DNA from: a bacterium
Lineage (GTDB): Bacteria; Patescibacteriota; Gracilibacteria; JAUYGZ01
Length of the DNA stretch: 64,000 nucleotides
Reading direction: 5' to 3'
NCBI GenBank assembly: GCA_030690415.1
Contig: JAUYGZ010000029.1
Span: 1 to 64,000 of the forward strand
Shown here: positions 1 through 64,000 of the stretch, one piece after another
Layout of the letters: every line of letters starts with the position of its first letter
How positions within the stretch are numbered: the first letter of the stretch is position 1
The notes under the pieces: generated by a model
Told to the model about the DNA's origin: nothing
Seen by the model: only the letters and a program-made list of their open reading frames with translations
Databases searched by the model: none
Made by a program: the position numbers and the translations under genes

Positions 1-1
1 G

Positions 2-73
2 TGTGCCGTAATGAGAAAGATGGTGCATGTTATTTACGCTGTTTGGACGAGAGGAACGCCGTTTGTTTCGTGA
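2..73 (+). CDS. C-terminal tail of a probable IS110-family transposase (partial)
   Basis: Only the last 23 codons are inside the window, ending at TGA 71-73. The peptide has the shape of the IS110/IS116/IS902 transposase C-terminus: a basic AVMRKMVHVIYAVW stretch followed by a GTPF tail. IS110 enzymes are DEDD transposases that move small elements without terminal inverted repeats. A strong hairpin terminator follows directly. The upstream gene is not visible, so this rests on a short tail only. Confidence 0.4.
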   Translation, partial: CAVMRKMVHVIYAVWTRGTPFVS

Positions 74-83
74 GTTGTTAATT

Positions 84-115
84 AAAAGGGGCAATTGTTA
101 AAAATTGCCTCTTTT
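84..115 (+). terminator. Intrinsic terminator after the transposase tail
   Basis: An A-rich 5' arm with GGCAATT pairs with AATTGCC, and the 3' arm runs into a T-rich stretch (CTCTTTTATT). It is placed 10 bases after the transposase stop and could work in both directions because both flanks are A/T runs. Confidence 0.7.
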
Positions 116-179
116 ATTGTTGACTGCGATATAGGTAGTTCTGTGATGTCCGCCTTCTTCTTTCTTTTAAGGTGTCCCA

Positions 180-237
180 AAGTGGGGTTTTCATTTGGCG
201 AGCGGCAGAGGGCTGGGGTGAATGCCGTGAGCCACTT
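180..237 (+). repeat. Hairpin with a shortened version of the conserved loop
   Basis: Arms 196-207 and 223-234 pair as 4 bp, a 3-nt internal loop, then 5 bp. An alternative outer pairing AAGTGG/CCACTT (180-185/232-237) is possible. The loop starts with GAGGG and ends with GGGGTGAA, like the two hairpins at 4489-4603 but lacking about six central bases. It lies 60 bases upstream of the DUF3800 gene. The rest of 116-297 shows nothing recognisable. Confidence 0.55.
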
Positions 238-297
238 CAGTTTAATTTTATGAAATAGGTATTCTGGCTTATGCTGAAATAGATTTAATTAATCAGC

Positions 298-1038
298 TTG
301 AGCAAGACGTATCTTTTTCTCGATGAATCTGGAAAGCCTGAAGTATTTTCAGCACACGGAATGAACCTGGTTCAGTCTGGGCATGCTACTCAATTTTTGG
401 TCATTGCCTCGGTGAGAACCGAAGATCAGCTTGTTTTGCAACAGGCAGTAAATGATTTTAAGAGCTCACTTTTAAAAGACACTGAGCTGATTCCACTTTT
501 TTCGTCTGCTTATGTTCTAGATAGCTTCCACGCAACTAAAGATTTTCCACAAGTTCGACAAAAATTTTACAGCTTTATTGCAACTTTGGAGGTTAAGCTT
601 GACGTTATGGTGGTGGAAAAACTGAAGTGCTTTGAAACTCTTCAAAGAAATCCAGGTAGTATGTACGGTATTATGATAGGTCAACTTATCAAAAATCTTT
701 GTCATCAGACACCGGAAGTTGAAGTTATTTTTTCCCGTAAGGACAGTAAATTGAAGCTTCAGAAAGAGCTTGAAATTGAGGTCGATCGAATTAGACTGGA
801 ATATCTTCAAAAAAATCCGACACTGAATTCAAGTGTTACTTTATCGTATCATCATAATCCTCATTATTCACATGCAGGTCTTCAGGTAGCAGATTACGTC
901 GCTTACGCAGTTTTTCAGGTCTTTGAAAGACGAAATCATGAATTATATGATCTTATTTCCCATAAAATTGGGAGAATCCATGATATTTGTAACAAAAAAC
1001 TCTTTACCCGGAGCAACCCACTGCAGCTATCTTCCTAG
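298..1038 (+). CDS. DUF3800 domain protein
   Basis: The 246-residue protein has the DUF3800 hallmark near its N-terminus (YLFLDESG, residues 5-12) and the usual C-terminal LQVADYVAYAVFQ segment, whose Asp is thought to form part of an acidic centre with the DES motif. DUF3800 proteins are widespread, poorly characterised, and often found in mobile or defence regions, as here. Translation must start at TTG 298, because the next Met lies after the DESG motif. No good Shine-Dalgarno is visible. The gene is as AT-rich as the following defence genes and unlike the core genes after 9.4 kb. The family call is firm; the activity is unknown. Confidence 0.75.
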   Translation: MSKTYLFLDESGKPEVFSAHGMNLVQSGHATQFLVIASVRTEDQLVLQQAVNDFKSSLLKDTELIPLFSSAYVLDSFHATKDFPQVRQKFYSFIATLEVKLDVMVVEKLKCFETLQRNPGSMYGIMIGQLIKNLCHQTPEVEVIFSRKDSKLKLQKELEIEVDRIRLEYLQKNPTLNSSVTLSYHHNPHYSHAGLQVADYVAYAVFQVFERRNHELYDLISHKIGRIHDICNKKLFTRSNPLQLSS

Positions 1039-1047
1039 AAGGAGGAA

Positions 1048-1095
1048 GTGCGAACTTCGCACGTCTCACTCAGTGGTCTGCTCTCGATAAAGAGC
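1048..1095. repeat. Two small hairpins downstream of the DUF3800 gene
   Basis: GTGCGAA-C-TTCGCAC (1048-1062) is a near-perfect palindrome. GCTCT-cgataa-AGAGC (1080-1095) is a second small hairpin. Neither is followed by a clean T-run, so they are weak terminator candidates between the DUF3800 gene and the oppositely oriented SIR2 gene. Confidence 0.35.
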
Positions 1096-1145
1096 TTCAG
1101 GATGTATATAATATCAGATTCTTATTATATCGTCAATGCACATCC
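1095..1145. repeat. AT-rich palindromic boundary-like element
   Basis: GGATGT...ACATCC encloses ATAATAT...ATTATAT. The order CTTCAG, TATATA, TATTAT, CGTCAA recurs on the same strand at 9205-9236, next to the right inverted repeat of the five-gene cassette. This is short, AT-rich similarity read by eye, so chance is possible. Confidence 0.3.
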
Positions 1146-1237
1146 ATAATTACTATGGCGTATCAGGGAATGGATGAACAAGTAATTATGCTTGCAGATA
1201 AATCGAATCATGATCGAAATTTATTTAAAGAAACTTT

Positions 1238-2236
1238 TTATTCATTTTCAATAAGCGGTTTATACCATTTCCATAATTCTTCGAATGGTAATTCTTTCGG
1301 GATGTTGTTATCCCCTAGGAACTGACACATCATCAATTGCTGCCACATTGTTTCACATGTTCTGCGTGGGTGTTTAGCTGCCCATGATGAATAAAAATTC
1401 TTATAAACTATGTAGTGATGACTATGAATGAATGGTTTCCATGTCTCAGCTAATTCTTCTTCATCTTTTATATCTATGATCTCTATTTCTTCAAGTGATC
1501 TAGTTTCAGGCATTCCCCATCCTTCTTTCATTAATTCAACAGCTTCGATGTCAGTATTGGGTGCTCCGTAGCCGAAGATGGTAAGCATATATGCTTCGGC
1601 TAAATATAGCTTAAGAGTGTCCCACTCACCTTTAATCAATGGGCTATCGTTGTAGTTTTTATTTTTAATAGGAAAAAGAATTTTTGAATCAGTGTATGGT
1701 TTGGAGCATTTAATACATATGCCATTTTTTGCTCCTTTCATTCTACATTCTTCACAATAACCAATCGCAGTATTTCCATGTAAATAGACAATGTGGGGTA
1801 AATCTGCATATCTATGATTTCGAATACAGGCTAAAAAAAGTAAAGGATCCCAATTAAACGTTGCGATTAGATCCTTTTTCCTAAGTGATAAGGCTAGGTG
1901 ATCATAGATGGTTGGTTGTAATGGCAGTTCGAGAAGTTCAAAGTAATTGAATACTTTTTCCTCAATTAAATTCAATAGATCGCTGCTTGGATCTATATCG
2001 TAAATTTCACTAAATACACCTTCGAAGTTTTTATTTTTAAAATTCACATGGTTTTTTTCTAAAAGTTCCTCAAGACCAGTTCTTGAAATCAAGTCATCCA
2101 TTGTTGGTAATATTTTTCCATTTAAGTCCCCATTTGGGCAAGCAGCCTTACTTGCACCAGAACCAAGGATAACTACATGGGGTTTCCCATGTGAAACATC
2201 TCTAATCTCATCTTCTGTTGTGTATTGTTTGGTCAT
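1238..2236 (-). CDS. SIR2-like domain protein with a zinc ribbon (probable defence effector)
   Basis: The 332-residue protein has a SIR2-type Rossmann layout: a GSGAS nucleotide loop (residues 25-29), TFNWD (126-130), LHG with a candidate catalytic His (152-154), and FGYG before the last strand. Two CxxC pairs (C161/C164 and C174/C177) form the zinc ribbon expected of sirtuin-like folds. SIR2-family domains in bacterial defence systems such as Thoeris ThsA and DSR often deplete NAD+ on infection; that activity is inferred here. It begins 11 bases after the Mrr-type nuclease gene, so the two are very likely co-transcribed. The first ATG at 2236 fits the operon spacing. Confidence 0.7.
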   Translation of the reverse strand: MTKQYTTEDEIRDVSHGKPHVVILGSGASKAACPNGDLNGKILPTMDDLISRTGLEELLEKNHVNFKNKNFEGVFSEIYDIDPSSDLLNLIEEKVFNYFELLELPLQPTIYDHLALSLRKKDLIATFNWDPLLFLACIRNHRYADLPHIVYLHGNTAIGYCEECRMKGAKNGICIKCSKPYTDSKILFPIKNKNYNDSPLIKGEWDTLKLYLAEAYMLTIFGYGAPNTDIEAVELMKEGWGMPETRSLEEIEIIDIKDEEELAETWKPFIHSHHYIVYKNFYSSWAAKHPRRTCETMWQQLMMCQFLGDNNIPKELPFEELWKWYKPLIENE

Positions 2237-2247
2237 TATTATGTTTT

Positions 2248-4080
2248 CTATTTCTCATTAACTGCAATAATCTTTCTAGCTTCCACAAGATCAATTTTGA
2301 ATTTGTAGTTATGCTTCTCTAATAGGCCAAGTAACTGCGCTCCATCAAGCAGTGTGATTGGCTCGTTCTGGGCGAATTTATATGCGTCTCGTCCAAAGGT
2401 ACTCGTTGTGACCAAGATTCCTCGTGAAGCACCTTCTTTTCTTACAACAGCACAGAGGTCTCTTACAGCACTAACATCCACAACATTTGTGTATCGTTTT
2501 GCTTGAATGATATATTTCCCGCCTTTTATCGGATCAGGATTAAATACTATGGCATCTACCCCTCTATCACGGCTTGCCTGAGTCACTTTGACTTCTGCTC
2601 CTTCATTTTCGAATTCCTTTTCAAACAACTCCGCTATCAAGCTTTCAAAATCTTGCCAATCCATTGATGCTAAATTTGTATCGGAGCTAAGATGGCCGAT
2701 GACTTCTTTTGTATCAATAAACCTCTTATCCTCTTTGTTTAAATGGAGGACAGGTACAACAGGTACAATATCAATTAATGTGCCTGCAGATTTACCATTT
2801 AAATTCGTTAAAGCTGATAATGGGCTTATTTTTTCTAGATTTAAATTAATAATTTGCGATTTTTCGAGTGCTACGGTTGCAGTATAAGTTTTTTTGCTTA
2901 TTCCTGTATTTGGATCGATAAATTCTACCCAACCATTTAGCACAAGAAGTTTAATAACGTCTGATGTATCGTTTCTAAATATTTCAAATGCCAATCTCAG
3001 AATTATTGCTGGGTGAATTTTAGGCACGTTTTCTTTTGTTTCTTTTTGATTCAGCGGCTTATTTATAATGCCTTTTGATTGTTCTACTTTCTTAAATACT
3101 GGGCTGTGTATGATGTCAGGTAAGCTGATTTCTACAATTGCAATCGCCTGTTCCTCGTCATAATCAGCATCCCATTGTTTTGGGATGGAGTTAGGCAATT
3201 GAATGTCATTTACTATATAATTCAATCTTTGAATTACTTTTTCTTTAGAGTTTTTTTTGTATCCTTCTTTTATCTTTTTGAAATAGGTTTTGTTTATCTC
3301 ATTCTGTTTATGGTCATTTTCTAATTCTTCGTTGTACTCTTCTATTTCAATGTTAAGTTCATTTATTATTTTGAGTTTCAGTTCATTTTCTTGAATTTTA
3401 GGAAATTTTTCGTAGCTTCCCTCATAAGAAATCAATTGATTCTCACTTTTGAACCATGGAGTTTGATTTGGAGTCAAAATCTTTTCTATGTCATCCAGGC
3501 AAATGTCGCCCTTTTCGGTTTTTTTATGTATCTCTTGTTTTTTAAACGGATCATCCTTCGACTTTCTAAGATTTCTTAATTTTATGCGGATATTTTCGAT
3601 TTCTCTTTGCCTTCTCTCTGTTTTTTGTTGTTTTTCTAAGCCTGAGAGCCGTTTCTTTTCTTCAGCATTTTTAAGCTCATTTTCCCTATCTAGAAAGGCT
3701 TTTCTTATTTCTTCAGATAATTTAACCCACTCCAATGGGGCTGCGTATTTCCAATCTTTAAGATACTTGGAACCTGGATGAATTCCATACATGCCCTCTG
3801 CGAGGCATATTTCATTTATACAGTCTCTTATTTTGTTATCTTCCTTATAATAAAAGCTCCCATATGTTTCTGATCGTTTGGCATACTTATCAATAATGTC
3901 TTTATTTCGATCAAAAATATTTTTTGTTTTATCAATAATCCTGCCCGGAAATTTTTTTGCCCTTTCGGAATCGAATGAATTTCTTTTACTATTTGAAGCT
4001 GAAATTGAAGAAATACCCTCCGAAATTGCGGAAATGATCCAAATAATAATTACTACGGCAATTAATAAAACGTACCCCAA
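2248..4080 (-). CDS. Membrane-anchored Mrr-type restriction endonuclease with coiled coil
   Basis: Of 610 residues, about 1-19 form one transmembrane helix. Residues ~110-330 are highly charged Lys/Glu-rich coiled coil, and ~470-600 are an Mrr-like PD-(D/E)xK nuclease: E479, GVD ending at D509, and the Q526-A-K528 core of the IIQAKRY strand, followed by STFGRDA. Mrr enzymes cut foreign or modified DNA; Mrr domains fused to a membrane helix occur in several poorly studied defence systems. The only plausible start is TTG 4080, since no ATG precedes the hydrophobic helix. The SIR2-like gene follows after 11 bases. A promoter and a hairpin repeat lie upstream. Nuclease assignment is strong; target and partner role are inferred. 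Confidence 0.75.
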   Translation of the reverse strand: MGYVLLIAVVIIIWIISAISEGISSISASNSKRNSFDSERAKKFPGRIIDKTKNIFDRNKDIIDKYAKRSETYGSFYYKEDNKIRDCINEICLAEGMYGIHPGSKYLKDWKYAAPLEWVKLSEEIRKAFLDRENELKNAEEKKRLSGLEKQQKTERRQREIENIRIKLRNLRKSKDDPFKKQEIHKKTEKGDICLDDIEKILTPNQTPWFKSENQLISYEGSYEKFPKIQENELKLKIINELNIEIEEYNEELENDHKQNEINKTYFKKIKEGYKKNSKEKVIQRLNYIVNDIQLPNSIPKQWDADYDEEQAIAIVEISLPDIIHSPVFKKVEQSKGIINKPLNQKETKENVPKIHPAIILRLAFEIFRNDTSDVIKLLVLNGWVEFIDPNTGISKKTYTATVALEKSQIINLNLEKISPLSALTNLNGKSAGTLIDIVPVVPVLHLNKEDKRFIDTKEVIGHLSSDTNLASMDWQDFESLIAELFEKEFENEGAEVKVTQASRDRGVDAIVFNPDPIKGGKYIIQAKRYTNVVDVSAVRDLCAVVRKEGASRGILVTTSTFGRDAYKFAQNEPITLLDGAQLLGLLEKHNYKFKIDLVEARKIIAVNEK

Positions 4081-4106
4081 TATAGTTTTTTAAAGTCTTT
4101 GAAAAA

Positions 4107-4136
4107 ATAGTATCCGAATTCTATCAACATAAGCAA
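4107..4136 (-). promoter_or_regulatory. Candidate promoter of the Mrr-SIR2 operon
   Basis: On the minus strand TTGCTT (4131-4136) and TACTAT (4107-4112) are separated by 18 bases, placing the start about 20 bases before the TTG start codon of the Mrr gene. Confidence 0.4.
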
Positions 4137-4172
4137 TTGATTGATTTAATCTTAATCCTATTTTAATTAAAG

Positions 4173-4222
4173 TTCACTCGCGTTTTCGGGGAGCGAGTGA
4201 AATCCACTATCTCCCTCTATAA
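4173..4222 (-). repeat. Hairpin leader repeat upstream of the Mrr-SIR2 operon
   Basis: TTCACTCGC (4173-4181) and GCGAGTGAA (4193-4201) form a perfect 9-bp stem. On the minus strand it is preceded by TTTATAGAGGG and a GATA-type spacer. The same order, TATAGAGGGG then a spacer then a hairpin closing with GAAAAC, occurs upstream of the methyltransferase operon at 9060-9131 in the same orientation relative to the genes. It therefore looks like a shared leader element of both defence operons. Confidence 0.5.
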
Positions 4223-4287
4223 ACAAGGAAAACCCCTCTTTGGATACCTTAATTTGACCCCTACTCCTAAAGAAAGAAGAAGAGAGA

Positions 4288-4432
4288 TGTCATCACATCG
4301 CGTTCCTGCGTATGCGATGTTTGCCAGTGGTATAATTGCACGAAGTGCTTACCACTGGCAAATATGGGTGGAGGCTTCCGGAGGTACGGAGCAAGCCGTA
4401 ACCGCATACGCAGTGTTATATGATGTACATGT
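4288..4432. repeat. Large three-armed palindrome between the two defence operons
   Basis: An 11-bp perfect outer stem, CTGCGTATGCG (4306-4316) with CGCATACGCAG (4403-4413), is extended by imperfect ATGT/CATCA pairing. It encloses two hairpins. Arm one is TTTGCCAGTGGTA (4320-4332) with TACCACTGGCAAA (4350-4362), containing an inner GCAC-gaa-GTGC. Arm two is GGCTTCCG with CGG-agc-AAGCC (about 4372-4396). The whole would fold as a cloverleaf-like structure in single-stranded DNA or RNA. With the adjoining repeats it fills the gene-free stretch 4081-4611. An open frame through it is not a credible gene. Confidence 0.7.
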
Positions 4433-4486
4433 TTTCCTTTAATTTCTGAAAGAAATTGCTCTTAAAAAGAATCTGATTTTGTTTTT
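4415..4486 (+). repeat. Left inverted repeat of the five-gene cassette
   Basis: Three parts: a 26-nt block beginning GTTATATGA (4415-4440), a hairpin AATTTC-tgaaa-GAAATT (4441-4457), and a 29-nt block beginning GCTCTTAAAAAGAATC (4458-4486). The same parts occur in inverted orientation at 9135-9205 with 24/26 and 28/29 matches, while the central hairpin has a different sequence that still pairs. Confidence 0.85.
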
Positions 4487-4488
4487 CC

Positions 4489-4543
4489 GTTTTGGGTGGC
4501 GGGCAGAGGGGAATTAAAGGGGTGAATGCCCGCCACCCAAAAC
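4489..4543. repeat. Hairpin 1 with conserved 21-nt loop
   Basis: A perfect 17-bp stem (4489-4505 with 4527-4543; GTTTTGGGTGGC start) encloses a 21-nt loop at 4506-4526 that begins GAGGGGAATT and ends AAAGGGGTGAA. The loop is identical to that of the next hairpin, although the stems differ. Confidence 0.85.
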
Positions 4544-4560
4544 ACCTATTTCTGGTTTGA

Positions 4561-4603
4561 GGGAGGGGCAAGAGGGGAATTAAAGGGGTGAATTGCCCCG
4601 CCC
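4561..4603. repeat. Hairpin 2 with the same 21-nt loop and a different stem
   Basis: GGGAGGGGCAA (4561-4571) pairs with TTGCCCCGCCC (4593-4603) with one mismatch. Loop 4572-4592 is base-for-base the same as in hairpin 1. It ends only eight bases before the last gene of the cassette, so on the minus strand it could also serve as that operon's 3' structure. Confidence 0.85.
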
Positions 4604-4611
4604 GAAAACAA

Positions 4612-5154
4612 TCAATCTTTGATTTCTATTGGTTTTTTGCATTCTTTTGCAAACTCGTAAATATTCTTTTCAAAGTGATGATTTCCTACAATCTTTGCTA
4701 ATTGCACTTGCTGCTTATCGTAATAAAACTGTCTTTCATGATCATTTGACATGGAAACTTTAGGCACGGGAACAAAATATCTATGCCCATCTAACGAAAC
4801 AAACAATTCTTTATCCAGTAGCATCGAGTTTGCTTCCAGTCTCACATAATACGAGGCGTTGTTGGTTTTGTCTGGATATAAGTCGTTATTTATCCATTCT
4901 TCTTGAAAATTTTCGACAAGTTCCTTATCCCAATCAATGATAATTTGGAAATTTGGGTGCTTTTTGTGTCGGTAGAATGACAAGTGATTATCGATTCCTT
5001 GAAACTTTTCCCAGTCTTCAGGCTTTTGAAGATACTTTTTGAAAAGCGTTATTGGATTGATGAACGATATGTAAGCAAAAAATGTTCCGACAAGCGTTGC
5101 GACTAAACCCAGAATTCCAATTATAAATCCTAAAATTGTAATAATGTCTTCCAT
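4612..5154 (-). CDS. Unrecognised protein with one N-terminal membrane helix
   Basis: I do not recognise this 180-residue protein. Residues ~4-32 form a hydrophobic helix, followed by a charged, presumably cytosolic domain rich in Tyr, His and acidic residues. There is no cysteine pattern or known catalytic motif. It is the last gene of the five-gene minus-strand operon, 39 bases after the polytopic membrane gene, and hairpin 2 follows at its 3' end. A role as an accessory membrane component of the restriction-like cassette is inferred from position only. Confidence 0.6.
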   Translation of the reverse strand: MEDIITILGFIIGILGLVATLVGTFFAYISFINPITLFKKYLQKPEDWEKFQGIDNHLSFYRHKKHPNFQIIIDWDKELVENFQEEWINNDLYPDKTNNASYYVRLEANSMLLDKELFVSLDGHRYFVPVPKVSMSNDHERQFYYDKQQVQLAKIVGNHHFEKNIYEFAKECKKPIEIKD

Positions 5155-5193
5155 AATTAACTGATAGTAGTAAGTACCCTGCCCAAAAATATA

Positions 5194-6066
5194 CTATTTC
5201 TCGAAATATTTCTTGATAATAGCATTTACATCTTTTTTGGCACTAATTTTCATTAAATCCTGTGTACTTTCTTTTGCAAACCTATTTAGTTTCGGTAAAT
5301 TCAAATGATAAGCTCGTATAATTTTACGTTTCGTAAATTTAATTAAGGCGGGGTCGTTTTTGTTGAAAATACTTAGACGAACAAATAGGGTTTCGTATGC
5401 CATTATTAGAGCGAAAAAATAAACAAATGGAATGAACGCAACTGTTAATAATGGTGGTAAAATAAAAGTCTTCAAATTTTGGGAAGTCATAATATTTTGA
5501 AAATCGCCAAAAACTTTACCAATTGCAAAAACGATAAAGAAAATACCAATCAAAGATAAAATGAAATCAAATATTTTTTTTACTGGCAAGTATTCTTTTT
5601 TTAGTCCAGAAACAGCACTCATTGCTCCGATAAAAACCAAAATGGGAACTAAAATTATTTCTGTTATTAAATTAAAAGTGTAGAGCGTTAAGATGAATTC
5701 AAGGACTAAAATAACTTTGAGATTATCTTTCAAAATCTTAATGAAAAACCCATTTTCTTGATTTACTTTGTTAGTGTTCATTAGCAGCACAAAAGCAACG
5801 GCTAAAAACCAGTAAATTGTATCTTTTAAAAGTATCCATTCCCAGATTCCAATTTTGGCCAATAATAAAACTATCAATCCAGTATAAATAATCGCGGCAA
5901 TAATTACTGATAGTATTTTTATTTGGAAAAGAGATTTTAGAATACCAAACAATGAATTTCTGATGTTTTTTTGAGAAAATGCCCAAAGTATAAAAATAAA
6001 CAGCCAACAAATAATTGCTATTTCTCTTGCGTTGAATTGTTGAAAAAAGGTAATAAGTTTATCCAT
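5194..6066 (-). CDS. Unrecognised polytopic membrane protein
   Basis: The 290-residue protein has about seven or eight hydrophobic segments between residues 12 and 235, then a basic C-terminal tail of ~55 residues (TKRKIIRAYHLNLPK...). No transporter or enzyme signature is visible. Its start overlaps the stop of the cysteine-rich gene by 8 bases, so translation is probably coupled. Codon use and AT content match the rest of the cassette. A membrane effector (pore or anchor) in a defence system is possible but is inference from neighbours. Confidence 0.6.
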   Translation of the reverse strand: MDKLITFFQQFNAREIAIICWLFIFILWAFSQKNIRNSLFGILKSLFQIKILSVIIAAIIYTGLIVLLLAKIGIWEWILLKDTIYWFLAVAFVLLMNTNKVNQENGFFIKILKDNLKVILVLEFILTLYTFNLITEIILVPILVFIGAMSAVSGLKKEYLPVKKIFDFILSLIGIFFIVFAIGKVFGDFQNIMTSQNLKTFILPPLLTVAFIPFVYFFALIMAYETLFVRLSIFNKNDPALIKFTKRKIIRAYHLNLPKLNRFAKESTQDLMKISAKKDVNAIIKKYFEK

Positions 6067-6682
6067 TTTTTTTCTCGATAGTTTTTATTTTCTCATCTAA
6101 TAATTTTGAAATGGAGGATATATAACTGCGCACTTCAACATATTTACCGCATGTGCAATCGTCATACTGAATAAAAGCGGTAGTTTTTCTGTAATTCATT
6201 TTCCCTATTTTTGGCTTTTTCAAGTTTGCATCTGCACAACTTTGGCAGAGCATATCGGTTCTAACAAAAACATAGATTTTGAAATCGCTATCATTATTAA
6301 TGCGTCTCGTGTCCATATATACATATTCAGATCCATGCAAAAAAGTTGATACGATATTGGCCAAGAGTTCTTCTTTCTCTTCACCATTAAAAAAAGCATG
6401 CTCGTCTGCATGTAAATAGCTTGATGTGTCTAACGTTTTTTCATTTTTGGGTATTACAACACTTACTTTGTATTGTGGATTCTTTTTAGAATTTTTAACA
6501 AGCATTTTCCTTGCAATTGCAGATGTTGTGTCTAATAGGGGGTAAATTCTATAAACATCTTCAATATCTTCTGGATTGCTCCAGTTTTTTTCTAATTTTG
6601 CCCATAACTCATCAAGTTCTTTTAATTCAACTTCAAGCTTTTCTAGTGAACAATTCCCATATTTACACCATGTTCTTGTCAT
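6059..6682 (-). CDS. Unrecognised cysteine-containing protein
   Basis: I do not recognise this 207-residue soluble protein. It carries possible metal-binding cysteines: C6/C11 near the N-terminus, a CQSC pair in the middle of the second half, and CTC near residue 180. A helical segment (residues ~12-35) follows the first pair. It lies 8 bases after the DUF262-HNH gene and overlaps the next membrane gene, so it belongs to the same operon. DNA or ligand sensing is possible but unsupported by a named family. Confidence 0.6.
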   Translation of the reverse strand: MTRTWCKYGNCSLEKLEVELKELDELWAKLEKNWSNPEDIEDVYRIYPLLDTTSAIARKMLVKNSKKNPQYKVSVVIPKNEKTLDTSSYLHADEHAFFNGEEKEELLANIVSTFLHGSEYVYMDTRRINNDSDFKIYVFVRTDMLCQSCADANLKKPKIGKMNYRKTTAFIQYDDCTCGKYVEVRSYISSISKLLDEKIKTIEKKNG

Positions 6683-6690
6683 AATATTTT

Positions 6691-7860
6691 CTATCGATTA
6701 CCTTTTGCCCGATTATGTGTCTTACACAACATCTCGCAGTTTTTAATATCACTCTTACCACCTTTGCTCCACGCCGAAACATGGTCGGCGTCCATATCGC
6801 TCAAACTCCAAATTTTTGCTTTGTTTGCGTCGTGTCCGATAGCACAATGTGAGCAATTTGATTTACCTTTTTTCTCCGCCTCAGCGGTTTGTGTTGCGTA
6901 AACTGCTTTTTTCGTTGCTTCATCAAAAACTCGGACTTCAAGCAATTTTGTATCAACAGAACCACCGAGAATGTACTCAAAAATACCTTTGCGATTTTTT
7001 ATATACGGATCAGCATAGAGTTTGTGAACCTCGGCAGATACCTTAGCAGGATTGTATGCCTTTTTATGGTATTCTTCATAGAGTCGTCCCCATTCAAGCC
7101 CGCGCATTTCACTTTCAACATCGATAAACACACTGGAAACCCAATCAATTACGCTATTAAAATAGATTTTTAGCTCTTTGATATTATCGTCGTAGCGATG
7201 ACGACTCATGTAGTCACCGATGTTTCCCTTACTTACCCAATCAAAAGCACGCTCTAAAAATTCTTGCCTGTTTGCACTACCTTTTACATACGCACTCCAT
7301 TTTTGGATATTGGCATTTTGACTATTACTAAACTCAGCTTTGCCGAGCGTAACAAATGGGCCGGAATATACGGCGTTGAGTAGCTCCTGATCATTCAGAG
7401 GAACACCAGCAATATTGATTGTTTTGAACCACTCTTTTATTTCACTTTCTGTTCCTTCACATTCGTAAATAAGCAGTTTCGTTTCTAAAATCTGGGTTTG
7501 CTTGTCTTTTGCCATACCACCAAAATATTGCTCCATGCTATTTTCGTCTTTGATAGCAAATTTATCAGTTACAAATCGTCCAAGACTGGTAATACGTTGC
7601 TGTCCGTCTAAAACTTCAAGATTGCTGTCGCTTACTCTATTAAAATAAATCAAACCTATTGGATAACCCTTCAAGACTGATGCGATGACGGCCATTTCTT
7701 TCTTTCCGCCGTCAGATGCATAAATATAGTTGCGCTGATATTCCGGCTGAATAGTAAGATTGCCAGACAAACCGAATAGTCCTTTGCCTTCAAGTTCGTT
7801 GTAGACGAATCCTTCGCAAATATCTTTGACAGTGATGGTTGTTTTTAAAATTGTTTTCAT
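6691..7860 (-). CDS. DUF262-HNH nuclease (GmrSD/ParB-N-like plus HNH)
   Basis: Start taken at ATG 7860 (389 residues), directly after the methyltransferase stop; an upstream ATG at 7905 would add 15 residues overlapping that gene. The N-terminal DUF262 domain shows [10 protein letters not shown] and the signature DGQQR (residues 85-89). The C-terminus (336-389) is an HNH nuclease: CxxC, D359-H360, N374 and H382-N383, with a further Cys pair, giving a zinc-bound beta-beta-alpha-metal fold. DUF262 domains are NTP-dependent in GmrSD enzymes, which cut modified phage DNA. Next to an EcoRI-type methylase it is probably the nuclease half of a restriction-modification-like system. Confidence 0.8.
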
Positions 7861-7861
7861 A

Positions 7862-8974
7862 TTATTTATGTTTAATAATGATTCTTCTATAAACAGGCTT
7901 TCCATTTAAATCAGGGCCTCTGCCTCTCCAGTTAGGATATTGCAACCTATGATCATCCATTCCTAAAATCTCAAATTGTTCAGGGTTGTATTTATCCAAA
8001 AAACTAATCGGTACGCCCATTGTACCGGGGTAATCGCTAGGGATGGCATCAGTAAACGGCACTTCTATGGCATCATAATTGTCGTATACACCGTACGTTT
8101 TTTTGCCTTTAATTTCTTTGTGTTTGCTATATTTTAGATTGTCTTCCATAGTCATTAGAGGCAATGGCTGATGACGTCGCCCATGATCAATATTCGTAAG
8201 CCACAAACAATTATTAGTGGCAACAATTCTGTCTCCATTTTCATCTATTCTAGCTTCTGTTCCGTACAATTCGTAGGATTGAGGCACAATAAAGCCAGAA
8301 ATCCATCTTCCCATTCCGTTACCAAGCCATGCTTCATTATTTTTAATTTTTTGAAATATTTCTTTGTATGTTATGCAATTAATATTGCCAATGATCAAAA
8401 ACTTTTTTTTGTAATCAAAAAGTTGCTTCACATATTCTCGGAACAAACTAAACGGTGGATTTGTTACGACGACATCAGACTGTTTAAGTAACTCTATGCA
8501 TTCATCACTTCGAAAATCGCCATCACCCTCAAGCGGTGCCCATTCGTTGTTTTTGTTTGCCTTTAGCTGTTTGGCAACATCTTTTAAATTAAACTCGCCA
8601 TCACCGTCTATATCTTTTACTTCATTGATAATAAACTTGTTGGCTGTTAGTTTTGGACGACCTTTTGATTCGGCAAGAGTCTTATCATCGCCAAATAATG
8701 CCAATTGCGTGTTAGCAACAGGTGATGGTTTGTAGCTCGTGGTAATAAGCTGCTTCAGTCCAAGTTTGTTGAAATTGAGTACAAAATAGCGAAAAAAATT
8801 GCTCTCGAAAGGATCGTCGCAATTGCAATATACTACTTTAGCTCGAAACGTATTAGGGTTGTAGTCTAAATACTTCTCAATTTCTTTCTGAATATCGATG
8901 TATTGAGTATAAAACTCATCATTCTTTGCCCGTTTCGCATTTGTAAGATTTTTAGCTGATGCTTCTCTAGCCAT
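7862..8974 (-). CDS. EcoRI-family adenine-specific DNA methyltransferase
   Basis: The 370-residue protein matches the EcoRI methylase family: NDEFYTQ (18-24), CNCDDP (50-55), and the N6-adenine catalytic motif NPPF (172-175) followed by SLFREY. It transfers a methyl group from AdoMet to adenine in a recognition site, protecting host DNA. It is the first gene of the minus-strand operon and ends one base before the start of the DUF262-HNH gene. The partner is not an EcoRI-like endonuclease, so the pairing is unusual. The segment 110-160, with a DGDGEF stretch, is lineage-specific. Confidence 0.88.
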
Positions 8975-8999
8975 AAATTTATTTCAAATAAGTGATCCT

Positions 9000-9028
9000 A
9001 TTGTATTCGTTTCCCCCTAATAAATAAA
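9000..9028 (-). promoter_or_regulatory. Candidate promoter of the methyltransferase operon
   Basis: On the minus strand TACAAT (9000-9005) is preceded, 17 bases upstream, by a weak TTTATT box (9023-9028). The start would fall about 20 bases before the ATG at 8974. The upstream box lies inside the hairpin leader repeat array. Confidence 0.4.
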
Positions 9029-9131
9029 CTGTTTCCGGAGCGAAGCGGAGGAAACACCGCTTATTCCCCTTATAAAATAAATGTTTTCGTAGCGGAGCGA
9101 AGAAAACTCCATATTTCCCCTCTATAAATAA
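9007..9131 (-). repeat. Tandem hairpin leader repeats upstream of the methyltransferase operon
   Basis: Read on the minus strand, three AGGGG-A/T-rich units alternate with two hairpins: GAAAAC/GTTTTC arms at about 9083-9107 and GGAAAC/GTTTCC arms at 9031-9055. Both loops are 13 nt of the CGCTCCGC type. The unit resembles the element before the Mrr operon. With the right inverted repeat it accounts for most of 8975-9210. Confidence 0.6.
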
Positions 9132-9134
9132 AAG

Positions 9135-9205
9135 AAAAACAAAATCGGATTCTTTTTAAGAGCTGGGGCGGTAGCCCCAAAAGGAAAACATGTATTTCAT
9201 ATAAC
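9135..9205 (-). repeat. Right inverted repeat of the five-gene cassette
   Basis: Inverted counterpart of 4415-4486: a 29-nt block (9135-9163), a hairpin TGGGGC-ggta-GCCCCA (9164-9179), and a 26-nt block (9180-9205) ending at the GTTATATGA complement. Both outer blocks are conserved, while the hairpin stem is GC-rich here and AT-rich on the left. The remainder up to 9445 is AT-rich, without a gene I can support. Confidence 0.85.
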
Positions 9206-9445
9206 TTCAGTATATACGAAATATTATTCCGTCAACACTCAGTATTGGCATGTTATCTGAACTTGGATTACAAGTGACACGAATTGAGTTTATTGATAAA
9301 TAGTATGAATAAGCATGAAGCGTTGCACGTTTTTCGAGGGGGATTTTTGCTGGCTCAAAAAACCCAACTACGGTCACCATGTATACGGAAGATGATGTCC
9401 AGTCGGCCCCTTTCTTCAAGGGTAATGCGTGAAACACTGCCCTTG

Positions 9446-10648
9446 ATGAGTGTTTCTGTGCTACTTTTTCATCAGCAGCTTTTTGATCTTGTTCACTCCA
9501 TGAAAAGCAAAGACCCTTTGTCTGTTGAAGGCTGGAGGGCCTTAATCTCCTTCTTGAAGGTCTGGTATCATCCTTCCCGCAGAGTCCTTCCCTGGAAAGA
9601 CATCGATGACGCTTACCTGGTCTGGGTCAGTGAAATTTTTCTCCAGCAGACCCAGGCGGATCGGGTGATTGAGTTTTTTCTTCGGTTTACCGCGAAGTTT
9701 CCGACCGTAGGACGATTGGCAGAGGCAAGTTTCGAAGAAGCTTTGCCATACTTCAAAGGTTTAGGCTATTACAGTCGATTGCGTAGAATGCTGGTCACAG
9801 CGGAAATTGTGGTTCGAGAGTATGATGGCAAGTTTCCGGATGAAGTTGAAGTCTTGAAAAAACTTCCTGGCATCGGCGAATACACAGCCCGCGCAATTGC
9901 TTCTTTTGCTTATGGGCAAAAAGTGATTGCTCCGGATACGAATGTCGCGAGGGTGTTGTGGAGATTTTTTAGAAAGAAGGATGACAAGGATTATAAGGAT
10001 GATAAGGACTATAAAGAATTGGGAAAAAAATGGGTGATGGATCGATTGGAATTTTTTGATAAGAACTATCCTATAGATTTAAATCTCAATCAGGTTCTGA
10101 TGGACTTTGGGTCGCAGATTTGTCTGGCGAAGGCTCCGAGGTGTGAGGGGTGTCCGTTGGTTACGAAGTGTGAGTATGGAAGAGTTGGGAGTTGGCAGTT
10201 GGGAGTTGGGAGAAGGGGAAAAGAGCAGAGTGAAATCGGAAAACGGAAAACAAGATCTTTGAGGAGATATCAAAAAGTGGTCGTGGGGATCCTGATTCAG
10301 GATAAGCGAGTGTTGGTGTCACGACGGAAGGCTGATCAGAGTTACGCGGGATTGCTCGAGTTCCCCGGAGGGAAGGTGGAAGCTGGAGAGGATGAGAGGG
10401 GTGCTTTGCAGCGGGAATTCCGTGAGGAGGTGGGGGTGGAGGTGTCGGTTCGTCCACCTTTTGAAAAGATGCTTGTGGAGAAGGGGAAGAGGGTTTTGAG
10501 TTTTCATCGGTGTCGGATTTTGACGGGAGAGCCGAGAGGATTGGAGGATCAGGAGGTGTTTTGGATGAATCAAAGTGATCTGGATTCAAAGCAATTTTTG
10601 CCGGCAAACAAGGGGGTTATTGAGGAATTGAAGGCGAGCCGTTTGTAG
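9446..10648 (+). CDS. mutY: A/G-specific adenine glycosylase with C-terminal NUDIX domain
   Basis: MutY removes adenine mispaired with 8-oxoguanine or G in base-excision repair. From the start at ATG 9446 (400 residues; ATG 9425 is an alternative), catalytic E63 lies in WVSEIFLQQTQ, the helix-hairpin-helix LPGIGEYTARA is at 140-150, catalytic D164 in PDTNV, and the 4Fe-4S ligands at C226-x6-C233-x2-C236-x5-C242. A complete NUDIX box (GGKVEAGE...REEVG, ~308-330) shows an 8-oxoG-recognition domain. Two low-complexity insertions are odd: a DDKDYK repeat (~179-190), just after the catalytic region, and a GSWQLGVGRRG linker after the iron-sulfur cluster. Both are encoded by minisatellites that recur elsewhere in the window. 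Confidence 0.93.
   Translation: MSVSVLLFHQQLFDLVHSMKSKDPLSVEGWRALISFLKVWYHPSRRVLPWKDIDDAYLVWVSEIFLQQTQADRVIEFFLRFTAKFPTVGRLAEASFEEALPYFKGLGYYSRLRRMLVTAEIVVREYDGKFPDEVEVLKKLPGIGEYTARAIASFAYGQKVIAPDTNVARVLWRFFRKKDDKDYKDDKDYKELGKKWVMDRLEFFDKNYPIDLNLNQVLMDFGSQICLAKAPRCEGCPLVTKCEYGRVGSWQLGVGRRGKEQSEIGKRKTRSLRRYQKVVVGILIQDKRVLVSRRKADQSYAGLLEFPGGKVEAGEDERGALQREFREEVGVEVSVRPPFEKMLVEKGKRVLSFHRCRILTGEPRGLEDQEVFWMNQSDLDSKQFLPANKGVIEELKASRL
9977..10016. repeat. GATAAGGA-type minisatellite inside mutY
   Basis: Imperfect tandem AAGGAT-GAcAAGGAtTA units in frame encode the DDKDYK repeat. The same unit type lies between two pilin genes at 18932-18985. Confidence 0.6.
10181..10212. repeat. GGGAGTTGG minisatellite inside mutY
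   Basis: Four imperfect copies of a GAGTTGG(G/C)A-like unit lie in the linker between the iron-sulfur and NUDIX domains. The same unit occurs in the SLH gene at 30753-30797, in dnaG, and between genes at 60721-60735. Confidence 0.65.
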
Positions 10649-11092
10649 TTATTTCCTCCGATCATACAGCCCCACTAACTCCGCTTGATCCAAAACATGC
10701 CCTTCCATTGCTTGTTCGATCATGGCTTTGTCCGGAGAGCGGAGGTCTAGCATGGTATCCAGAGCATAAAGCTTGAAAAAATATTTGTGCTCTCCGTTCG
10801 GTGGGCAGGGTCCTCCGTATCCGGGTTTGCCGAAGCTGGTCATGCCTTCGGTGCCAGCGCTTGAATGTTCAGGAATGGAGAGGGTCTTGGCTGGAATATT
10901 GTACAGAATCCAATGGTCCCAGACATGGCCGGTGACGGGGATGGCGTCGGGGTCGTCGACGATGAGGACGAAGCTTTTCGTTCCGTCTGGAGATTTATCC
11001 CAGTTGAGTTTAGGTGATATGTTCGCGCCGTCGCAGGTATACTGTGAAGGGATACTGCCGTTGGGTTCGAAAGAGGGGGATGAGAGAATCAT
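10649..11092 (-). CDS. YbhB/YbcL family (PEBP) protein
   Basis: The 147-residue protein is a bacterial phosphatidylethanolamine-binding-protein homologue of normal family length. The DDPDA motif (~46-50), VWDHWILYNIP, and the YGGPCPPNGEHKYFF segment make up the conserved anion-binding pocket. The biological role of YbhB proteins is unclear. It has no signal peptide and is probably cytosolic. It converges on mutY with no spacer, so the two stops are adjacent, and no terminator fits between them. Confidence 0.9.
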   Translation of the reverse strand: MILSSPSFEPNGSIPSQYTCDGANISPKLNWDKSPDGTKSFVLIVDDPDAIPVTGHVWDHWILYNIPAKTLSIPEHSSAGTEGMTSFGKPGYGGPCPPNGEHKYFFKLYALDTMLDLRSPDKAMIEQAMEGHVLDQAELVGLYDRRK

Positions 11093-11123
11093 GGTTGAGG
11101 GTTGAGGGTTGACTTCGGACCGC

Positions 11124-12164
11124 TTACCCTCTCCAAATCAGGAAGCCGACGTAGACCGCATAGAGGATGAGAAACAGGATCCCTTCGGTGCGGGAGAGGA
11201 GGTGGTTTTCTCGTTTGATCTTGAAGACCCACCATCGTTCTTCTGAGTTTTTGATGGCGATAAACATGAAGAGCAGAGCGGTCGCGATGGCAACAACAAG
11301 AAGGTCGATGTTCTGGGCGGGATTGACGGGGAGGGGTCGGATGACTGCCGAGAGACCCAGGACCCAGAAAATATTGAAAAGATTGGATCCCACGATATTT
11401 CCAATGGCGATATTGGCGTTGCGTTTGTACGTCGCTACGGCTGAAGTGGCAAGCTCGGGAGCGGAGGTCCCCAACGCCACTAGGGTCAGTCCCACAAAGG
11501 ATTCGCTGAGGCCCAGGAAAGAAGTGATGGTCATGGCTCCGTTGATGACCAATTGTCCTCCGATGGGGAGGGTGATGACTCCGGCCAGGATGAGGAGGAT
11601 ATCTTTTTTCAAGCTTCTGTCTTTCTCCCGACTTTCCTCTTTTCTTCCCGGCATGCTTTCTTCGTCCACCACTTGTTGGTCTTTTCGGATCCCAAAGGTG
11701 TAGTAGAGAAAGATGATGAAAAAAGCCATGAGAACGATTCCATCAATTCGGCTGAGAATTGAGCTGCCGGCTCCATCGATGAGCTGGTCGTTTGCTAACG
11801 TGAACAGGACTCCCACGGATAATAGATTGAGGGGGATTTCTTTCCAAATCGTTCCTTTTGAGATTGAAAGAGGGTAGATGACCGCGCAGACTCCTAAAAT
11901 GAGGAGGATATTTGAGATATTGCTTCCCAAAATGTTTCCAATTGCCAGGTCGGTATTTCCGTTTGAGCTAGCGATCACATTGACAAAAAGTTCGGGGAGA
12001 GAAGTCCCGAAGGCTACGATCGTGAGTCCGATCACCAGCTCAGAAATGTTGAGCCGTTTGGCGATGCCTGATGCTCCATTTACCAGCCAATCGGCCCCTT
12101 TGATCAGGACGTAGAAGCCAAGGGGAAAGAGGATGAGGGAGATGATGGTGCTGATGGGGAACAT
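11124..12164 (-). CDS. Calcium/sodium antiporter (CaCA family, YrbG type)
   Basis: The 346-residue integral membrane protein has ~10 hydrophobic segments and the two internal alpha-repeats of CaCA exchangers: GTSLPEL (~53-59) with GNILGSN, and ALGTSAPELATS (~230-241) with GNIVGSNLFN. The paired acidic residues in these repeats bind the cation. It would exchange Ca2+ for Na+ or K+ across the membrane. A hydrophilic loop with EESMPGRKEESREKD (~165-185) separates the halves, as is usual. It is divergent from aroE with an 81-base spacer. Confidence 0.9.
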   Translation of the reverse strand: MFPISTIISLILFPLGFYVLIKGADWLVNGASGIAKRLNISELVIGLTIVAFGTSLPELFVNVIASSNGNTDLAIGNILGSNISNILLILGVCAVIYPLSISKGTIWKEIPLNLLSVGVLFTLANDQLIDGAGSSILSRIDGIVLMAFFIIFLYYTFGIRKDQQVVDEESMPGRKEESREKDRSLKKDILLILAGVITLPIGGQLVINGAMTITSFLGLSESFVGLTLVALGTSAPELATSAVATYKRNANIAIGNIVGSNLFNIFWVLGLSAVIRPLPVNPAQNIDLLVVAIATALLFMFIAIKNSEERWWVFKIKRENHLLSRTEGILFLILYAVYVGFLIWRG

Positions 12165-12245
12165 TGCGTATTATTCAGATGTCGTCTTTCATATCAACAG
12201 TGTCGCAGAAAATTTTTTCATTTTCAATTTTTAATTTCTCAGCAA

Positions 12246-13124
12246 ATGATGAAAGTTTTCGCTCTTCTCGGTCATCCGGTCGAACATTCTTTATCGCCGA
12301 AGCTGCACAATGCAGTGTTTGAAGCCTTGGACTTGAAGGATTACCGATATGAACTTTGTGATACCCTGCCGGAGCAATTAGCGGAGCGTATGAGACAGTT
12401 CAAAGTGGGGGAATATGAGGGGTTTTCGGTGACCATTCCTCATAAGCAGGCGGTGATAGAGTTTGTTGATGAACTTTCAGATCGCGCGAAGCGGGTGGGG
12501 GCGATCAACACCATTTTGCGGCGAGAGGATGGGAAACTGTTGGGAGAGAATACGGATTATGGTGGTTTTGAGAAGAGTTTGGAGGAGTTAGATGTCATTG
12601 CGAGCGAAGCGCGGCAATCTCAGTCGGAAGGGATTGCTTCAGTCTCTGCGTTCCCTCGCAATGACAAATTAGCGCTTGTTCTCGGCTCAGGGGGAGCGGC
12701 GAGGGCGGTGATTGCGGTCCTGCTTGATCATGGGTTTTCGGTGACGGTGGTCTCGTCGCGGCCGGACGAAGAGGGGGAGTTGATTGAGCGGTTCGGGGTG
12801 GAGCTGAAGGGCTATGAAGAGCTGGATCCGGGGAGGGATTGGAGTTTGATTGTGAACTGTACGCCTGTTGGGATGTTTCCTAAGGTTGGGGTCTCGGTGA
12901 TCGAAGATTCTCGCTGGTTTCGTCCTCATCGAGTCTACTGCGATGTGGTCTACAATCCCCGTATTACCCGATTTTTGGAGTTGGCTCAGGGGGTTGGCGC
13001 GAAGACGGTGACGGGTGATCGGATGTTTCTTTGGCAGGCGGTGGAGCAGGCGAAGCTGTTTACGGGGAAGGAGGAGGTGCCGTTGGGGGTGATGGAGGGG
13101 CTGTTGAAAGCCAATAACGCTTGA
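12246..13124 (+). CDS. aroE: Shikimate dehydrogenase
   Basis: AroE reduces 3-dehydroshikimate with NADPH in the shikimate pathway. Visible motifs: HSLSP substrate loop (~15-19), GFSVTIPHK with the catalytic Lys (~59-67), GAINTI, ENTDYGG with the catalytic Asp, and the NADP loop LGSGGAARAV. The start is ATG 12246 or the immediately following ATG 12249. Between ENTDYGG and the nucleotide loop there is an extra ~24-residue stretch (IASEARQSQSEGIASVSAF region) encoded by a 74-bp palindromic repeat inserted in frame. Nothing else is disrupted, so the enzyme is probably active. No other shikimate gene is nearby. Confidence 0.93.
   Translation: MMKVFALLGHPVEHSLSPKLHNAVFEALDLKDYRYELCDTLPEQLAERMRQFKVGEYEGFSVTIPHKQAVIEFVDELSDRAKRVGAINTILRREDGKLLGENTDYGGFEKSLEELDVIASEARQSQSEGIASVSAFPRNDKLALVLGSGGAARAVIAVLLDHGFSVTVVSSRPDEEGELIERFGVELKGYEELDPGRDWSLIVNCTPVGMFPKVGVSVIEDSRWFRPHRVYCDVVYNPRITRFLELAQGVGAKTVTGDRMFLWQAVEQAKLFTGKEEVPLGVMEGLLKANNA
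12593..12666. repeat. Palindromic repeat inserted in frame in aroE
   Basis: Perfect 12-base ends TGTCATTGCGAG and CTCGCAATGACA enclose an inner GCAATC/GATTGC pairing. This is the well-known interspersed palindrome type with a GCGAGCGAAGCG core, normally found between genes, here translated as part of AroE. Confidence 0.85.
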
Positions 13125-13149
13125 CAGATGGGATCTGGTCGCTAACAAT
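13121..13149 (+). promoter_or_regulatory. Candidate promoter at the aroE stop
   Basis: TTGACA (13121-13126), which contains the aroE TGA stop, is followed after 17 bases by AACAAT (13144-13149). It would drive the hypothetical gene at 13174. Confidence 0.45.
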
Positions 13150-13173
13150 GTTGGCCATTTTTTATCTTTTCGT

Positions 13174-14166
13174 ATGTCAGAGGAATGTCCCCTGCCGAGA
13201 GGGTTTCACCAGATTGATCGATGCCTGACGGACATCGAGGAAGCTTTTTTTCATATTGGAAGGGAGCTTGAATGTATTCGGAAACAGGTTGATTGTCTTG
13301 GAAATGGTTGTTTAGAGCCGTTAGAGGATCTTTTTCTTCATTATGACTCGATTGAGGGAATAGTTTACTTTATTCGAAATTTTGTCGGGTTTTTAGGGAT
13401 TTTTGATCATTATGATGCTATTTTTTCCGAAAAAAATGATGGTTCACAAGAGCTTTCTGTTCCAAAGGCTGTTTGTGTCATCGGAGCGAATGAGATGAGG
13501 GGGCTGCAGAGTATTTTATTGCACATGTTAGTTCTTCATAAGGGATTTTCAATTCGTGATGAATTGGAGTCCGTTATTTTTCAGATGGATGAGTATCGTG
13601 AACTCTGTCGAAAGAAACTTGGTATTCTTTCAAACGACATTTGTTCTCGGCTAGATTTTGTCCTCATGCAAACTTGTAAAGGGGTGAGGGACAATATGCT
13701 GGAGGTGATGAAATCGGTTGGGGACGGACGAACGAATGGCATTCTCGAGTCGCTTGATGGAAAGTGTGTTCGTTCGAACTGGAACATCAGGACTGATTTG
13801 AAAGATTATCTCGTGCCATTTTTGGGCAGTATTTTTGGCACTATGCTTGAAGCGTTGCTGGATCAGCCTGATTTTCTCGAACAGGAGCTGGGTTTGTATC
13901 AGAATTCTTTTGAGGAGGATGAGGATGCTTTTGTGACGCGTGTCGTGGATCGATTGGCTGAGATCTATCTTCACCTCCTTAGTGAAGGGTACCTGGGCAT
14001 GGAGGAAGAAGGATTGAGTGCAGACGAGTTCAGGTCTTTATTTCTTCACATGCAGGATTTGCAGGGTTCTCAGCATGAAGATGAAAGGGGCCAGGGTCCC
14101 TTACCTCCGTTGGATGAACACCCTTTTGACTGGGATGCTATTGAGAAGGAGCTGAGGGAGGACTGA
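13174..14166 (+). CDS. Hypothetical acidic helical protein
   Basis: I do not recognise this 330-residue protein. It is soluble, acidic and predicted mostly helical, with several cysteines in the first 50 residues (C5, C17, and a spaced set around CIRKQVDCLGNGC) and a very acidic C-terminus (EEDEDAF, then a Glu/Asp-rich tail). There is no signal peptide or membrane helix. It stands alone, between aroE and a convergent membrane-protein operon, with its own candidate promoter. The coding frame is convincing by length and codon use; no function can be offered. Confidence 0.7.
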   Translation: MSEECPLPRGFHQIDRCLTDIEEAFFHIGRELECIRKQVDCLGNGCLEPLEDLFLHYDSIEGIVYFIRNFVGFLGIFDHYDAIFSEKNDGSQELSVPKAVCVIGANEMRGLQSILLHMLVLHKGFSIRDELESVIFQMDEYRELCRKKLGILSNDICSRLDFVLMQTCKGVRDNMLEVMKSVGDGRTNGILESLDGKCVRSNWNIRTDLKDYLVPFLGSIFGTMLEALLDQPDFLEQELGLYQNSFEEDEDAFVTRVVDRLAEIYLHLLSEGYLGMEEEGLSADEFRSLFLHMQDLQGSQHEDERGQGPLPPLDEHPFDWDAIEKELRED

Positions 14167-14195
14167 GATATGGTGATGCCCTCTCTGATCGTTGT

Positions 14196-15179
14196 TTATT
14201 CGACCGGATACCCCTCTTTTTCTACCGAAATGAAGGCACTTCTCCAGCCGGTGTCCGGAGTTCGGATTTGATAGATGCCAGGGGTTGGGAAATGAATCCC
14301 GACCTTTGCCTGGGATTTTAGCACTTCATCTTGTTTGAGCTGTGGTATCTCGTACCGGATAGTTTCTTTGGTCAGGTTTTGGAGAGTAAAGGGCCGATCG
14401 ATTTCCACCCGATTCCATCCGGCTGAAAGAGCATCAGGTCCGAGATAGAGCGTATTGGCAGCGCGTGGCGCTGTTATCGGTTCCCAGGCAAATGCGAAGA
14501 AGCTGATCAGGATTGCCATACCAAAAGTCATTCCAAGAATGCCAAGAGGTTTCCTGGTGTTGAGAAGCCATTGGAGGCGTTGTTTGGGTTTTTCCGCGAG
14601 CCAACCGAGTGGGTAGCCAAAAAAGAAATGGGCTCCGAGGCCGATCCAAAAAGCCGTGAGGTTTGTCCTGAGGGCGTAGACTTCTCCAAAAGATGTCATG
14701 TAGGCCAGTAATTCAAGTACTATTCCCCAGGCGACGGCCCACCATCTATTTTTTCCAAGGGCGATGAGGGTGTAGATCCAGGCGAATGTGATGCCATTTG
14801 AAAAATGATAGAAAAACCCCGCAAGGTCGCTGGCGAGGGTGCTGTAGGGGGCGTCCAAAAGGTACATTCCGTAGGATCGAATAGGGGTGAGGGGGTTGAG
14901 GCCCAGGAAGTGGAGGGGGAGGCGGATCAGGTCATATCCGAGGACTCCCAGAATACCACCCCAAAAACCTGTTTTAAGGGCCAATGTGAGTCGATGGTAG
15001 TTTTTCTTTTTGCCGAGTATCCAGAGGCCCCCGATGATGATCAGAGAAGGAGACAGTATGAACAGTCCTGCTTCATGCATCGGCATGATCCGGTACAGAA
15101 ATGCCAGGAGGCAGAAAATAGAAGAGAAGGAGAGGATCCAGATGATGCTGGAAATGATTTTTTCGGGACTAGTGGTCAT
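14196..15179 (-). CDS. Polytopic membrane protein, module gene A (copy 1)
   Basis: The 327-residue protein has about eight membrane helices in the first ~240 residues, then an extracytoplasmic beta-rich C-terminal domain (~250-327) ending GIYQIRTPDTGWRSAFISVE. It is closely paralogous, over its full length, to the protein encoded at 34926-35909. It is the last gene of a four-gene minus-strand module and overlaps the stop of gene B by 11 bases. The family is unknown to me. The constant presence of A and of the N-terminal part of C in both modules suggests they form the fixed machinery of the system. Confidence 0.75.
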   Translation of the reverse strand: MTTSPEKIISSIIWILSFSSIFCLLAFLYRIMPMHEAGLFILSPSLIIIGGLWILGKKKNYHRLTLALKTGFWGGILGVLGYDLIRLPLHFLGLNPLTPIRSYGMYLLDAPYSTLASDLAGFFYHFSNGITFAWIYTLIALGKNRWWAVAWGIVLELLAYMTSFGEVYALRTNLTAFWIGLGAHFFFGYPLGWLAEKPKQRLQWLLNTRKPLGILGMTFGMAILISFFAFAWEPITAPRAANTLYLGPDALSAGWNRVEIDRPFTLQNLTKETIRYEIPQLKQDEVLKSQAKVGIHFPTPGIYQIRTPDTGWRSAFISVEKEGYPVE

Positions 15180-15840
15180 TGAGGTGTTTTTTAAAGTATC
15201 TATACTTGATGACTAGTAACTCAGTTACCATGATAAGCATGGCAAGCACTGTCCATATTCCAAAAATCATTTGAGCTTCCTGAAAGGTTAATTCTGAGTA
15301 CCTGGATATATAATTGGGAATGACGAATACCACGAGGATAATTGAGAGTGCCACTTTTATGTGGGAATAGTTTCCTGTCTGCATGCCGAAGTAGTTTTGC
15401 ATCATTTTTTTGCCAGTGAGCTGTGATGCTTTCTTCTTCATATGAGGGTAGCTGATGACTCCTATCCCCAGGCATGCTCCCAAAAAAACGAAGTAATAGA
15501 GGATTATATTCAGGGATTGGTGTGCATAGACAATTAGCGATAAAATCGCTTCTTGCCATAAGAAGAAGGCTAAAAACATCTCCATGGCATGAGCAGGAAT
15601 CCTGTTGAGCCTTGAAAGTGGAAGCGCTTTGAGAATGAGACTCATGGCCAATAAAGATCCTAAGAAAATTATTCTCGTCGAATGGAATGTCGTATCATAA
15701 TCTGGAGAGATGAGATAAAAATTACCAGTTGCCATCAGAAATACTCCATATGAAAAAATAACAAACAACCAAGAATATTTGTTTAACTCTAGGAGTTGGT
15801 CAGTGTACTCGACTAATTCATTTTTAAGCTTTTCAGTCAT
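15169..15840 (-). CDS. Polytopic membrane protein, module gene B (copy 1, variable)
   Basis: The 223-residue protein has ~6-7 membrane helices with short loops and a basic cytosolic stretch (PHMKKKASQLTGKKMMQ, ~130-146). It occupies the same position as the 186-residue protein at 35911-36471, but the two share no clear sequence similarity beyond being membrane proteins. Variation in step with the C-terminal domain of neighbouring gene C would fit a cognate partner, for example immunity or a dedicated membrane factor. That is inference. It lies 21 bases after gene C. Confidence 0.65.
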   Translation of the reverse strand: MTEKLKNELVEYTDQLLELNKYSWLFVIFSYGVFLMATGNFYLISPDYDTTFHSTRIIFLGSLLAMSLILKALPLSRLNRIPAHAMEMFLAFFLWQEAILSLIVYAHQSLNIILYYFVFLGACLGIGVISYPHMKKKASQLTGKKMMQNYFGMQTGNYSHIKVALSIILVVFVIPNYISRYSELTFQEAQMIFGIWTVLAMLIMVTELLVIKYRYFKKHLNDH

Positions 15841-15861
15841 GATGAGCTATGAGGTGGTGTA

Positions 15862-17757
15862 TTATCCCTGTTCCCACTTGAGGTCCATTTGGGATTCTCG
15901 ATATCCTTTCATGAGGAGATCGATTTGTTTTTGGATATGAATTTCCACAGCGATGTCTTCCTCTACGCTGCGTTTGCTCGTTTCTGTTTGGATCGCTTTT
16001 ATCAGTTTATCGGGATTGGTGACGATGTCAGAAACTTTTTGATTGTAGTCACTGGCCGAAGCATGGTGTCCTCTGTAGATAGTATCGATGTTTTTTTGCA
16101 GACCTGATGGTTGGTAGCTCACACCAGCTCCAAGTTTTTCTGCTTGTTTCTGGAATGTTTCAGTCGCATTGGCAATTTCCTTTAGGATGCTATCTCCTAA
16201 TTCACTTTTCTTAATTCCGTCAAACGCAACATCTGCTAATACTCCTGCAGTAAATCCTGCTATGGTACCCGCTCCTGGGAACGTGATAGTACCAACAAAT
16301 GCTCCTGCAAATGCTGCTGTGGTGGCGCTTCCTGCTCCAGCAAAAACATCGTATGAGAGATTGGCAATAAACTGGGAATCAGTTCCTTCGAATTGGCCTG
16401 TAATTTGGTCTATCACATTGAGTCCGGCATTGAATTTTGCATTGAAAAGAGCATTTCCAGGTAGCTCTTTGAGATATTTTGCTTTTGTGATCGATTGATA
16501 GGAGGTTTTGGATAGCCATCCTCCTTTTTTCAGGATTGTCCCTTCAAATATCTTCTTGAAAGTCTCTACATTGCCTGTCATTCGAATATTTTTTGCGTAT
16601 TTTTCAAACTTGAACTGGCTTAACTCAAAAACCTCTTTCACTGCTTTCCCAAACTCATAGCCTGTTTTTGTCATATTAGGACATTGTAGAAAGCCGCTCG
16701 TGGGAAGTAAGCATGCTTCGATTTCTTTCAGGTATTTGTTGGCGCTTTCAGATGCCGCAAGCACTTTGGGGTCTAACTCAAACTTTATCTCTTTTGTTTT
16801 TCCGATCTGTTTCTTCAATTCCTCTCCAAATTTCAGCGCCGTATCAGTTGCCGGCGGGGCTAATGCCGTTCCAAAGGAAGGCCAAAGTCCGAACTGGATG
16901 GTTTTGAAAGCCCCATCGCTGTTGAGCCAGCCGGCCAGAGTTGATCCGGCTTCATCCCAGCCGCCGTCGTCGGCAAAGGCCAGGTGCTTTTTCCAGAAAA
17001 AATATCCGGCCATGATCAGCATACCGGTGAGGATGGCTGATTCATCGATTTTTTTTCTCTTGAAAAGGAGGAATACGGCGATGATGGCAAAGGCAATGGC
17101 CAGATAGAGGTCTTGCTCGATCAAGAATCCGAGAAGAAATCCGAAAGATGCTCCCAGGAATACCAATGAAGTGATGTGAAGACTTTTGGGGAGATCGAGA
17201 TGCCGGTCAAGTTTTCCCTTGCTGAGGCTATTGATGAGCAGGTAAAAAAACATGATCAGGCTGGGAAGCAGTCCCGAACCAATGGAAACCATGAACCAAA
17301 GGGTCAGGGCAAGGTCGGCGATGCTGAAGAGATGGCTGCTGAGGAGAATGGTGAGAGATGCGCTGAAGAGCAGAAGTATATTGGAAAGTACAATGCCCGT
17401 TTGTTCCACTGATCTTGACCAACTCAGGGGGGTTGAGAGGATGCCGACAAGAGTTTTGGCCAATCCTTTTTCGATGATGGATCGTGCCAATAAGAAGACT
17501 ATTCCCGAGAGGATAGTCCAGGAGATGGTGGCTGAGGCCCAGCTCTTCACGGTCACCAGATATCCATCCCATGGGCCACTTTTCCATCCTTCATTGAGAT
17601 AGACGAGGAAAAAGGTGTGCAGGATAAGTACTCCCAATAACATTCCCAGTGACCACCAGACCTGGTTTTTGAAGCTTGTTTTGAGGCTCTGCCAGAGTAT
17701 CAAAAAGAGTTGTTTGAGGGGAATAATCGTTTTGGACTCAGAAGCAGAAACAGACAT
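15862..17757 (-). CDS. Large membrane protein, module gene C (copy 1) with a unique C-terminal domain
   Basis: Of 631 residues, ~30-260 contain 7-8 membrane helices, ending in a conserved FADDGGWDEAGS...FGLWPS...GEELKK segment (~261-316). This part is strongly similar to the protein at 36481-38097. After residue ~316 the two proteins are unrelated. Here the C-terminal half is soluble-looking helix, then a Gly/Ala-rich hydrophobic run (~475-515, AFAGAFVGTITFPGAG...), then a charged helical tail. A conserved carrier plus a swapped C-terminal domain is typical of polymorphic effector proteins. The Gly/Ala-rich segment could insert into membranes, but no known toxin family is recognised. Confidence 0.75.
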   Translation of the reverse strand: MSVSASESKTIIPLKQLFLILWQSLKTSFKNQVWWSLGMLLGVLILHTFFLVYLNEGWKSGPWDGYLVTVKSWASATISWTILSGIVFLLARSIIEKGLAKTLVGILSTPLSWSRSVEQTGIVLSNILLLFSASLTILLSSHLFSIADLALTLWFMVSIGSGLLPSLIMFFYLLINSLSKGKLDRHLDLPKSLHITSLVFLGASFGFLLGFLIEQDLYLAIAFAIIAVFLLFKRKKIDESAILTGMLIMAGYFFWKKHLAFADDGGWDEAGSTLAGWLNSDGAFKTIQFGLWPSFGTALAPPATDTALKFGEELKKQIGKTKEIKFELDPKVLAASESANKYLKEIEACLLPTSGFLQCPNMTKTGYEFGKAVKEVFELSQFKFEKYAKNIRMTGNVETFKKIFEGTILKKGGWLSKTSYQSITKAKYLKELPGNALFNAKFNAGLNVIDQITGQFEGTDSQFIANLSYDVFAGAGSATTAAFAGAFVGTITFPGAGTIAGFTAGVLADVAFDGIKKSELGDSILKEIANATETFQKQAEKLGAGVSYQPSGLQKNIDTIYRGHHASASDYNQKVSDIVTNPDKLIKAIQTETSKRSVEEDIAVEIHIQKQIDLLMKGYRESQMDLKWEQG

Positions 17758-17781
17758 GATTTTTGGTGGAAAGAAGGCCTG

Positions 17782-18270
17782 TTAGGACTGTGAGGATTGA
17801 GTTTTTTGATTATAAAACGGATGTTTCCAGATGCTCACACAGAGAGCGACGGGAATTCCTGTCAGGATGATTGTTAGCGGATCGATGCTTCCGAGCGCTA
17901 TGATGAAAATTAGTCCCCCCACAATGGTTCCCAAAGTGATGGGCCAGTGTTTTCCGGTCCAAAACGCACGGGCAATGATGTAAGAAATAATAGCGCCAAT
18001 AAAGATCAAAAGGGCCAAGACAAATCCAAAACCACTTAAGATAGTAGAAGCCACTCCAGCCACTTGTTCAGCACTTTCACCACCTTCCATGCTTTTTATA
18101 AATCCTCCGGAGAGGAATCCCATGAATGAAAGACCAAATGCTACCGCGGCAGCTGCAAGGGTGTTATAAATGGCGCTTGCGTATCCCATGACAGCGAGGA
18201 CTGTTCCTTGCCAGGGACGTGTAATGGGGGTCATGGAGATGGGGTGAGAGAATAGTGAAGATGGGTTCAT
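17782..18270 (-). CDS. Small membrane protein, module gene D (copy 1)
   Basis: The start is placed at ATG 18270 (162 residues). Longer readings would run through the divergent pilin promoter and coding sequence. It has four hydrophobic segments: SAIYNTLAAAAVAFGLSFMG, an ILSGFGFVLALLIFIGAII run, and two near the C-terminus. It lies 24 bases before gene C on the same strand and is probably the first gene of the module operon. The positional equivalent in the second module is a DUF805 protein with no visible similarity. Function unknown. Confidence 0.65.
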   Translation of the reverse strand: MNPSSLFSHPISMTPITRPWQGTVLAVMGYASAIYNTLAAAAVAFGLSFMGFLSGGFIKSMEGGESAEQVAGVASTILSGFGFVLALLIFIGAIISYIIARAFWTGKHWPITLGTIVGGLIFIIALGSIDPLTIILTGIPVALCVSIWKHPFYNQKTQSSQS

Positions 18271-18385
18271 CGTACTCGTGACTTGACAAAACGTAAAGAG
18301 ACCCAGTTGTAATGCCAGCAAATAATCTTTTGCGCTTCTTGACAAGTTATGACTTGGATATACTATGAGGGTGTTGTTTTTGTGT

Positions 18386-18931
18386 ATGAGAAAAGCTTTC
18401 CGTGGGTTCACGACGGTGGAGGTGATGGTGATGCTGGTGGGAATGACGATCGTGATTTTGGCTTCGTATGGAGCTAAGATGGCTTCCTTCAAGGCCTACC
18501 AGGATATTATCCATCGGGAGAGAGCCCAGCTCTATGCTGCTGAGACCCTGGAACAGTTTGAAGCGATGCGATTGACCCGGATTCAGCAGGATTATATGCG
18601 CAGTTGGGAGACCTTTCTGGGAAGCAAAGATGATGGGTTATATCAGTTGGTTCAGTCGGATGATCTGAGTAATCTCGGTTTGGTTCCGATGTCTGAGATA
18701 AAAGATACCGATACGAATTCGATTCGCTATTACGATGATGATGAGCATGATGGGTTTTATTCCCGTTTGGAAAGGAGGATATGGTTGCGGGAGATTGGGG
18801 ACCCTGAGAAGCGATTAGTGATGGTCTCGATTTACTGGGGTATCCCCGGAGGGTACCAGTCGGAGAGCTTTCAGCAGATTGTTGTTCAGTCTCTCTATAG
18901 TGATCATACGGCTTCGGGATTTGCACTCTAG
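18386..18931 (+). CDS. Prepilin-like protein 1 (type IV pilin/pseudopilin)
   Basis: Short basic leader MRKAFRG, then the N-methylated-type sequence FTTVEVMVML with Glu at +5, giving a prepilin-peptidase site between Gly and Phe and a long hydrophobic assembly helix. Start ATG 18386 is preferred over ATG 18365, because a TATACT box (18359-18364) touches the earlier ATG and the shorter leader is typical. The C-terminal part is a ~140-residue soluble headgroup. It is the first gene of the pilus-like operon. A minor pilin or pseudopilin role is likely. Confidence 0.8.
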   Translation: MRKAFRGFTTVEVMVMLVGMTIVILASYGAKMASFKAYQDIIHRERAQLYAAETLEQFEAMRLTRIQQDYMRSWETFLGSKDDGLYQLVQSDDLSNLGLVPMSEIKDTDTNSIRYYDDDEHDGFYSRLERRIWLREIGDPEKRLVMVSIYWGIPGGYQSESFQQIVVQSLYSDHTASGFAL

Positions 18932-19000
18932 GAGAAGGACGATAAGGAGGATAAAGACGATAAGGAGGATAAAGAAGTAAAGGAGAAGAAGGACTGTTAA
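18932..19000. repeat. GATAAGGAGGA minisatellite between pilin genes
   Basis: Tandem (G)ACGATAAGGAGGATAAA units, then an AGGAGAAGGACTG stretch, fill the spacer between pilins 1 and 2. The unit resembles the one inside mutY at 9977-10016. Confidence 0.6.
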
Positions 19001-19021
19001 AACTTTTAGAACTGTTAGGAT

Positions 19022-19663
19022 ATGGAGATGCTCAGGAAAAATCGGAAAGGGTTGATCAGGCTGAGAGGGTTTACACTTGCTGATGTGCTCATCGCGGTGA
19101 CGTTGACGAGTTTCCTGGTCATTCTCCTGACCGGATATGTTCGGGACGCGATGGCGTATTCCTCTTTTGTTTCGAAGCATCAGCAGGTGCGGTCAGAGGC
19201 TTTTGCTTTGGTCAATAATACCTTGGCTTCACTGATCCGCGAGGCGGTGGCGATTGATTATGAACGTACCACTGAAACCGAGCTGGCTTTGTTTATGGAT
19301 AAGAATGAAGAACAATCGATGTTGATTTCGCTGGATCAGAATATGAGTGAAAAGGATGGAGTGAAGCAGGATGAGTCGCAACTGGTGCTGAATACGGGAG
19401 ATGAAATGATTTATCTGAACAGTACCCAGACTTTTGTGGATGATTTTCAGGTCACGACCACTGCTGATCCTACAGACTTGGATGCTTCACAACTGCAGGA
19501 GGCCCGGGCGAAGCAGCCCATGGTGAAGGTCACGGTCAAAGCCCGGCATCAGCGACTGGATGGCGCACGGGACCGTTCTGATTTTTCGTTTTGGGAAGAC
19601 CCCTGGATTTCCTATACCGGAGCCTATACGCTCCGTAATTATTCTTTGAGTTCTTTACGATGA
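19022..19663 (+). CDS. Prepilin-like protein 2
   Basis: The 213-residue protein has a basic leader ending RLRG, then FTLADVLIAVTLTSFLVILL. The +5 residue is Asp instead of Glu, a conservative change sometimes seen in minor pseudopilins. The headgroup is acidic and soluble. ATG 19028 is an alternative start. The last codons overlap the next gene's start by 4 bases (ATGA), so the two are co-translated. Probably a GspI/J- or PilV/W-like minor subunit. Confidence 0.8.
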   Translation: MEMLRKNRKGLIRLRGFTLADVLIAVTLTSFLVILLTGYVRDAMAYSSFVSKHQQVRSEAFALVNNTLASLIREAVAIDYERTTETELALFMDKNEEQSMLISLDQNMSEKDGVKQDESQLVLNTGDEMIYLNSTQTFVDDFQVTTTADPTDLDASQLQEARAKQPMVKVTVKARHQRLDGARDRSDFSFWEDPWISYTGAYTLRNYSLSSLR

Positions 19664-20382
19664 GTGTTTCTTCACGACAGCAAACGAGTCAGTGGGTTTT
19701 GGGAGGTATCTTTTTCTTCCTGGGATTATTGCTTTTGGGATTTCATCTGTGGCTGAGTTTCTTCGTTATGGCTGAATTGAATCAGCAGGTCCAGGCAGAA
19801 GATCTGGCGCTCCAGTCTCTCAAGACGCAGCAAAATGGTTTTTTGCAGCCTGAAATCCGGAATCTTTTTGCCCAGTATTCGGATGGTATTTCAGCCGTTG
19901 AGTCGGTGTTTGCTGCCCGGGATGAGGTTTTCACCGGGGAGATGACGGAAAAGAAATTTGAGCCGGTGACGATTTTGGATGTTCTGGATTTCTTTAAGAA
20001 TCTTCAGGACCACTTGGGGCAGGAGACGATTATGGAGGAGTTGAGTCTGGATCCTTCCGGAAGGCTCAGCTTACTGGTTCGAACCACCAGTTATCGTCAG
20101 GCTGCCCGGCAGATTGCTGCGTTGCGCTTTGGATTTGAGGAGGCTGTTGTCGTGTCTGAAGACGAAGAGCCGCTTGAACCGGCTCCCCATATTTTCCGTA
20201 ATGTCTCTGTGAGCAATGTGTCGCGAAAGGAGCTGGTGGGGGAAAAGCTGGAAGAGCTTCCTGCCATCCTTCAGGGTAAGGAGGCCTCGTATGATTTTAT
20301 TGTGCAGGCTCAGATCAATCCGGAATTTTACTTGTATCGTTTGGAGCAGGCGGAGCTGGTGGAGGGGGAGGTAGGAAAGTAG
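19660..20382 (+). CDS. Inner-membrane pilus assembly protein, PilN-like (tentative)
   Basis: The 240-residue bitopic protein has a short cytosolic N-terminus, a membrane helix (~13-36), a coiled coil (~38-60), and an extracytoplasmic alpha/beta domain. This is the architecture of PilN/PilO-type alignment-complex subunits. It lies between a pilin and a PilO-like gene. No PilM-like ATPase fold gene is in the operon. The assignment rests on architecture and order more than on sequence identity. Confidence 0.55.
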   Translation: MSVSSRQQTSQWVLGGIFFFLGLLLLGFHLWLSFFVMAELNQQVQAEDLALQSLKTQQNGFLQPEIRNLFAQYSDGISAVESVFAARDEVFTGEMTEKKFEPVTILDVLDFFKNLQDHLGQETIMEELSLDPSGRLSLLVRTTSYRQAARQIAALRFGFEEAVVVSEDEEPLEPAPHIFRNVSVSNVSRKELVGEKLEELPAILQGKEASYDFIVQAQINPEFYLYRLEQAELVEGEVGK

Positions 20383-20468
20383 GAAGGTAGGAGGGTAGAA
20401 GGGGCCTTCTTCGTCCTTGCCGTAGCCTTGCGACTACGAAGCGACGAGTAGGAAGGTAGGAAGGGGAG

Positions 20469-21158
20469 ATGGCGTATAGTGTATTATTGTTTGTTGCTAT
20501 GAATGCCTTGAAAAATTTATTCGGTCAAAAAAAGTCTGATGACATTCTTGTCGTCGGCGGGGATGGAGGCACTTTCGCTGAGGATGACAAGAAGCCGGTT
20601 TCCCAGTATTTTTATTATCTGAATCTTCTCTTTTTGGTGGGGATGCTGTTTTTCAGCTATCTCTTTACTGGCAATCTGATCAGCGAAAAACAGGTCAAAC
20701 TTCGGAGCTACTACCAGATTTTGCAGCAAAAAGAGGTTGCGGAAAAGGATCTGAACTCATTGAAAAATCTGTCGGTAAAGGTGAGTACGATCAAGGAAGA
20801 TCAGGCTTTGGTGACGCAGGCCATTCCCGCTGATTCCCGATACGATCAGGTGATGGCTTATCTGGAGTCTCTTTTTGATCAGATTCGACGCCGAAATTTT
20901 ATTCAGATCCCGGAGACGATCTCCTGGCGGCAGGTGTCACACAGTGATATTTCCAATGATGATTTGTTGAGTCTTGATGTTTATGAGTACTCGGTCGAGT
21001 TTTTGGGTGATTATGAAGCGTTGGTAAAGTTGCTTGAGGAATTGCGATCGAGCCTGCGGCTTTTCGATGTGAGGTCGATTCGATCGCTTAAGGTCGATGA
21101 AGGAGGAATGGTGGGGGCTGATATTGTGTTTTGGGCCTATAGTTTACCGGTTTTGTAA
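20469..21158 (+). CDS. PilO-like pilus assembly protein
   Basis: The 229-residue protein has a cytosolic segment (~1-50), a membrane helix (LNLLFLVGMLFFSYLFTG, ~51-68), a coiled coil (~75-110), and a ferredoxin-like periplasmic domain. That domain has the PilO-type stretch GDYEALVKLLEELRSS...FDVRSI, matching the known YxxLxxFLxxLe...l motif. ATG 20499 is an alternative start. A GGTAGGAA minisatellite fills the 86-base spacer before it. It would align the inner-membrane platform of the pilus. Confidence 0.7.
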   Translation: MAYSVLLFVAMNALKNLFGQKKSDDILVVGGDGGTFAEDDKKPVSQYFYYLNLLFLVGMLFFSYLFTGNLISEKQVKLRSYYQILQQKEVAEKDLNSLKNLSVKVSTIKEDQALVTQAIPADSRYDQVMAYLESLFDQIRRRNFIQIPETISWRQVSHSDISNDDLLSLDVYEYSVEFLGDYEALVKLLEELRSSLRLFDVRSIRSLKVDEGGMVGADIVFWAYSLPVL

Positions 21159-21167
21159 TCTCTACTT

Positions 21168-21452
21168 ATGGCGTATCTAAGGTATATCGTGATGATGTTT
21201 GCTCTTCTTATGCTGGGGTTTCAGGTGTATTCCTATGTGGGCATTGATGAAGAGACGATTCGGTCTACGGCTAGTGGAGGGGCTCCGGCGAGGTTTATTC
21301 AGGCCGATGAAGAGGAGCTCATGGTCTTGCAGGAACGTTTGAAGGCATTAAAGGCTTTTCCAGATGAAGTTTTGACGGAGCCGAAGGCGGAGGAGTTTGG
21401 TAGGAGTACGCTTTTTTTGCCTGATGAGGGGAGGGAGAGAAGGAGGAGGTAG
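21168..21452 (+). CDS. Small membrane protein in the pilus operon
   Basis: The 94-residue protein has one N-terminal membrane helix (~5-24) and an acidic helical domain with a basic RERRRR end. The position after PilN/PilO-like genes is where PilP-type linkers often sit, but it lacks a lipobox and is too short for PilP. I do not recognise it. Confidence 0.5.
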   Translation: MAYLRYIVMMFALLMLGFQVYSYVGIDEETIRSTASGGAPARFIQADEEELMVLQERLKALKAFPDEVLTEPKAEEFGRSTLFLPDEGRERRRR

Positions 21453-21479
21453 TGACAGTTTTGTTCCTTGTTCGTTTCT

Positions 21480-22754
21480 ATGCGCAGTTTTGTTGCCACA
21501 GTCTTTACCCCGGCGGGAGACGAGCAGGTTCTCGGCCTTCAGGGATTTACTTTGGATGCCGTGCGGCAGCATCTGCATCAGCAAGGCTATACCATCAAGA
21601 AACTGGCTGAGAAGGAAAAGAGTGGTATCTGGCAGCAGCTTCAGGATATTGAGTTGGGACGTCGCATTAAGCCCGAAAATAGAATTCGGGTACTCAAGAG
21701 TCTGGGACAGATGATCGGGAGAGGGTACGTGCTGGAGAGCATTATTGATTTCCTCCTGGCGGACGAGAAAGAAAAGGATGTCGTAAAGCTGCTCAGAATC
21801 CTCCAGAGCAAGGCTCAGAAGGGGTACAAGGACTATGTGGAGCTGTTTCGGGAGGCTGAGGATTATTTCGACGCGGAGTTTTTTAGTATTCTGGTGGCGG
21901 GACAGAAGACCGGCACTGTAGGCCAGAATATTCTTGATTATTCTGAGGGAAAGGCCAAGATGCTTGCCCAAAAGGGAGAATTGATCAAAACACTTTCGGG
22001 CAAGTTTGTGGTGTTGGGGGTAGTGTTGATGGCTTTTCTGGTCATTGTGCTCTATGTGGTGCCACAATTCACGAAGCTTTTCGGACAAAAGCTTGAACTG
22101 CCTTTGGGAATGAAAATTATGGTTTTTATTTCGGATGTGGTACGCAATTACTCCGTCATGGTGGTTGGGTCGGTGGTCACGTTAATTGTGGTGATCTTTC
22201 TCTTGTATCGCTTCCACGTCGGATTCCGTTTTCAGGTTCAGCACCTGCTCTTGAAAATGCCTGTTGCAGGCCCATTGCTCAGGATGGTGTATACACGGGA
22301 TTTTCTCTATATGATGGGAAATTTGATCTCAAAGGGGGTGTCTCTGATGGAAGCGATTCGGATTGTTATCGAGCAAACCGGAAATCTCTGCTTCCGGTCG
22401 GTATATGTGGCAGTGGAGGGGAATCTTGAAAAGGGGCGTAAGCTCGAGCAGGTGTTGAAGCCTTTGGACGAACAGCTGGTGTCTTCCGGCCTGTATGTCG
22501 CTGTTCCTCAGGGATACCTGCTCGATAGCGTCGCGCAGGCGATGACCTTAGGATCCAAGGGGGGGAATCTGGGAGAAATGCTCACGGAGGCATATTTGAC
22601 GTATGATTTTCAGCTTCAGAGCCGCATGAGTCTCGCGATAAAGGTCATTGGTGCTTTGATTTCTTTGTTTACTTATTGTGTGATCCTCTTTATGATAGGT
22701 TCATTGGCTGCTACCCTGTTTAAGGTCATGGAAGATCCGACAGCGATAGCGTAG
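21480..22754 (+). CDS. pilC: Type II secretion F / PilC platform protein
   Basis: Integral membrane platform of type IV pilus or type II secretion machines. Start ATG 21480 (425 residues) is preferred over TTG 21468. Two T2SSF domains are visible: the first follows LKSLGQMIGRGYVLESII (~75), with helices ~175-200 and ~220-245; the second has the signature GNLISKGVSLMEAIRIV (~280), with a C-terminal helix (~395-420). The partner ATPases (PilB/PilT) and prepilin peptidase are not in this window. Confidence 0.9.
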   Translation: MRSFVATVFTPAGDEQVLGLQGFTLDAVRQHLHQQGYTIKKLAEKEKSGIWQQLQDIELGRRIKPENRIRVLKSLGQMIGRGYVLESIIDFLLADEKEKDVVKLLRILQSKAQKGYKDYVELFREAEDYFDAEFFSILVAGQKTGTVGQNILDYSEGKAKMLAQKGELIKTLSGKFVVLGVVLMAFLVIVLYVVPQFTKLFGQKLELPLGMKIMVFISDVVRNYSVMVVGSVVTLIVVIFLLYRFHVGFRFQVQHLLLKMPVAGPLLRMVYTRDFLYMMGNLISKGVSLMEAIRIVIEQTGNLCFRSVYVAVEGNLEKGRKLEQVLKPLDEQLVSSGLYVAVPQGYLLDSVAQAMTLGSKGGNLGEMLTEAYLTYDFQLQSRMSLAIKVIGALISLFTYCVILFMIGSLAATLFKVMEDPTAIA

Positions 22755-22783
22755 GCTTTCTTTCTCTTTTTAATTGTTGTCTT

Positions 22784-23413
22784 ATGAAGACTCTCATCAA
22801 GGATCTCTCTCGACTGTGCTCGAGACATGTCTTCCGGATTCGAGAACATGCCTTAAGAGGATTCTCTTTGGCGGAAGTGCTTATCGCGATTGTGATTATT
22901 ACTATTCTGACGATTGGGAGTCTGGCGGTGTATTCGAGCCAGCTTGGTAAGGCGCGGGATACTGAGCGGGGGAATGATATTTCCCGGATAAAGTTGAATT
23001 TGGATGAGATCGTAGCGAGATATGGCGCGCCTCCTGGCGCAGACAATAAATCACGACGTCTGACTGATGACTGTAAGTCAAATACTGCTGATCTTTGGGG
23101 ATGCTTTACGGCATTGAAGTTGTCCTCTATTGAGGATCTCAAAGAAATGTTATTGGATCCTTCAGCTGATATTAAGATTCCAGGGACTGAAGATTCTTTC
23201 ATCTATAAATATGGGGCAAATGACAATTCTTATAGTATTTGTGCCACTCTTGAGGATCAGCAATCGAGTTTGATTAATTCTAATAAAGATGGCGGTACTA
23301 GTCTTAGTACCACATCTGATAATATGTATTGTTTGAGATATACAGCGCCAGGAGGGACAGAGGTCATTGTTGTCGAGCCTATCACTGATCCTGAGGGTGG
23401 GGAGGCATCCTAA
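22784..23413 (+). CDS. Prepilin-like protein 3
   Basis: The 209-residue protein has an unusually long leader (~26 residues) ending LRG, then FSLAEVLIAIVIITILTIGSL with Glu at +5. The globular part includes a GKARDTERGNDISRIK segment typical of major CPR pilins and pseudopilins, and several cysteines that could form disulphides (C88, C97 and later). Longest headgroup of the set, so perhaps the main pilin. Confident as a pilin; rank uncertain. Confidence 0.85.
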   Translation: MKTLIKDLSRLCSRHVFRIREHALRGFSLAEVLIAIVIITILTIGSLAVYSSQLGKARDTERGNDISRIKLNLDEIVARYGAPPGADNKSRRLTDDCKSNTADLWGCFTALKLSSIEDLKEMLLDPSADIKIPGTEDSFIYKYGANDNSYSICATLEDQQSSLINSNKDGGTSLSTTSDNMYCLRYTAPGGTEVIVVEPITDPEGGEAS

Positions 23414-23436
23414 TAAGACGGGTGATTTGTTTGGAT

Positions 23437-24123
23437 ATGTTTGATTCTCCTCAGCGCGGTTTTACGCTCGTGGAAATACTGATCGCCATGGTGATTATTT
23501 CCCTGATGTTGGGTGCCGGGATCACCATGACCAATAGGTATCTGCAGGGTGTGAGGTGGGATCGTCTTTTTGACCGTTTGGAGCGGCAGTTTCTTGATGT
23601 GAATACTTATGCTTTGGCAGGGTTCACGAAATCTGACGTAGGTGATGATCTCGCGGAACTGCCGGAAATGTATCATCTTTACTTCGAGGCGGATCAGGAC
23701 GAGTTTGGACTGTGGTATATCGAGTCGAAGCAGCGTGGTGTGGTGAGTGAAAATGAACGTACTATTTCGTTTCAAGAGCATATTGACGATCTGGATGTAT
23801 TCCCGATTCAGCTCAATGAGCTGGTGCTTCGGGAGGGGCCGGATTCGGAAACAGGAGAGCGAAGAACTGCTGATTCAGTTGTTATGACCTGGTCGAGGCC
23901 TTTTTCCCAGTTGAGTTTTCGAATTTTTGATGAGGGCAGTGGAGGATTGGACCAATCGGAGGAAGGTATACTGTCATCTGATTTTGACTTACCGGAAGAG
24001 ATTGAAGATTGTCAGCAATTCCCTAAGGTGTGTCATTTGACCATGACATTCATTTGGCCGGAGACCAGTGTGGAGCGGTCGATGATTTTTGATCTTCAAA
24101 AGGGGGTCACTCGGAATTACTAA
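23437..24123 (+). CDS. Prepilin-like protein 4
   Basis: Leader MFDSPQRG, then FTLVEILIAMVIISLMLGAG with Glu at +5. Start ATG 23437 gives a normal short leader; GTG 23422 is possible. The soluble region is acidic, with two cysteines near the C-terminus (DCQQFPKVCH). It follows pilin 3 closely and precedes a PilX-like gene by a few bases. Probably a minor pseudopilin. Confidence 0.8.
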   Translation: MFDSPQRGFTLVEILIAMVIISLMLGAGITMTNRYLQGVRWDRLFDRLERQFLDVNTYALAGFTKSDVGDDLAELPEMYHLYFEADQDEFGLWYIESKQRGVVSENERTISFQEHIDDLDVFPIQLNELVLREGPDSETGERRTADSVVMTWSRPFSQLSFRIFDEGSGGLDQSEEGILSSDFDLPEEIEDCQQFPKVCHLTMTFIWPETSVERSMIFDLQKGVTRNY

Positions 24124-24130
24124 TCTTTTT

Positions 24131-25081
24131 ATGCCTCTCGCCATCTTCCTTATCACCGTTATTATCTCCGGATCCCTCTATGGGAGTATTGCCAGGGTGC
24201 ACCAGGACTCGTTCGTGAATCAGACTTTGCTGGCGAGTACCGCGGCTTTTTACACGGCTTCATCGAGCGCTGAGGTGAGCTGGACTGAGGTGAATGCGGA
24301 GAATAGCTTAGATGTGGTGGCGGCTTTTACCGGGCAGAGCACGGATGCTGAAGGGGAGAGTCCAGAGAGTCAGGATTATTTACCAGGGCTGTTTGTCGAT
24401 CTTGATGAGGACGATCAGAAGAGTTTGGAGCTGAATATGGGTATTGAGGCTGCTTCCATACAGACGAAAGTTGAGCTCAATGAATCGTCTTTTGTTGATC
24501 GGTATTTTCAGTCCTCAGCGGAGGTGTTTTTGTATGAGGTGCCTCTTGATTTGGTGATTGATCGGATTCGGGTCGATTTTTGTCTTGATAAGGTTGATAC
24601 TTCTTGCACGCTGATTGTGGAATGGTTTCGTCTGGATAAGGATGAATTTTCTTTTCAGGATGTTGAGAGTCTGGCGGATCAGGACTGGGATCTCTCTTCG
24701 CTGAGTGCTTGTTTGGAGTATTCGGAGTTGGGGATAAAGCGCTGTGTGCTGAACAGTGCTTTGGGATCGAGAGATCAGTTGAATTTTGTGGCGCCGCCTG
24801 AGGGGAGTAAGTATACGCAGTCGATGATATTGAGTACGTCTCTCTCAGGGTATCACTACTTGTTTCGTTTTCGGACGATGGATCATGAACAGGTACATTT
24901 CGCTATGTATGGGGAGAGTGGTGGTGATAGAGCTGCCTTGCCTACAGCCTTCTTCGAAATAGATGAGTTGGGACGGTCTCAGAACTCTTTTCGGAGGATT
25001 CGTCAGCAGCAGGTGGTGTCGGGGGGGCTTCAGGATGGGTTGGAGTATGCGCAGTATTCGGAGACGGTCCAGGATAAATAA
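24131..25081 (+). CDS. PilX/GspK-like tip-associated protein (tentative)
   Basis: Start ATG 24131, seven bases after the previous stop, gives 316 residues. A hydrophobic N-terminal helix without a basic leader (MPLAIFLITVIISGSLYG) is followed by an acidic extracytoplasmic domain with cysteines around LDKVDTSC. PilX/GspK-type subunits end pseudopilin operons in this way, but the G/FxxxxE prepilin site is not evident. It converges on the giant surface-protein gene with no spacer. Confidence 0.5.
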   Translation: MPLAIFLITVIISGSLYGSIARVHQDSFVNQTLLASTAAFYTASSSAEVSWTEVNAENSLDVVAAFTGQSTDAEGESPESQDYLPGLFVDLDEDDQKSLELNMGIEAASIQTKVELNESSFVDRYFQSSAEVFLYEVPLDLVIDRIRVDFCLDKVDTSCTLIVEWFRLDKDEFSFQDVESLADQDWDLSSLSACLEYSELGIKRCVLNSALGSRDQLNFVAPPEGSKYTQSMILSTSLSGYHYLFRFRTMDHEQVHFAMYGESGGDRAALPTAFFEIDELGRSQNSFRRIRQQQVVSGGLQDGLEYAQYSETVQDK

Positions 25082-28000
25082 TTATTCCAAAATGCTCTGA
25101 AGAAGTGGCCTTCCCGTGGCCGGATCGACCTCTCGCCAGAGGCTGCCCAGGTCAGGAAGTTTTTTGTCTCCGGGAGGGGTGAGGAGGTATTTGCGGAAGT
25201 CTTCGTAGATGATTTCGGAGGGTTTGTTGACCATCTCATCATTTTTTCTTTCCGTATTGAGTGGGGCTCGTTCCCAGAAGGCCTTTTCTGCAATGACGTC
25301 ACCGAGGATGCGCAGTTGTTGGTCGCTGCGTCCGGAATGGAATTCTCCTTCGGCGAGCATCATGAGTTCGATGTCGGTGACGCTGGGGTCGATGGAAATA
25401 TTTCCCCGGGTGTGGAGACGGAGGGAGGGGATGCTTTTGAGGTCTCCTGATCTGGAGGAATAAAAGATATTGCTGCGGATGAGGGCGTTGCCTTCGATAT
25501 AGAGTCGGGATTTTCCACCACTGATGGTGACCTGAGCTCCTCCGACCGTACCGATATTCAAGGTTCCCTTGATGTAATAGATGGTGTCGGCTTCGAGGGT
25601 GAGGGTGCCATTGACGGTGAAGGTGTCGCCATTTCGGGTCATGCCTGGAGGCATGGTTGCGGCTTGATTGAGTTTGATGACTCGCCCGAAGATTTCCCGG
25701 TTGATGAGGTCGTCGTAGTAGTCGCGGGCGTTTTGAGCTCTGTCATAGGCATCGCCACGACGGATCTGGAGCTGGTCCTGGTCGGGGATGGGTGAAGGGA
25801 TGAAGGCCTGGTCTTTGTAGGGATTGGTGTTGATGACACCGCCGGAGCTGATGCGGGATTTGAGGTCGGGGGCGTTTTCGGGAGCGAAGATTAAGAAGTC
25901 GGCGTTGTACTGGTTTGGGGGAGTATAATACTTCATCTGGCTGGAGATGAAGGCGTCGCCCAGGTCGACGAAGTTGGGGTCGCCCGAGACAGGATCGGAT
26001 GACCAAAAACTACTCCCAAAGCCCATATGACCGTTTTTGGTCTGAAGCCAGGCCACGGACGTGAGGGCGGTGATGTAGTCCCGGTCGGTGGCGGTGAGGG
26101 TGATGGATCGTGATCCTGTTCGGACCCAACGGTAGCTGGGGGTGTAGGGAATGCTGGTGGTACAAGACCTTCGGCAGGAATAACTGCACCTGATTCCTTG
26201 GCCGCCATTGTCTGACCAGCGTTGGTAGGTCCAGATCTCTTCAACTACCTTCAGTTCGTTGGTCGTGCTGACGTTTCCCACTCCTCCTTTCACCTGACCG
26301 TCTCGAATGGCCCGAAGCAGAGTGTTTTCCACATACTCGGTACTGATCTGGTAGCCCTCAGTGGGATGCTCCAGGATGTGGTCTTCGATTTCTCCTCCGT
26401 AGAGCATGAAGTAGTTGACCGCGGAAATATCATCTCGGATGATTTTGGTGCTGGAGATACGGTAGTCCAAAGAATCCTGAACATCGCTTCCTCTGCCACT
26501 GGCATTGAGGACCTGAGGACGTTCCTGAGGAGGGTCGGTGAGGATACTCAGTGCGATATCCTGCTGGGGGATGGAAGCATAGGAGGTATAGCTGGAGCTG
26601 GGTGAAGCAGTGCTTTTGTAGAGGATGAGCTGAGCTCCAAACGGGGCATCGTAGCTCAGGACTGGGCTGTCTCCCCAGTAACGCGAGGAGTAGTCACGGC
26701 ACTGATTGGCGTAGGGATGACCGTTTGTTTGAGCTCTGAGACCTGCTTTGTTTCGCAGGAAGGGGTAGACGAAATCCTTGCTGGGGTCTTCTGTTCTGAC
26801 CCCCGAGTATCCGAACTCATGGATGACTTCGGAAAGATCTCCCCCATCAGCCCTTGGCGTTTCGGCATCATTCGTGTTGAGCACGGTTCGACGGGTGAGG
26901 TCGATGTCGTGCCAAAAAGCTCCTGTGGGTTGGGGCGAGGCCTGGAGCGGATGGGTGAGGGTGTTGGATTGCACCACCAGTTCTTCTCCACTCTCGCCTG
27001 TGTAGGTGACGGTGTGTCCGGGATGGGAAATGGAGCTCCCTGTGGCGTCCGTATCAATTCGGACCGTGTAGAAGTACTCGTAGGTTCCACTGTTTCCCGT
27101 GAGCTCAGGAGGGTCTGTGGCCGTATTCCCATCACAGCTACCGTCACTGCAGGCGGTTCCGATGGGGACAATCCCATCAATGCTCACCGTTTTCACAGGC
27201 TGCTTGGTGTTGTTCCGGAGTTTGAGGTAATAGGTGATGGTGCTGCCCTGGTAGACGGTATTGTCTTCGGAAGGAACAGCGATCAGTTCGGCGGTGAGCT
27301 CAGGATTGTCCGCTTCGGTGACGCAAATGATTCCCCGGTCACCATCACCATCACCATCGCCATCGCCATCACCTGGCTCAGGACAGGGGTTTTCGTAGGT
27401 CACTTCGTCGAATTCTTCCTGGCCTTCGGGCGGGGTGAAGGTTTCGTTTTCGTCGGGGAAGCAGTTGGGGTTGGCCTCACCCTGACCATCTCCGCTTTCC
27501 TCCTCACTGCCGCTCCCGTCTAAAATATCTTCAGGGATCCAGTAGTTGAAGTACACGGTGCGTGACCCATCGGATTCGATGGGGCCGGGGACGGTGATGC
27601 CGCCTGAAGGGGGAAAAGTGCTTCCGTCATTGCTGACGGTGATACCCGTTTGAGGATCGTCGATCCGGATGGAGTTGGATTCGTAGTCGAAGGAGCCGGA
27701 AAGGGGTGGGGGGAAGTAGGTATGGTCGATGGCATCCTGCCCTCCGATATTGCTGAGGGTGTCGCGCACGGTGATCCGTGTCCCGGGCTCCACCTCCTGA
27801 CAGGAGGTATCACAGATGAATTCTCCTCCGAAGTAGTCGTAGGCGTAGCATCGGGAGACCTTCACGTTTACGGCCCCATTGCCCACATGGTGAATGAGCT
27901 CGTCCAGGACGACTTCGTCGGTTTCAGCTGAATCGACGGTGATCTTGTCTTCACTCAGGATATCGTAGTCGGATGTGAGTATGGCGTCATTTGGGAACAG

Positions 28001-30049
28001 CACGACGGTAATGTCCATACCGGCATCGGATCCGGGTTCCAGGACTTCGACCAGATCAAAGCGACCTTTGCCGTTCAGGTCACTCTCTCCTTCGAAGGGA
28101 ATGAAGATTTCTCTGAGACTGTCATCAAGGCCGGTAAGAGAAGGTGCTTCGAAACCGATACTCACTTCCGTGAGATCGGTGGGAGTTCCCTGTTCGTCGG
28201 AGATATTGGTGATGGTGATGTGGTAGGTGATGCTGTCCTTCCCCGGAATATCCGGATCGAGGCCGTAGCTCTCATCGCTGGGGGTAAAGAGAGGAGTGGA
28301 GCTGATACAGGCGCGAATGAATCCGATTTCCCTGCATTTTGGCATGTTGGGGCCTGAGGGGTCAGCGCCCAAATAATGCTCCACCGCCTCCAAGGTAAAA
28401 TCTCCGGCACTTTCCGATCGGGTGAAGATCAGCCCTTCGGTGGTGATAGTGCCACTATCAGGAGCATCGAGATTGATATCAACGATGAGGGTGATGGTTT
28501 TGGATTCCGTGGGAGCGAGGGTGGGGAGATTGACGCCGAAGCTGTTGTCGATGGGTTGGAGGGTCAGGGGATCGACCCTCATGTAGGAGTTTTCGGTTGC
28601 CGTGCTGGCGGTGGTGTAGGTCGGTGCCCCGTACTCGATCTGGAGGTCGGTGATGGCATCGCTTCGTTTGTTCGTCAGGGTGATGAGGTACTGAATGGAC
28701 TCGTAGTTTCCTTTGATGTTTTCTGTTCCGTGCGGAGGGATGGCGGTGATGGAGACCTTGTAGTCTTCGTTTTCGCAGGGGGTAGTGAGGCCGCAGGGGG
28801 TGGGGGGAGTGGGGAGGGGGTCTTCCTGTGGAGCTTCGATGGTGGAGGTGGAGGCGAAGGCGATACCGTTGTTGGCTACGGCGAAGTTTTCCCATCGGAT
28901 TTTGACGAAATCTGTTTTATGAGCACTGACGTCTATGCTGTACCACTTGATGGAGTACTCCCCATTGGGATCCTGATAGGTATCTCCGCTGGGGCCGACG
29001 TAGCTGTTGGTTTCTCCCGGGACTCGATCGGGGTGAGAGACTTCTGATTCAGATCTTTGGTTGAGCTGAGTCCAATCAGCTACGGGAGAATTGTCCTCCC
29101 AGAGCACGTTCATGGTGACTCGTATGTCTGGAGGGACGGCTCCCTGGAAAAGTGTTGCCGCGTCCGCGTCTTTGTCGAAGAGAACGAGCTCACTGATGTT
29201 CCGGACATCTGCCTTGAATTCGAAGGCCGCCGAGGTTCCGGTATTGTAGATGACCGTCCAGTTGAGGGAGTTTTCGTACTCGAATTTGTTGGTGATGGTA
29301 CGGAAGGCGGAGCCGATGGGTATTGAGAATTTGTCCGAGATTTTCTCTACAGTTGTTCTTTTAAGTCCTATTGCTCCTGTATTTGAATCGGTTCGAAATC
29401 GGAAAACATTGATGAGACCAAGTCCATTGATTCCAGTAATGTTTTCCGGATCACCATCTCCAAATGTGTCTCCAGACCACACCGTCTTGATACTAATGGA
29501 GCTATTGCCTTCTCCCGGGTAGATCCTGAGTGTGCCACTCCATCCTGCGTTGAAGTCGCATTGGTTGTCGGAGATGTGGAGGCGGTTAGAATTTGAATTG
29601 CTGATAACTTTTGGGAGTTCATTTTCTGTTATACATTCAATGCTCCAACCTGCCTGTTTCCCCTCCGGATCAAAAATGAGATCCATATCCTGACCGCTCG
29701 TCTCGATGGTGTCCAATCCTCCTGAGCTGGTGAGAGGGGCGTTGAAGATCTGGAGATCAATGTAAGTGTTCCCTCCTACTGTTCTCAATTCGTACACGGC
29801 CGGGGTGTAGTCCATGCTGACGACAGAGGGCATGGAGGCGGTGAGGGCGAGGTTCAGTGCGGAATCTTCAGTCGTGGGATTTCCGTTGTTGGGAAAATAC
29901 TGCCATTGTCCGGAGACATTTGGTGCAGGGGTATCGGCCAGTGAGACCATTGATGGAGCGGTGTACAGGGCGTATGACCCTGTTGCCAGTGTTGCGGCCA
30001 TCATTCCCATGATACCGATCTCGGCTATTTTGTAAGTGGAAACACTCAT
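25082..30049 (-). CDS. Giant secreted surface protein (1,655 residues)
   Basis: An N-terminal hydrophobic signal (~9-28) precedes a long extracellular protein. Several beta-sandwich repeats resemble DUF11-like conserved repeats (segments with ITITNISDEQG, YLITLTNKRSDA, YLKLRNNTKQP; ~430-1050), with a GDGDGDGDGD linker near 910. A Cys-rich patch (CSYSCRRSC) lies at ~1290. The C-terminus (~1480-1655) is a right-handed-beta-like NGTLTLEADTIYYIKGTLNIG region as in putative polymer-forming adhesins. Converging on the pilus operon, and co-transcribed with an SLH protein, it may be a pilus-tip or S-layer-linked adhesin (inference). Confidence 0.75.
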   Translation of the reverse strand: MSVSTYKIAEIGIMGMMAATLATGSYALYTAPSMVSLADTPAPNVSGQWQYFPNNGNPTTEDSALNLALTASMPSVVSMDYTPAVYELRTVGGNTYIDLQIFNAPLTSSGGLDTIETSGQDMDLIFDPEGKQAGWSIECITENELPKVISNSNSNRLHISDNQCDFNAGWSGTLRIYPGEGNSSISIKTVWSGDTFGDGDPENITGINGLGLINVFRFRTDSNTGAIGLKRTTVEKISDKFSIPIGSAFRTITNKFEYENSLNWTVIYNTGTSAAFEFKADVRNISELVLFDKDADAATLFQGAVPPDIRVTMNVLWEDNSPVADWTQLNQRSESEVSHPDRVPGETNSYVGPSGDTYQDPNGEYSIKWYSIDVSAHKTDFVKIRWENFAVANNGIAFASTSTIEAPQEDPLPTPPTPCGLTTPCENEDYKVSITAIPPHGTENIKGNYESIQYLITLTNKRSDAITDLQIEYGAPTYTTASTATENSYMRVDPLTLQPIDNSFGVNLPTLAPTESKTITLIVDINLDAPDSGTITTEGLIFTRSESAGDFTLEAVEHYLGADPSGPNMPKCREIGFIRACISSTPLFTPSDESYGLDPDIPGKDSITYHITITNISDEQGTPTDLTEVSIGFEAPSLTGLDDSLREIFIPFEGESDLNGKGRFDLVEVLEPGSDAGMDITVVLFPNDAILTSDYDILSEDKITVDSAETDEVVLDELIHHVGNGAVNVKVSRCYAYDYFGGEFICDTSCQEVEPGTRITVRDTLSNIGGQDAIDHTYFPPPLSGSFDYESNSIRIDDPQTGITVSNDGSTFPPSGGITVPGPIESDGSRTVYFNYWIPEDILDGSGSEEESGDGQGEANPNCFPDENETFTPPEGQEEFDEVTYENPCPEPGDGDGDGDGDGDRGIICVTEADNPELTAELIAVPSEDNTVYQGSTITYYLKLRNNTKQPVKTVSIDGIVPIGTACSDGSCDGNTATDPPELTGNSGTYEYFYTVRIDTDATGSSISHPGHTVTYTGESGEELVVQSNTLTHPLQASPQPTGAFWHDIDLTRRTVLNTNDAETPRADGGDLSEVIHEFGYSGVRTEDPSKDFVYPFLRNKAGLRAQTNGHPYANQCRDYSSRYWGDSPVLSYDAPFGAQLILYKSTASPSSSYTSYASIPQQDIALSILTDPPQERPQVLNASGRGSDVQDSLDYRISSTKIIRDDISAVNYFMLYGGEIEDHILEHPTEGYQISTEYVENTLLRAIRDGQVKGGVGNVSTTNELKVVEEIWTYQRWSDNGGQGIRCSYSCRRSCTTSIPYTPSYRWVRTGSRSITLTATDRDYITALTSVAWLQTKNGHMGFGSSFWSSDPVSGDPNFVDLGDAFISSQMKYYTPPNQYNADFLIFAPENAPDLKSRISSGGVINTNPYKDQAFIPSPIPDQDQLQIRRGDAYDRAQNARDYYDDLINREIFGRVIKLNQAATMPPGMTRNGDTFTVNGTLTLEADTIYYIKGTLNIGTVGGAQVTISGGKSRLYIEGNALIRSNIFYSSRSGDLKSIPSLRLHTRGNISIDPSVTDIELMMLAEGEFHSGRSDQQLRILGDVIAEKAFWERAPLNTERKNDEMVNKPSEIIYEDFRKYLLTPPGDKKLPDLGSLWREVDPATGRPLLQSILE

Positions 30050-31248
30050 TCCTGTTGCCGGTTAAGATCGTAGATAATATAGGGGTAGATTTTTTCTTTG
30101 CCCTGGTCGGTCTCTATCCATTCGTGGAAGGTTTCAGTGTACCCTTTGTTATTGTAGCCTCTAATAATAATATCGTTTTCAAAGATACAGGTCGTTTGTG
30201 CGCAAAACACAAGACCCATACCGTCCTTTGTTTTTGTCATATATCCAGCACCATCAATATAATCATCCCCACTCTGCTTCCCCCCATTGATTCCCCGCAG
30301 GCGTTCGTAGTATTCGGGGTAGAGCTGGTCGATGGTGTGGATATCTTCTATTGAAGTGGACTCAATAGTCGCATCTATTTTTGCTGATCTTAATACTTTA
30401 TTAATGTTTTCTTCAGTAAGTGCCATGTTAGATTCATCAAAGCCCCCAATAATCATCTTCCCTTCCACAAACTCGACGTAGGGGCTCTCCGCCAGCTCAG
30501 GATACTCCTTCGCGATATCAATCATGCTTCCATCCGGTCTTGTGATACAGGTCTCGGCCACACACGCCCCCGGCTCTGCTTCCACCACCATCTCTTCATT
30601 CTTCTTCGCCACCCTGAAAATAATCATCGCCGCGTCGCCTCTGGTCATGCCGTCGGTGGGGTTGAATCGGGAAGTCTTGTCGAGGAAGTTGTTTTCGTAC
30701 GCAAACGAGAGATATGGTATATACCATTGTGACGCGTCGAGATCGGTGAAGGGGAGTTCGGAGTTGGGAGTTGGGAGTTGGGAGAGGGGGAGAGGGGAGT
30801 AATAGCTCTGAGCGAGCATGGCGATTTTGACGAATTCTACTTTGTTCACGAACTGGGTGGGTTTGTAGGTGCCATCAGGGTAGCCCTGGATGAGGCCCTT
30901 GAGTTTGGCCTGCTGGACGTAGGGGGCGAACCATTCTGATTTGTCGACGTCGGGGAAAGGGTTGTCGGTTGTAGGGGGTAGGTTGTCGGTTATGGATTGG
31001 CCGAGGCTGAGGAAGATGATTTTGAGGGCTTCGGCTCTATTGATGGTTTGGTCGGGTTTGAAGGTGCCGTCGGGGTAGCCGGAGATGATGCCGTGGTCGA
31101 CGAGGTAGTCGACGGCTTCGATGAGGACGGGGGAGCGGAGGTCGGGGAAGGTGGTGGCGTTGGTCACGGGAAGGATGATTCCGCCGAGGGCGGATCCGCC
31201 TATGGCGGAAAAGACGATGGCGATGATAAGGGCGATGAAGGTTTTCAT
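30046..31248 (-). CDS. SLH-domain surface protein 1
   Basis: The 400-residue protein has a signal peptide (~1-25) and three S-layer-homology domains: ~42-85 (GIISGYPDGTFKPDQTINRAE), ~95-145 (GLIQGYPDGTYKPTQ) and ~165-215 (a degenerate SRFNPTDGMTRGDA copy). These would bind secondary cell-wall polymer. The C-terminal ~185 residues are an unrecognised domain with cysteines. Its stop overlaps the start of the giant gene by 4 bases. An SQLPTPNSEL stretch between SLH 2 and 3 is encoded by the GGGAGTTGG minisatellite (30753-30797). Confidence 0.85.
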   Translation of the reverse strand: MKTFIALIIAIVFSAIGGSALGGIILPVTNATTFPDLRSPVLIEAVDYLVDHGIISGYPDGTFKPDQTINRAEALKIIFLSLGQSITDNLPPTTDNPFPDVDKSEWFAPYVQQAKLKGLIQGYPDGTYKPTQFVNKVEFVKIAMLAQSYYSPLPLSQLPTPNSELPFTDLDASQWYIPYLSFAYENNFLDKTSRFNPTDGMTRGDAAMIIFRVAKKNEEMVVEAEPGACVAETCITRPDGSMIDIAKEYPELAESPYVEFVEGKMIIGGFDESNMALTEENINKVLRSAKIDATIESTSIEDIHTIDQLYPEYYERLRGINGGKQSGDDYIDGAGYMTKTKDGMGLVFCAQTTCIFENDIIIRGYNNKGYTETFHEWIETDQGKEKIYPYIIYDLNRQQE

Positions 31249-31280
31249 GGGGAAGGGGGGTGAGGGGATATATTTTATTC

Positions 31281-31310
31281 TTTTTGTACTTTTGCCGCCA
31301 AAAGTACCAA
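31281..31310. repeat. Palindrome with a perfect 9-bp stem upstream of SLH gene 1
   Basis: GTACTTTTG (31286-31294) and CAAAAGTAC (31299-31307) flank CCGC, with T/A runs outside. It lies in the long untranslated leader of SLH gene 1. Confidence 0.6.
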
Positions 31311-31505
31311 AAGCGCTAGGGGAATCACAATTGTCGCGTGCTTTGTACCTTATATCAGCCGAGAGACCAGGTGATTCCCCTAGAACCCCTGTGTGCTTAT
31401 GTCAGCAGGATGGAACAATTTTTTCGGGACTCCTGGGCGAAGAGGTGTAAGCCAGCGGAAAAGTTAAGAGTATGTTTATTTCGCGGGAGTTGGTGGGGGG
31501 TGAGT

Positions 31506-31559
31506 CCCCCGTTCGACGGGGGTACGAGGAGGAGAGTTCCCTCTCCTTCGAGGAGAGGG
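31506..31559. repeat. Two GC-rich hairpins in the 430-base gene-free stretch
   Basis: CCCCCGT-tcg-ACGGGGG (31506-31522) and CCCTCTCCT-tcg-AGGAGAGGG (31539-31559). Both have UUCG-like closing. The stretch 31249-31678 otherwise holds an SLH promoter and no credible gene. Confidence 0.6.
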
Positions 31560-31621
31560 TCAGGGCCTGCCCGCCGAAGCTCGGAGAGCGTAGGAGGGTG
31601 AGGCGGAAGAAGGCGAAATAT

Positions 31622-31653
31622 GAATACGAGAAAAGAATATCTTGATTGTAGCA
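31622..31653 (-). promoter_or_regulatory. Extended -10 promoter for the SLH1/giant-protein operon
   Basis: On the minus strand TGCTACAAT (31645-31653) is followed by an ATATTCTTTTCTC tract. The same arrangement occurs before SLH gene 2. The leader to SLH gene 1 would be about 390 bases. Confidence 0.5.
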
Positions 31654-31678
31654 AGGGGTGCCGTGAAAAAAAGCTCAA

Positions 31679-33667
31679 CTATTCCTTTATTTTAGCGGTA
31701 TAGAGCACAATACCAGAAAGATCTTTGACTGTAATGTGGTTATTTTGGCCGTTATTGGCGAAGTCTTCGGTGGCCTGACACTCGTAGAGGTGTTTGTTGG
31801 GGGTGCGGTAAAGATTTTTGAGTCCGCTCTCACAAAAATTGTGTTCGATGAGGAGGTCTGAATCGGTTGGGAGATTCACTCCCTCGATTTCGAGCCGGTA
31901 AGTCAGAGAATCCGATGGTGTGGGTTCGAAAAGCTGGTGTTTGTAGACTTCTCTAATGGTTGCTGTGAATTCGTCTAAAAGTGCTCCGGAATATCTTTGG
32001 ACGGTAATATCGAGGTGGTCAGCTTTGTTGATGAGGCATTCATATTCTTGTTTAAGCCATTTTTTGTTGAGAGAGAGGCATTGAGGAATGGTGATTTTGG
32101 CCAGCAGGGGGTAGGGGTGAAGAAGTGTGATCCGGTATTTCCTGGTCTCTGAGCTCATTCGAGTGATCCGGATTTTGTCGTGTACTGATGTTCCGTTGGA
32201 TCCCAATTCGGGATTATCCGAATACGCGTCGGCGAAGTTCAGAGAGATTGGGAAGACCTCATGCTGAGAGTTGGTGTTTTCTCTTAAGGGGCCTATGGCT
32301 CCCGGAGGGAGACTGTCTTTCATCTCGATGTGAAAGCTGATGGGGTGGGTATCAGACCAGGACTTCATTTTCTCGAGAAGATCTTGCTGATGTGTTGGTG
32401 ACTGTGGCGTGAATTGAGCGTCTAGAGTGAGGAATGCGTTGTTGTCGGGATGAATGTCGAGAGTAGGGGTACAGGTAAATTCGACGTGGTAGGGGCTTCG
32501 ACTGCCTTCAGTTTCAAGCATGCTGATGTTTTCGCAGCCCGGGTTCGATATGCTGATGCTCGGGAGGAGCTTGTTTCCCCAGGCGGTGAAGAGAGTTTTT
32601 TCTCCATACACCGGATTCAGGGGTTCGATGCTCTCGATATGACTTGTTTCATCACGGACGACTTTGACATATCCTTGTGTGATCATCTCTGCCCCTGGTC
32701 CGTACTTGAGCATGAAGTAAAGAGAGTCGCTGTAACCATTGTCTTTTGAGAGTTCTGATTGATCGGTGGGGGTGCATTCCACCTCTATGAGGTTTTCGGT
32801 ATGAGTGATGGTTTTGGAGTCGACACATCGTTCGATGACATAAGCGTTGGCGAGATCGAGGTCATTGCCTTCGAAGCGGAAGCGGGTGCGAACGCCGAAG
32901 GCGGCGTGTTTTGGGAGGGTCAACTCTGCTCTGGCGATGGTATTTTGATAGAGAAGGCGGAATGGGGGGCGGTGTTTATTGTTTTTTTCATCAATGAGAG
33001 TGAAGGAATTAAAGTGATCAGTTGGATCGAACATACTTGTGTCATGTAGAATTATTTCCCACTTTGGAAGGGTTGTTGGGATATTAATCCAAAAAGCTTT
33101 TCCAAGTGGCTCTGGTTTTTTGGCTGTTCTTATTTCATTGCCATCTTTGTCTGCGCTAATGTCCCAAACGGCGAAGTGGAGATGAATGCCTTTTCCCCAA
33201 ACTCCACAATTGGTGCTTGATAAAATATTACCTGTTCCCCCCATGAGCCCTATTAACTGTCCCTTTTCCACGACCTGACCAGGTTTGACAGCTATACTGC
33301 CATGAATCATATGGCCATATATAGACTTGATTTCCCCATCATGTTCTAATGTGACATGATTTCCATATCCTCCTCCCCACCAGGTTTCGTCGATTTTACT
33401 GACAATACCTTTTTTTGTTGCCAGGATGGGGCTTCCAGCTTCGTTGCATCCTTGTCCATTGTCAGCAGAGACGAAATCGAGACCGAATGCATCTTTTCCG
33501 ACATGTGTATCGGGAGTGTTATACTGTCTTGTGAAGAGGAAGCTTTTTTTGACAAGTGGTATCCCAAATGAAGGATCTTTGGTGTCTATAAGGTTTTGTG
33601 CAGATGTACCATTGATAGTTCCAATGGCGACTAAGATAATGCTGAGAAATATGAGTCTTTGTTTCAT
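31679..33667 (-). CDS. Secreted M23-family metallopeptidase with long beta-rich C-terminus
   Basis: The 662-residue protein has a signal peptide (~1-23). The LytM/M23 domain (~35-190) shows HVGKDAFGLD (first zinc ligands H and D), GYGNHVTLEH, YGHM, and the HLHF motif with the catalytic and zinc His. M23 enzymes cut peptidoglycan cross-bridges. The remaining ~450 residues are beta-rich and unrecognised, perhaps a surface or binding region. It begins 2 bases after the SLH2 stop, so the pair is co-transcribed and probably works in wall remodelling around the S-layer. Confidence 0.82.
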   Translation of the reverse strand: MKQRLIFLSIILVAIGTINGTSAQNLIDTKDPSFGIPLVKKSFLFTRQYNTPDTHVGKDAFGLDFVSADNGQGCNEAGSPILATKKGIVSKIDETWWGGGYGNHVTLEHDGEIKSIYGHMIHGSIAVKPGQVVEKGQLIGLMGGTGNILSSTNCGVWGKGIHLHFAVWDISADKDGNEIRTAKKPEPLGKAFWINIPTTLPKWEIILHDTSMFDPTDHFNSFTLIDEKNNKHRPPFRLLYQNTIARAELTLPKHAAFGVRTRFRFEGNDLDLANAYVIERCVDSKTITHTENLIEVECTPTDQSELSKDNGYSDSLYFMLKYGPGAEMITQGYVKVVRDETSHIESIEPLNPVYGEKTLFTAWGNKLLPSISISNPGCENISMLETEGSRSPYHVEFTCTPTLDIHPDNNAFLTLDAQFTPQSPTHQQDLLEKMKSWSDTHPISFHIEMKDSLPPGAIGPLRENTNSQHEVFPISLNFADAYSDNPELGSNGTSVHDKIRITRMSSETRKYRITLLHPYPLLAKITIPQCLSLNKKWLKQEYECLINKADHLDITVQRYSGALLDEFTATIREVYKHQLFEPTPSDSLTYRLEIEGVNLPTDSDLLIEHNFCESGLKNLYRTPNKHLYECQATEDFANNGQNNHITVKDLSGIVLYTAKIKE

Positions 33668-33669
33668 TA

Positions 33670-34842
33670 TTAGAGGGGTGTTATCTGTTGGGATATGTTT
33701 TTAAGATCAAGACAGTCTCCTTGCTCATCTGTCGCGAGGATGGATATAACATTTCCTTCGAAAAGTGTGTAGAGAACGGATGTTGGACCACCGAACTGTT
33801 CCCATGTTATAGAATAAAATTCTTGAGGAGACGATGCGAAAAGTTGAATCTCTGGAGCTTCTTCTGCTGTTGATCCAAAGTATTCTGATAGGTAGTTCTC
33901 CAGATATTGATGGAGGTTGTTTTGATTTGTCGCATCCTGACTAATGACGGTATAACAGCTTCCTTTTGAGAGTTTTACTGTGTTAGCTTCAAAGGCTGTT
34001 GTGAAAACTTCTGTTTTTTTGTCGACTGTTAATTGGTATCCAGAGGTGAATGATTCGATTAATTTCCTTCCGTCTGGAAGTTCTGTTATTTTGATCTGAT
34101 CTTCAGGAATCGATGTTGGCTCATAGGGAGTGATCTCGTTAAAGTATTCTTCACCCGGATTATTTGGATCGAAGTTTTCCCATTTGACTCGTTCATCGTT
34201 GTAGTGGGAGACCGCGTAAATGATTTCTACCGCGTTTTGCCGGCTCATGTTTCCCGTGGGATTGAGTTTGCTTTGTTTGGGGATGAGATTGCGTTGAAGT
34301 CCATAGATGACGTAAGGGGCATACCACTGTTGAAGGTCGATATCGGTGAAGGGGATAGGATCTGTCGCGGCAATATCGTCCGCGTAGTCTCTTTGAGCCG
34401 CCATGGCCATTTTTATAAATTCCGCTCTGTTGACGTCTTGTTCAGGCCTGAATCTACCGTCGGGATATCCCTGTACGATGTTTTTCAGTTTCGCGAGGGC
34501 GATGTAAGGGGCATACCATTCTTTGGTATTGATGTCAGAAAAGGGGAGGTTTGTTAGCAATGATTGATCATTCAGGGTGATCATACTGGCGAGGAAGATG
34601 ATCTTCAGAGCTTCTGCTCTGTTGATGGTTTGTTCCGGTTTGAAGGTTCCGTCGGGGTAGCCGGAGATGATGCCTTTTTCCACCATCTCATTGACCATGG
34701 TTTCGAGAGCAGAGCCTTGGCGAACGTCGAGGAAGGGGTTGGCGTTGGCGGCGGGTAGGAATGTTAAGAGTGTTAGGACGGTTATGAATGCTAGGGTGAT
34801 GAGGGCCTTCGACAGGATCAGGCTTTTTGAGGGGTTTTTCAT
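33670..34842 (-). CDS. SLH-domain surface protein 2
   Basis: The 390-residue protein has a signal peptide (~1-34) and three SLH domains: ~43-88 (GIISGYPDGTFKPEQTINRAE), ~98-145 (NIVQGYPDGRFRPEQDVNRAE) and ~160-210 (a third copy with KLNPTGNMSRQNA). The first repeats are very close to those of SLH protein 1. The C-terminal ~170 residues are an unrelated unrecognised domain. Promoter TGCTATAAT lies ~30 bases upstream. Confidence 0.85.
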   Translation of the reverse strand: MKNPSKSLILSKALITLAFITVLTLLTFLPAANANPFLDVRQGSALETMVNEMVEKGIISGYPDGTFKPEQTINRAEALKIIFLASMITLNDQSLLTNLPFSDINTKEWYAPYIALAKLKNIVQGYPDGRFRPEQDVNRAEFIKMAMAAQRDYADDIAATDPIPFTDIDLQQWYAPYVIYGLQRNLIPKQSKLNPTGNMSRQNAVEIIYAVSHYNDERVKWENFDPNNPGEEYFNEITPYEPTSIPEDQIKITELPDGRKLIESFTSGYQLTVDKKTEVFTTAFEANTVKLSKGSCYTVISQDATNQNNLHQYLENYLSEYFGSTAEEAPEIQLFASSPQEFYSITWEQFGGPTSVLYTLFEGNVISILATDEQGDCLDLKNISQQITPL

Positions 34843-34851
34843 AGTGTTTTA

Positions 34852-34881
34852 ATATGAGAAAAGAATATGCTGATTATAGCA
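34852..34881 (-). promoter_or_regulatory. Extended -10 promoter for the SLH2-M23 operon
   Basis: On the minus strand TGCTATAAT (34873-34881) continues into CA-GC-ATATTCTTTTCTC, matching the element upstream of SLH gene 1 over about 27 positions with few changes. The start codon of SLH gene 2 lies about 25 bases after the expected transcription start. Confidence 0.6.
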
Positions 34882-34925
34882 AGGTTGCGAGGCTGGAGGA
34901 AAGAGGAGATGGAATGAGAAGAAAC

Positions 34926-35909
34926 TTATTTAATCGGATACCCACCCTCTTCTATAGAAATGAAAGCACTTCTCCAGGTGTTGTCAGGAGTTCTGATCTG
35001 GTAGATGCCCGGGTCTGGGAATTGAATTTCTGCGGATGATGTTGCTTTGAGCGTTTCTTCCAGATTGAGTCGGAGAATCTCATATCGAATATCTTTCTGA
35101 GTTGTGTTTTGAAGCGTGAACGATTGATCGATTTCGACACGATTCCATCCTGCCGAAAGGGCATGAGGTCCGAGGTAGAGTGTTTGAGGTGTATGAAGGG
35201 ATGATATAGGCTCCCAGGCAAGAGCGAAGAAACTGATGAGTATTCCGATTCCAAAGATCATCCCTATAATGCCGAGTGGTTTTTTGATAGTGAGCAATTT
35301 TTGAAGGCGGAGTGTTGGTTTCTCTGCCAGCCATCCCAGTGGGTATCCGAAGAAAACATGCGCTCCGAGTCCAATTCCGAAGGCGGTGAGGTTCGTCCTC
35401 AAACCATAGACTTCTCCGAAAGATGTCGCATAGGCGAGTAATTCCAGCCCTATACCCCAAGCGATCGCCCACCATCTGTTTTTTCCGAGAGCGATGAGGG
35501 TATAGATCCAGGCGAAGGTGATGCCATTGGAAAAATGGTACAAGAAGCCCGCAAGATCGCTGATCAAGGTGCTATATGGAGCGTTCAGGATATACATCCC
35601 ATAAGATCGGATCGGAGTAAGGGGATTGAGCCCCAGGAAGTGAAGGGGGAGTCGAATGAGGTCATAGCCGAGGACTCCCAGAATACCACCCCAGAATCCT
35701 GTTTTCAGGGCCAATGTGAGTCGATGGTAGTTTTTCTTTTGGGCAACGATCCAAAGGATACCAATGAGGATCAAAGAGGGGGCTAATATGAAGAGTCCTG
35801 CTTCATGCATCGGCATGATCCGGTACAGAAATGCCAGGAGGCAGAAAATAGAAGAGAAGGAGAGGATCCAGATGATGCTGGAAATGAATTTTTCGGGTTT
35901 CGAGATCAT
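34926..35909 (-). CDS. Polytopic membrane protein, module gene A (copy 2)
   Basis: The 327-residue full-length paralogue of 14196-15179 has the same membrane-helix layout and the same C-terminal domain ending (RTPDNTWRSAFISIE). DNA identity is uneven: a 94-base tract (35794-35887) is base-for-base identical to 15064-15157, pointing to recent duplication or gene conversion. It is the last gene of the second module, 1 base after gene B2. Confidence 0.75.
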   Translation of the reverse strand: MISKPEKFISSIIWILSFSSIFCLLAFLYRIMPMHEAGLFILAPSLILIGILWIVAQKKNYHRLTLALKTGFWGGILGVLGYDLIRLPLHFLGLNPLTPIRSYGMYILNAPYSTLISDLAGFLYHFSNGITFAWIYTLIALGKNRWWAIAWGIGLELLAYATSFGEVYGLRTNLTAFGIGLGAHVFFGYPLGWLAEKPTLRLQKLLTIKKPLGIIGMIFGIGILISFFALAWEPISSLHTPQTLYLGPHALSAGWNRVEIDQSFTLQNTTQKDIRYEILRLNLEETLKATSSAEIQFPDPGIYQIRTPDNTWRSAFISIEEGGYPIK

Positions 35910-35910
35910 A

Positions 35911-36471
35911 CTAACAACCCTTGAGATTCCACAGACTAAAAAATATCAGCATTGAGATATTGGTGAGATAGATGATGCTCAGATAGCAGAATATATCCAG
36001 AATCATCAGAGCTTTTTTTTGCTGATGGAATAATATGAAGCCGATGATATAGAGCATGAATAGCCACCAAGGAGAGAACCAGAATGCTTCCTCGAGTGGG
36101 GTAATCATGAAGTATTGCGTCATAAAACAGTTTTCAAGCCCTGACCCAGGATAGACCCCAGTGATGTATTTATAGACCAGAATGTCAAAAACGAGGGCAA
36201 AGAATGCGAGATGTCGGAAGATGTTGAAAGACTTGTAACCGTATTGGTGTGAGAGCAGTGAGAAGCCGGTAAATTTTTTCCAACTGAGAAGGAAGAGTAA
36301 GGCAAAGATCGGAATGAGGATAAACATGGATCCGCTGGAATCCAAAAAAATGTATTCTCCTTTAATGACCGATATCTGGTAGATAAAAAATCCCAGTAAA
36401 AGAGATAGTACGCCGAGGGTTAACCAGAGCATTTCTGCGTAACTGATTTCGGTATTTGTATCGCTCTTCAT
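35911..36471 (-). CDS. Polytopic membrane protein, module gene B (copy 2, variable)
   Basis: The 186-residue protein has ~5-6 membrane helices and short loops. It holds the position of the 223-residue protein at 15169-15840 but shows no convincing similarity to it. It lies 9 bases after gene C2. Two cysteines (LENCFMT and the C-terminal Cys) are its only notable features. A cognate role for the swapped C-terminal domain of C2 is possible, not shown. Confidence 0.6.
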   Translation of the reverse strand: MKSDTNTEISYAEMLWLTLGVLSLLLGFFIYQISVIKGEYIFLDSSGSMFILIPIFALLFLLSWKKFTGFSLLSHQYGYKSFNIFRHLAFFALVFDILVYKYITGVYPGSGLENCFMTQYFMITPLEEAFWFSPWWLFMLYIIGFILFHQQKKALMILDIFCYLSIIYLTNISMLIFFSLWNLKGC

Positions 36472-36480
36472 TGCAAATGG

Positions 36481-38097
36481 TTATTGATTTGATCGGAGTT
36501 GTTGTTCGAACCACTTCGTGAAATGAACTACGATGTGGCCATAGTGTACTGCTCGAGGATCTGATTTTCCTACCGGTTTAAGTCCACCATTATAATTTCT
36601 GGCAAGCATGTAATAGGCTTCTTCTTTTGTTGTGTTTCCATCTATTCTTCCTGCCTTTATGAGTTCTTGCTCTTTTTCTCGTAGTACGTCTGCAGTGACT
36701 GAAATGTTGAATTCATGGTCATTGTTGAGCAGATCCCGGAATTGATTTTCTGTCAGTATTTTTTTGTGTTTGTAGGTTGTGTTTTTGTAGTTTGGAAAGT
36801 AGGTATTTACATTGATTTGTCCGATGCCAACACTTGATCCGAATCCCCCTCTCTCGAGAAGTGTTTCTATAATGGGTGGATTGAGGTGGGATATTTCCTT
36901 ATAGATTATAGCTTTCAGTAGTTCAGGGGTTACAAAGCTTTTGGGGTATGTACCAATGGTGATTTGTAAGATATGAGCATTGTGTTTTGAAATGACCTCT
37001 ATTGCTGCAGGACTCATAATGTCTTCTCCTATTTGCATCCATGATTCTCTCGTTTTGTCTTCAATATAGGGTTCTCTGATTGATTCCGGGAGGGTGAATG
37101 GGTTTTTTTCACCTTTTTTATGAGGGGATGAAAAATCGTCTGTTAGCTTGAGCGCTTTCTTCAATTCCTCGCCAAACTTTAAAGTACTATCGGTTGTTGG
37201 TGGGGCAAGAGCTGCTCCTAATGAAGGCCAAAGTCCGAATTGAAGGGTTTTGAAAGCTCCCTCACCTTTAAGCCAACCCACGAGGCTTGATCCGGCTTCA
37301 TCCCATCCTCCGTCGTCGGCGAAAGCGATGTGTTTTTTCCAGAAGATATATGCCGCTGAGATGAGTACTGTTGTGAGGAGAGCTGATTCGTCGATTTTTT
37401 TTCGTTTGAAGAGCAGGTATACGGCGATGATGGCAAAGATAATGGCTAGATAGAGGTCTTGTTCGATCAGGAATCCCAGCAAAAACCCAAAAGATACCCC
37501 GAGAAAGACTAAAGAAGTGATATGGAGGCTTTTCGGAAGGTTCAGATGATGTTCCAGCTTTCCTTTACTGAGGCTGTTCACGAAAAGATAAAAAAACATG
37601 ATGAGGCTTGGGATCACTCCTGCGCCAATCGAAACCATGAGCCAAAGGGATATGGCAAGGTCTGCAATGCTGAAGAGATGGCTGCTGATGACTATGGTTG
37701 CAGCAGCGCTTAAGAGGAGGAGGATATTGGCCAGCACAACGCCGGTTTGCTCTATTGTTCTGGACCAGCTGATCGGTGTAGAAAGGATATTGATGAGTGT
37801 TTTTGCTAACCCTTTTTCGATAAGGGATTTCGTAAAGATGAAGAGGATTCCCGAAAGGACTGTCCAGGAGATGGTGGCTGAAACCCAGGTCTTTACGGTC
37901 GCCAAATATCCATCCCAGGGGCCACTTTTCCATCCCTCGTTGATAGTGACGAGCAGGAAGGTGTGAATGAGGAGGGTTCCCAAAAACATTCCCAGTGACC
38001 ACCAGATTTGATTTTTGAAACTTTTCTTTATGGTTTGCCATAGCATCCGAAACAATTCTTTAAGAGGCATTCTTGTTGTGGATGCTGACATGGTCAT
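36481..38097 (-). CDS. Large membrane protein, module gene C (copy 2) with lytic-transglycosylase-like domain
   Basis: Of 538 residues, 1-314 are paralogous to the N-terminal part of the protein at 15862-17757 (7-8 helices, then FADDGGWDEAGS...FGLWPS...GEELKK). Beyond ~320 it is different: residues ~385-480 resemble an SLT/lysozyme-like fold, with candidate catalytic E401 in YKEISHLNPP, then GSSVGIGQIN (~420-429) and ARNYNGG (~503). Such domains cleave glycan strands of peptidoglycan. This supports an extracytoplasmic C-terminus and a wall-directed activity for this variant. Confidence 0.78.
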   Translation of the reverse strand: MTMSASTTRMPLKELFRMLWQTIKKSFKNQIWWSLGMFLGTLLIHTFLLVTINEGWKSGPWDGYLATVKTWVSATISWTVLSGILFIFTKSLIEKGLAKTLINILSTPISWSRTIEQTGVVLANILLLLSAAATIVISSHLFSIADLAISLWLMVSIGAGVIPSLIMFFYLFVNSLSKGKLEHHLNLPKSLHITSLVFLGVSFGFLLGFLIEQDLYLAIIFAIIAVYLLFKRKKIDESALLTTVLISAAYIFWKKHIAFADDGGWDEAGSSLVGWLKGEGAFKTLQFGLWPSLGAALAPPTTDSTLKFGEELKKALKLTDDFSSPHKKGEKNPFTLPESIREPYIEDKTRESWMQIGEDIMSPAAIEVISKHNAHILQITIGTYPKSFVTPELLKAIIYKEISHLNPPIIETLLERGGFGSSVGIGQINVNTYFPNYKNTTYKHKKILTENQFRDLLNNDHEFNISVTADVLREKEQELIKAGRIDGNTTKEEAYYMLARNYNGGLKPVGKSDPRAVHYGHIVVHFTKWFEQQLRSNQ

Positions 38098-38118
38098 AGA
38101 AGGGGAGTGAGATCGGGA

Positions 38119-38655
38119 TTATTTCCCAATAAAGGAGCTTACAGAGCTCAGAAGTTTTCCGGCTATGAATCCTATTAAGGCGAGTAATACGGCCCATTCA
38201 CAGCTTTTCTGAAGGCTGTCTTTATTTATCGTACCGCAGGGGTCGGATCCGAACTGATTTGGGCCATCGGTGCCGGGTTTGAAGAGGAGCATGAAAAAGA
38301 GTACGAATGCGCCGGGACCTGTTGCGAGGAGTAGGGTATACCAGGCGGATTTGTCCATGTCATGCAGTCTTCGGATGCTGAAGGTCACGATTCCTGTCAG
38401 GGCAGTGATGACCAGGAAGAGTAGAGTTATGAGGATAAGAGGGCTGAACATCATGAGGAGGCGATCTGAGTAGCCAAAGTAGCTAATTGGTGCAAAGAAA
38501 GAAAAGAAATAAAACCCCAGTCCGAAAAACTGAAGGCGGGAGACTCTGCCATTCATGGTAAAAAAGAACGAGAGAGATTTTTTAATTTTTATTTTGGCTA
38601 TCGAAAAAACTCCTGTGACTGAGTTTTGGGGGAACGTGATTTCAGTGTCAGTGTT
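38119..38655 (-). CDS. DUF805 family membrane protein, module gene D (copy 2)
   Basis: DUF805 signature: GRVSRLQFF near the start of the domain, IRRLHDMDKSAWYTLL in the middle, and the family's end motif FKPGTDGPNQFGSDP. An extra C-terminal helix with two cysteines follows. The start is uncertain: TTG 38655 is used here; ATG 38556 would begin directly at the GRVSR motif; TTG 38700 overlaps the promoter. DUF805 is common and uncharacterised. It occupies the D position of the module but is not similar to D1. Confidence 0.72.
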   Translation of the reverse strand, partial: NTDTEITFPQNSVTGVFSIAKIKIKKSLSFFFTMNGRVSRLQFFGLGFYFFSFFAPISYFGYSDRLLMMFSPLILITLLFLVITALTGIVTFSIRRLHDMDKSAWYTLLLATGPGAFVLFFMLLFKPGTDGPNQFGSDPCGTINKDSLQKSCEWAVLLALIGFIAGKLLSSVSSFIGK

Positions 38656-38691
38656 CAAGGGGAATGGATATAAAGCATGATGTTTTTTTGA

Positions 38692-38700
38692 ATATAGCAA
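38692..38700 (-). promoter_or_regulatory. Extended -10-like promoter of module 2
   Basis: The minus strand reads TTGCTATATTC, similar to the TGCTA(T/C)AAT elements before both SLH operons. It lies just upstream of the DUF805 gene. Confidence 0.4.
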
Positions 38701-38761
38701 GTTTCAGGCGTAATGGAAGAGGTTTGATCTCTAGAGTCTTCTGGAAAAAGCTCACACTTTC

Positions 38762-38770
38762 TGTTACAAT
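38762..38770 (+). promoter_or_regulatory. Extended -10 promoter upstream of the 38792 gene
   Basis: TGTTACAAT carries the TG extension; the start codon is about 20 bases downstream. No clear -35 box. Confidence 0.4.
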
Positions 38771-38791
38771 GAAGTGATGTAAATGCATTTC

Positions 38792-39154
38792 ATGGCAGAA
38801 TCTATTGTCACAGATCAAAATGCTCCTGCTTTCGCGGCTCAAGACGAGCTGAAGCAGCTTATTTCCACGAGCAACGCTCTCAATGAGGCGGAGAAAAAAT
38901 ACTGGCTGGATCTTTTGCCGACGATGAACGAAGGGCAGCTGGAGCAGCTGAAGGGGATTTTGGTGACGGAACAGAAAAATCTCGAAGAGATTGATCGTAA
39001 GTATGATCACAAGCTGGAAGAGGTCGCGCAAAAAACGCTGAACCGTTGGGATAGCGAAAAGGCTCAGGTGGCTCGCTTACAGCGAACACAGGTTGAAGCA
39101 GGGGAGCAGCAGAAGGCTGAACAGGATGCTGAGGCTCTCTTGAAGCAGTGGTAG
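38792..39154 (+). CDS. Hypothetical small helical protein
   Basis: Start ATG 38792 (120 residues) or ATG 38783. It is entirely helical and charged: a LNEAEKKYWLDLLPTMNEGQLEQLKGIL helix pair (~30-60), then a long Lys/Glu/Gln coiled coil to the C-terminus. No cysteine or enzyme motif. It converges on greA with one base between the stops. A structural or regulatory coiled-coil protein; no family can be named with certainty. Confidence 0.65.
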   Translation: MAESIVTDQNAPAFAAQDELKQLISTSNALNEAEKKYWLDLLPTMNEGQLEQLKGILVTEQKNLEEIDRKYDHKLEEVAQKTLNRWDSEKAQVARLQRTQVEAGEQQKAEQDAEALLKQW

Positions 39155-39155
39155 A

Positions 39156-39704
39156 CTATTTCAGCGCCAGGATCTCGTATCGCTGAGGTCCGGAAGGAGT
39201 TTCAGCCGTGACTCGTTCGCCCACCGTTTTTTCGATGATGGCTTTTCCGAGGGGGGACTCGTTGGAGATCTTGTGCTCAAAGGGGTCGGCCTCCGTGGTT
39301 CCCACGATGATGTAGGTCTCTTTTTCCTTGTTGCCGATTTTTTGGATAGTGACCTCGCTTCCCATCTGAACACTTTGCGCGTGCTGTCCCTTGATGATCT
39401 TGGAGTTCTTGATCTTGTGCTCGAGCTCGATAATACGACCTTCGATGAAGGCTTGTTCGTTCTTGGCTTCTTCGTACTCGGAATTCTCTGAAAGATCTCC
39501 GTAGGATATGGCCTCTTTTAGTCGATCAGCTACTTCTTTTCGGCGTACACTCTTCAGGTGCTCGAGTTCTTCCTGCAGTTTTTTGAGTCCCTGACGAGTC
39601 ACGAGGACGGTCTCGTCGCCGGTCCCGCTTTTTCCGGTACTGCGAAAATCATCGTCATTGTACTCTTGCTCGTCTTCAATGATGGGATCGTTTTTTTTGG
39701 CCAT
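39156..39704 (-). CDS. greA: Transcription elongation factor GreA
   Basis: GreA rescues backtracked RNA polymerase by stimulating transcript cleavage. The coiled-coil tip carries the acidic catalytic motif GDLSENSEYEEAK, followed by EGRIIELEHKI. The C-terminal FKBP-like domain ends with SPLGKAIIEKTVGE. At 182 residues it is ~25 longer than usual, because of an acidic N-terminal extension (~1-32) before the normal VLVTRQGLKKL start. It is the last gene of the nrdR-dnaG-rpoD-greA strand. Confidence 0.93.
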   Translation of the reverse strand: MAKKNDPIIEDEQEYNDDDFRSTGKSGTGDETVLVTRQGLKKLQEELEHLKSVRRKEVADRLKEAISYGDLSENSEYEEAKNEQAFIEGRIIELEHKIKNSKIIKGQHAQSVQMGSEVTIQKIGNKEKETYIIVGTTEADPFEHKISNESPLGKAIIEKTVGERVTAETPSGPQRYEILALK

Positions 39705-39745
39705 AGTTTTAGGAAGTTAAGAAAGTAGGAGGTAGGAAAGGAGAT

Positions 39746-40873
39746 TTACTCCATGATTTTAGCCACGGTACTGTGGTCCTTGAGTTTTTGGAGGACCTTG
39801 GCTTCGATTTGGCGAATGCGTTCACGGGTGACATTAAATTCCCGACCGACCTCCTCGAGGGTGTGGGTACGGCCATCAATGAGTCCGAAACGCATCTTGA
39901 TGATCTTTTGCTCGCGTTCCGTGAGGTACTGGAGCATTTCATGGATATTTTCTTTGAGGATTTGTCGGTTGGTGGCTTCGGAAGGGGAGAGGGCTCCGCT
40001 GTCTTCGATGAAATCACCCAGGCGGGAGTCTTCTTCCGTCCCCACGGGGGCTTCCAGGGATATAATGTCCTGGGAAATCTTCTGAATGTGTCGGACTTTT
40101 CGCACATCCATATCCATTTCCACGGCGATTTCTTCAGGAAGGGGTTCCCGGCCCAGCTCCTGGACCAGTCGGCGCTGGGTATGAGTCAGTTTGTTGATGG
40201 TTTCCACCATGTGGACCGGGATACGGATGGTCCTGGCCTGGTCCGCGATGGCCCGGGTGATCGCTTGTCGGATCCACCAGGTGGCGTAGGTGGAAAACTT
40301 AAATCCTCTGCGGTAATCAAACTTCTCAACGGCTCGAAAAAGGCCGATATTCCCTTCCTGGATGAGGTCGAGGAAAGAAAGCCCACGGCCGATGTACTTC
40401 TTTGCGATCGAGACGACCAGTCTGAGATTGGCTTCCGCCAGTTTTTGCTTGGAAATGCTGTCTCCCGCTCGGATAGCTTTGGAGAGTTTGACTTCTTCCG
40501 CGGCGGTCAGCAGGGGGACTTTCCCGATTTCGGACAGATACATGCGGACGGAGTCGTTACTGATTTCTTTCAGATTGATGCCTTTCTGGAGCTTTTTAGT
40601 TCCTCCTTCTTCCACTTCATCGTCTTCTTTTCGAGCCCAAATCAGCTGGTCTTTGACGTCCACGACTTCGATTCCCAGATCAAAAAAGAGGGAAAAGGCT
40701 TCATCGATCATTTCTATTTGTTCTTCCGCGTTCGGAAAAACGTTCATCAGTTCCTGGTTGGTAATGAAGCCCTGAGCTCTTCCTTTTTTGAGCATTTCCT
40801 TGATGCTTTTGGGGAATTGAGCGAGTACCTCATCCGATGGCAGGGGTATGAACTTCCGTTGTTTTTTGGCCAT
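39746..40873 (-). CDS. rpoD: Primary sigma factor RpoD
   Basis: The 375-residue sigma-70 has a short region 1.1 (~1-80), region 1.2 with [21 protein letters not shown], region 2 ([13 protein letters not shown], -10 recognition and melting), region 3 (HMVETINKL...REPLPEEIA), and region 4.2 ([21 protein letters not shown], -35 recognition). The non-conserved domain is absent, as in compact bacteria. Its neighbours dnaG and greA give the classical macromolecular-synthesis order. A long antisense open frame here is only a shadow. Confidence 0.97.
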
Positions 40874-40916
40874 ATGGCTGTTTGGCTAGGTTCTGGGGCC
40901 TGATTACGAGTTAATT

Positions 40917-42668
40917 TCAGAATTGGTCTCCGAGGAGCTTTTGGTATTCGCTGATGTATTCGGGTTTATTTTCTTTGGCCATTTGTTGTCGGAGGGTCTG
41001 GAGACGGTTTTTTTTATACTCCTCCCGGAGGGCGTTGCAGAGGTTTATGGCTTCCTGTTGGAGTTCTTCTGCTGTAAATTCCTGATAGTTTTCATCGGTG
41101 TAGAGCTCCAAAAGCTGCAGGCGTGCTTGTATTTCCTGGTTTTCGCTCTTTAATTGGGCATTTTTTCCGTCCGATTGATTGTATTGATCAAGCAGGGACT
41201 TGTAAAGGGTTTTCTCCGGTTCGCTTTGGACAAAGTCTATTCTAAATGTTTCATCGAGTCCGTCAATGGCTTTTGGGTCACTGAGGAGGATTCCGAGGAG
41301 GCATTCGGAGCGAGAGAAGGAGGGGTTCTGGTTGCTGGTTTCTGGTTGCTGGTTTTGAGAGTTGGGAGCTTTGGGACTGTTGGGAGATGAAAATGGGTTT
41401 TTTAGTCGGTTTAGCTCCGAAACGAGGCTTTTGATGGAGGTTTCGAGTTCGAGGGCGAGTTGTTTCAGGTAGTGTTCTTGTTCGATGGAGTTGGGGAGTC
41501 GCCGGATGATGGGAAGCAGCTCTTCGGCGATGGTTTTTTTGCCTTCAAGGGTGTTTTTATCAGTTTTTGAGAAAGCTTTTTCAAATTCGTAATCTATGGC
41601 TTTTTTGGCTGATTGAATCGCTTTTTCCCATTCTTCAGGAGAGCTTCGGAGGCAGTCATCCGGGTCTTTTCCGGAGGGGATAATGATGACCGAGGCGTTA
41701 AATCCCAGGCGTTGAGCGATTTCGATGGATCGGCTGGCGGCGCTTTGGCCCGAGGTGTCCGCGTCGAAGGCGAAGTACAGGTTTTTGGTGAGTCGTCCGA
41801 GGAGTTTGACCTGGTTTTCGGTCAGGGCTGTCCCCAGGGACGCGACGGTGTTGGGAAATCCTTTACTGTGGGCTGTCAGGGCGTCGAAGTAGCCTTCCAC
41901 GATGATGGCTCGGTCTGTTTCCCGGATACTTTGTTTGGCCCGATGAAAGCAGTAGAGAGTGTCGCCCTTGTGGTAGGATCTGGTTTCGGGTGAATTCAAA
42001 TATTTGGCCGCGTCGGGGTCGGGGGAAAGGGTTCGTCCGCCGAAGGCGACCAGATGGCCCTGGGTATTTTGGATGGGGAAGGTCACGCGGTTGCGAAAGC
42101 GGTCGTAGATATTGCTATCGCCCACGTTTTTTTGTGAAGCCAGTCCCGCGTCGAGGATATCGTTTGGGCTGTAGCTTTTGCTCTTCAGGTACTCTGTCAG
42201 GAGGTGAAAAGAGTCTGGGGCGAAGCCGAATTCCCACTGGGCTTGAAGCTTTTGATCGTAGCCTCGTTCCTCCAGGTACCGGACGGCGGCCGGAGTTTTT
42301 TTCAGCTGTTCTCGAAAAAATGATTGGGCTTCGCTGATGATATTCAGGATCTTTTCCTTTTCTTCCTTGCGCTGTCCTCCGAAGCCCTGTTCTTGGGTTT
42401 CCACTCCAGTTTTTTCTCCCAGGGTTCGGACGGCTTCGGGAAAGTCGATGTTTTCGATTTGCTGGATGAAGGCAAAAATATCGCCGCCTTTCCGGCACCC
42501 AAAGCAATAGGCCAGTCCTTTGTCGGGACTAATGATGAAAGAAGGGCTTTTTTCGTTGTGAAAAGGACAGAGGGCTTTGAAGTTTCGTCCGGATTTCTTC
42601 AGATGAACGTACTGGCCGACGAGTTCTTCGATGCTGAGTCGGGATTTGATTTGTTCTAGGGTATCCAT
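40917..42668 (-). CDS. dnaG: DNA primase DnaG
   Basis: The 583-residue primase makes RNA primers at replication forks. The CHC2 zinc finger is C34, H37, C55, C58 (ALCPFHNEKSPSF, YCFGC). The catalytic core includes the TOPRIM motif IIVEGYFDAL (~245) and AFDADTSG (~300). The C-terminal helicase-interacting part is weakly conserved. A low-complexity linker rich in Asn, Gln, Pro and Ser (~425-455) separates the core and C-terminus and is encoded by GGTTGCTGG/GTTGGGAG minisatellite (41331-41396). It begins 6 bases after nrdR. Confidence 0.96.
   Translation of the reverse strand: MDTLEQIKSRLSIEELVGQYVHLKKSGRNFKALCPFHNEKSPSFIISPDKGLAYCFGCRKGGDIFAFIQQIENIDFPEAVRTLGEKTGVETQEQGFGGQRKEEKEKILNIISEAQSFFREQLKKTPAAVRYLEERGYDQKLQAQWEFGFAPDSFHLLTEYLKSKSYSPNDILDAGLASQKNVGDSNIYDRFRNRVTFPIQNTQGHLVAFGGRTLSPDPDAAKYLNSPETRSYHKGDTLYCFHRAKQSIRETDRAIIVEGYFDALTAHSKGFPNTVASLGTALTENQVKLLGRLTKNLYFAFDADTSGQSAASRSIEIAQRLGFNASVIIIPSGKDPDDCLRSSPEEWEKAIQSAKKAIDYEFEKAFSKTDKNTLEGKKTIAEELLPIIRRLPNSIEQEHYLKQLALELETSIKSLVSELNRLKNPFSSPNSPKAPNSQNQQPETSNQNPSFSRSECLLGILLSDPKAIDGLDETFRIDFVQSEPEKTLYKSLLDQYNQSDGKNAQLKSENQEIQARLQLLELYTDENYQEFTAEELQQEAINLCNALREEYKKNRLQTLRQQMAKENKPEYISEYQKLLGDQF
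41331..41396. repeat. Minisatellite in the dnaG linker
   Basis: GGTTTCTGGTTGCTGG units next to GAGAGTTGGGAG units, in frame between the catalytic core and C-terminal domain of dnaG. Both unit types recur elsewhere in the window. Confidence 0.6.
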
Positions 42669-42674
42669 ATATTG

Positions 42675-43115
42675 TTATCCAAGCTTCTCAATCAGGTCCT
42701 CGAAGCTTTTGATGTCGGAAAATTCCTGATACACGGAGGCGAAGCGAATATAGGCTACGGGATCTATTTTTTTCAAGCCTTCCAGCACGCCCTGTCCGAT
42801 CTCCGTGGTGGTGATTTCGTTCTTTTGAGCCCATTGTTCCTCCAGTTTGTTCAGCATCTCATCGATCTGATTTTTGTTGACCGGTCGTTTGCGACAGGCG
42901 TGCCAGATCCCTCGTTCGAGTTTTTCACGGTCGTATTCCTCGCGTGTCTGGTCTTTTTTGATGGTCATCAGGTTTGTGGCTCGTAGTCGTTCAAAAGTTG
43001 TGAAGCGGTTCCCACACTGATCGCATTCCCGTCGTCTTCTGATCGCGTTATTGTTGTCGGTTAGACGAGAATCGATAACGCTGTTTTTGATGCTGTGGCA
43101 ATTGGAACACTGCAT
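42675..43115 (-). CDS. nrdR: Transcriptional repressor NrdR
   Basis: NrdR represses ribonucleotide reductase genes according to ATP/dATP levels. The zinc ribbon is C3, C6, C31, C34 (MQCSNC, ECDQCGNRF), followed by the ATP-cone domain (TIKKDQTREEYDREKLERGI). The 146-residue length is normal. It heads the nrdR-dnaG-rpoD-greA run; a candidate minus-strand extended -10 (TGGTATAGT, 43215-43223) and a GC-rich hairpin lie upstream. Confidence 0.95.
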   Translation of the reverse strand: MQCSNCHSIKNSVIDSRLTDNNNAIRRRRECDQCGNRFTTFERLRATNLMTIKKDQTREEYDREKLERGIWHACRKRPVNKNQIDEMLNKLEEQWAQKNEITTTEIGQGVLEGLKKIDPVAYIRFASVYQEFSDIKSFEDLIEKLG

Positions 43116-43214
43116 GGGAAGAATGAAGGAGGAGATGAAGCCCCGCCCTGCGGGGTGAAAATGAAGGGGCTTTTCAGGATTAAGGAGATCCTTTATGATC
43201 TCTTGTGCGAATTG

Positions 43215-43223
43215 ACTATACCA
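43215..43223 (-). promoter_or_regulatory. Candidate extended -10 for the nrdR operon
   Basis: TGGTATAGT on the minus strand, about 100 bases before nrdR. The spacer contains a CCCCGC/GCGGGG hairpin. No convincing -35 box. Confidence 0.3.
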
Positions 43224-43236
43224 TAAAATATTCTGA

Positions 43237-43833
43237 ATGATCCCAGAGCAAATAAAGCGTTTGATACAGGAGCTGAGTAAGTTGCCGGGGATCGGCCCGA
43301 AGTCGGCGGAACGATTAACCTTTTATCTTTTGAAGCGTGAAGGGGCTCATGTTCAGGCTCTGGCGGACGCAATCGGGGGCCTGAAGAGGGGCATTGTGAT
43401 CTGTGAGCGTTGCTGCAATATGAGCAGTCAGCGGCTGTGTCAGATTTGCGACAGTGTTTCCCGGGAGCAGGGTATGGTCTGTGTAGTCGAAGACCCCATG
43501 GACGTGTTTGTGCTCGAAAACACCGGAGCATACAAAGGTCTTTACCACGTTCTTCATGGAGCTATTTCACCTCTGGATGGGGTGGGGCCGGAACAACTGA
43601 AGATTCAGCAGCTCATGGATCGTTTCGATTCCGAATCTATTGAAGAGCTTATTTTAGCCACCAATCCAACGGTGACGGGCGAAGCGACCGCTGTTTACCT
43701 GACTCGTCAGCTACGACAGAAAAACATTCGCATTACTCATCTCGCTCAGGGTTTGCCCATGGGAGGAGAGCTGGAGTTTGCGGGGGAAGATACTCTGAAG
43801 CGGGCGTTTATGGGGAGGAGGGAGATGGAGTGA
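43237..43833 (+). CDS. recR: Recombination mediator RecR
   Basis: RecR works with RecF/RecO to load RecA on gapped DNA. The 198-residue protein shows the helix-hairpin-helix LPGIGPKSAERL (~16-27), the C4 zinc finger (CERCC...CQIC, ~56-72), the TOPRIM domain starting VCVVEDPMDVFVLE (~80), and the C-terminal ATNPTVTGEATA and THLAQGLPMGGELE motifs. It is transcribed divergently from nrdR. Normal length and complete. Confidence 0.97.
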   Translation: MIPEQIKRLIQELSKLPGIGPKSAERLTFYLLKREGAHVQALADAIGGLKRGIVICERCCNMSSQRLCQICDSVSREQGMVCVVEDPMDVFVLENTGAYKGLYHVLHGAISPLDGVGPEQLKIQQLMDRFDSESIEELILATNPTVTGEATAVYLTRQLRQKNIRITHLAQGLPMGGELEFAGEDTLKRAFMGRREME

Positions 43834-43840
43834 AGAGGAC

Positions 43841-43868
43841 TTGAAAAAAATGAAGGATTATTTACAAT
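43841..43868 (+). promoter_or_regulatory. Candidate promoter downstream of recR
   Basis: TTGAAA (43841-43846), a 16-base spacer, and TACAAT (43863-43868), about 32 bases before the ATG at 43900. Confidence 0.45.
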
Positions 43869-43899
43869 GGGCCCGGTTATTATTCGGTAAATTTTTTTT

Positions 43900-44325
43900 A
43901 TGATACAACAGTCTTTGATTGAGGAGCATCCAGTTCCTGAAGCGCAGCAAGCATCAGAATCGTGTCTTACTGGAGATCAACTCACGAAGATTTCTAATGG
44001 TATGTTCCAGGAAGGATTTGAACCGATCGCAGGTCGTGATGTTCTGACATTTCAGAGTCCACTTTTTTCTGAAGAAAGCGAAAATCAAGGGCAGTTGGAA
44101 ATTGTCGTTCAGCTTGGGACATCAGGAATTGTGATATTGAGGCCTTTCTTTTTAGGAGCTGAGTTACCTTTTAATGTTCCTGTGGATCTCCATGAAGAGA
44201 GTGATCTCGTCTTTCAGGTCCAACAACGGTTGAAAGAGCTGGTAGAACTTGCGAGTAATATTATTCAGTGCAGGTGTGAGCTGAAAATGGTGATGAATGC
44301 TGATACAAAAGGTTTACAGGGTTAA
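43900..44325 (+). CDS. Hypothetical small protein
   Basis: A 141-residue soluble acidic protein. The first ~35 residues look disordered, the middle is beta-rich (LEIVVQLGTSGIVILRPF), and a helix with QQRLKELVELASNIIQ follows. I do not recognise a family. It has its own candidate promoter and lies between recR and the next hypothetical gene on the same strand. Confidence 0.55.
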   Translation: MIQQSLIEEHPVPEAQQASESCLTGDQLTKISNGMFQEGFEPIAGRDVLTFQSPLFSEESENQGQLEIVVQLGTSGIVILRPFFLGAELPFNVPVDLHEESDLVFQVQQRLKELVELASNIIQCRCELKMVMNADTKGLQG

Positions 44326-44376
44326 GATTGCGCTTCGTGATAGGATGGTCAGGAATAGAATGACTTTCCCTCGCTT

Positions 44377-45378
44377 ATGAATCTTGCTTTTTTTTCGCGG
44401 TTTTCGAAACACCGGAAGGTAAATAGTGTGTTTCAGATCCTGTCTCAGATGAGGAGGCATCCGGTTTTTCGCTGGGCACGTTTCGATGTGTACACACCGA
44501 CCCTGCATCCGAAGAAGCTCATTCTTCTTTTGGGGCAGGTCCATACGGTTTGGAAGGGGAAAATAGGGAATCGGGAACGGAGGAAAATCGTGAATTGTCA
44601 GGCCAGACTCTGCAGTTATTATGCTTACCTGGAGCAGTTTCATCAGGTTCGGCAGTTCGGAGGTGAAGGGATTTACGATGGCTTGGAGTCCCGGTTTTAC
44701 GATCAGGTCAGCTTTGCTTTGTACCAGGAAATGGAAGAGAAGTTGGGGTTTCACCGACCCGTTCTCCTGGATCAGATCACGGCTGTCGCGAAAAAAATCC
44801 TGAAGGAGTTGGGAGAGGAGTGGCACAAAGTCCTCCTGGATCAGCGGGATCTTTCGCGTATCCAGCGATTGTCCGCTGCCGTATCCGGGCAGACTTTGTT
44901 TAATTTTCTGTCTGAGGGAAGGGTCAGGGTCTATCCCATCGAGGGAGAAGGGGCTTATCAGCATGTTTTGCAGGGGATTTCCCAGCTGGGCGCACGGATC
45001 TCAAAACTGGAAAATACTTCTGAATTCAGAATGGTTCGACAGCGAGGTGGAAAGTCGAAGTCCGTGAAGGAGTCTGAAGTGATCTTGCAGTACAATGCTC
45101 TGGTCAAAGAGTTTAATCAGGTTATCGGAAGTGATCTGCGGGAGAGGGCGACCATGGAAATTTTGCGAAAAAAAGCGGAAGAGGATTCGCTGGTCGTTTT
45201 CACCATGGGGGTGGGACACCGGAAAAACTATCTTAGACTGGTGGATGAGTACCTGAGGGGCAGCGGGGTGGCTTTTGTTTTTGTCACGGCGCCTGAACTG
45301 AGGGTGAGCTGGTGGATTGTGATTGTGGTCCCAATGGTGATCTTGGGGGGCTTGATGTTCCTGGGGTGGTGGTTGTGA
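44377..45378 (+). CDS. Hypothetical membrane-tethered protein, TraB/EreA-like fold possible
   Basis: The 333-residue protein is soluble except for one C-terminal membrane helix (~312-332). Two motifs resemble the TraB/Tiki/EreA-ChaN fold: ILLLGQVH in an early strand (~48-55) and FTMGVGHRKNYLRLVDEYL (~275-293), where these families have conserved GxxH and VGxGH elements. The region between is helical, with a conserved YYAYLEQF. This is a weak fold-level suggestion. A terminator for the opposite strand follows directly. Confidence 0.55.
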   Translation: MNLAFFSRFSKHRKVNSVFQILSQMRRHPVFRWARFDVYTPTLHPKKLILLLGQVHTVWKGKIGNRERRKIVNCQARLCSYYAYLEQFHQVRQFGGEGIYDGLESRFYDQVSFALYQEMEEKLGFHRPVLLDQITAVAKKILKELGEEWHKVLLDQRDLSRIQRLSAAVSGQTLFNFLSEGRVRVYPIEGEGAYQHVLQGISQLGARISKLENTSEFRMVRQRGGKSKSVKESEVILQYNALVKEFNQVIGSDLRERATMEILRKKAEEDSLVVFTMGVGHRKNYLRLVDEYLRGSGVAFVFVTAPELRVSWWIVIVVPMVILGGLMFLGWWL

Positions 45379-45380
45379 AT

Positions 45381-45405
45381 GAAAAAAGCGAGGAATACTC
45401 CTCGC
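45381..45405 (-). terminator. Intrinsic terminator of the rpsF-ssb-rpsR operon
   Basis: On the minus strand GCGAGGA-gtat-TCCTCGC is followed by TTTTTTC, a classic 7-bp stem with U-run, 26 bases after rpsR. Confidence 0.88.
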
Positions 45406-45430
45406 TGTTGGTTTTGACACGGGATCTTTT

Positions 45431-45634
45431 TTATCTCACGAAGAAGAGTAGACCCATGATACGGGCTTTTTTGATGGCGCTCGTGGCCATTTTTTGCTGG
45501 CGGGCGCTGAGGCCGGTGTACCGTCGGGGTTTGATTTTTCCATAGTAGCTCACCACATGGCGGAGCAGCATGGGAACGTTTTTGTAATCAACGTAGTTGA
45601 TTTCGTCAAAGTCGTTACGGGCTGGTTTTTTCAT
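45431..45634 (-). CDS. rpsR: 30S ribosomal protein bS18
   Basis: The 67-residue protein is bS18 by the core IDYKN-like YVDYKNVPMLLRHV, GKIKPRRYTGLSARQQ (rRNA-binding), and the AIKKARIMGLLFFV end. The N-terminal zinc-type extension is absent, as in short bS18 forms. It pairs with bS6 on the 30S platform and is the last gene of the conserved rpsF-ssb-rpsR operon. Confidence 0.97.
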   Translation of the reverse strand: MKKPARNDFDEINYVDYKNVPMLLRHVVSYYGKIKPRRYTGLSARQQKMATSAIKKARIMGLLFFVR

Positions 45635-45661
45635 AAGGAAGGATTGTTAGGAAGGTGAGTG

Positions 45662-46111
45662 TTAAAATTCTATGTTTTCATCAGGTTCAGGAACAGGTTC
45701 TTCATGGGCTGCCGGAGCAGGCTTTGCACTCGCTTCGTTTTCCATAGTGGCTGGTATCTCATCATAGTCTTCACCATCCGATTTCTTTTCGAGCATGATC
45801 ATGTCCTGCACGATGATTTCAGTTTTGTGGCGGCGAATGCCCTCTGGAGTGTCCCATGCCCGGGTTTTGAGGTATCCCTCGATATAGATCAGTTTGCCTT
45901 TCTTCAGGTAGCTGCCGCAGATCTCTGCTAGCCGAGCCCAGGCGACCAGCTCGTGAAATTCCGCGCTGCTGTGCTTGCTTCCGTCTTTGGCTACCCATTG
46001 GCGGTTGGTGGCGATTCCGAAGGTACAGACTTGTTGGCTGTTCGGTGTTTGTCTCATTTCGGGGTCTCGGGTGAGGTTCCCGATTAATATCACCTTATTG
46101 ACACTTCTCAT
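45662..46111 (-). CDS. ssb: Single-stranded DNA-binding protein
   Basis: The 149-residue SSB has an OB fold (VNKVILIGNLTRDPEMRQT at the start, FHELVAWARLAEICGSYLKKGKLIYIEG in the core), then an acidic Pro/Ala/Glu linker. It ends DENIEF, where most SSBs have DDDIPF, so the acidic partner-binding tip is kept with a Pro-to-Glu change. Between rpsF and rpsR as in many bacteria. Confidence 0.97.
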   Translation of the reverse strand: MRSVNKVILIGNLTRDPEMRQTPNSQQVCTFGIATNRQWVAKDGSKHSSAEFHELVAWARLAEICGSYLKKGKLIYIEGYLKTRAWDTPEGIRRHKTEIIVQDMIMLEKKSDGEDYDEIPATMENEASAKPAPAAHEEPVPEPDENIEF

Positions 46112-46209
46112 CGTAGAGTGAGTAAAAGAGTAATGACAGGGTTCAGGGTAATCGCTTCTTCTGTCGTATAAAGGACAATTTCTTGACTCTCTTTTGAATT
46201 ATGACTTTT

Positions 46210-46839
46210 TTACAATCCCAAATCTTTGTCACTCAGTATGGCATCCAGTCTTTCATCGAGTGAAGAGCCCTTCGCAGCTTTCTTTTCTTCTTGAGGACTC
46301 TCTTTAGCGGGTTCTACCATTTTTGGAGATTCTGTCGGTTTGAGTTTCTCAGGAGCTGCTGCTTCAGGTTCTTTTTTGGCTCTTATTTCTTTCTCAGGGA
46401 TAGCTTCTTCGAGTTTCTTCTCAGTTGTCGCTTTGCTGACCCTTTTTTCTTCCGCTTTCTTTGGTCGTTTTTTCCCTCCTCGTTTTTCCGCTTTTTCTTT
46501 CCGAAGCTTGTCCATCTCGGTTTCGAGCTCTTTCAGGGTGAAGGGCTTGTAGTCATCCGGAACCTGCATAATGAGATGGCGGACCAGGTTGGGGTAGAGC
46601 TTGAGGTTTTCTTCAAGTTCTTTGATTTCTTCACCATCCACGAGGAAATTCCACACGGCGTAGTATCCTTTCCTCTGATTTTTGATGGGGTACGCAAAAT
46701 CTCGCATTCCCCAGATTTCTTCGAAGACGATTTCTTTTCCGAGCTGTTCTTTGAGGCCTTTGAGGCGCTCTTTGATTTCAGGGTCGGCTATGGTGCTGCT
46801 GATGATGACCATCAGCTCATATTTTTTCTTCATTTCCAT
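46210..46839 (-). CDS. rpsF: 30S ribosomal protein bS6 with long charged C-terminal tail
   Basis: Residues ~1-100 are a standard bS6 (KKYELMVIISS at the start, GMRDFAYPIKNQRKGYYAVWNF, NLVRHLIMQV). Residues ~105-209 form a Lys/Glu/Ala-rich, probably disordered tail (KKRPKKAEEKRVSKATTEKK...). ATG 46833 is an alternative start. Such tails vary between lineages; the E. coli protein instead carries a short Glu tail. First gene of the operon. Confidence 0.95.
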   Translation of the reverse strand: MEMKKKYELMVIISSTIADPEIKERLKGLKEQLGKEIVFEEIWGMRDFAYPIKNQRKGYYAVWNFLVDGEEIKELEENLKLYPNLVRHLIMQVPDDYKPFTLKELETEMDKLRKEKAEKRGGKKRPKKAEEKRVSKATTEKKLEEAIPEKEIRAKKEPEAAAPEKLKPTESPKMVEPAKESPQEEKKAAKGSSLDERLDAILSDKDLGL

Positions 46840-46864
46840 GGGGTTAAGGAATGATCTTGATATG

Positions 46865-46880
46865 CCCCGATGGGTCGGGG
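46865..46880 (-). promoter_or_regulatory. Hairpin in the rpsF leader
   Basis: CCCCGA-ccca-TCGGGG on the minus strand, ~25 bases before rpsF. bS6-bS18 is known to autoregulate through an rpsF leader structure in many bacteria; whether this hairpin belongs to it cannot be told by eye. A TTGACA (minus strand, 46934-46939) lies further upstream. Confidence 0.35.
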
Positions 46881-47044
46881 AGCCACAAGACCGAAAACGA
46901 AGGCTTACACACGGTAAAGGAAATTTTTTTTGCTGTCAAACTTGATTGAATAACAATAATTAGTTTATTGCAAGTCAGCTGGGTTGAAGTGCTTATAAAA
47001 CTAGGCAATACTCAGCCTCTTGTAGCAATTGGTTTTTACTCTCC

Positions 47045-48010
47045 ATGATTCAGCTCGATCAAGCCCTTGTAGACCAGATTCGGCAAAAGATTATCGCTGC
47101 CCGCAAGATTCTTTTGATTTCTCACAAAAATCCCGATGGGGATACCTTAGGCGCCGCTCTAGGAATGTATTGGTATCTCGATGGTTTGGGGAAGGATGTG
47201 GTGGTGGGCTGCTTTAATGCTGCCGCGGAGTCCTTGTCTTTTTTACCGGGGGCGGATCGGATGATTCATGATATTGATGATCGTCAGTATGATCTGGTGA
47301 TGAGTTTCGATACGGCTGACCCGAAGCTGAGTGGGTTTTTGACTGATAAGCCGGAGATTTATAGTCGTAGAGATCGGCATATCAATATCGATCATCACGC
47401 CTCCAATCAAATGTACGGGGGTATTAACCTGGTGGTGACCAATTCAGCTTCGACGACTCAGGTCTTATACTATCTCTTCACGGAGTTTGGGGCCATTTTT
47501 ACTCGTGAAATTGCGACTTGTCTCCTCACGGGTCTATATACGGATACGGGATCTTTTATGCATCAGAATACCAATGCCGAGACGCTTCGGGTGGGTGGAG
47601 CCTTGCTTCGCTACGGTGCTGATCTGGCTTCGATCTCGAAGCAGTTTTTTAACACCAAACCGGTCAATCAGTTGAGACTCTGGGGGAGGGTTCTGAATCG
47701 AGCTCAGCGGACTTCCGATGAGGTGATTATTTCAGCCATTACTTACGAGGACATGGTGGAGCTGGGGGCGGATAAGGATTATTTGTCAGGGGCCATTGAG
47801 TTTCTCAAGTATGTGCCGGGAATTCGGTATGCAAAGATTCTTTCTGAAGAAGAGGGGGGGAAGGTGAAGGGTTCTCTTCGGACGATTCGAGATGATGTGA
47901 ATGTTTCGGAGATTGCCTCTGAATTTGGAGGAGGAGGGCATGTGAAGGCGGCAGGGTTTACGATCCCGGGGAAGCTTGAAAGAGAGGTGCAGTGGAAGGT
48001 GGTGGAGTAG
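47045..48010 (+). CDS. DHH/DHHA1 phosphoesterase, NrnA-like
   Basis: The 321-residue two-domain protein belongs to the DHH superfamily. DHH domain: HKNPDGDTLGAALG (~30-43), FDTADPK (~92-98), and NIDHHASN with the metal-binding DHH (~118-125). Domain II: the DHHA1 EFGGGGHVKAAGFT motif near the end. NrnA-type enzymes degrade nanoRNA and hydrolyse pAp or cyclic dinucleotide products. The size without extra domains favours NrnA over RecJ. Divergent from rpsF. Confidence 0.9.
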   Translation: MIQLDQALVDQIRQKIIAARKILLISHKNPDGDTLGAALGMYWYLDGLGKDVVVGCFNAAAESLSFLPGADRMIHDIDDRQYDLVMSFDTADPKLSGFLTDKPEIYSRRDRHINIDHHASNQMYGGINLVVTNSASTTQVLYYLFTEFGAIFTREIATCLLTGLYTDTGSFMHQNTNAETLRVGGALLRYGADLASISKQFFNTKPVNQLRLWGRVLNRAQRTSDEVIISAITYEDMVELGADKDYLSGAIEFLKYVPGIRYAKILSEEEGGKVKGSLRTIRDDVNVSEIASEFGGGGHVKAAGFTIPGKLEREVQWKVVE

Positions 48011-48049
48011 AGAAGTGAGGAGTTAGGAGATGGGAGTTTGGAGGTTGGA

Positions 48050-49723
48050 TTACTCCTTGCTGATTTTTTCGAATTCGGTGGTTTTTAGGAACGGCAAGAC
48101 GACGAGGCAGGTGAGGGATGTGATGATATTGATCGCGATGAGGATTTCGATCACGTCGACCTGGATGGCACTGACTTCCAGCTCCGGGTGGTAAATACCC
48201 ATGAGTCCGTTGTAGAGCCAGCCCGAGAGCCAGGACGAGATGGCCAGTCCGATATTCATGATACTGGCGATGATGGCATAGTTCGTGGCTTCCGCTTTTT
48301 TAGGGGTGATGAGGACGGCAAATTTGAGAAGGGGAATGTAGGCGATCATAAAGACCAGTTCCTCGATGATAGACTGAAGGTAGAGGAATTTTTCTACGGG
48401 CATAAGGTTCATGGCTGAGGTAATGGGGTTCGTCCAGCCTTCTCCCGTGACGATCCACTGGAAGAGACTGTCGAAGAAGTAGACGGGGACGGCGATGATG
48501 TGTGCCAGCCAGGTGAATGGGGTTGTGCTGCCAATCCATTCCGCCCACTCGGGTCGGGTGATGGCGAATGACGTGAGGCCAAAGAGGGCGGCGATGATGA
48601 CGGTGGTGAAAAGCAGTTTTTTGAGTTTGATCTTATCGAAGATTTTCACGGCCAGGATGACTCCGAGGATGGATCCGATTTGGGAGATGGTGCTGATATA
48701 GCCGAGGGTCCCCTCGTTCACGCCCAGGGTGTCTTTGACATAAAAGAACATGCTGGAGCCGGTTCCGGGGTTGATTCGCCAGAGAAGGATGAAGAGGATG
48801 GCAATGAAAATCATTTTACTGGTCATCTTCAGTTTGCGGAGCTTGTTGAAATAGCTGAGCATCCAGGCTCCGAAGAGCAGCCAGATGGCTATGCTGATAT
48901 AGCTGGGATTGAGCCAGGGGACGTTTGTACTCAAGTATTCTCCTATTTGGGCATTGAAGACGGTATTCGTAATGATGAGCGTAAAGATGATGATCAGTGT
49001 GGAAATGTAGGCAGGAGTGAAGATCCTGATGTCGAGTTTCTTGGTCTGGTAGTGTTCCAAACTGCTTTCCCTGGTAATGGACTCTTCCGGGACTGATTCC
49101 CGGAGAGTGATGGATTCCACTGGTTTTTCGGTGATGAAAAAGGACGAGATGAAGGTGATGAGAGGGATGAAGGCCAGGATCAGGTACATTTGGTGAGGCG
49201 TGACGATCTCCTGAAAGATGAGCAGTCCTGAGAAGAAGGAAGTGACGAAGGCGGCGATTCGGATGGAAGCCTGAGTAATTCCCTGAATTCGGGAGGCATT
49301 GTTTTCGTTCGATTCTTCCACCACAAATCCATCCGTGGCCACGTCTGTCAAAGAAAGCCCCAGGTTTGCCAGAATGAGGGCCAGGAAGAAGGTCTCAAAG
49401 CTCGTTCCATAGAGAAAGAGGAGAAGGTATCCTAGGAATGCGAGCAATGGACCGATGTGCAGGTAGGGTTTTCTGCGGAATTTTCCGAGAGGGACCAGGT
49501 CAGTCAGGAGTCCAAAGACAGGTTTGATGGTCCAGGGGAGTGTTGCGGCTAGGCCAATGAGTCCGATTTGCATAAAGTCCAGACCCAGTTGTTCGCGGAG
49601 GATTATTGAAGAAGCGATGCCGACGAGACCTCCGGCTCCCTGGACGAAGTAGACGATAGAGACGAAGAATTCGTTAAAGGATTGCCATGGGGAGATGTGG
49701 CGGGTTGCGGTGAGGAAGGACAT
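48050..49723 (-). CDS. Major facilitator transporter, BT1 (folate/biopterin)-like
   Basis: The 557-residue protein has ~12-14 membrane helices. N-terminal half: YFVQGAGGLVGIASSIILREQLGLDFMQIGL then PWTIKPVFGLLTDLVPLGKFRRKPYL, the BT1-family loop, and LSLTDVATDGFVVE (~121-134) in helix 4. A cytosolic loop (~205-235) separates the halves. BT1 members carry folates, pteridines or unknown solutes; substrate cannot be set here. It stands alone, convergent with the DHH gene. Confidence 0.82.
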   Translation of the reverse strand: MSFLTATRHISPWQSFNEFFVSIVYFVQGAGGLVGIASSIILREQLGLDFMQIGLIGLAATLPWTIKPVFGLLTDLVPLGKFRRKPYLHIGPLLAFLGYLLLFLYGTSFETFFLALILANLGLSLTDVATDGFVVEESNENNASRIQGITQASIRIAAFVTSFFSGLLIFQEIVTPHQMYLILAFIPLITFISSFFITEKPVESITLRESVPEESITRESSLEHYQTKKLDIRIFTPAYISTLIIIFTLIITNTVFNAQIGEYLSTNVPWLNPSYISIAIWLLFGAWMLSYFNKLRKLKMTSKMIFIAILFILLWRINPGTGSSMFFYVKDTLGVNEGTLGYISTISQIGSILGVILAVKIFDKIKLKKLLFTTVIIAALFGLTSFAITRPEWAEWIGSTTPFTWLAHIIAVPVYFFDSLFQWIVTGEGWTNPITSAMNLMPVEKFLYLQSIIEELVFMIAYIPLLKFAVLITPKKAEATNYAIIASIMNIGLAISSWLSGWLYNGLMGIYHPELEVSAIQVDVIEILIAINIITSLTCLVVLPFLKTTEFEKISKE

Positions 49724-49844
49724 GGGGAAGAATGAAGAATGAGATGAAGAATGGAGGATCTAGAATTGTGTTTATTGTTGCAGAAAATTCTGGGAATCAA
49801 AATGTGATTGAGTTGTGTTATGCTATGGTGGCATTTTTGTTGAT

Positions 49845-50783
49845 ATGAAGCTTGTTTTGTTGGGGCATACCGGGTATGTGGGTGCATGGATTCTGAGGTA
49901 TTTTTCGGAGCAGGGTCATGATGTTCAGACGATTCGGACAGATGTGGCGGATTTGAGTCAGGTTCGGGACGCTCTGAAGGAGGTTCACGATTCTGTCGTT
50001 ATCAACGCGACTGGTAAGACGGGGAGGCCAAATGTCGACTGGTGCGAGGATCATCGCTTGGAGACAGCCAAGGTGAATATCGATGGGGCGATCAATGTCT
50101 GTGAGGTCGCTTCTGGGCAGGGGAATTATGTGGTGCAGATTGGGAGTGGGTGTATTTTTGAAACGAAGAAACGAGGAAGCGAGGAAACGAGGAAACGAGG
50201 AAAGGAAGAAACAAGGAAACGAGGAAACGAGGAAACAGGGGAACGAGGAAATGAAAATGGAGAGAGTCGAAAAATATATGCGTATACTGAGGAAGATGAG
50301 CCGAATTTTTTTGGATCCTATTACAGTCAGACGAAGGCAGTGGCGGAAGGAGCCTTGAAGGAGATTTCGAATGTGTGTGTTCTTCGTATTCGCATGCCAT
50401 TGCAAGGGAGTCCCAATCCGAAAAACTTGCTGGATAAGCTCCTGCAGTACGACAAAATTCTCTCAGTTCCTAATTCCGTGACCATCATGGAGGACTTTAT
50501 GCCTTTTCTTGAGCGGGTGATTGACAAGCGGCCCGTTGGGGTTTTGAATGCGGTGAATCCGGGAGTGTATGAGCACCGGGATCTGCTGGAACTGTATCGG
50601 GAGATTGTGGATCCGAGTCGGAGCTTTGAGTACATCGGTCTGGAGGAGTTTGAAGGGATGACGAAGGCGAAGCGGAGCAATTGTGTACTGTCGACGAAGA
50701 AGGGGGAGGAGATGGGGATTGCAATGCCTTCTGTTGAGGGGAATTTACAAAGGGTGCTTGAGTCTTATCGAAAAAAGCGCTAG
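49845..50783 (+). CDS. NAD(P)-dependent sugar epimerase/reductase (RmlD-like SDR)
   Basis: Start ATG 49845 (312 residues) places the Rossmann glycine motif LLGHTGYVG at the N-terminus. NATGKTGRPNVDWCEDH...KVNIDGAINV matches the RmlD-type extended SDR, with SGCIF as the Ser of the active site and YYSQTKAVAE as YxxxK. Between SGCIFE and the YYSQTK motif a ~31-residue KKRGSEETRKRG-type insertion is encoded by a GGAAACGA minisatellite (50161-50251). First gene of the polysaccharide locus. Confidence 0.8.
   Translation: MKLVLLGHTGYVGAWILRYFSEQGHDVQTIRTDVADLSQVRDALKEVHDSVVINATGKTGRPNVDWCEDHRLETAKVNIDGAINVCEVASGQGNYVVQIGSGCIFETKKRGSEETRKRGKEETRKRGNEETGERGNENGESRKIYAYTEEDEPNFFGSYYSQTKAVAEGALKEISNVCVLRIRMPLQGSPNPKNLLDKLLQYDKILSVPNSVTIMEDFMPFLERVIDKRPVGVLNAVNPGVYEHRDLLELYREIVDPSRSFEYIGLEEFEGMTKAKRSNCVLSTKKGEEMGIAMPSVEGNLQRVLESYRKKR
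50161..50251. repeat. GGAAACGA minisatellite inside the epimerase gene
   Basis: About ten imperfect tandem copies of (A)GGAAACG-type 8- to 9-base units stay in frame. Related units occur at 51533-51615. Confidence 0.75.
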
Positions 50784-50807
50784 TATACTGCAGATTTATT
50801 CATTCCT

Positions 50808-51617
50808 ATGAAAGGAATTATCTTAGCCGGTGGATCGGGAACCCGTCTGCATCCCTGTACGAAGGTGACGAGCAAGCAGCTCCTGCCGATCTATAATAAG
50901 CCGATGATTTATTATCCGCTGGAGACTTTATTGAAGGCTGGGATCACGGAGGTCTTGATCATCGTGTCGCCGGAGCATGCTGGGGATTTTGTGAATTTAC
51001 TGGGTTCCGGAAAGGATTTTGGGGCTCGTTTCTTTTACGAGGTTCAGGATAAGCCGGAAGGCTTGGCTCAGGCTTTTCTGATTGGCGAGAGTTTTATCGA
51101 AGACGAGCCGGTGGCGATGATTTTAGGGGATAATCTTTTCGAGGATGATATTTCCGATGCGGTTCAGAGTTTTAAAAAAGGAGCCCGTATTTTTGCCAAA
51201 GAGGTCGAAGATCCTCAGCGGTTTGGAGTCGTTGAGTTTGATGGTGAGAGGAGAGTGATTCGCGTTGTCGAAAAACCCCAAAAACCGAAAAGTAATTATG
51301 CGGTGACGGGGCTTTACATTTATGATAGTTCGGTTGTTCAGAAGGCTCGGAGTCTGCGGCCTTCGATGCGCGGTGAGCTTGAGATTACGGATCTGAATCA
51401 GCTCTATCTGGATGAAGGTCAGTTGGATGTGGCTTTCGTGGAGGGGGCGTGGCTGGACACGGGGACTTTTGAGAGTATGTATGAAGCGACCTGTATGGTG
51501 AGAGCGAAGGAGCTGGGACTTGGGGAACCAACCAAGAAACGAGGGAACAAGGAAACAAGGAAAACCATCCGACACAGGAGTCCTTCATTCCTCGTTTCTT
51601 CATTTCCTCGTTCATGA
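50808..51617 (+). CDS. rmlA: Glucose-1-phosphate thymidylyltransferase (RmlA-like)
   Basis: RmlA joins glucose-1-phosphate and dTTP into dTDP-glucose. GGSGTRLHP (~8-16), KQLLPIYNKPMIYYPL (~25-40), MILGDNLF (~104-111), VVEKP with PKSNYAVTGLYIYD, and EGAWLDTGT are all present. It is shorter than usual, because the normal C-terminal helices end at about residue 238. The last ~28 residues (KKRGNKETRK...) are encoded by an inverted-repeat minisatellite, so the original C-terminus may have been replaced. It follows the epimerase by 24 bases. Confidence 0.9.
   Translation: MKGIILAGGSGTRLHPCTKVTSKQLLPIYNKPMIYYPLETLLKAGITEVLIIVSPEHAGDFVNLLGSGKDFGARFFYEVQDKPEGLAQAFLIGESFIEDEPVAMILGDNLFEDDISDAVQSFKKGARIFAKEVEDPQRFGVVEFDGERRVIRVVEKPQKPKSNYAVTGLYIYDSSVVQKARSLRPSMRGELEITDLNQLYLDEGQLDVAFVEGAWLDTGTFESMYEATCMVRAKELGLGEPTKKRGNKETRKTIRHRSPSFLVSSFPRS
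51533..51615. repeat. Inverted minisatellite at the rmlA 3' end
   Basis: GAAACGAGG (51536-51544) and its inverted copy CCTCGTTTC (51590-51598), with further AAGGAAACAAGG and CTTCATTTCCTCG units. It encodes the aberrant tail of RmlA and overlaps the start of the next gene. Confidence 0.7.
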
Positions 51618-52363
51618 TGATTGGAGTCGTCGTAGTGACCTACAATTCGGAGCAGTATATCGCTGATTGCTTGAGGGCGGTTTTTGATGAACTGGGAGAG
51701 CAGGATGCTTGTGTTGTCGTGGTGGATAATGAGAGTTGGGATGGGGTGGTGGAGTTGGTTCGAGAAGGTTTTCCAACGGTTGGGGTCATTGATAACCCTG
51801 ATAACAGAGGTTATTCACAAGCTGTGAACCAAGGAATTCGACGGTGTTTGGAGAGAGGTTGTGATCTTGTTCTGCTCCTGAATCCTGATACGAAGATGGA
51901 GAAAGGATCTTTAGCGGAAACGATTCAAGTCTTGATGGCTGATGAAAAGCGGATGATCGTACAGCCCCTGATGACTCTGATGCGTGAACCGGATCGGGTG
52001 AATACCTGGGGGAACCGCTATAGAGGGTTTGGGCTGGTGACGGTGGATGGGTATGGGAAGAGGGTGGCGCAGGGTATGGTTGATCGACAAATCGAATATG
52101 CTTCAGGGGCTTGTATGCTGGTGAAAGCTTCCGTATTTGAACAGGTCGGGCTTTTCAATGAGCGGTTCTTTTTGTATTTCGAAGATACCGAATTTTCGCA
52201 ACGGGCTCGAAAGGCAGGTGGGGAGATCTGGTTAGCGGCAAATGCGAGAGTTCAGCATGACTACCAGAGGCCTTTATCGCCACGGAAGTTGGGGAATTTT
52301 TTGAGGGGGTGGTGGAGATATTTTAGGGAGGGCTCACTTCCATCACTCCTTTCTTCCCCCTGA
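51614..52363 (+). CDS. GT2 family glycosyltransferase 1
   Basis: The 249-residue GT-A fold enzyme begins VVVTYNSEQYIADCL, then VVVDNESWDG, NRGYSQAVNQGIR, and LLLNPDTKM (DxD-like NPD). The acceptor motif region shows FNERFFLYFEDTEFSQRARKAG with the catalytic acidic ED. It resembles rhamnosyltransferase-type GT2 proteins. The 3' end overlaps the convergent second glycosyltransferase by 41 bases, so both C-termini share DNA. Confidence 0.88.
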   Translation: MMIGVVVVTYNSEQYIADCLRAVFDELGEQDACVVVVDNESWDGVVELVREGFPTVGVIDNPDNRGYSQAVNQGIRRCLERGCDLVLLLNPDTKMEKGSLAETIQVLMADEKRMIVQPLMTLMREPDRVNTWGNRYRGFGLVTVDGYGKRVAQGMVDRQIEYASGACMLVKASVFEQVGLFNERFFLYFEDTEFSQRARKAGGEIWLAANARVQHDYQRPLSPRKLGNFLRGWWRYFREGSLPSLLSSP

Positions 52364-53516
52364 CCACGATCTCCTTAAAATATTGCCAGTACGTACCGAA
52401 CCAAGACAGCTGATGTCTCCAAAACCACCAGCTTGAAACCTTCCTATTTCTCATCACTTTACGGTGTTTTTTGAGGATTTTTGGCATGGTTTTGATGATT
52501 TCGAGGCGGGATCTGATGAAAATCCAGGTAATGGTCCAGCGGAGGGTTATGAAGGAAATGAGGATGACGAGAAGGTCTCTGAAAAGTATCCAGGGAAGAT
52601 TGAGCAGAATGACGATTCCGGGAGTGTTGTGGAGGTAAGCCCAGAGCTGGTTTCGCTGGGATCGGACACGGTACTTGCTGTCTTTGATTTTTCCAATGGA
52701 GGCATTGAGCTTGTGGTAGACGATGGAGTCGGGGCTGTAGACGCATGTCCAGCCTTGGACAATAGCCCGAAGGCTGAGGTCTGAGTCTTCGTAGTTCAGG
52801 AAAAAATCTTTGTCGAAGAGGCCGATTTGTTTCAGCATTTTTGACGAGTAGAGAGCGGCGCCGGCGCAACTGCCGAAGGGTGTCGGTTGTGGGTGGTAGG
52901 TTGTAGATGATTCATTGCGGCCGCGGGGGACGGTGTCGCCTGAGGTGAGGAGGTCGTGGCCGGTGTTGTCGAGTTTGCTTCGGTCATAATAGTTCACCAT
53001 CTTCGTGGCCACGATGCCGGCTCCTGTTTTTTTAGCCGTTTCAAGGGCTGTTGAAAGGAAATGTTGGTCGACGACCGTATCATTGTTCAGCGTGAAGATG
53101 TAGTCGGCTCCTGATTCCAGGGCTTTTCGGATACCGACATTGTTGCCTTCGGCGAAGCCGAGGTTTTCGGTGTTTTGGATGAAGATGGTTGAGGGTTTAG
53201 GGTGCGATAGAGACGCATAGCTATGCGTCTGTACGGGGGGAGTTGAGAGTTTTTTGATGCAGAATTCTTTAATGCTTTTCAGTTCATCCTTTTGAGAGGC
53301 ATTGTCGATCAGATAGATCGAATAGTTTTTGTAATCGTTTTTGAAAACCGACTCGAGGCATTCGAGCGTGTCTTTGAGTCCGTTCCAGTTCAGGATGATG
53401 AGGGCGATGTGGGGAGGGGGCACTGGGTTGCTGGTTACTGGTTGTTGGTTGTTGGTTGTTGGTTGCTGGTTATCATCTTTATCCTCTACACTATACCTGA
53501 ATCTTATCTCTCCCAT
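52323..53516 (-). CDS. GT2 family glycosyltransferase 2
   Basis: Start ATG 53516 (397 residues) is preferred; ATG 53549 would overlap the exporter gene more. After a low-complexity Asn/Gln/Thr/Pro leader (~11-33, minisatellite 53422-53471), the GT2 domain starts IALIILNWNG, with LIDNAS, NLGFAEGNNVGIR, FTLNNDTVV (NDT as DxD) and FLNYEDSDLSLRA. The C-terminal ~130 residues include hydrophobic segments (LLNLPWILFRDLLVILISF). A membrane-associated transferase for surface polysaccharide. Confidence 0.87.
   Translation of the reverse strand: MGEIRFRYSVEDKDDNQQPTTNNQQPVTSNPVPPPHIALIILNWNGLKDTLECLESVFKNDYKNYSIYLIDNASQKDELKSIKEFCIKKLSTPPVQTHSYASLSHPKPSTIFIQNTENLGFAEGNNVGIRKALESGADYIFTLNNDTVVDQHFLSTALETAKKTGAGIVATKMVNYYDRSKLDNTGHDLLTSGDTVPRGRNESSTTYHPQPTPFGSCAGAALYSSKMLKQIGLFDKDFFLNYEDSDLSLRAIVQGWTCVYSPDSIVYHKLNASIGKIKDSKYRVRSQRNQLWAYLHNTPGIVILLNLPWILFRDLLVILISFITLRWTITWIFIRSRLEIIKTMPKILKKHRKVMRNRKVSSWWFWRHQLSWFGTYWQYFKEIVVRGKKGVMEVSPP
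53422..53471. repeat. GGTTGTTGGTTACTGG minisatellite at the GT2 start
   Basis: Six or so 7- to 9-base GGTTGTT/GGTTACT units in the first codons of glycosyltransferase 2, ~45 bases from the divergent exporter start. Similar units lie in dnaG. Confidence 0.7.
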
Positions 53517-54285
53517 GAATCGATCACGAGGACAGACTTGGAATCTCATTTGGATGCTGGCGCAGACTGATTTTAAGCTGCGGTATCAGGGGTCCGTTTT
53601 GGGATTTTTGTGGGCCTTGCTGAAGCCGCTCTTTGTTTTTGCAATTTTGAATCTGGTGTTTTCACATCTTTTTGCCAGTTCTGTGGAACATTATTCTTTG
53701 CAGCTCTTGATGGGTATTCTCATGTGGAATTTTTTTGCGGAGGGGACGTCGGTGGGTTTGACGGCTCTCATGACTAAAGCTCATATTTTGACCAAAATTC
53801 CTTTCCCGAGGTGGATTGTTATCGTTGCGGCTTCTCTGCAGTCTCTTATGTCTTTTTTTATTAATATTCTGATCTTTTTTGGAGCCTTTGTTCTTTTTGG
53901 GGTGCCGATTGCGCTGTGGCAATTGTTTGCTTTTGTGTTTTACCTTGTTCTACTCTACGTCATTGTTCTTGGGTTTTCTTTTTTTGCCTCACCGCTTTTT
54001 GTGCGCTTTCGAGATTTGAATCAGATTTGGGAGGTGCTGCTCACGGGAGGGTTTTACGCGGCTCCGATTATTTATCCGCTTCGTGTTTTGCCGGAGTGGC
54101 TTCAGCCCTGGATGTATTTGAATCCCATGACTTTTTTGATCGAGCACTCGAAGGGGGTGTTGTTTTCAGGGCTTCTGTCCAGGGCGGATCATCATGCTTT
54201 CTATGTCTCGGTTGTTGTGTTGGGGTTTGTGTTGGCCCTTGGGTTTTTTCGAAAGTTTGAGAGGAGGGTGGTGGAGTTTTTGTAA
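53515..54285 (+). CDS. ABC-2 polysaccharide export permease (Wzm/TagG-like)
   Basis: Start ATG 53515 (256 residues); longer readings run through the glycosyltransferase. It has six membrane helices, an N-terminal WMLAQTDFKLRYQGSVLGFLWALLKP amphipathic start, and the family's VRFRDLNQIWEVLLTGGFYAAPIIYP and LNPMTFLIEHSKG motifs. It would export a lipid-linked glycan. The start codon shares CATG with the start of the divergent GT2 gene. The ATPase gene follows after 26 bases. Confidence 0.92.
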   Translation: MNRSRGQTWNLIWMLAQTDFKLRYQGSVLGFLWALLKPLFVFAILNLVFSHLFASSVEHYSLQLLMGILMWNFFAEGTSVGLTALMTKAHILTKIPFPRWIVIVAASLQSLMSFFINILIFFGAFVLFGVPIALWQLFAFVFYLVLLYVIVLGFSFFASPLFVRFRDLNQIWEVLLTGGFYAAPIIYPLRVLPEWLQPWMYLNPMTFLIEHSKGVLFSGLLSRADHHAFYVSVVVLGFVLALGFFRKFERRVVEFL

Positions 54286-54311
54286 AAAATTAAAAAATAA
54301 TTGTAGGATGT

Positions 54312-54971
54312 ATGATATCAGTTCAAAGTCTTTCCAAATCCTTCGTGATCCCACACCTGCACAAGCGGTCGGTGAAGGGAAGTTTGTTTTCACTTTTTGA
54401 TCGGAAGACCTACGAGGTGAATGAAGTTCTCAAGGATTTTTCGCTGGAAGTGAAGTCGGGAGAAATTGTCGGTATCATGGGGCCAAATGGATCGGGGAAA
54501 TCGACTTTGCTGAAAATCATTGCCGGGGTGTATGAGCCGGATGAGGGGACGATCACGATTGAAGGAAAGGTTACGGCAATTTTGGAGTTGGGGGTGGGGT
54601 TTCATCCCGAGCTTTCGGCTTGGGAAAATGTGCTGATGAATGGACTGCTTTTGGGGCTTTCCCGAGAGCACTTGCGGCGGGAGATGAAGGAGATTTTTCG
54701 CTTTGCGGAGCTGGAGTCTTTTATGGATATGCCACTTAAGCATTACTCCAGTGGTATGGCCGCTCGCCTGGCCTTCGCTGTGGCGATGCAGGTTGACGCA
54801 GATGTGTATCTTCTTGATGAAGTTTTGGCCGTTGGGGATCAGGCGTTTCAGGAAAAGTGTTTGGGGGTGTTCCGGGAATTGCAAAAAAAAGGCAAGACCG
54901 TGCTCCTCGTTTCGCATTCGGAAGAGCTAATGAATCAGCTCTGTGATCGGGTGTTCAGCTTGTCCAGATGA
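54312..54971 (+). CDS. ABC transporter ATP-binding protein (Wzt/TagH-like)
   Basis: The 219-residue ATPase has Walker A GPNGSGKST (~56-64), the Q-loop region near LELGVGFHPELSAWENV (typical of Wzt/TagH), signature YSSGMAARLAF (~136-146), Walker B VYLLDEVLAVGD, and switch HS. It lacks the C-terminal carbohydrate-binding domain of O-antigen Wzt, so export is probably of the undecorated TagH-core type. It pairs with the upstream permease. Its 3' end overlaps the convergent gltB by 17 bases. Confidence 0.93.
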   Translation: MISVQSLSKSFVIPHLHKRSVKGSLFSLFDRKTYEVNEVLKDFSLEVKSGEIVGIMGPNGSGKSTLLKIIAGVYEPDEGTITIEGKVTAILELGVGFHPELSAWENVLMNGLLLGLSREHLRREMKEIFRFAELESFMDMPLKHYSSGMAARLAFAVAMQVDADVYLLDEVLAVGDQAFQEKCLGVFRELQKKGKTVLLVSHSEELMNQLCDRVFSLSR

Positions 54972-57900
54972 GCTCTGGCTTCCTGGCTTTTATGCAGACG
55001 ACCCTGCCTCTTTCCGAATGGGTATTTTCTTTCCAGTATTCCAGCTCTGTTTCGCTGAGACCCATGGACTGGTATTGCTGAAGCGATGTGAATAGGGCTT
55101 CTTTCTCTGCAGGCTGTTGCTCGTTGAGCTCGATCACTTCCAGATTGTTGTCGAGGTGATGATGGATATTCTGTCCGTGATTGACGAAGACAAATGCCTG
55201 TCCACCGCTCATACCGGCTCCGAATTTTCCCCGGACCACTTCGTAGGTTCCGGCTTTGTTGGGGTGAGGTAAGAGTGTCATAGTTCCTCCCGTCATATAT
55301 TCTGCGGCATATTCTCCGCCGCCTCTGGCGAAGAGTTGCGTTGTCCCGCTCATTCGAATGCCACAGCGTTGGCCCGTGAGACTGTCGACAAAGATTTTTC
55401 CTCCGGTGGCACCGAATCCAATATTGTTCGAAACAATGGGGACATGAAGCAGAGAACTTTGCTGGTGGGTGTTGGGTCTGATGAGTGACACCTCGCATCC
55501 TTCTGAAATTCCTTTTGCAAAACCTTCCTCTGCTGTTCCCCGATGAATAAACTTCATGTTTATTGACCCCCAGACAGCATAGCTGTTCCCCGCGCAGCCG
55601 GAGGTTTCCAGCCTCATAAGATCGGTCTCGCCTTTCCTGATTCGGTCTCCGGAGAGCTTGGCTCCAAAAGAACGGTCAGATGCTGAGCTAAGGGTGCATT
55701 TGAAATAATCTGTTTCGAGAGGGTTTTTCCATTCCTGACGATCCTTAAACGTCATAAGACGATCCCATGGTCGTCGATTTTCTTCTCTCAGGACTTTCTG
55801 TTTTATGAGGTCTTTTTCATGTGGTGTTCGTTCCAGAATGTTTTCCGGCTTGAGCTTACTTGTTAATGGGCTGAGATCTTTTTTTCTAGTGAGGAGCTCT
55901 GTTCTTCCGATGAGGTCTTCAACCCGATTTATTCTCAGTTGTCGGCACATGACGGATAGTTCGAGAGCGAAGCTGAGGAAGAGCAGAGCAACTTGTTTGG
56001 CTCGGCTTTCGATGAAGGTTTTATATTTGACGCGATCATTGAGGACTTCTTTGATTTCCTGATAGGTTTTACTGGCCGATTCGAGTGGGTGAGCGATTTG
56101 GATTCCACAGCCAGCGTTGCAGTTGGCCTGGAGGTTACAATTCAGGGCTACCATAGCGAGGGTTCCACTGCTGATTTCGTCGGATCCCATCAGCATGTAC
56201 TTGAGGATATCCATGGGTGATTTTATTCCACCCATGGCTCTGATTTTGACTAGGTCTCGAAGGCTGTGATCGGCCAGGGCCTGATGAACATCTTTGATTC
56301 CGTATTCGGTGGGGAGCCCCGCGTGATGGGATTCAAAACTTCTGGCCCCTGTCCCTCCCTCGTAGCCATCGATCTCAATGATGTCTGCTCCGGCCTTCAC
56401 GACTCCACAGGAGATGGCTCCAATGCCGGTTCCCGAGACCAATTTGACTGCAATCTTCGCTGATGGGTTTACTGATCTGAGATCTTCGATCAGCTGGGTG
56501 AGCTCTTCGATACTGTAGATATCGTGGTGGGGAGGAGGGGAGATGAGTTCGATCCCTTCTTCGCAGTAGCGGTTTTTGGCGATGAAAGAAGAGACTTTGT
56601 AGGCTGGGAGTTGTCCGCCTTCTCCCGGTTTAGCGCCTTGGGCTATCTTGATGCAGATTTCTTTCACATCGGGATTTGCAAGGTACTCAGCGGTGACTCC
56701 AAAACGTCCCGATGCTACCTGGACTGATTTCGGTTTTGAGTGATCGGCGAGTGTTTTTGGAATTCCTCCTTCACCTGATCCTCCGAATGTCCCCAAGCTG
56801 TTGAATCCAGTTTCGATGGCTTCCTTGGCCCATTCCATGAGGGCCCCGAAGGACATTTGCCCTGCTTTGAGTCTCGGGAGGAATTGCTCAAAGGCCATTT
56901 TCACGTCCGTTGCTTCCAACTCGGTCTGGTTTATTTTCTCCAGATCCAATCCAGCGACGTCCAGGAGCTCTCGAATTTGAAAGGGGTTTTTGTCTCCTCC
57001 GAAGCTGATGAGTTTTCGGAGCTCAGGAAAGGCCTGGAAGATTTTTTGGAGACCTTCGAGGGAAATGGAATCTGATGTTATGCCCTTGCTGAGATCTCCT
57101 TCACTGATTTCAGGATGGTTCAGGAGCTCTTTGAGAGGGGCAATAATCAGGGCTTTGATGTTAGCTCCCCGGACACCTCGTTTTGTCCAGGCGTTGGGAA
57201 GATCATTAAAGCTCATGTGTTTTTCTTTTTCTACTTGTTTGGCCTGTTCTCGGAGATAGTTTAATCGATCGTCCATATCCTGGCCTCCGATGCGTGACGG
57301 CGCGAAGCCGTTGAGGTACTGATGCACTTCCGGGCCCAGGCCGATGACTTCGAAAAGGCCTGAAGAGCGGTAGCCGTCGATGTCGTTGATGCCCATTTTG
57401 CTCATGATTTTCATTAAGCCTCCTTCCAGTGTTTTATAGAGGTTTTTGGTTCCTGTTTCGGCATCGACTTTGAGGGTCTGTTCATCCTGATTTTTTCGAG
57501 AGACTTTCGAGCCGACGGCTTGGGGAATTCCTTCAATCAGTTCATCCGAGCTTTGGACCAAATCCGGTGTGTAGCTGGCTCCATTCGAAATCATGTCTTC
57601 GGCGAGTGCCGGATTGACCGCGTTGACTCCCATGGCGATGAGGAGACCTGCGTCGTGAGCTTCTTTGACGTCATCTCCTTCGATAACGATACTGACGTTT
57701 TGGCGGAGCTCCGTTGTGTTCAGAGCATCCATGACTGCTCCTACCGCGAGAGGGCTTTCGATCGGGACCCTGCCGTTTTCTCTGCTTTGGCGATGTGAAA
57801 GAATAATGACTTTTGCTCCGCTTCGGGCTTCTTTGATGGCTTGTTTTCCGAGTGATTCAAGGGCTTTAGTATAGTCCTTTCCATCATTGAGAGCCGATAT

Positions 57901-59739
57901 GTCGAGGCTGCAGTCGAGCGTCCCAACTTTAAAGCGTTCTTGTTCTCTGAGCTGTGAAATCTGATGATTCGATATGATTGGACTCTTCAGCCGGATTTGT
58001 TCTATTGGTTCGTGTGAGTATTCGGAGCTGTTGTAGTGTCGCCCCCCTAAATGCGTGGTGAGGTCACATTTATCGCTTTCACGAAGAGGATCTACAGGAG
58101 GATTTGTAACCTGCGCGAAGCGCTGCTGGCAGGCTTCAAACACGGAACAGTTGGGGGTCCTCAGGGTCCCCATGGGCCAGGGTGTCCCCATGGCGCTCAC
58201 CTTCAGTTTCCCATACACGGCCATATGCCGAAGATTCTCTTCGTGTTCTTTTTTCCACCCCCTTATCATGCTGGTTTGATGGATTTGTTCAGGACTGAGT
58301 TTTTTCTGTGAAGATGGCCGAGGACACAGATCATCTAGTGTATTGTGCATTTTCCGTCGAATGTTGTGTTGGACGGGAGATGGCGTTTTATCCAGGATGC
58401 GGTTGTGGCAGGCTTCCTGGTCGAGAATTTCCAGCACTTTGTCTCGTCTTCTTGACATGATGATTTCACCTGGCTGAAGAATCCCTCCATCGACGATATT
58501 TTCCAATGAGTCACCGTGAAGGGCTCCGTATTCAGACCCCATGGTAAAGACTCTTTCGTGCTGATTGGTTTTTGGATTTTTCCATTTGATTTCTCTCCAC
58601 TTCGCGGGCCTGAGGGCCATGTTGTCGACTTTTCCTACCAAGGTATTTTCTGTGAAGGCCATCACAAAGGCCGGCCCACCGAAGAATGAGCCTCCTCCGA
58701 GGTGGCGTCGGTGGAAGTTCAGAAATTCTTTAAATTCCCCCCTGACGTTGCTGAAAGCGGAGTAGTATGCCGGTGGGATTATTGTTTCAAGGGCGACGAG
58801 GAGAGCCGTTGCCGAATCATAAAAATTTTTGAAGGCGAAGTAGCGTTGCTGGAGAACCCGATCAGTTTCCGCGCTATCACTGCCTCCCACAAGGAGCTTG
58901 GCGTAGTGTCTGGCTTTTTGCATTTGGCGTTCAAGGAGTCTTGCCGTCCTGCGATTTTTTTCAATCGTGTTGATTTCTCCGTTGTGGAGCATCATAAAAA
59001 AGGGTTGTGCCAACCACCACTGAGGGAAAGTATTCGTGCTGAAGCGCCGATGTAGGGCGTACCAGTTCACTTCGAAGTCTGGATCGCTCATTGCGCCCCA
59101 GGTTTTTTTGAGGTCTTCCGCGTTTCCCATTCCCTTGTGGACGAGGGTGTGAGGAGAAAGGGAGATGATGCGGAGGGATTCAGGAGGCAGTTTTTTCTTT
59201 TGAGTATTGTCTGCGATCCAGCGTTCAATGTCCTGCTGAAGGAGGTAGAGGTTTTTTTCGAAGGCATCTGAGCTGGTTTCCTCGTCTCCTTTTTTGAAAT
59301 ACAGGTAGTAGGGATTGGGGACCGTTGTTTTTGACGCGGTTCCCAGATGACTGGTTTCAAACGGGGTTTTCTGGATTCCCAGCATGTCGAGCCGGTATTG
59401 GGTGGCTCTTTCCCGGATGTAGTTCTGAATGAGTGTTTGCTGGTCAGGGCTGAGTTCTCGTGAAAAGAAAAAAAGTCCGCAGGTGAGCTGGGTCTCAGGT
59501 GTTTCGATGATGCCTAGTTTTTCCAGTTGTTTTCTGACCCAGCTCCAAGGCATGGAGGTGGCGATCCCAATCCCGTCTCCCGATTGGTCTATGGGGAGAT
59601 TTCCTCCCCGGTGATCCAGGGCTGAGCAACCTGAGAGGGCTTCTTCTAAAAAGGCATGAGAAGGGGCTCCACTCTTTATGGCGGCTGAAAGTCCGCAAGC
59701 GTCATGGTGTTCGTAAGACTTTGGAGCTGTTGTTCCCAT
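54955..59739 (-). CDS. gltB: Glutamate synthase large subunit (GOGAT alpha)
   Basis: Start ATG 59739 (1,594 residues) puts the nucleophile C15 in HHDACGL, as in GltB after propeptide removal. Class II amidotransferase (~15-400), central domain, FMN/glutamate-synthase domain with GTGIGAISCGVVKAGAD and EGGTGA (~1100-1126), an iron-sulfur ligand set C-x5-C-x3-C (~1196-1206), and the GXGXG structural domain (~1346-1510). It makes glutamate from glutamine and 2-oxoglutarate. The small subunit gltD is not adjacent, so the electron donor is unknown. A long Lys/Arg-rich region lies near 1290. Confidence 0.9.
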   Translation of the reverse strand: MGTTAPKSYEHHDACGLSAAIKSGAPSHAFLEEALSGCSALDHRGGNLPIDQSGDGIGIATSMPWSWVRKQLEKLGIIETPETQLTCGLFFFSRELSPDQQTLIQNYIRERATQYRLDMLGIQKTPFETSHLGTASKTTVPNPYYLYFKKGDEETSSDAFEKNLYLLQQDIERWIADNTQKKKLPPESLRIISLSPHTLVHKGMGNAEDLKKTWGAMSDPDFEVNWYALHRRFSTNTFPQWWLAQPFFMMLHNGEINTIEKNRRTARLLERQMQKARHYAKLLVGGSDSAETDRVLQQRYFAFKNFYDSATALLVALETIIPPAYYSAFSNVRGEFKEFLNFHRRHLGGGSFFGGPAFVMAFTENTLVGKVDNMALRPAKWREIKWKNPKTNQHERVFTMGSEYGALHGDSLENIVDGGILQPGEIIMSRRRDKVLEILDQEACHNRILDKTPSPVQHNIRRKMHNTLDDLCPRPSSQKKLSPEQIHQTSMIRGWKKEHEENLRHMAVYGKLKVSAMGTPWPMGTLRTPNCSVFEACQQRFAQVTNPPVDPLRESDKCDLTTHLGGRHYNSSEYSHEPIEQIRLKSPIISNHQISQLREQERFKVGTLDCSLDISALNDGKDYTKALESLGKQAIKEARSGAKVIILSHRQSRENGRVPIESPLAVGAVMDALNTTELRQNVSIVIEGDDVKEAHDAGLLIAMGVNAVNPALAEDMISNGASYTPDLVQSSDELIEGIPQAVGSKVSRKNQDEQTLKVDAETGTKNLYKTLEGGLMKIMSKMGINDIDGYRSSGLFEVIGLGPEVHQYLNGFAPSRIGGQDMDDRLNYLREQAKQVEKEKHMSFNDLPNAWTKRGVRGANIKALIIAPLKELLNHPEISEGDLSKGITSDSISLEGLQKIFQAFPELRKLISFGGDKNPFQIRELLDVAGLDLEKINQTELEATDVKMAFEQFLPRLKAGQMSFGALMEWAKEAIETGFNSLGTFGGSGEGGIPKTLADHSKPKSVQVASGRFGVTAEYLANPDVKEICIKIAQGAKPGEGGQLPAYKVSSFIAKNRYCEEGIELISPPPHHDIYSIEELTQLIEDLRSVNPSAKIAVKLVSGTGIGAISCGVVKAGADIIEIDGYEGGTGARSFESHHAGLPTEYGIKDVHQALADHSLRDLVKIRAMGGIKSPMDILKYMLMGSDEISSGTLAMVALNCNLQANCNAGCGIQIAHPLESASKTYQEIKEVLNDRVKYKTFIESRAKQVALLFLSFALELSVMCRQLRINRVEDLIGRTELLTRKKDLSPLTSKLKPENILERTPHEKDLIKQKVLREENRRPWDRLMTFKDRQEWKNPLETDYFKCTLSSASDRSFGAKLSGDRIRKGETDLMRLETSGCAGNSYAVWGSINMKFIHRGTAEEGFAKGISEGCEVSLIRPNTHQQSSLLHVPIVSNNIGFGATGGKIFVDSLTGQRCGIRMSGTTQLFARGGGEYAAEYMTGGTMTLLPHPNKAGTYEVVRGKFGAGMSGGQAFVFVNHGQNIHHHLDNNLEVIELNEQQPAEKEALFTSLQQYQSMGLSETELEYWKENTHSERGRVVCIKARKPELIWTS

Positions 59740-59769
59740 GAGAAGGATGAAAGCGAAAAGAGGAGGCTG

Positions 59770-59797
59770 ACTGTAGCACAATTGATTTCTCCCGCAA
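59770..59797 (-). promoter_or_regulatory. Candidate promoter of gltB
   Basis: On the minus strand TTGCGG (59792-59797), 16 bases, then TACAGT (59770-59775) with an upstream TG (TGCTACAGT). Start codon ~30 bases downstream. Confidence 0.5.
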
Positions 59798-59827
59798 TCA
59801 GGATTCTTTATCGGAAATGCAAATTCT

Positions 59828-59837
59828 TTGTCATACT
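59828..59837 (+). promoter_or_regulatory. Extended -10 promoter of the UbiA gene
   Basis: TTGTCATACT carries the TG extension, and the ATG at 59846 is 9-12 bases later, giving a very short leader. This argues against the TTG at 59828 as the start. Confidence 0.4.
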
Positions 59838-59845
59838 TTTCCCAT

Positions 59846-60721
59846 ATGATGAATACGATGAAATCTTTCCGCGCTTATCTCGAGCTGGTCCGTCCTCACC
59901 AGTGGGTCAAAAATATTTTTGTTCTGATTCCACTGGTTTTCGCACGCCGGTTTTTTGATTTTGATTTGGTTTTGCTCAGTTTGGCGGCTTTTGCGGTGTT
60001 TACCCTGGCTTCCTGTTCGACGTACGTGCTCAATGATCTCATGGATTATGAGAAGGATCGGATCCATCCGGATAAGAAAAAGCGGCCTATTCCCTCTGGG
60101 AGGGTTACTACCGTTCAGGCTTTTTTTCTGTGGTTCGCCTTACTTCTTCTCACGGTTGTTGCGGCATCGTTTATGTCTCCAGCTTTTCTCATCGTTATCG
60201 CCGGATATGTCCTCATGACCGTTGCTTACAGTCTTTTCTTTAAGCGTATTCTTTTCCTTGACGTGATCCTGATTGCGTTGGGTTTTGTTTTTCGGGTCCT
60301 GGGAGGTGGAATAGCGATTGGGGTTGTGGTTTCCGACTGGATGATCGTTTTGGTTTTTTTGTTTACTCTCTTTTTGGCTATTAGTAAGCGACGGCAGGAG
60401 ATCAGAAACCTGGAAAAAAAGTCGAAAAAAACACGGGAAGTGTTGACTCAGTATACGATCGATCTTATCGATCAGCTTAACGCAATCATTGTTCCTATTG
60501 TTATTACTTCCTATATTTTTTACACCTTTTCTGAGCGACAGAATAATTCTTTTTTTATTGCGACCATTCCGCTCATCGTTTACTGTTTTTTCCGATATCT
60601 GTACCTGCTGAAGAACACGCGGTTCGGGGAGTCTTCGGATGATTATCTTGAGGATTGGAAACTGTTGATTGTTGGGGCAGTGTGGTTCGCGCTGGCGATG
60701 GCGGGGCTGGGGGTTACTTAG
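59846..60721 (+). CDS. UbiA-family prenyltransferase, decaprenyl-phosphate phosphoribosyltransferase-like
   Basis: Start ATG 59846 (291 residues) or ATG 59849. About eight membrane helices. First motif NDLMDYEKDRIHPDKKKRPIPSG fits NDxxDxxxD; the second is ISKRRQEIRNLE. The opening RPHQWVKNIFVLIPLVFA matches DPPR synthase, which joins polyprenyl phosphate and PRPP to start decaprenylphosphoryl-arabinose synthesis. The companions DprE1/DprE2 are not recognised here, so a related lipid carrier sugar is possible. Confidence 0.85.
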   Translation: MMNTMKSFRAYLELVRPHQWVKNIFVLIPLVFARRFFDFDLVLLSLAAFAVFTLASCSTYVLNDLMDYEKDRIHPDKKKRPIPSGRVTTVQAFFLWFALLLLTVVAASFMSPAFLIVIAGYVLMTVAYSLFFKRILFLDVILIALGFVFRVLGGGIAIGVVVSDWMIVLVFLFTLFLAISKRRQEIRNLEKKSKKTREVLTQYTIDLIDQLNAIIVPIVITSYIFYTFSERQNNSFFIATIPLIVYCFFRYLYLLKNTRFGESSDDYLEDWKLLIVGAVWFALAMAGLGVT

Positions 60722-60795
60722 TTGGGAGTTGGGAGAATGGAGAAAGAGTGAAGAAAGGAATGGGGAAATTACAAATTACAAATTACAAATTAGGG
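60721..60795. repeat. Minisatellites between the UbiA and SDR genes
   Basis: TTGGGAGTTGGGAGA units, then about four tandem copies of an ACAAATT 8-mer (60765-60791), fill the spacer. Confidence 0.7.
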
Positions 60796-60816
60796 TTTAT
60801 AAACTAAAATTTTCTT

Positions 60817-61875
60817 ATGGATCTTTTCGGAAAGACATACCTGATCACGGGTGGTAGTGGATTCCTCGGCTGTCATGTGGCGGAAGAGCTGCTGAAGAGG
60901 GGAGCCAAGGTGCGGTCTCTCGATATTGCTCCTCTTGGGGAACGGTCTTTGATTGGCTCAGTTGACGCGATCCTGGGCGATGTTCGAAATGTGGATGACG
61001 TGAGGAGGGCCTTAGAGGGAGTGGATCGGGTGGTGCACACGGCGGCGGCTTTGCCCCTGGCTTCAAGACAGGAGATTATCTCAACGAATGTGGAAGGGAC
61101 CAGGATCGTGATGAGAGAAATCCAAAAACAAGGAAAAGCGAAGGTGGTTCATATTTCCTCGACGGCGGTCTATGGTGTCCCGAAGAAGCATCCCATCGAT
61201 GAAGATGATCTTCAGGTAGGAGTGGGGGCTTATGGGGAAAGCAAGGTTTTGTCGGAGCAGATGATCCAGGATTTTCGACGAGAAGGGAGTGTGATTACGT
61301 CCATTCGTCCCAAGACTTTTATTGGGACGGGCCGACTTGGAGTTTTCCAAATCCTCTTTGATTGGGTGCAGAAGGGGGCTCGGATACCGGTTATCGGTTC
61401 CGGTAAAAATCGCTACCAGCTGCTGGAGGTAAACGATCTGGTGGAGGCGATTCTTTTGGCCGCAGAAGGAGAGGAGCATCTGGTGAACGATAACTTTAAT
61501 GTGGGAGCGGACCGATTTGGCACGGTTTTGGAGGATTTGGGTGCTCTTTGTGAGGCTGCCGGAAAGGGATCAAAGGTGCTTCCAACACCTGCGATGCCCG
61601 TAAAGGCGGTTTTGGCGGTTCTCGAGAAAATGCGGCTTTCGCCGCTCTACAAGTGGGTCTATGGGACGGCTGATAAGGATTCTTTTGTGTCCACGGACAA
61701 GATTCAGCGGACTTTGGGATGGCGCCCCCAGTCTTCAAACGCAGAAACTCTCGTGAATACCTATCGATGGTATGAGGAAGCATATGAAGAGTATAGGGGT
61801 GATTACGGCACGACGCACAAGGTAGCCTGGGCACAGGGGGCTTTAGGGGTGGTGAGGAAGATTCTCGGAGGGTAG
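60817..61875 (+). CDS. NAD-dependent epimerase/dehydratase (extended SDR)
   Basis: The 352-residue protein has the Rossmann motif LITGGSGFLGCH (~8-19), GDVRNVDD, HTAAALP, the STAVYGVPKKHP active-site segment and YGESK (YxxxK). The body resembles UDP-glucose 4-epimerase/3-beta-HSD-like SDRs. The C-terminus is helical with a WRPQSSNAETLVNTYRWYEEAY segment. It follows the UbiA gene and precedes a membrane glycosyltransferase, so it probably acts on a lipid- or nucleotide-linked sugar. Confidence 0.85.
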   Translation: MDLFGKTYLITGGSGFLGCHVAEELLKRGAKVRSLDIAPLGERSLIGSVDAILGDVRNVDDVRRALEGVDRVVHTAAALPLASRQEIISTNVEGTRIVMREIQKQGKAKVVHISSTAVYGVPKKHPIDEDDLQVGVGAYGESKVLSEQMIQDFRREGSVITSIRPKTFIGTGRLGVFQILFDWVQKGARIPVIGSGKNRYQLLEVNDLVEAILLAAEGEEHLVNDNFNVGADRFGTVLEDLGALCEAAGKGSKVLPTPAMPVKAVLAVLEKMRLSPLYKWVYGTADKDSFVSTDKIQRTLGWRPQSSNAETLVNTYRWYEEAYEEYRGDYGTTHKVAWAQGALGVVRKILGG

Positions 61876-61989
61876 AAGGATTGAGGTCCTCATATCTGCT
61901 TGAGTACCAAGGGCAATGACTGATGTCCTTATTTTGCTATCTGACTTCATTCACTTTGCGGTAAGATAAGGCTGAATTCTTCTTCGTCA

Positions 61990-64000
61990 TGCCTGAACTC
62001 CTCCAGTCCTTTCTGATCTTCGTTGGTCTTCATTTACTGTTGTTTACGACAGCAAATACGGTGATTTGGCGATTCTTTGAATCCGAATTGAGAGATGTTT
62101 TTGATTGGTTGATTCTGTTTTTTGTCGTGACGGCCGCGGCGGTGCTCTTGATCATGGGATTCATCGGCTTTCTTGACTATTTTTCTTTGCTTCCTCAGGT
62201 CCTTGGCACCGCTCTTTGCTTACTCTTGTTTGCTCTTCCTATTCCGTTTTTGGGGCGACATTTTCGGCTGGGGCCTTTTGCCGCCTGGAATATGTTTCGG
62301 CAGCTTCTCTTCCGTCAGCATAGGTCTGGCGGTCATCAGTGGATTTGGGCGGTATTTGGATTTTTGATCCTGTTCGGAGCGATTGAACTCTTCAACGCCT
62401 TTATCCAGTTTCCTTGGGAATACGATACGATCGCGTATCATATGCCGATCGTGGTGGAGTGGATTCAGCAGCACAGTCTGTGGGATGTGTTTTACGCGGC
62501 TTGGGGAGGGCCTTTGGGGTACTACCCCTCGAATCATGAGCTGATGGTGAGCTGGCTGGTGCTTCCTTTTGGCCATGATTATCTGGCTAATCTCATGAAT
62601 TTTTGGATTATTGCCCTCATGGTGGTGGTGACCTACAAGATCATGAGAGAAATGGGAGTAGGGGATTTTTTGTCCTGGCTCGCGGGAGCGTTGGTCATGG
62701 TGATGCCGATTTTTCTTCGGCAAATGGGAACAGGGCAGGTGGATATGCTTATGGCTCTCGGTGTGGTGATTTCCTGGTACTACTTTTTACGGAGTTATAA
62801 GCGTCAGGATGGGCTTCTCTTATTTCCGGTATTGTTCAGCATGGCTATTATGTTGGGGACGAAATACCTTTCGGTGGTGTATATCCTTCCGCTCCTGGTG
62901 ATTTTTTTCTTTTTGGCGGGAGCCTGGAGAAAGACCCATCGCTTGTGGTGGCTGTGGTTTCTTCTGGTTCTGGGAACCTTGGGGAGTATGTGGTATTGGA
63001 GAAATCTTATCCTTACCGGGAACCCTATCTTCCCCGCAGATGTGAGGATAGGGGATCTCGTGTTGTTTCAGGGCTACACCGGTTTGACCGAGCGTATTCA
63101 AGAGCTTTCACTGTGGAACCGTCTGACCGAGCATGGAGAGTATCGGGAGTGGGTTACAGCAATGATTACTGAGACGGGTTGGCATTTGTATCTGGTGGTA
63201 ATGGCCTATGTCTTGCTCGTGATTGAGATGATTTACAAGCTTCTGTTTTCTCATATGGAAAGGGGAGAAGGGAAATTTTATACTCTGATGCTCTTCTTTC
63301 TTCCGGCTTACTGGTACCTCTACTTCATCACACCTTATACGGCTAGCATGATGAATCATAATGTTCGCTATGCCATGCCCTGGCTGATGCTGGCGATGAT
63401 CATGGTGGTGTATGTGGTGCACAAACTGCGGGCTTCTCAGCAGCCCTTTGTCATCGCTCTCATGGGCGTACTCTGGTGGCAGTTTTTGGTGACGGTTCCA
63501 TCTCAGAGGAGCGGTGATCAGGCTTTTTTGGAGCTTCGTTTTGTTTACGAAAACCCGACCCTGTTCGCGCTGCTTTTTTTCACCTTTCTCTTCGCTTTTT
63601 TGTTTTTTGATGTCTGGAGGAAGCGACTCTGGTGGAGGCATGGTTTACTTGTTCTCTCTCTTGCCGTGGGATTTTTCTTTCTTCAACAGGCTGTTGTGGT
63701 TCGCTCTGATCTTCGAAATGAGTCATGGCAACACAAATACGATTTTCCCTTGATGAAGGCCTATGAGTGGTTGGATCACAATGTATCTGATGATGTGGTG
63801 ATCGCGAATTCTCTTAATCCGCTCTACTACCCTTTGTATGGAGAAAATCTTATGCGTCGGGTTCGCTATATCAATATCAATGATTGTCGAGACTGTGATT
63901 ATTACCGCTATCAGCAAAAAGGACAGACTTTGAGAGAGAATGCTGATTATGATGCCTGGAAAGCGAATCTGAAAGCCTTCGGCGCGGAGTACCTGGTGCT
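61990..64000 (+). CDS. Large polytopic glycosyltransferase (GT39/ArnT-like), partial at window end
   Basis: The open frame from ATG 61990 runs 670 codons to the window end without a stop. It has ~12 membrane helices. The first loop carries FNAFIQFPWEYDTIAYHMPIV, the acidic YD-YH motif of GT-C enzymes that use polyprenyl-phosphate sugars, and YYPSNHELMVSW. Later loops include RNLILTGNPIFP and MMNHNVRYAMP, also typical. It would transfer a sugar from a lipid carrier outside the membrane, consistent with the upstream UbiA-type gene. A cysteine pair (NDCRDCDYY) lies near the visible end. Confidence 0.8.

Follow-up and report, generated by a model that had tools for sequence, protein, structure and literature searches.

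The window, the whole 64,000-nucleotide stretch of DNA that was analysed, lies on contig C30 of a gracilibacterial genome (G000; 1.45 Mb in 30 contigs). Its named relatives, and genomes of the class that read TGA as a codon, suggest a Patescibacterium of the Peregrinibacteria/Gracilibacteria type. At its left it holds an array that reads, on the minus strand, as an attI-like site (9300-9206), a first cassette (9204-4301), a second cassette (4300-138) and an IS110-type element (1-137). Cassette 1 is 4904 bp long (4301-9204, minus strand) and starts with the TT of the R' core and finishes with the G of the attC, limits that were set by comparison with other cassettes and by the attC model. The first-pass annotation had counted five genes between inverted ends, and there are indeed five open reading frames, all on the minus strand. 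These encode an adenine methyltransferase of the EcoRI-methylase family (7862-8974; Pfam EcoRI_methylase, 4e-127; PADLOC MTase_II, 5e-115), a GmrSD_N (DUF262) plus HNH protein that is a probable restriction enzyme (6691-7905; Pfam GmrSD_N, 2e-20, and HNH, 2e-6; PADLOC REase_II, 1e-81), a 207-aa protein (6059-6682) and a 290-aa protein, membrane spanning by appearance (5194-6066), both without a family in Pfam and PADLOC, and a 180-aa protein with a weak PADLOC match to PDC-S50 (4612-5154; E = 3e-11). Going by these matches, the cargo is a type II restriction-modification system, consisting of the methyltransferase and the restriction enzyme, plus three proteins without a clear family. Cassette 2 (138-4300, minus strand) has ends of type C, begins at G|CG rather than G|TT, and carries an Mrr-type nuclease (Mrr_cat), a 332-aa protein and an inverted DUF3800 gene. 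Its attC is broken at the contig end by the IS110-type element, of which the transposase C-terminus can be read from the sequence. IS110-type elements at cassette ends in this genome presumably parallel the IS1111-attC elements, with the difference that here the element interrupts the system and is not the system itself. An Rfam scan of the window at gathering scores returned no family, and no tRNA or tmRNA target was found.

The two ends of cassette 1 are inverted copies of each other, as had been claimed, with 24 of 26 matches between 4415-4440 and 9180-9205 and 29 of 30 between 4458-4487 and 9134-9163. In a whole-genome search the two ends matched each other at E ~3e-9, and a scan of the window for further matches to both ends found none. 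The right block is the 5' end of the unit and the left block its 3' end. The 5' terminal arm (9134-9205, minus strand; 92 bits, E = 8e-13 in the genome) is composed of the core GTTATATGAAATACATGTTTTCCTTT, a hairpin and GCTCTTAAAAAGAATCCGATTTTGTTTTTC; the hairpin, TGGGGC-TACC-GCCCCA, fills the spacer between the blocks (9164-9179, minus strand) and is defined by covariation and folding. In the 3' terminal arm (4415-4487, plus strand) the spacer is AATTTCTGAAAGAAATT (4441-4457, plus strand), the hairpin AATTTC TGAAA GAAATT, defined by sequence and covariation. The 3' arm has TGATGT where 5' arms have TGA(A/C)AT, a mark of polarity that held, with few exceptions, in the long arms inspected. Of the extent first proposed for the unit, the right end stands, but the left limit of 4415 does not, given that the unit takes in an attC-like site and ends near 4301. 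This predicted site (4293-4423, minus strand) spans 130 nt and comprises R'' ATATAAC, an 11-bp L stem (CTGCGTATGCG/CGCATACGCAG) and a variable apex (attC model R2, 110 bits, E = 4e-27, the site being in the training set); its last 8 nt are part of the next cassette.

The observation that the two end hairpins differ in sequence and keep their pairing holds far beyond these two copies. Across 16 ends from several genomes, 6/6 pairs had changed on both sides, with a covariation score of 0.514 compared to 0.195 +/- 0.045 for shuffles (0/500 as high), and all slid registers scored worse than the true one. The right end (~9075-9205) recurs at 73-93% identity in many genomes of the same class, and these matches mostly extend to 9205 and usually end there. 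The DNA upstream of the equivalent of 9205 differs per genome: in some it is an attI-like site with an integrase next to it, in others a long hairpin that ends in GGAACG|TT. Read in the cassette sense, an upstream attI or attC followed by a cassette that starts TTxxxx, ends ..xxxxAAC and brings its own attC is the layout of an integron. This anatomy of attI-like and attC-like sites with a G|TT boundary fits the suggestion of a site-specific recombination target. The proposal of a mobile unit is likewise borne out: DNA up to 93% identical to the ends occurs across families, and the same ends enclose other gene sets both on contig C7 of this genome and outside it, in further genera and families. 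The blocks are neither confined to this place nor always joined to this operon, and they are not a duplicated terminator. Like ends surround type II RM, type III RM, Shedu-like, HNH and DsrE-like cargo. Individual cargoes include a PLD-helicase, an Eco57I methylase and a Shedu-like protein (contig C7), type III RM (G097), an Eco57I methylase with an OLD-like TOPRIM protein (G079) and HNH (G052), and non-defence cargo is also present, namely proteins judged from sequence to be DsrE-like and S-layer-like.

It had been stated that no encoded enzyme explains such ends, which is correct for the window and not for the genome. A matching tyrosine recombinase of 274 aa is encoded on another contig (G000:C6:39432-40235), beside its own copy of attI. 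The family was found with TIGR02249, against which its members score 187-214 bits, under the 265-bit cut-off for integron integrase, and copies were counted with profile A1, which gave one clear copy in 19/60 relatives, that of G000 included. The best PDB match was the Vibrio cholerae integron integrase 2a3v, both in a sequence search started from the G008 member (E = 6e-45) and by predicted fold (TM up to 0.75 for the G000 member; model pLDDT 86.5). These integrases are without the extra (I2) domain between the catalytic lysine and HxLRH: ~45 aa are absent relative to IntI2 and the Tenderia IntI, and the K-to-H spacing is 58-59 in most relatives measured (54-67 over all). In a tree of 46 rows, a 100/97 branch holds the ten members from the class together with members from other Patescibacteria; IntI lies outside this group, and the Xer proteins of the same genomes are far from it, each being encoded by a separate, distant XerC/D-like gene. 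An IntI1-like protein from E. coli that is without part of the extra domain, H14 (L184), was excluded from the tree because it looked like a deletion. Named members come from Wolfebacteria (CP011209, L093, a closed chromosome), Moranbacteria, Magasanikbacteria, Paceibacterota and Peregrinibacteria, and the domain-less family is common in Patescibacteria.

All that is left of an integrase gene in the window is a probable 5'-end relic (9301-9351, plus strand), identified by DNA alignment to the sister genome G001. The attI-like site (..TTGACGGAATAATATTTCGTATATACTGAAG|TT; 9206-9300, minus strand) matches the DNA beside the integrase in contig C6 and in G001: the flank is 77% identical to the C6 site, and 9203-9351 aligns at 71% (E = 3e-12) with the G001 attI and the first ~50 bp of its integrase gene. 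From this alignment, the array's own integrase appears to have been lost. A protein-level comparison of the relic beside mutY gave no significant match, and for this reason only the DNA match was used. Given that the array sits beside mutY without an integrase, the window copy may be immobile in cis. In G001, aroC lies directly before mutY with no array between them (the left flank of the window array is the contig end). TTGAC and TATACT-like boxes, of interest for a Pc promoter that would drive the cassettes, are present with a spacing of 15 bp at the attI-like site, which is conserved in C6, G001 and the window, next to the integrase or its relic.

The attC-like sites contain R and L boxes and a GTT core. 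When 19 of them were aligned, the AAC/GTT core was near-invariant, and the 11-bp L stem had double changes at 8/11 pairs with 95% of cells paired (covariation 0.427 vs 0.153 +/- 0.019). The L stem is bulge-free in 53/56 attC, that is, without extrahelical bases (the model was built on gapless stems, which biases this count to some extent); the central spacer is 1 nt vs 4 nt in 40/56, and the apex is variable. On contig C6 of G052 a divergent integrase stands next to 12 attC that all point the same way, and Peregrinibacteria nzgw393 (L096, JAHFJU010000010) has 6 attC beside an integrase; the integrase gene also adjoins the array in L093 and others. Integrase and attC occur together in 13 genomes and neither in 35/60 (Fisher p = 6e-5), terminal arms co-occur with the integrase (p = 5e-5) and the 3' hairpin described below with attC (p = 5e-5), the genomes in all three comparisons not being independent. 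The data are sequence based throughout and mostly from draft assemblies, and the attC and arm models were trained partly on sequences that they find again. A simple hairpin-based attC finder performed at background level (186 matches vs 209 in reversed sequence), and we therefore kept only chained, repeated sites from it. Such chained sites follow domain-less integrases in the named isolates Arundinibacter roseus, Flavobacterium difficile, F. cellulosilyticum, Fusibacter and Saccharibacillus kuerlensis, and arrays of putative attC beside domain-less integrases are found in Bacteroidota and Firmicutes as well. The arms in these isolates are short, and long arms were seen only in Patescibacteria.

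We compared the 5' arm with the inverted 3' arm in 46 cassettes, within each cassette and in mixed pairs. Long arms (score >= 60) were present in 15/46, compared to a median of 14 and a 95% point of 41 for mixed pairs. Among the remaining cassettes many had arms of 20-35 nt and others only the 8-9 nt box, and given that several cassettes have only 8-9 bp arms, long arms are not required. Cassettes with long arms are longer (median 1639 vs 624 bp, p = 0.001), and two G079 cassettes have mismatched arm types. When the rejoined ends were folded as single-stranded DNA, one architecture was obtained in 10 cassettes that have little sequence in common: the attC stem, the R box, a two-nucleotide asymmetry, a stem, mostly one hairpin per arm, and an outer stem. 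In most folds the hairpins leave both arms at an equal position, creating a four-way junction. Shuffling a cassette's own arm clearly raised the energy of the fold in 10/10 cassettes, usually by >8 s.d., and for the window cassette the values were -105.6 (own) vs -61.1 +/- 2.1 (shuffled). One G031 (L193) cassette has nearly no sequence in common with the others and folds alike, so that the property retained is the pairing. Together with the hairpin covariation and the pair changes in the 3' hairpin, this folding upholds the earlier notion of a selected structure.

We consider it highly probable that the five genes form one cassette in an integron-like system of Patescibacteria and that the ends of this cassette are prolonged attC arms. 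Acting at the G|TT core, the dedicated tyrosine recombinase on C6 would link the attC of a circular cassette with attI or with another attC, so that cassettes would line up in one orientation. The inverted blocks would be the arms of the attC that belongs to this cassette, ~75 bp long instead of the usual 8-9 bp, and would pair once the ends are joined in a circle or the cassette loops out as a single strand. A self-complementary hairpin at the same position in each arm would then place a four-way junction outside the attC stem, and the junction or the long arms may stabilise folding or synapsis of the single-stranded substrate, chiefly in long multi-gene cassettes.

An unlikely but serious alternative is that the paired ends act in RNA, by 5'/3' UTR pairing with hairpins that protect or regulate the mRNA, and that recombination needs only the ordinary attC core. 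Transcription probably covers the arms along with the operon, AGAGGGGAA in the 5' leader is the complement of UUCCCCUCU, part of the conserved loop of the 3' hairpin, and folding does not distinguish RNA from DNA. However, arm pairing has its first base pairs precisely where the recombination core lies and runs on from the R'/R'' boxes without a break, short-arm cassettes included, and it is also present in a G044 cassette whose longest open frame runs in the opposite direction. A transposon of the DDE or MITE-like kind, inserted by chance beside attC sites, would account for terminal inverted repeats around cargo in several families. We regard this as very improbable, given that the ends sit exactly at the attI/attC core on one side and enter the cassette's own attC on the other, that arms differ between cassettes and match within one, that 4405-4414 and 9206-9215 show no target duplication, and that no transposase was found in the window cassette or the other cassettes examined. 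Similarly, a duplicated terminator or processing element at both operon ends would explain hairpins near those ends and is hardly credible, since the hairpins are not followed by a U-run, differ within a pair, and recur as inverted, matched pairs tied to attC.

The cassette reading places the system near integrons (class 1, Vibrio and other chromosomal, and archaeal; PMC9668308), with which it has in common a divergent tyrosine recombinase, an attI, tandem one-way cassettes, and attC with R and L boxes, an unpaired central spacer, a variable apex and a G|TT core. It differs in an integrase without the extra domain, in an attC L stem without extrahelical bases, in arms extended up to ~100 nt with hairpins, and in large, multi-gene cassettes. 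Extrahelical bases are common to all known attC (Bouvier et al., PMC2727003) and are recognised by the I2 domain (Escudero et al. 2016, PMC4792948), and the joint absence of both here is consistent. The integrases resemble, and may be the same proteins as, the 'Cand' subgroup (PMC8138268), a set of simple tyrosine recombinases that are related to Xer and come from candidate phyla; that study assigned no cassette system to them. Integration of CTX-phi by XerCD (PMC4792948) also uses a folded single-stranded site and an enzyme without an I2 domain, and is unlike the present system in having neither arrays nor a dedicated integrase. Smyshlyaev et al. (PMC8138268) found the integrase insertion not fully conserved in the integron-like subgroup, yet called it essential for function; domain-less members have thus been seen before. 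The IntegronFinder 2.0 paper (PMC9024848) lists a single complete integron from Firmicutes, in Limnochorda, and names Salinibacter for Bacteroidetes proper. Our literature search for integrons in CPR, Patescibacteria, Peregrinibacteria and Gracilibacteria, with preprints and most subscription papers outside its scope, found no description.

A broader proposal, for which we see an even balance, is that these arrays represent a widespread second branch of integrons that operates without the I2 domain or extrahelical bases. In Patescibacteria, long cruciform ends would then serve the cassettes as structural sites of recombination, and entire restriction systems and other defence systems would be exchanged among families by way of these cassettes. 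If true, this branch would be a present-day example of the intermediate that is regarded as missing between Xer-type recombination and classical integrons, and the domain-less integrase would bear on integron evolution. The co-origin of the I2 domain and attC has been called a chicken-and-egg paradox (Escudero et al. 2016, PMC4792948), which arrays with domain-less integrases and attC without flipped bases could make testable. Integrons of this kind would escape surveys that demand an IntI-specific domain, as described in PMC9668308. For Patescibacteria, whose genomes are small, the system would be a means of acquiring and swapping defence systems in full, and its site, folded DNA that contains a four-way junction, would be a new one.

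The 3' hairpin lies just before the 3' arm (4489-4543, plus strand; model E = 6e-18), in which the loop, AGAGGGG..GGGGTGAA, is conserved while the stem varies freely, with changes on both sides at 12/15 pairs. A second copy follows with the same loop and a different stem (4555-4609, plus strand; model E = 6e-16), and cassette 2 has its own (191-238, plus strand; model R3, E = 2e-9). There are 45 copies in 17/99 genomes, mostly 60-200 bp from an attC, and one copy in Wolfebacteria. The hairpin may be a binding site or take part in RNA pairing. At the other end of cassette 1, the 5' leader contains a hairpin GTTTTC..GAAAAC preceded by AGAGGGGAAATA (9083-9107, minus strand), which recurs in other cassettes, and a second hairpin GTTTCC..GGAAAC (9031-9055, minus strand), both read from the sequence. 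These are followed by GAATACAAT (9000-9008, minus strand), a putative -10-like box common to several cassettes.

The attC-like site CTGCGTATGCG..TTTGCCAGTGGTA is nearly identical in the source genome (G000) and in four relatives (G008, G021, G044 and G097), representing five genera from different families. Given this near identity across families, the sequences suggest that cassettes have recently been exchanged among these genera.

An IS110-type element opens three contigs of the source genome, C30, C7 and C8 (window 1-137 on C30; L019 1-209; L021 1-170). On C30 and C7, the end of the element directly abuts the R'' core box of a cassette, as if attC were its target, judging from this position; the siting at the R'' core invites comparison with the IS1111-attC elements.

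The array of the Wolfebacteria chromosome CP011209 carries three repeats of a cassette of ~190 bp with no evident gene (L093 7706-9890). An integrase of the family lacking the extra domain (G042:C13:24239-25012) contains 8 in-frame TGA codons, and an attC is present on the same contig; in this genome TGA apparently codes for an amino acid. Among named isolates of Firmicutes and Bacteroidota, too, integron-like arrays adjoin integrases that lack the extra domain (L111 11338-12706; L119 12667-17207; L123 11425-16373; L125 11111-14205; L128 11356-14395).

Elsewhere in the window, a multi-kilobase stretch occurs in two diverged copies (14196-17109 and 34926-37455; 70-79%), and the 8-bp repeat GAAACGAG forms a run at 50144-50271.

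Follow-up and report, generated by a model that had tools for sequence, protein, structure and literature searches.

Integrons are the main known system by which single genes are captured and shuffled. Of the described systems, they (IntI/attI/attC; CALINs) are closest to the CPR cassette arrays analysed here, in which a tyrosine recombinase nearest to IntI4 stands divergent from a co-oriented array, the sites carry RYYYAAC/GTTRRRY boxes, and R'' of a cassette pairs with its own R'. The CPR arrays differ from integrons in that the integrase has no I2 region and the L stem of the attC site has no extrahelical bases, while a side hairpin and the motif CCACCCATAT are present. Further differences are the extension of the R pairing to arms of about 75 nt, the cassette-end hairpin with its leader box, and multi-gene cassettes that reach about 8.5 kb.

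Archaeal integrons also occur outside the usual bacterial phyla and have mostly been seen as clusters of attC sites; the accessible part of that report mentions neither CPR members nor a cassette-end hairpin (PMC9668308). The attP site of CTX phage, used by XerCD, is likewise a folded single strand without extrahelical bases acted on by an I2-less recombinase, but it has no dedicated recombinase and no cassette array (PMC4792948). On the family of XerA and the archaeal Xer proteins (NF040815, PDB 5HXY, 4A8E), the scores of the CPR recombinases are nearly as good or even higher. In contrast to these, the CPR recombinases have the IntI-type C-terminus IKSPL(D) and are linked to attC arrays, and the genome studied here has a separate Xer on contig C9. 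A study of defence genes in groundwater CPR relied on IntegronFinder, retaining integrons only if they were complete (PMC12259885). No description of integrons or attC sites in CPR/Patescibacteria was found in the literature searched; further papers may exist beyond it.

The integron context of the hairpins, which had escaped the first-pass annotation of this DNA, is the main result and is well supported. The role of the hairpin loop is inferred, and there are no recombination or binding data. The hairpins are read, with confidence slightly above even, as a structural element at the 3' end of the gene cassettes of an integron variant that is specific to CPR.

Hairpins and cassettes of the window

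The window, i.e. the whole 64-kb stretch of DNA that was analysed, contains a cassette with two hairpins and a neighbouring cassette with a third. Their features are as follows.

148 to 4307, no strand assigned: neighbouring cassette, with boundaries inferred from the inverted ends; an IS110-like element interrupts its R'' edge
191 to 239, plus strand: third hairpin, with a 15-nt loop GAGGGCTGGGGTGAA, ending the neighbouring cassette (covariance model 33 bits, E=1.6e-5)
298 to 1038, plus strand: DUF3800 gene of the neighbouring cassette
1238 to 2236, minus strand: unknown gene of the neighbouring cassette
2248 to 4080, minus strand: Mrr-type type IV restriction enzyme gene of the neighbouring cassette
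4295 to 4421, minus strand: attC-like recombination site, with R'' CATATAAC at 4415 to 4422 (attC model 74 bits, E=2.7e-17)
4415 to 4487, no strand assigned: terminal inverted-repeat arm at the hairpin end, containing a small variable-stem hairpin (from the inverted repeat and the fold)
4489 to 4543, plus strand: hairpin 1, with a 17-bp stem and the loop GAGGGGAATTAAAGGGGTGAA, on the bottom strand relative to the cassette genes (covariance model 81 bits)
4555 to 4609, plus strand: hairpin 2, with the loop of hairpin 1 and a different, interrupted stem (covariance model 63 bits)
4612 to 6682, minus strand: three cargo ORFs without Pfam matches (4612 to 5154, 5194 to 6066 and 6059 to 6682)
6691 to 7905, minus strand: cargo gene for a GmrSD_N/HNH endonuclease, scored as a type II restriction enzyme (PADLOC REase_II, E=1.6e-81)
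7862 to 8974, minus strand: cargo gene for an EcoRI-type adenine methyltransferase (PF13651, E=3.6e-127; PADLOC MTase_II)
9083 to 9107, minus strand: leader hairpin GTTTTC...GAAAAC, following the leader box (from sequence)
9109 to 9122, minus strand: 5' leader box GAGGGGAAATATGG, which is complementary to the loop of the hairpins (from sequence, with a family-wide association)
9134 to 9205, no strand assigned: terminal inverted-repeat arm at the other end, with R' GTTATATG at its edge on the minus strand

The first-pass annotation described two adjacent hairpins with different stems and an identical 21-nt loop, and both are present at 4489-4543 and 4555-4609. The stem of hairpin 1 is a perfect 17 bp, as reported there, and nowhere else in the window does a perfect stem reach 15 bp and enclose a loop of 3-39 nt. 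The stem of hairpin 2 had been given as a plain 11 bp, but it has 14 pairs, arranged as 7+3+4 bp with small interruptions between them. The third version given at 196-234 proved to be real, at 191-239, and is a weaker member of the hairpin family. A scan of Rfam release 15 detected no family at the hairpins up to E=1. A second, paralogous twin pair of hairpins lies on contig C7 of the source genome, and one more twin pair was found in a genome of the same family.

The cargo of the window cassette includes a type II restriction-modification pair, composed of the EcoRI-type methylase and the GmrSD/HNH endonuclease. The cassette on contig C7 carries a type IIG enzyme, an SNF2 helicase and a Shedu-like protein. 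Among 89 hairpin-adjacent genes, Fic proteins, AAA ATPases, restriction enzymes, methylases and Shedu recur; defence cargo is recurrent, yet it is no rule. Two diverged pairs of direct repeats, each spaced about 20.5 kb (14196-14615/34926-35345 and 16810-17109/37156-37455), were also observed and are apparently a duplicated gene block.

The attC-like arrays and their recombinase

The attC-like site is composed of RYYYAAC, a 13-bp stem, a side hairpin, CCACCCATAT, a terminal stem and GAAC-GTTRRRY. In its R boxes (RYYYAAC and GTTRRRY), AAC/GTT is invariant in 23 of 23 sites. The L stem is paired in 95% of cells and shows covariation, and the covariation score of the whole site is 0.51 versus 0.16. 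All 13 bp of this stem are continuous, with no extrahelical base, and the asymmetry of the site comes from the side hairpin and from a spacer of 1 nt versus 4 nt. The sites were located with a covariance model; an earlier heuristic finder was noisy and missed the site at 4295-4421. This model, R2, matched 160 times in an initial set of 100 loci and 22 times in a further 27. The sites often occur many to a locus and in one orientation, forming co-oriented arrays; one genome has at least 16 of them in about 28 kb.

In an integron, R'' of a cassette is expected to pair with R' at its own start, both being derived from one attC in the circular form. Pairing of R'' over 20 nt in 90 cassettes was 14.4 with the own R', as opposed to 11.0 with the next site and 10.9 for random pairing (p=1.6e-10). 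This cassette-specific pairing is what mobile integron cassettes are expected to show.

Several side observations concern these sites. Among the non-CPR genomes reached via other loci (G389-G400), the attC model matched in 1 of 12. Two archaeal bins hold CPR attC matches on many contigs, 25 in G383 (L032, Methanophagales) and 9 in G384 (L045, Altarchaeum), which reflect either cross-domain exchange or mixed bins. The long terminal stems (e.g. that of 4295-4421) often contain ATTATA on the sense strand, which is TATAAT on the bottom strand, and a promoter inside attC is possible. An IS110-like element (3' end at window 1-147, 5' end on contig C8) lies at the R' edge of attC-like sites (GATCTGTGATGTCC and GTTAGCTGATG) in two places (L010 73-213; L022 1-450, contig C8). 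Judged by this placement, an IS110 appears to target CPR attC sites.

An IntI-like tyrosine recombinase occurs in many of these loci, and in 18 of the 19 loci that hold both it is located 5' of the array and divergent from it, which is the classical integron layout. In sequence comparison with solved structures, the recombinase matched IntI4 (E=2e-47) ahead of XerA (3e-39) and XerD (9e-25), and IntI4 was also the first fold match of its predicted model (pLDDT 88.5). The catalytic residues are kept, and the C-terminus reads as in IntI. The IntI-specific I2 region (patch II-III) is absent, leaving an alignment gap of about 44 residues against IntI4 (2A3V). It is missing in all array-linked integrases but one, and the predicted model has no helix there. 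On the IntI profile TIGR02249, the recombinases reach 191-240 bits, above XerC/XerD in the CPR set and below the cut-off of 265 bits, while the score on the XerA family (NF040815) is close to, or above, that of TIGR02249. No classical IntI was found at the curated cut-off in 380 CPR genomes. A first impression that the arrays have no integrases was overturned when I2-less relatives were found beside them. The CPR system is rated an integron variant: most of the defining features are met, and the I2 region and the extrahelical bases were tested and are not.

The candidate integrase of the source genome lies on contig C6 (39432-40220). It adjoins a cassette start, CTGTGACATCCGCC, which is related to the cassette starts of the window and of contig C7. 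A promoter- and attI-like sequence, TTGACGGAATAATATTTCGTATATACTGAA and then GTTATATG, was noticed at 9206-9250 of the window (minus strand) and at L029 5305-5352, between cassette and mutY; it resembles sequence beside the C6 integrase. The sole array-linked integrase with an insertion near the I2 position is that of G145 (L150 2393-3307), and different-looking attC-like repeats (CGCTTATCAA...) occur near it.

The hairpin family and its place in the cassette

In a scan of 84,980 prokaryote genomes, the loop-end pattern occurred at at least 112 loci. Among the loci listed, most of the named records are CPR/Patescibacteria of many lineages, and about 100 of the matches listed are true hairpins. 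Once stem pairing was required, 105 hairpins were left, the window and C7 counted in. A covariance model with variable stem and fixed loop, the search of metagenomic CPR genomes that the first-pass annotation had proposed, matched in 29 of 380 CPR genomes from about 20 families. The reading given there would have fallen had no further copies existed, but about 100 more were found, mostly in CPR/Patescibacteria. The only match in viral contigs arose by chance. Nearly all of the genomes are MAGs, the loci were gathered via the loop sequence, the ORF calls are mechanical, and E-values of home-made covariance models are rough.

In 23 diverse hairpins, compensatory changes were found on both sides in 16 of 17 stem pairs, with a covariation score of 0.65 versus 0.16 in shuffles. 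A comparison of 98 distinct hairpins showed constant loop ends, GAGGGG and GGGGTGAA, and a middle that varies in sequence and in length, with loops of 15-21 nt; the exact 21-nt loop was rejected as an invariant. A loop drifting as fast as its stem had been named as grounds for giving up the element; this objection fails, since the loop ends stay fixed while the stems change with compensation. The constancy of the loop ends is partly set by how the matches were selected. Comparable hairpins with other loops were present in 30 of 93 cassettes without the model hairpin, against 11 of 93 when shuffled, the figure for hairpin cassettes being 82 of 95. Since such hairpins do not rise much above the shuffled level in hairpin-less cassettes, the constancy is not only a search effect. 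A G-quadruplex reading of the bottom strand was considered and dropped, as stems without G-runs are common.

An attC-like site lies within 400 nt downstream in the same sense for 92 of 124 hairpins, most often at a distance of 69-70 nt, and on the other strand for only 1. Copies that are many and palindromic could also belong to a small independent mobile repeat (REP/MITE-like) that inserts beside attC by chance. This is scarcely credible, however, with a spacing of 69-70 nt and an orientation that are fixed relative to attC, with the coupling to a leader box at the far end of the cassette, and with the attC family present in 28 of the 29 hairpin-bearing CPR genomes as against 35 of the 351 others (p=8e-24). 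The hairpin is not essential for cassettes, since it is absent from roughly half of the sites in the attC sample. Cassettes with the hairpin are longer, with a median of 2199 nt versus 718 nt without it (p=4e-12), and in many of them the two ends pair with each other through arms of about 70-80 nt (terminal inverted repeats of about 75 nt).

In gene sense, the hairpin is positioned just after the last gene and before attC, and for 94 of 105 hairpins the right-hand gene points to it. Where an ORF of at least 70 aa ends at most 60 nt away, stop codon and stem are a median of 5 nt apart; for hairpin 2, only 3 nt separate the foot from the stop codon of the gene at 4612-5154 on the minus strand. 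A stable stem directly past the stop codon could serve as an intrinsic transcription terminator ending each cassette, yet no U-tract follows the stem on either strand, both of which run GTTTT-stem-AAAAC. The conserved part is the loop, which terminators do not need, and a terminator-like hairpin with a U-rich tail exists nearby, after the IS110-like gene (window 88-120). A terminator is therefore very improbable, and the earlier statement that this is no plain terminator is upheld.

The far end of the cassette carries a matching sequence. A G-rich box, AGGGG (GAGGGGAA), lies 50-125 nt from the cassette start in 42 of 47 cassettes with the hairpin and in 9 of 69 without it (p=4e-17). This leader box is complementary to the hairpin loop, and the box faces inward at both cassette ends. 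Variants of loop and box are correlated, GAGGGGAA loops going with GGGGAA boxes (16/4 versus 1/18, p=2e-6); co-inheritance of end families, not pairing, could produce this correlation. The inward-facing box at both ends, with invariant loop ends on variable stems, would also fit a CPR protein that reads the G-rich GAGGGGAA(N)AAGGGGTG as an inverted pair, the hairpin only presenting one copy as a single strand. This explanation is considered rather unlikely, because no candidate protein was identified and no comparable loop holds the 5' box.

Folding of the cassette ends and its meaning

As far as sequence alone can establish them, the array, the end pairing, the linked IntI-like recombinase, the hairpin position and the loop-leader complementarity are established. 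The strand on which the hairpin works is less certain. In the stems of the hairpins, G.T wobbles are more frequent on the bottom strand (50 versus 29, p=0.02; 40 versus 19 in the first set), while those in the arms lean the opposite way without significance (30 sense versus 18 bottom). The bottom strand is the one used in classical attC recombination (PMC2727003). When the ends of the window cassette are joined as in an excised circle, either strand folds into one long attC structure, in which attC is followed by an extended stem of about 75 nt with a four-way junction of two small hairpins, and hairpin 1 stands at the foot. The fold energy is -133 kcal/mol for the bottom strand versus -127 kcal/mol (DNA parameters).

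The hairpin might alternatively act in RNA, as a 3'-UTR structure that shields the cassette mRNA, or as a loop that pairs with the 5' leader (GAGGGGAA), joins the mRNA ends and tunes stability or translation. The stem foot lying a median of 5 nt past the stop codon, the loop-complementary box in the 5' region of the same cassette, and the resemblance of this box to a ribosome-binding or transcript-start region are consistent with such a role. However, 22 of 91 attC-linked hairpins keep their place with no sense ORF stop within 60 nt, the wobbles favour the antisense strand, and the position is fixed relative to attC; an mRNA function is thus doubtful, though it remains a possibility. The kept place in these 22 cases and the bottom-strand wobble bias are the reasons why a function in DNA is preferred, in which the hairpin would close or mark the folded ends, and it probably acts on the folded bottom DNA strand. 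The choice left by the first-pass annotation between RNA and single-stranded DNA is not settled, since the wobble evidence, which fits the latter, is modest. Its suggestion that the element is recognised through the loop has not been shown, and it is equally plausible that the loop pairs with a partner at the opposite cassette end.

For the preferred 3'-end structural element, the following course can be proposed. In gene sense, a cassette is ordered as 5' arm, leader box GAGGGGAAATATGG, genes, stop codon, hairpin(s), 3' arm (about 70 nt) and attC. The bottom strand of the excised or single-stranded cassette is inferred to fold, so that the two arms of about 75 nt lengthen the attC stem and the hairpin comes to lie at the foot of the long folded stem. 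There, the G-rich loop may contact the complementary leader opposite, or a protein that reads the leader box. The whole arrangement would serve to stabilise or mark the ends where a cassette is unusually long, and the I2-less integrase could then use the folded site. It is considered an even chance that these arrays represent a distinct CPR integron class, with an I2-less IntI-like recombinase and attC sites without extrahelical bases, in which the paired ends of long multi-gene cassettes (G-rich loop hairpin and complementary leader) close the folded ends, and which would be an alternative or early form of integron.

The GAGGGG...GGGGTGAA loop and the attC model provide a simple handle for arrays in metagenomes, which may go undetected by standard integron finders. 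With the cassette-end hairpin, a new type of part is added to those of the cassette, and it may account for the movement of multi-gene defence systems as one cassette each. How the recognition of folded attC evolved is an open chicken-and-egg problem (PMC4792948). A CPR-wide variant without I2, a region thought to define integrons, bears on the origin of this recognition.
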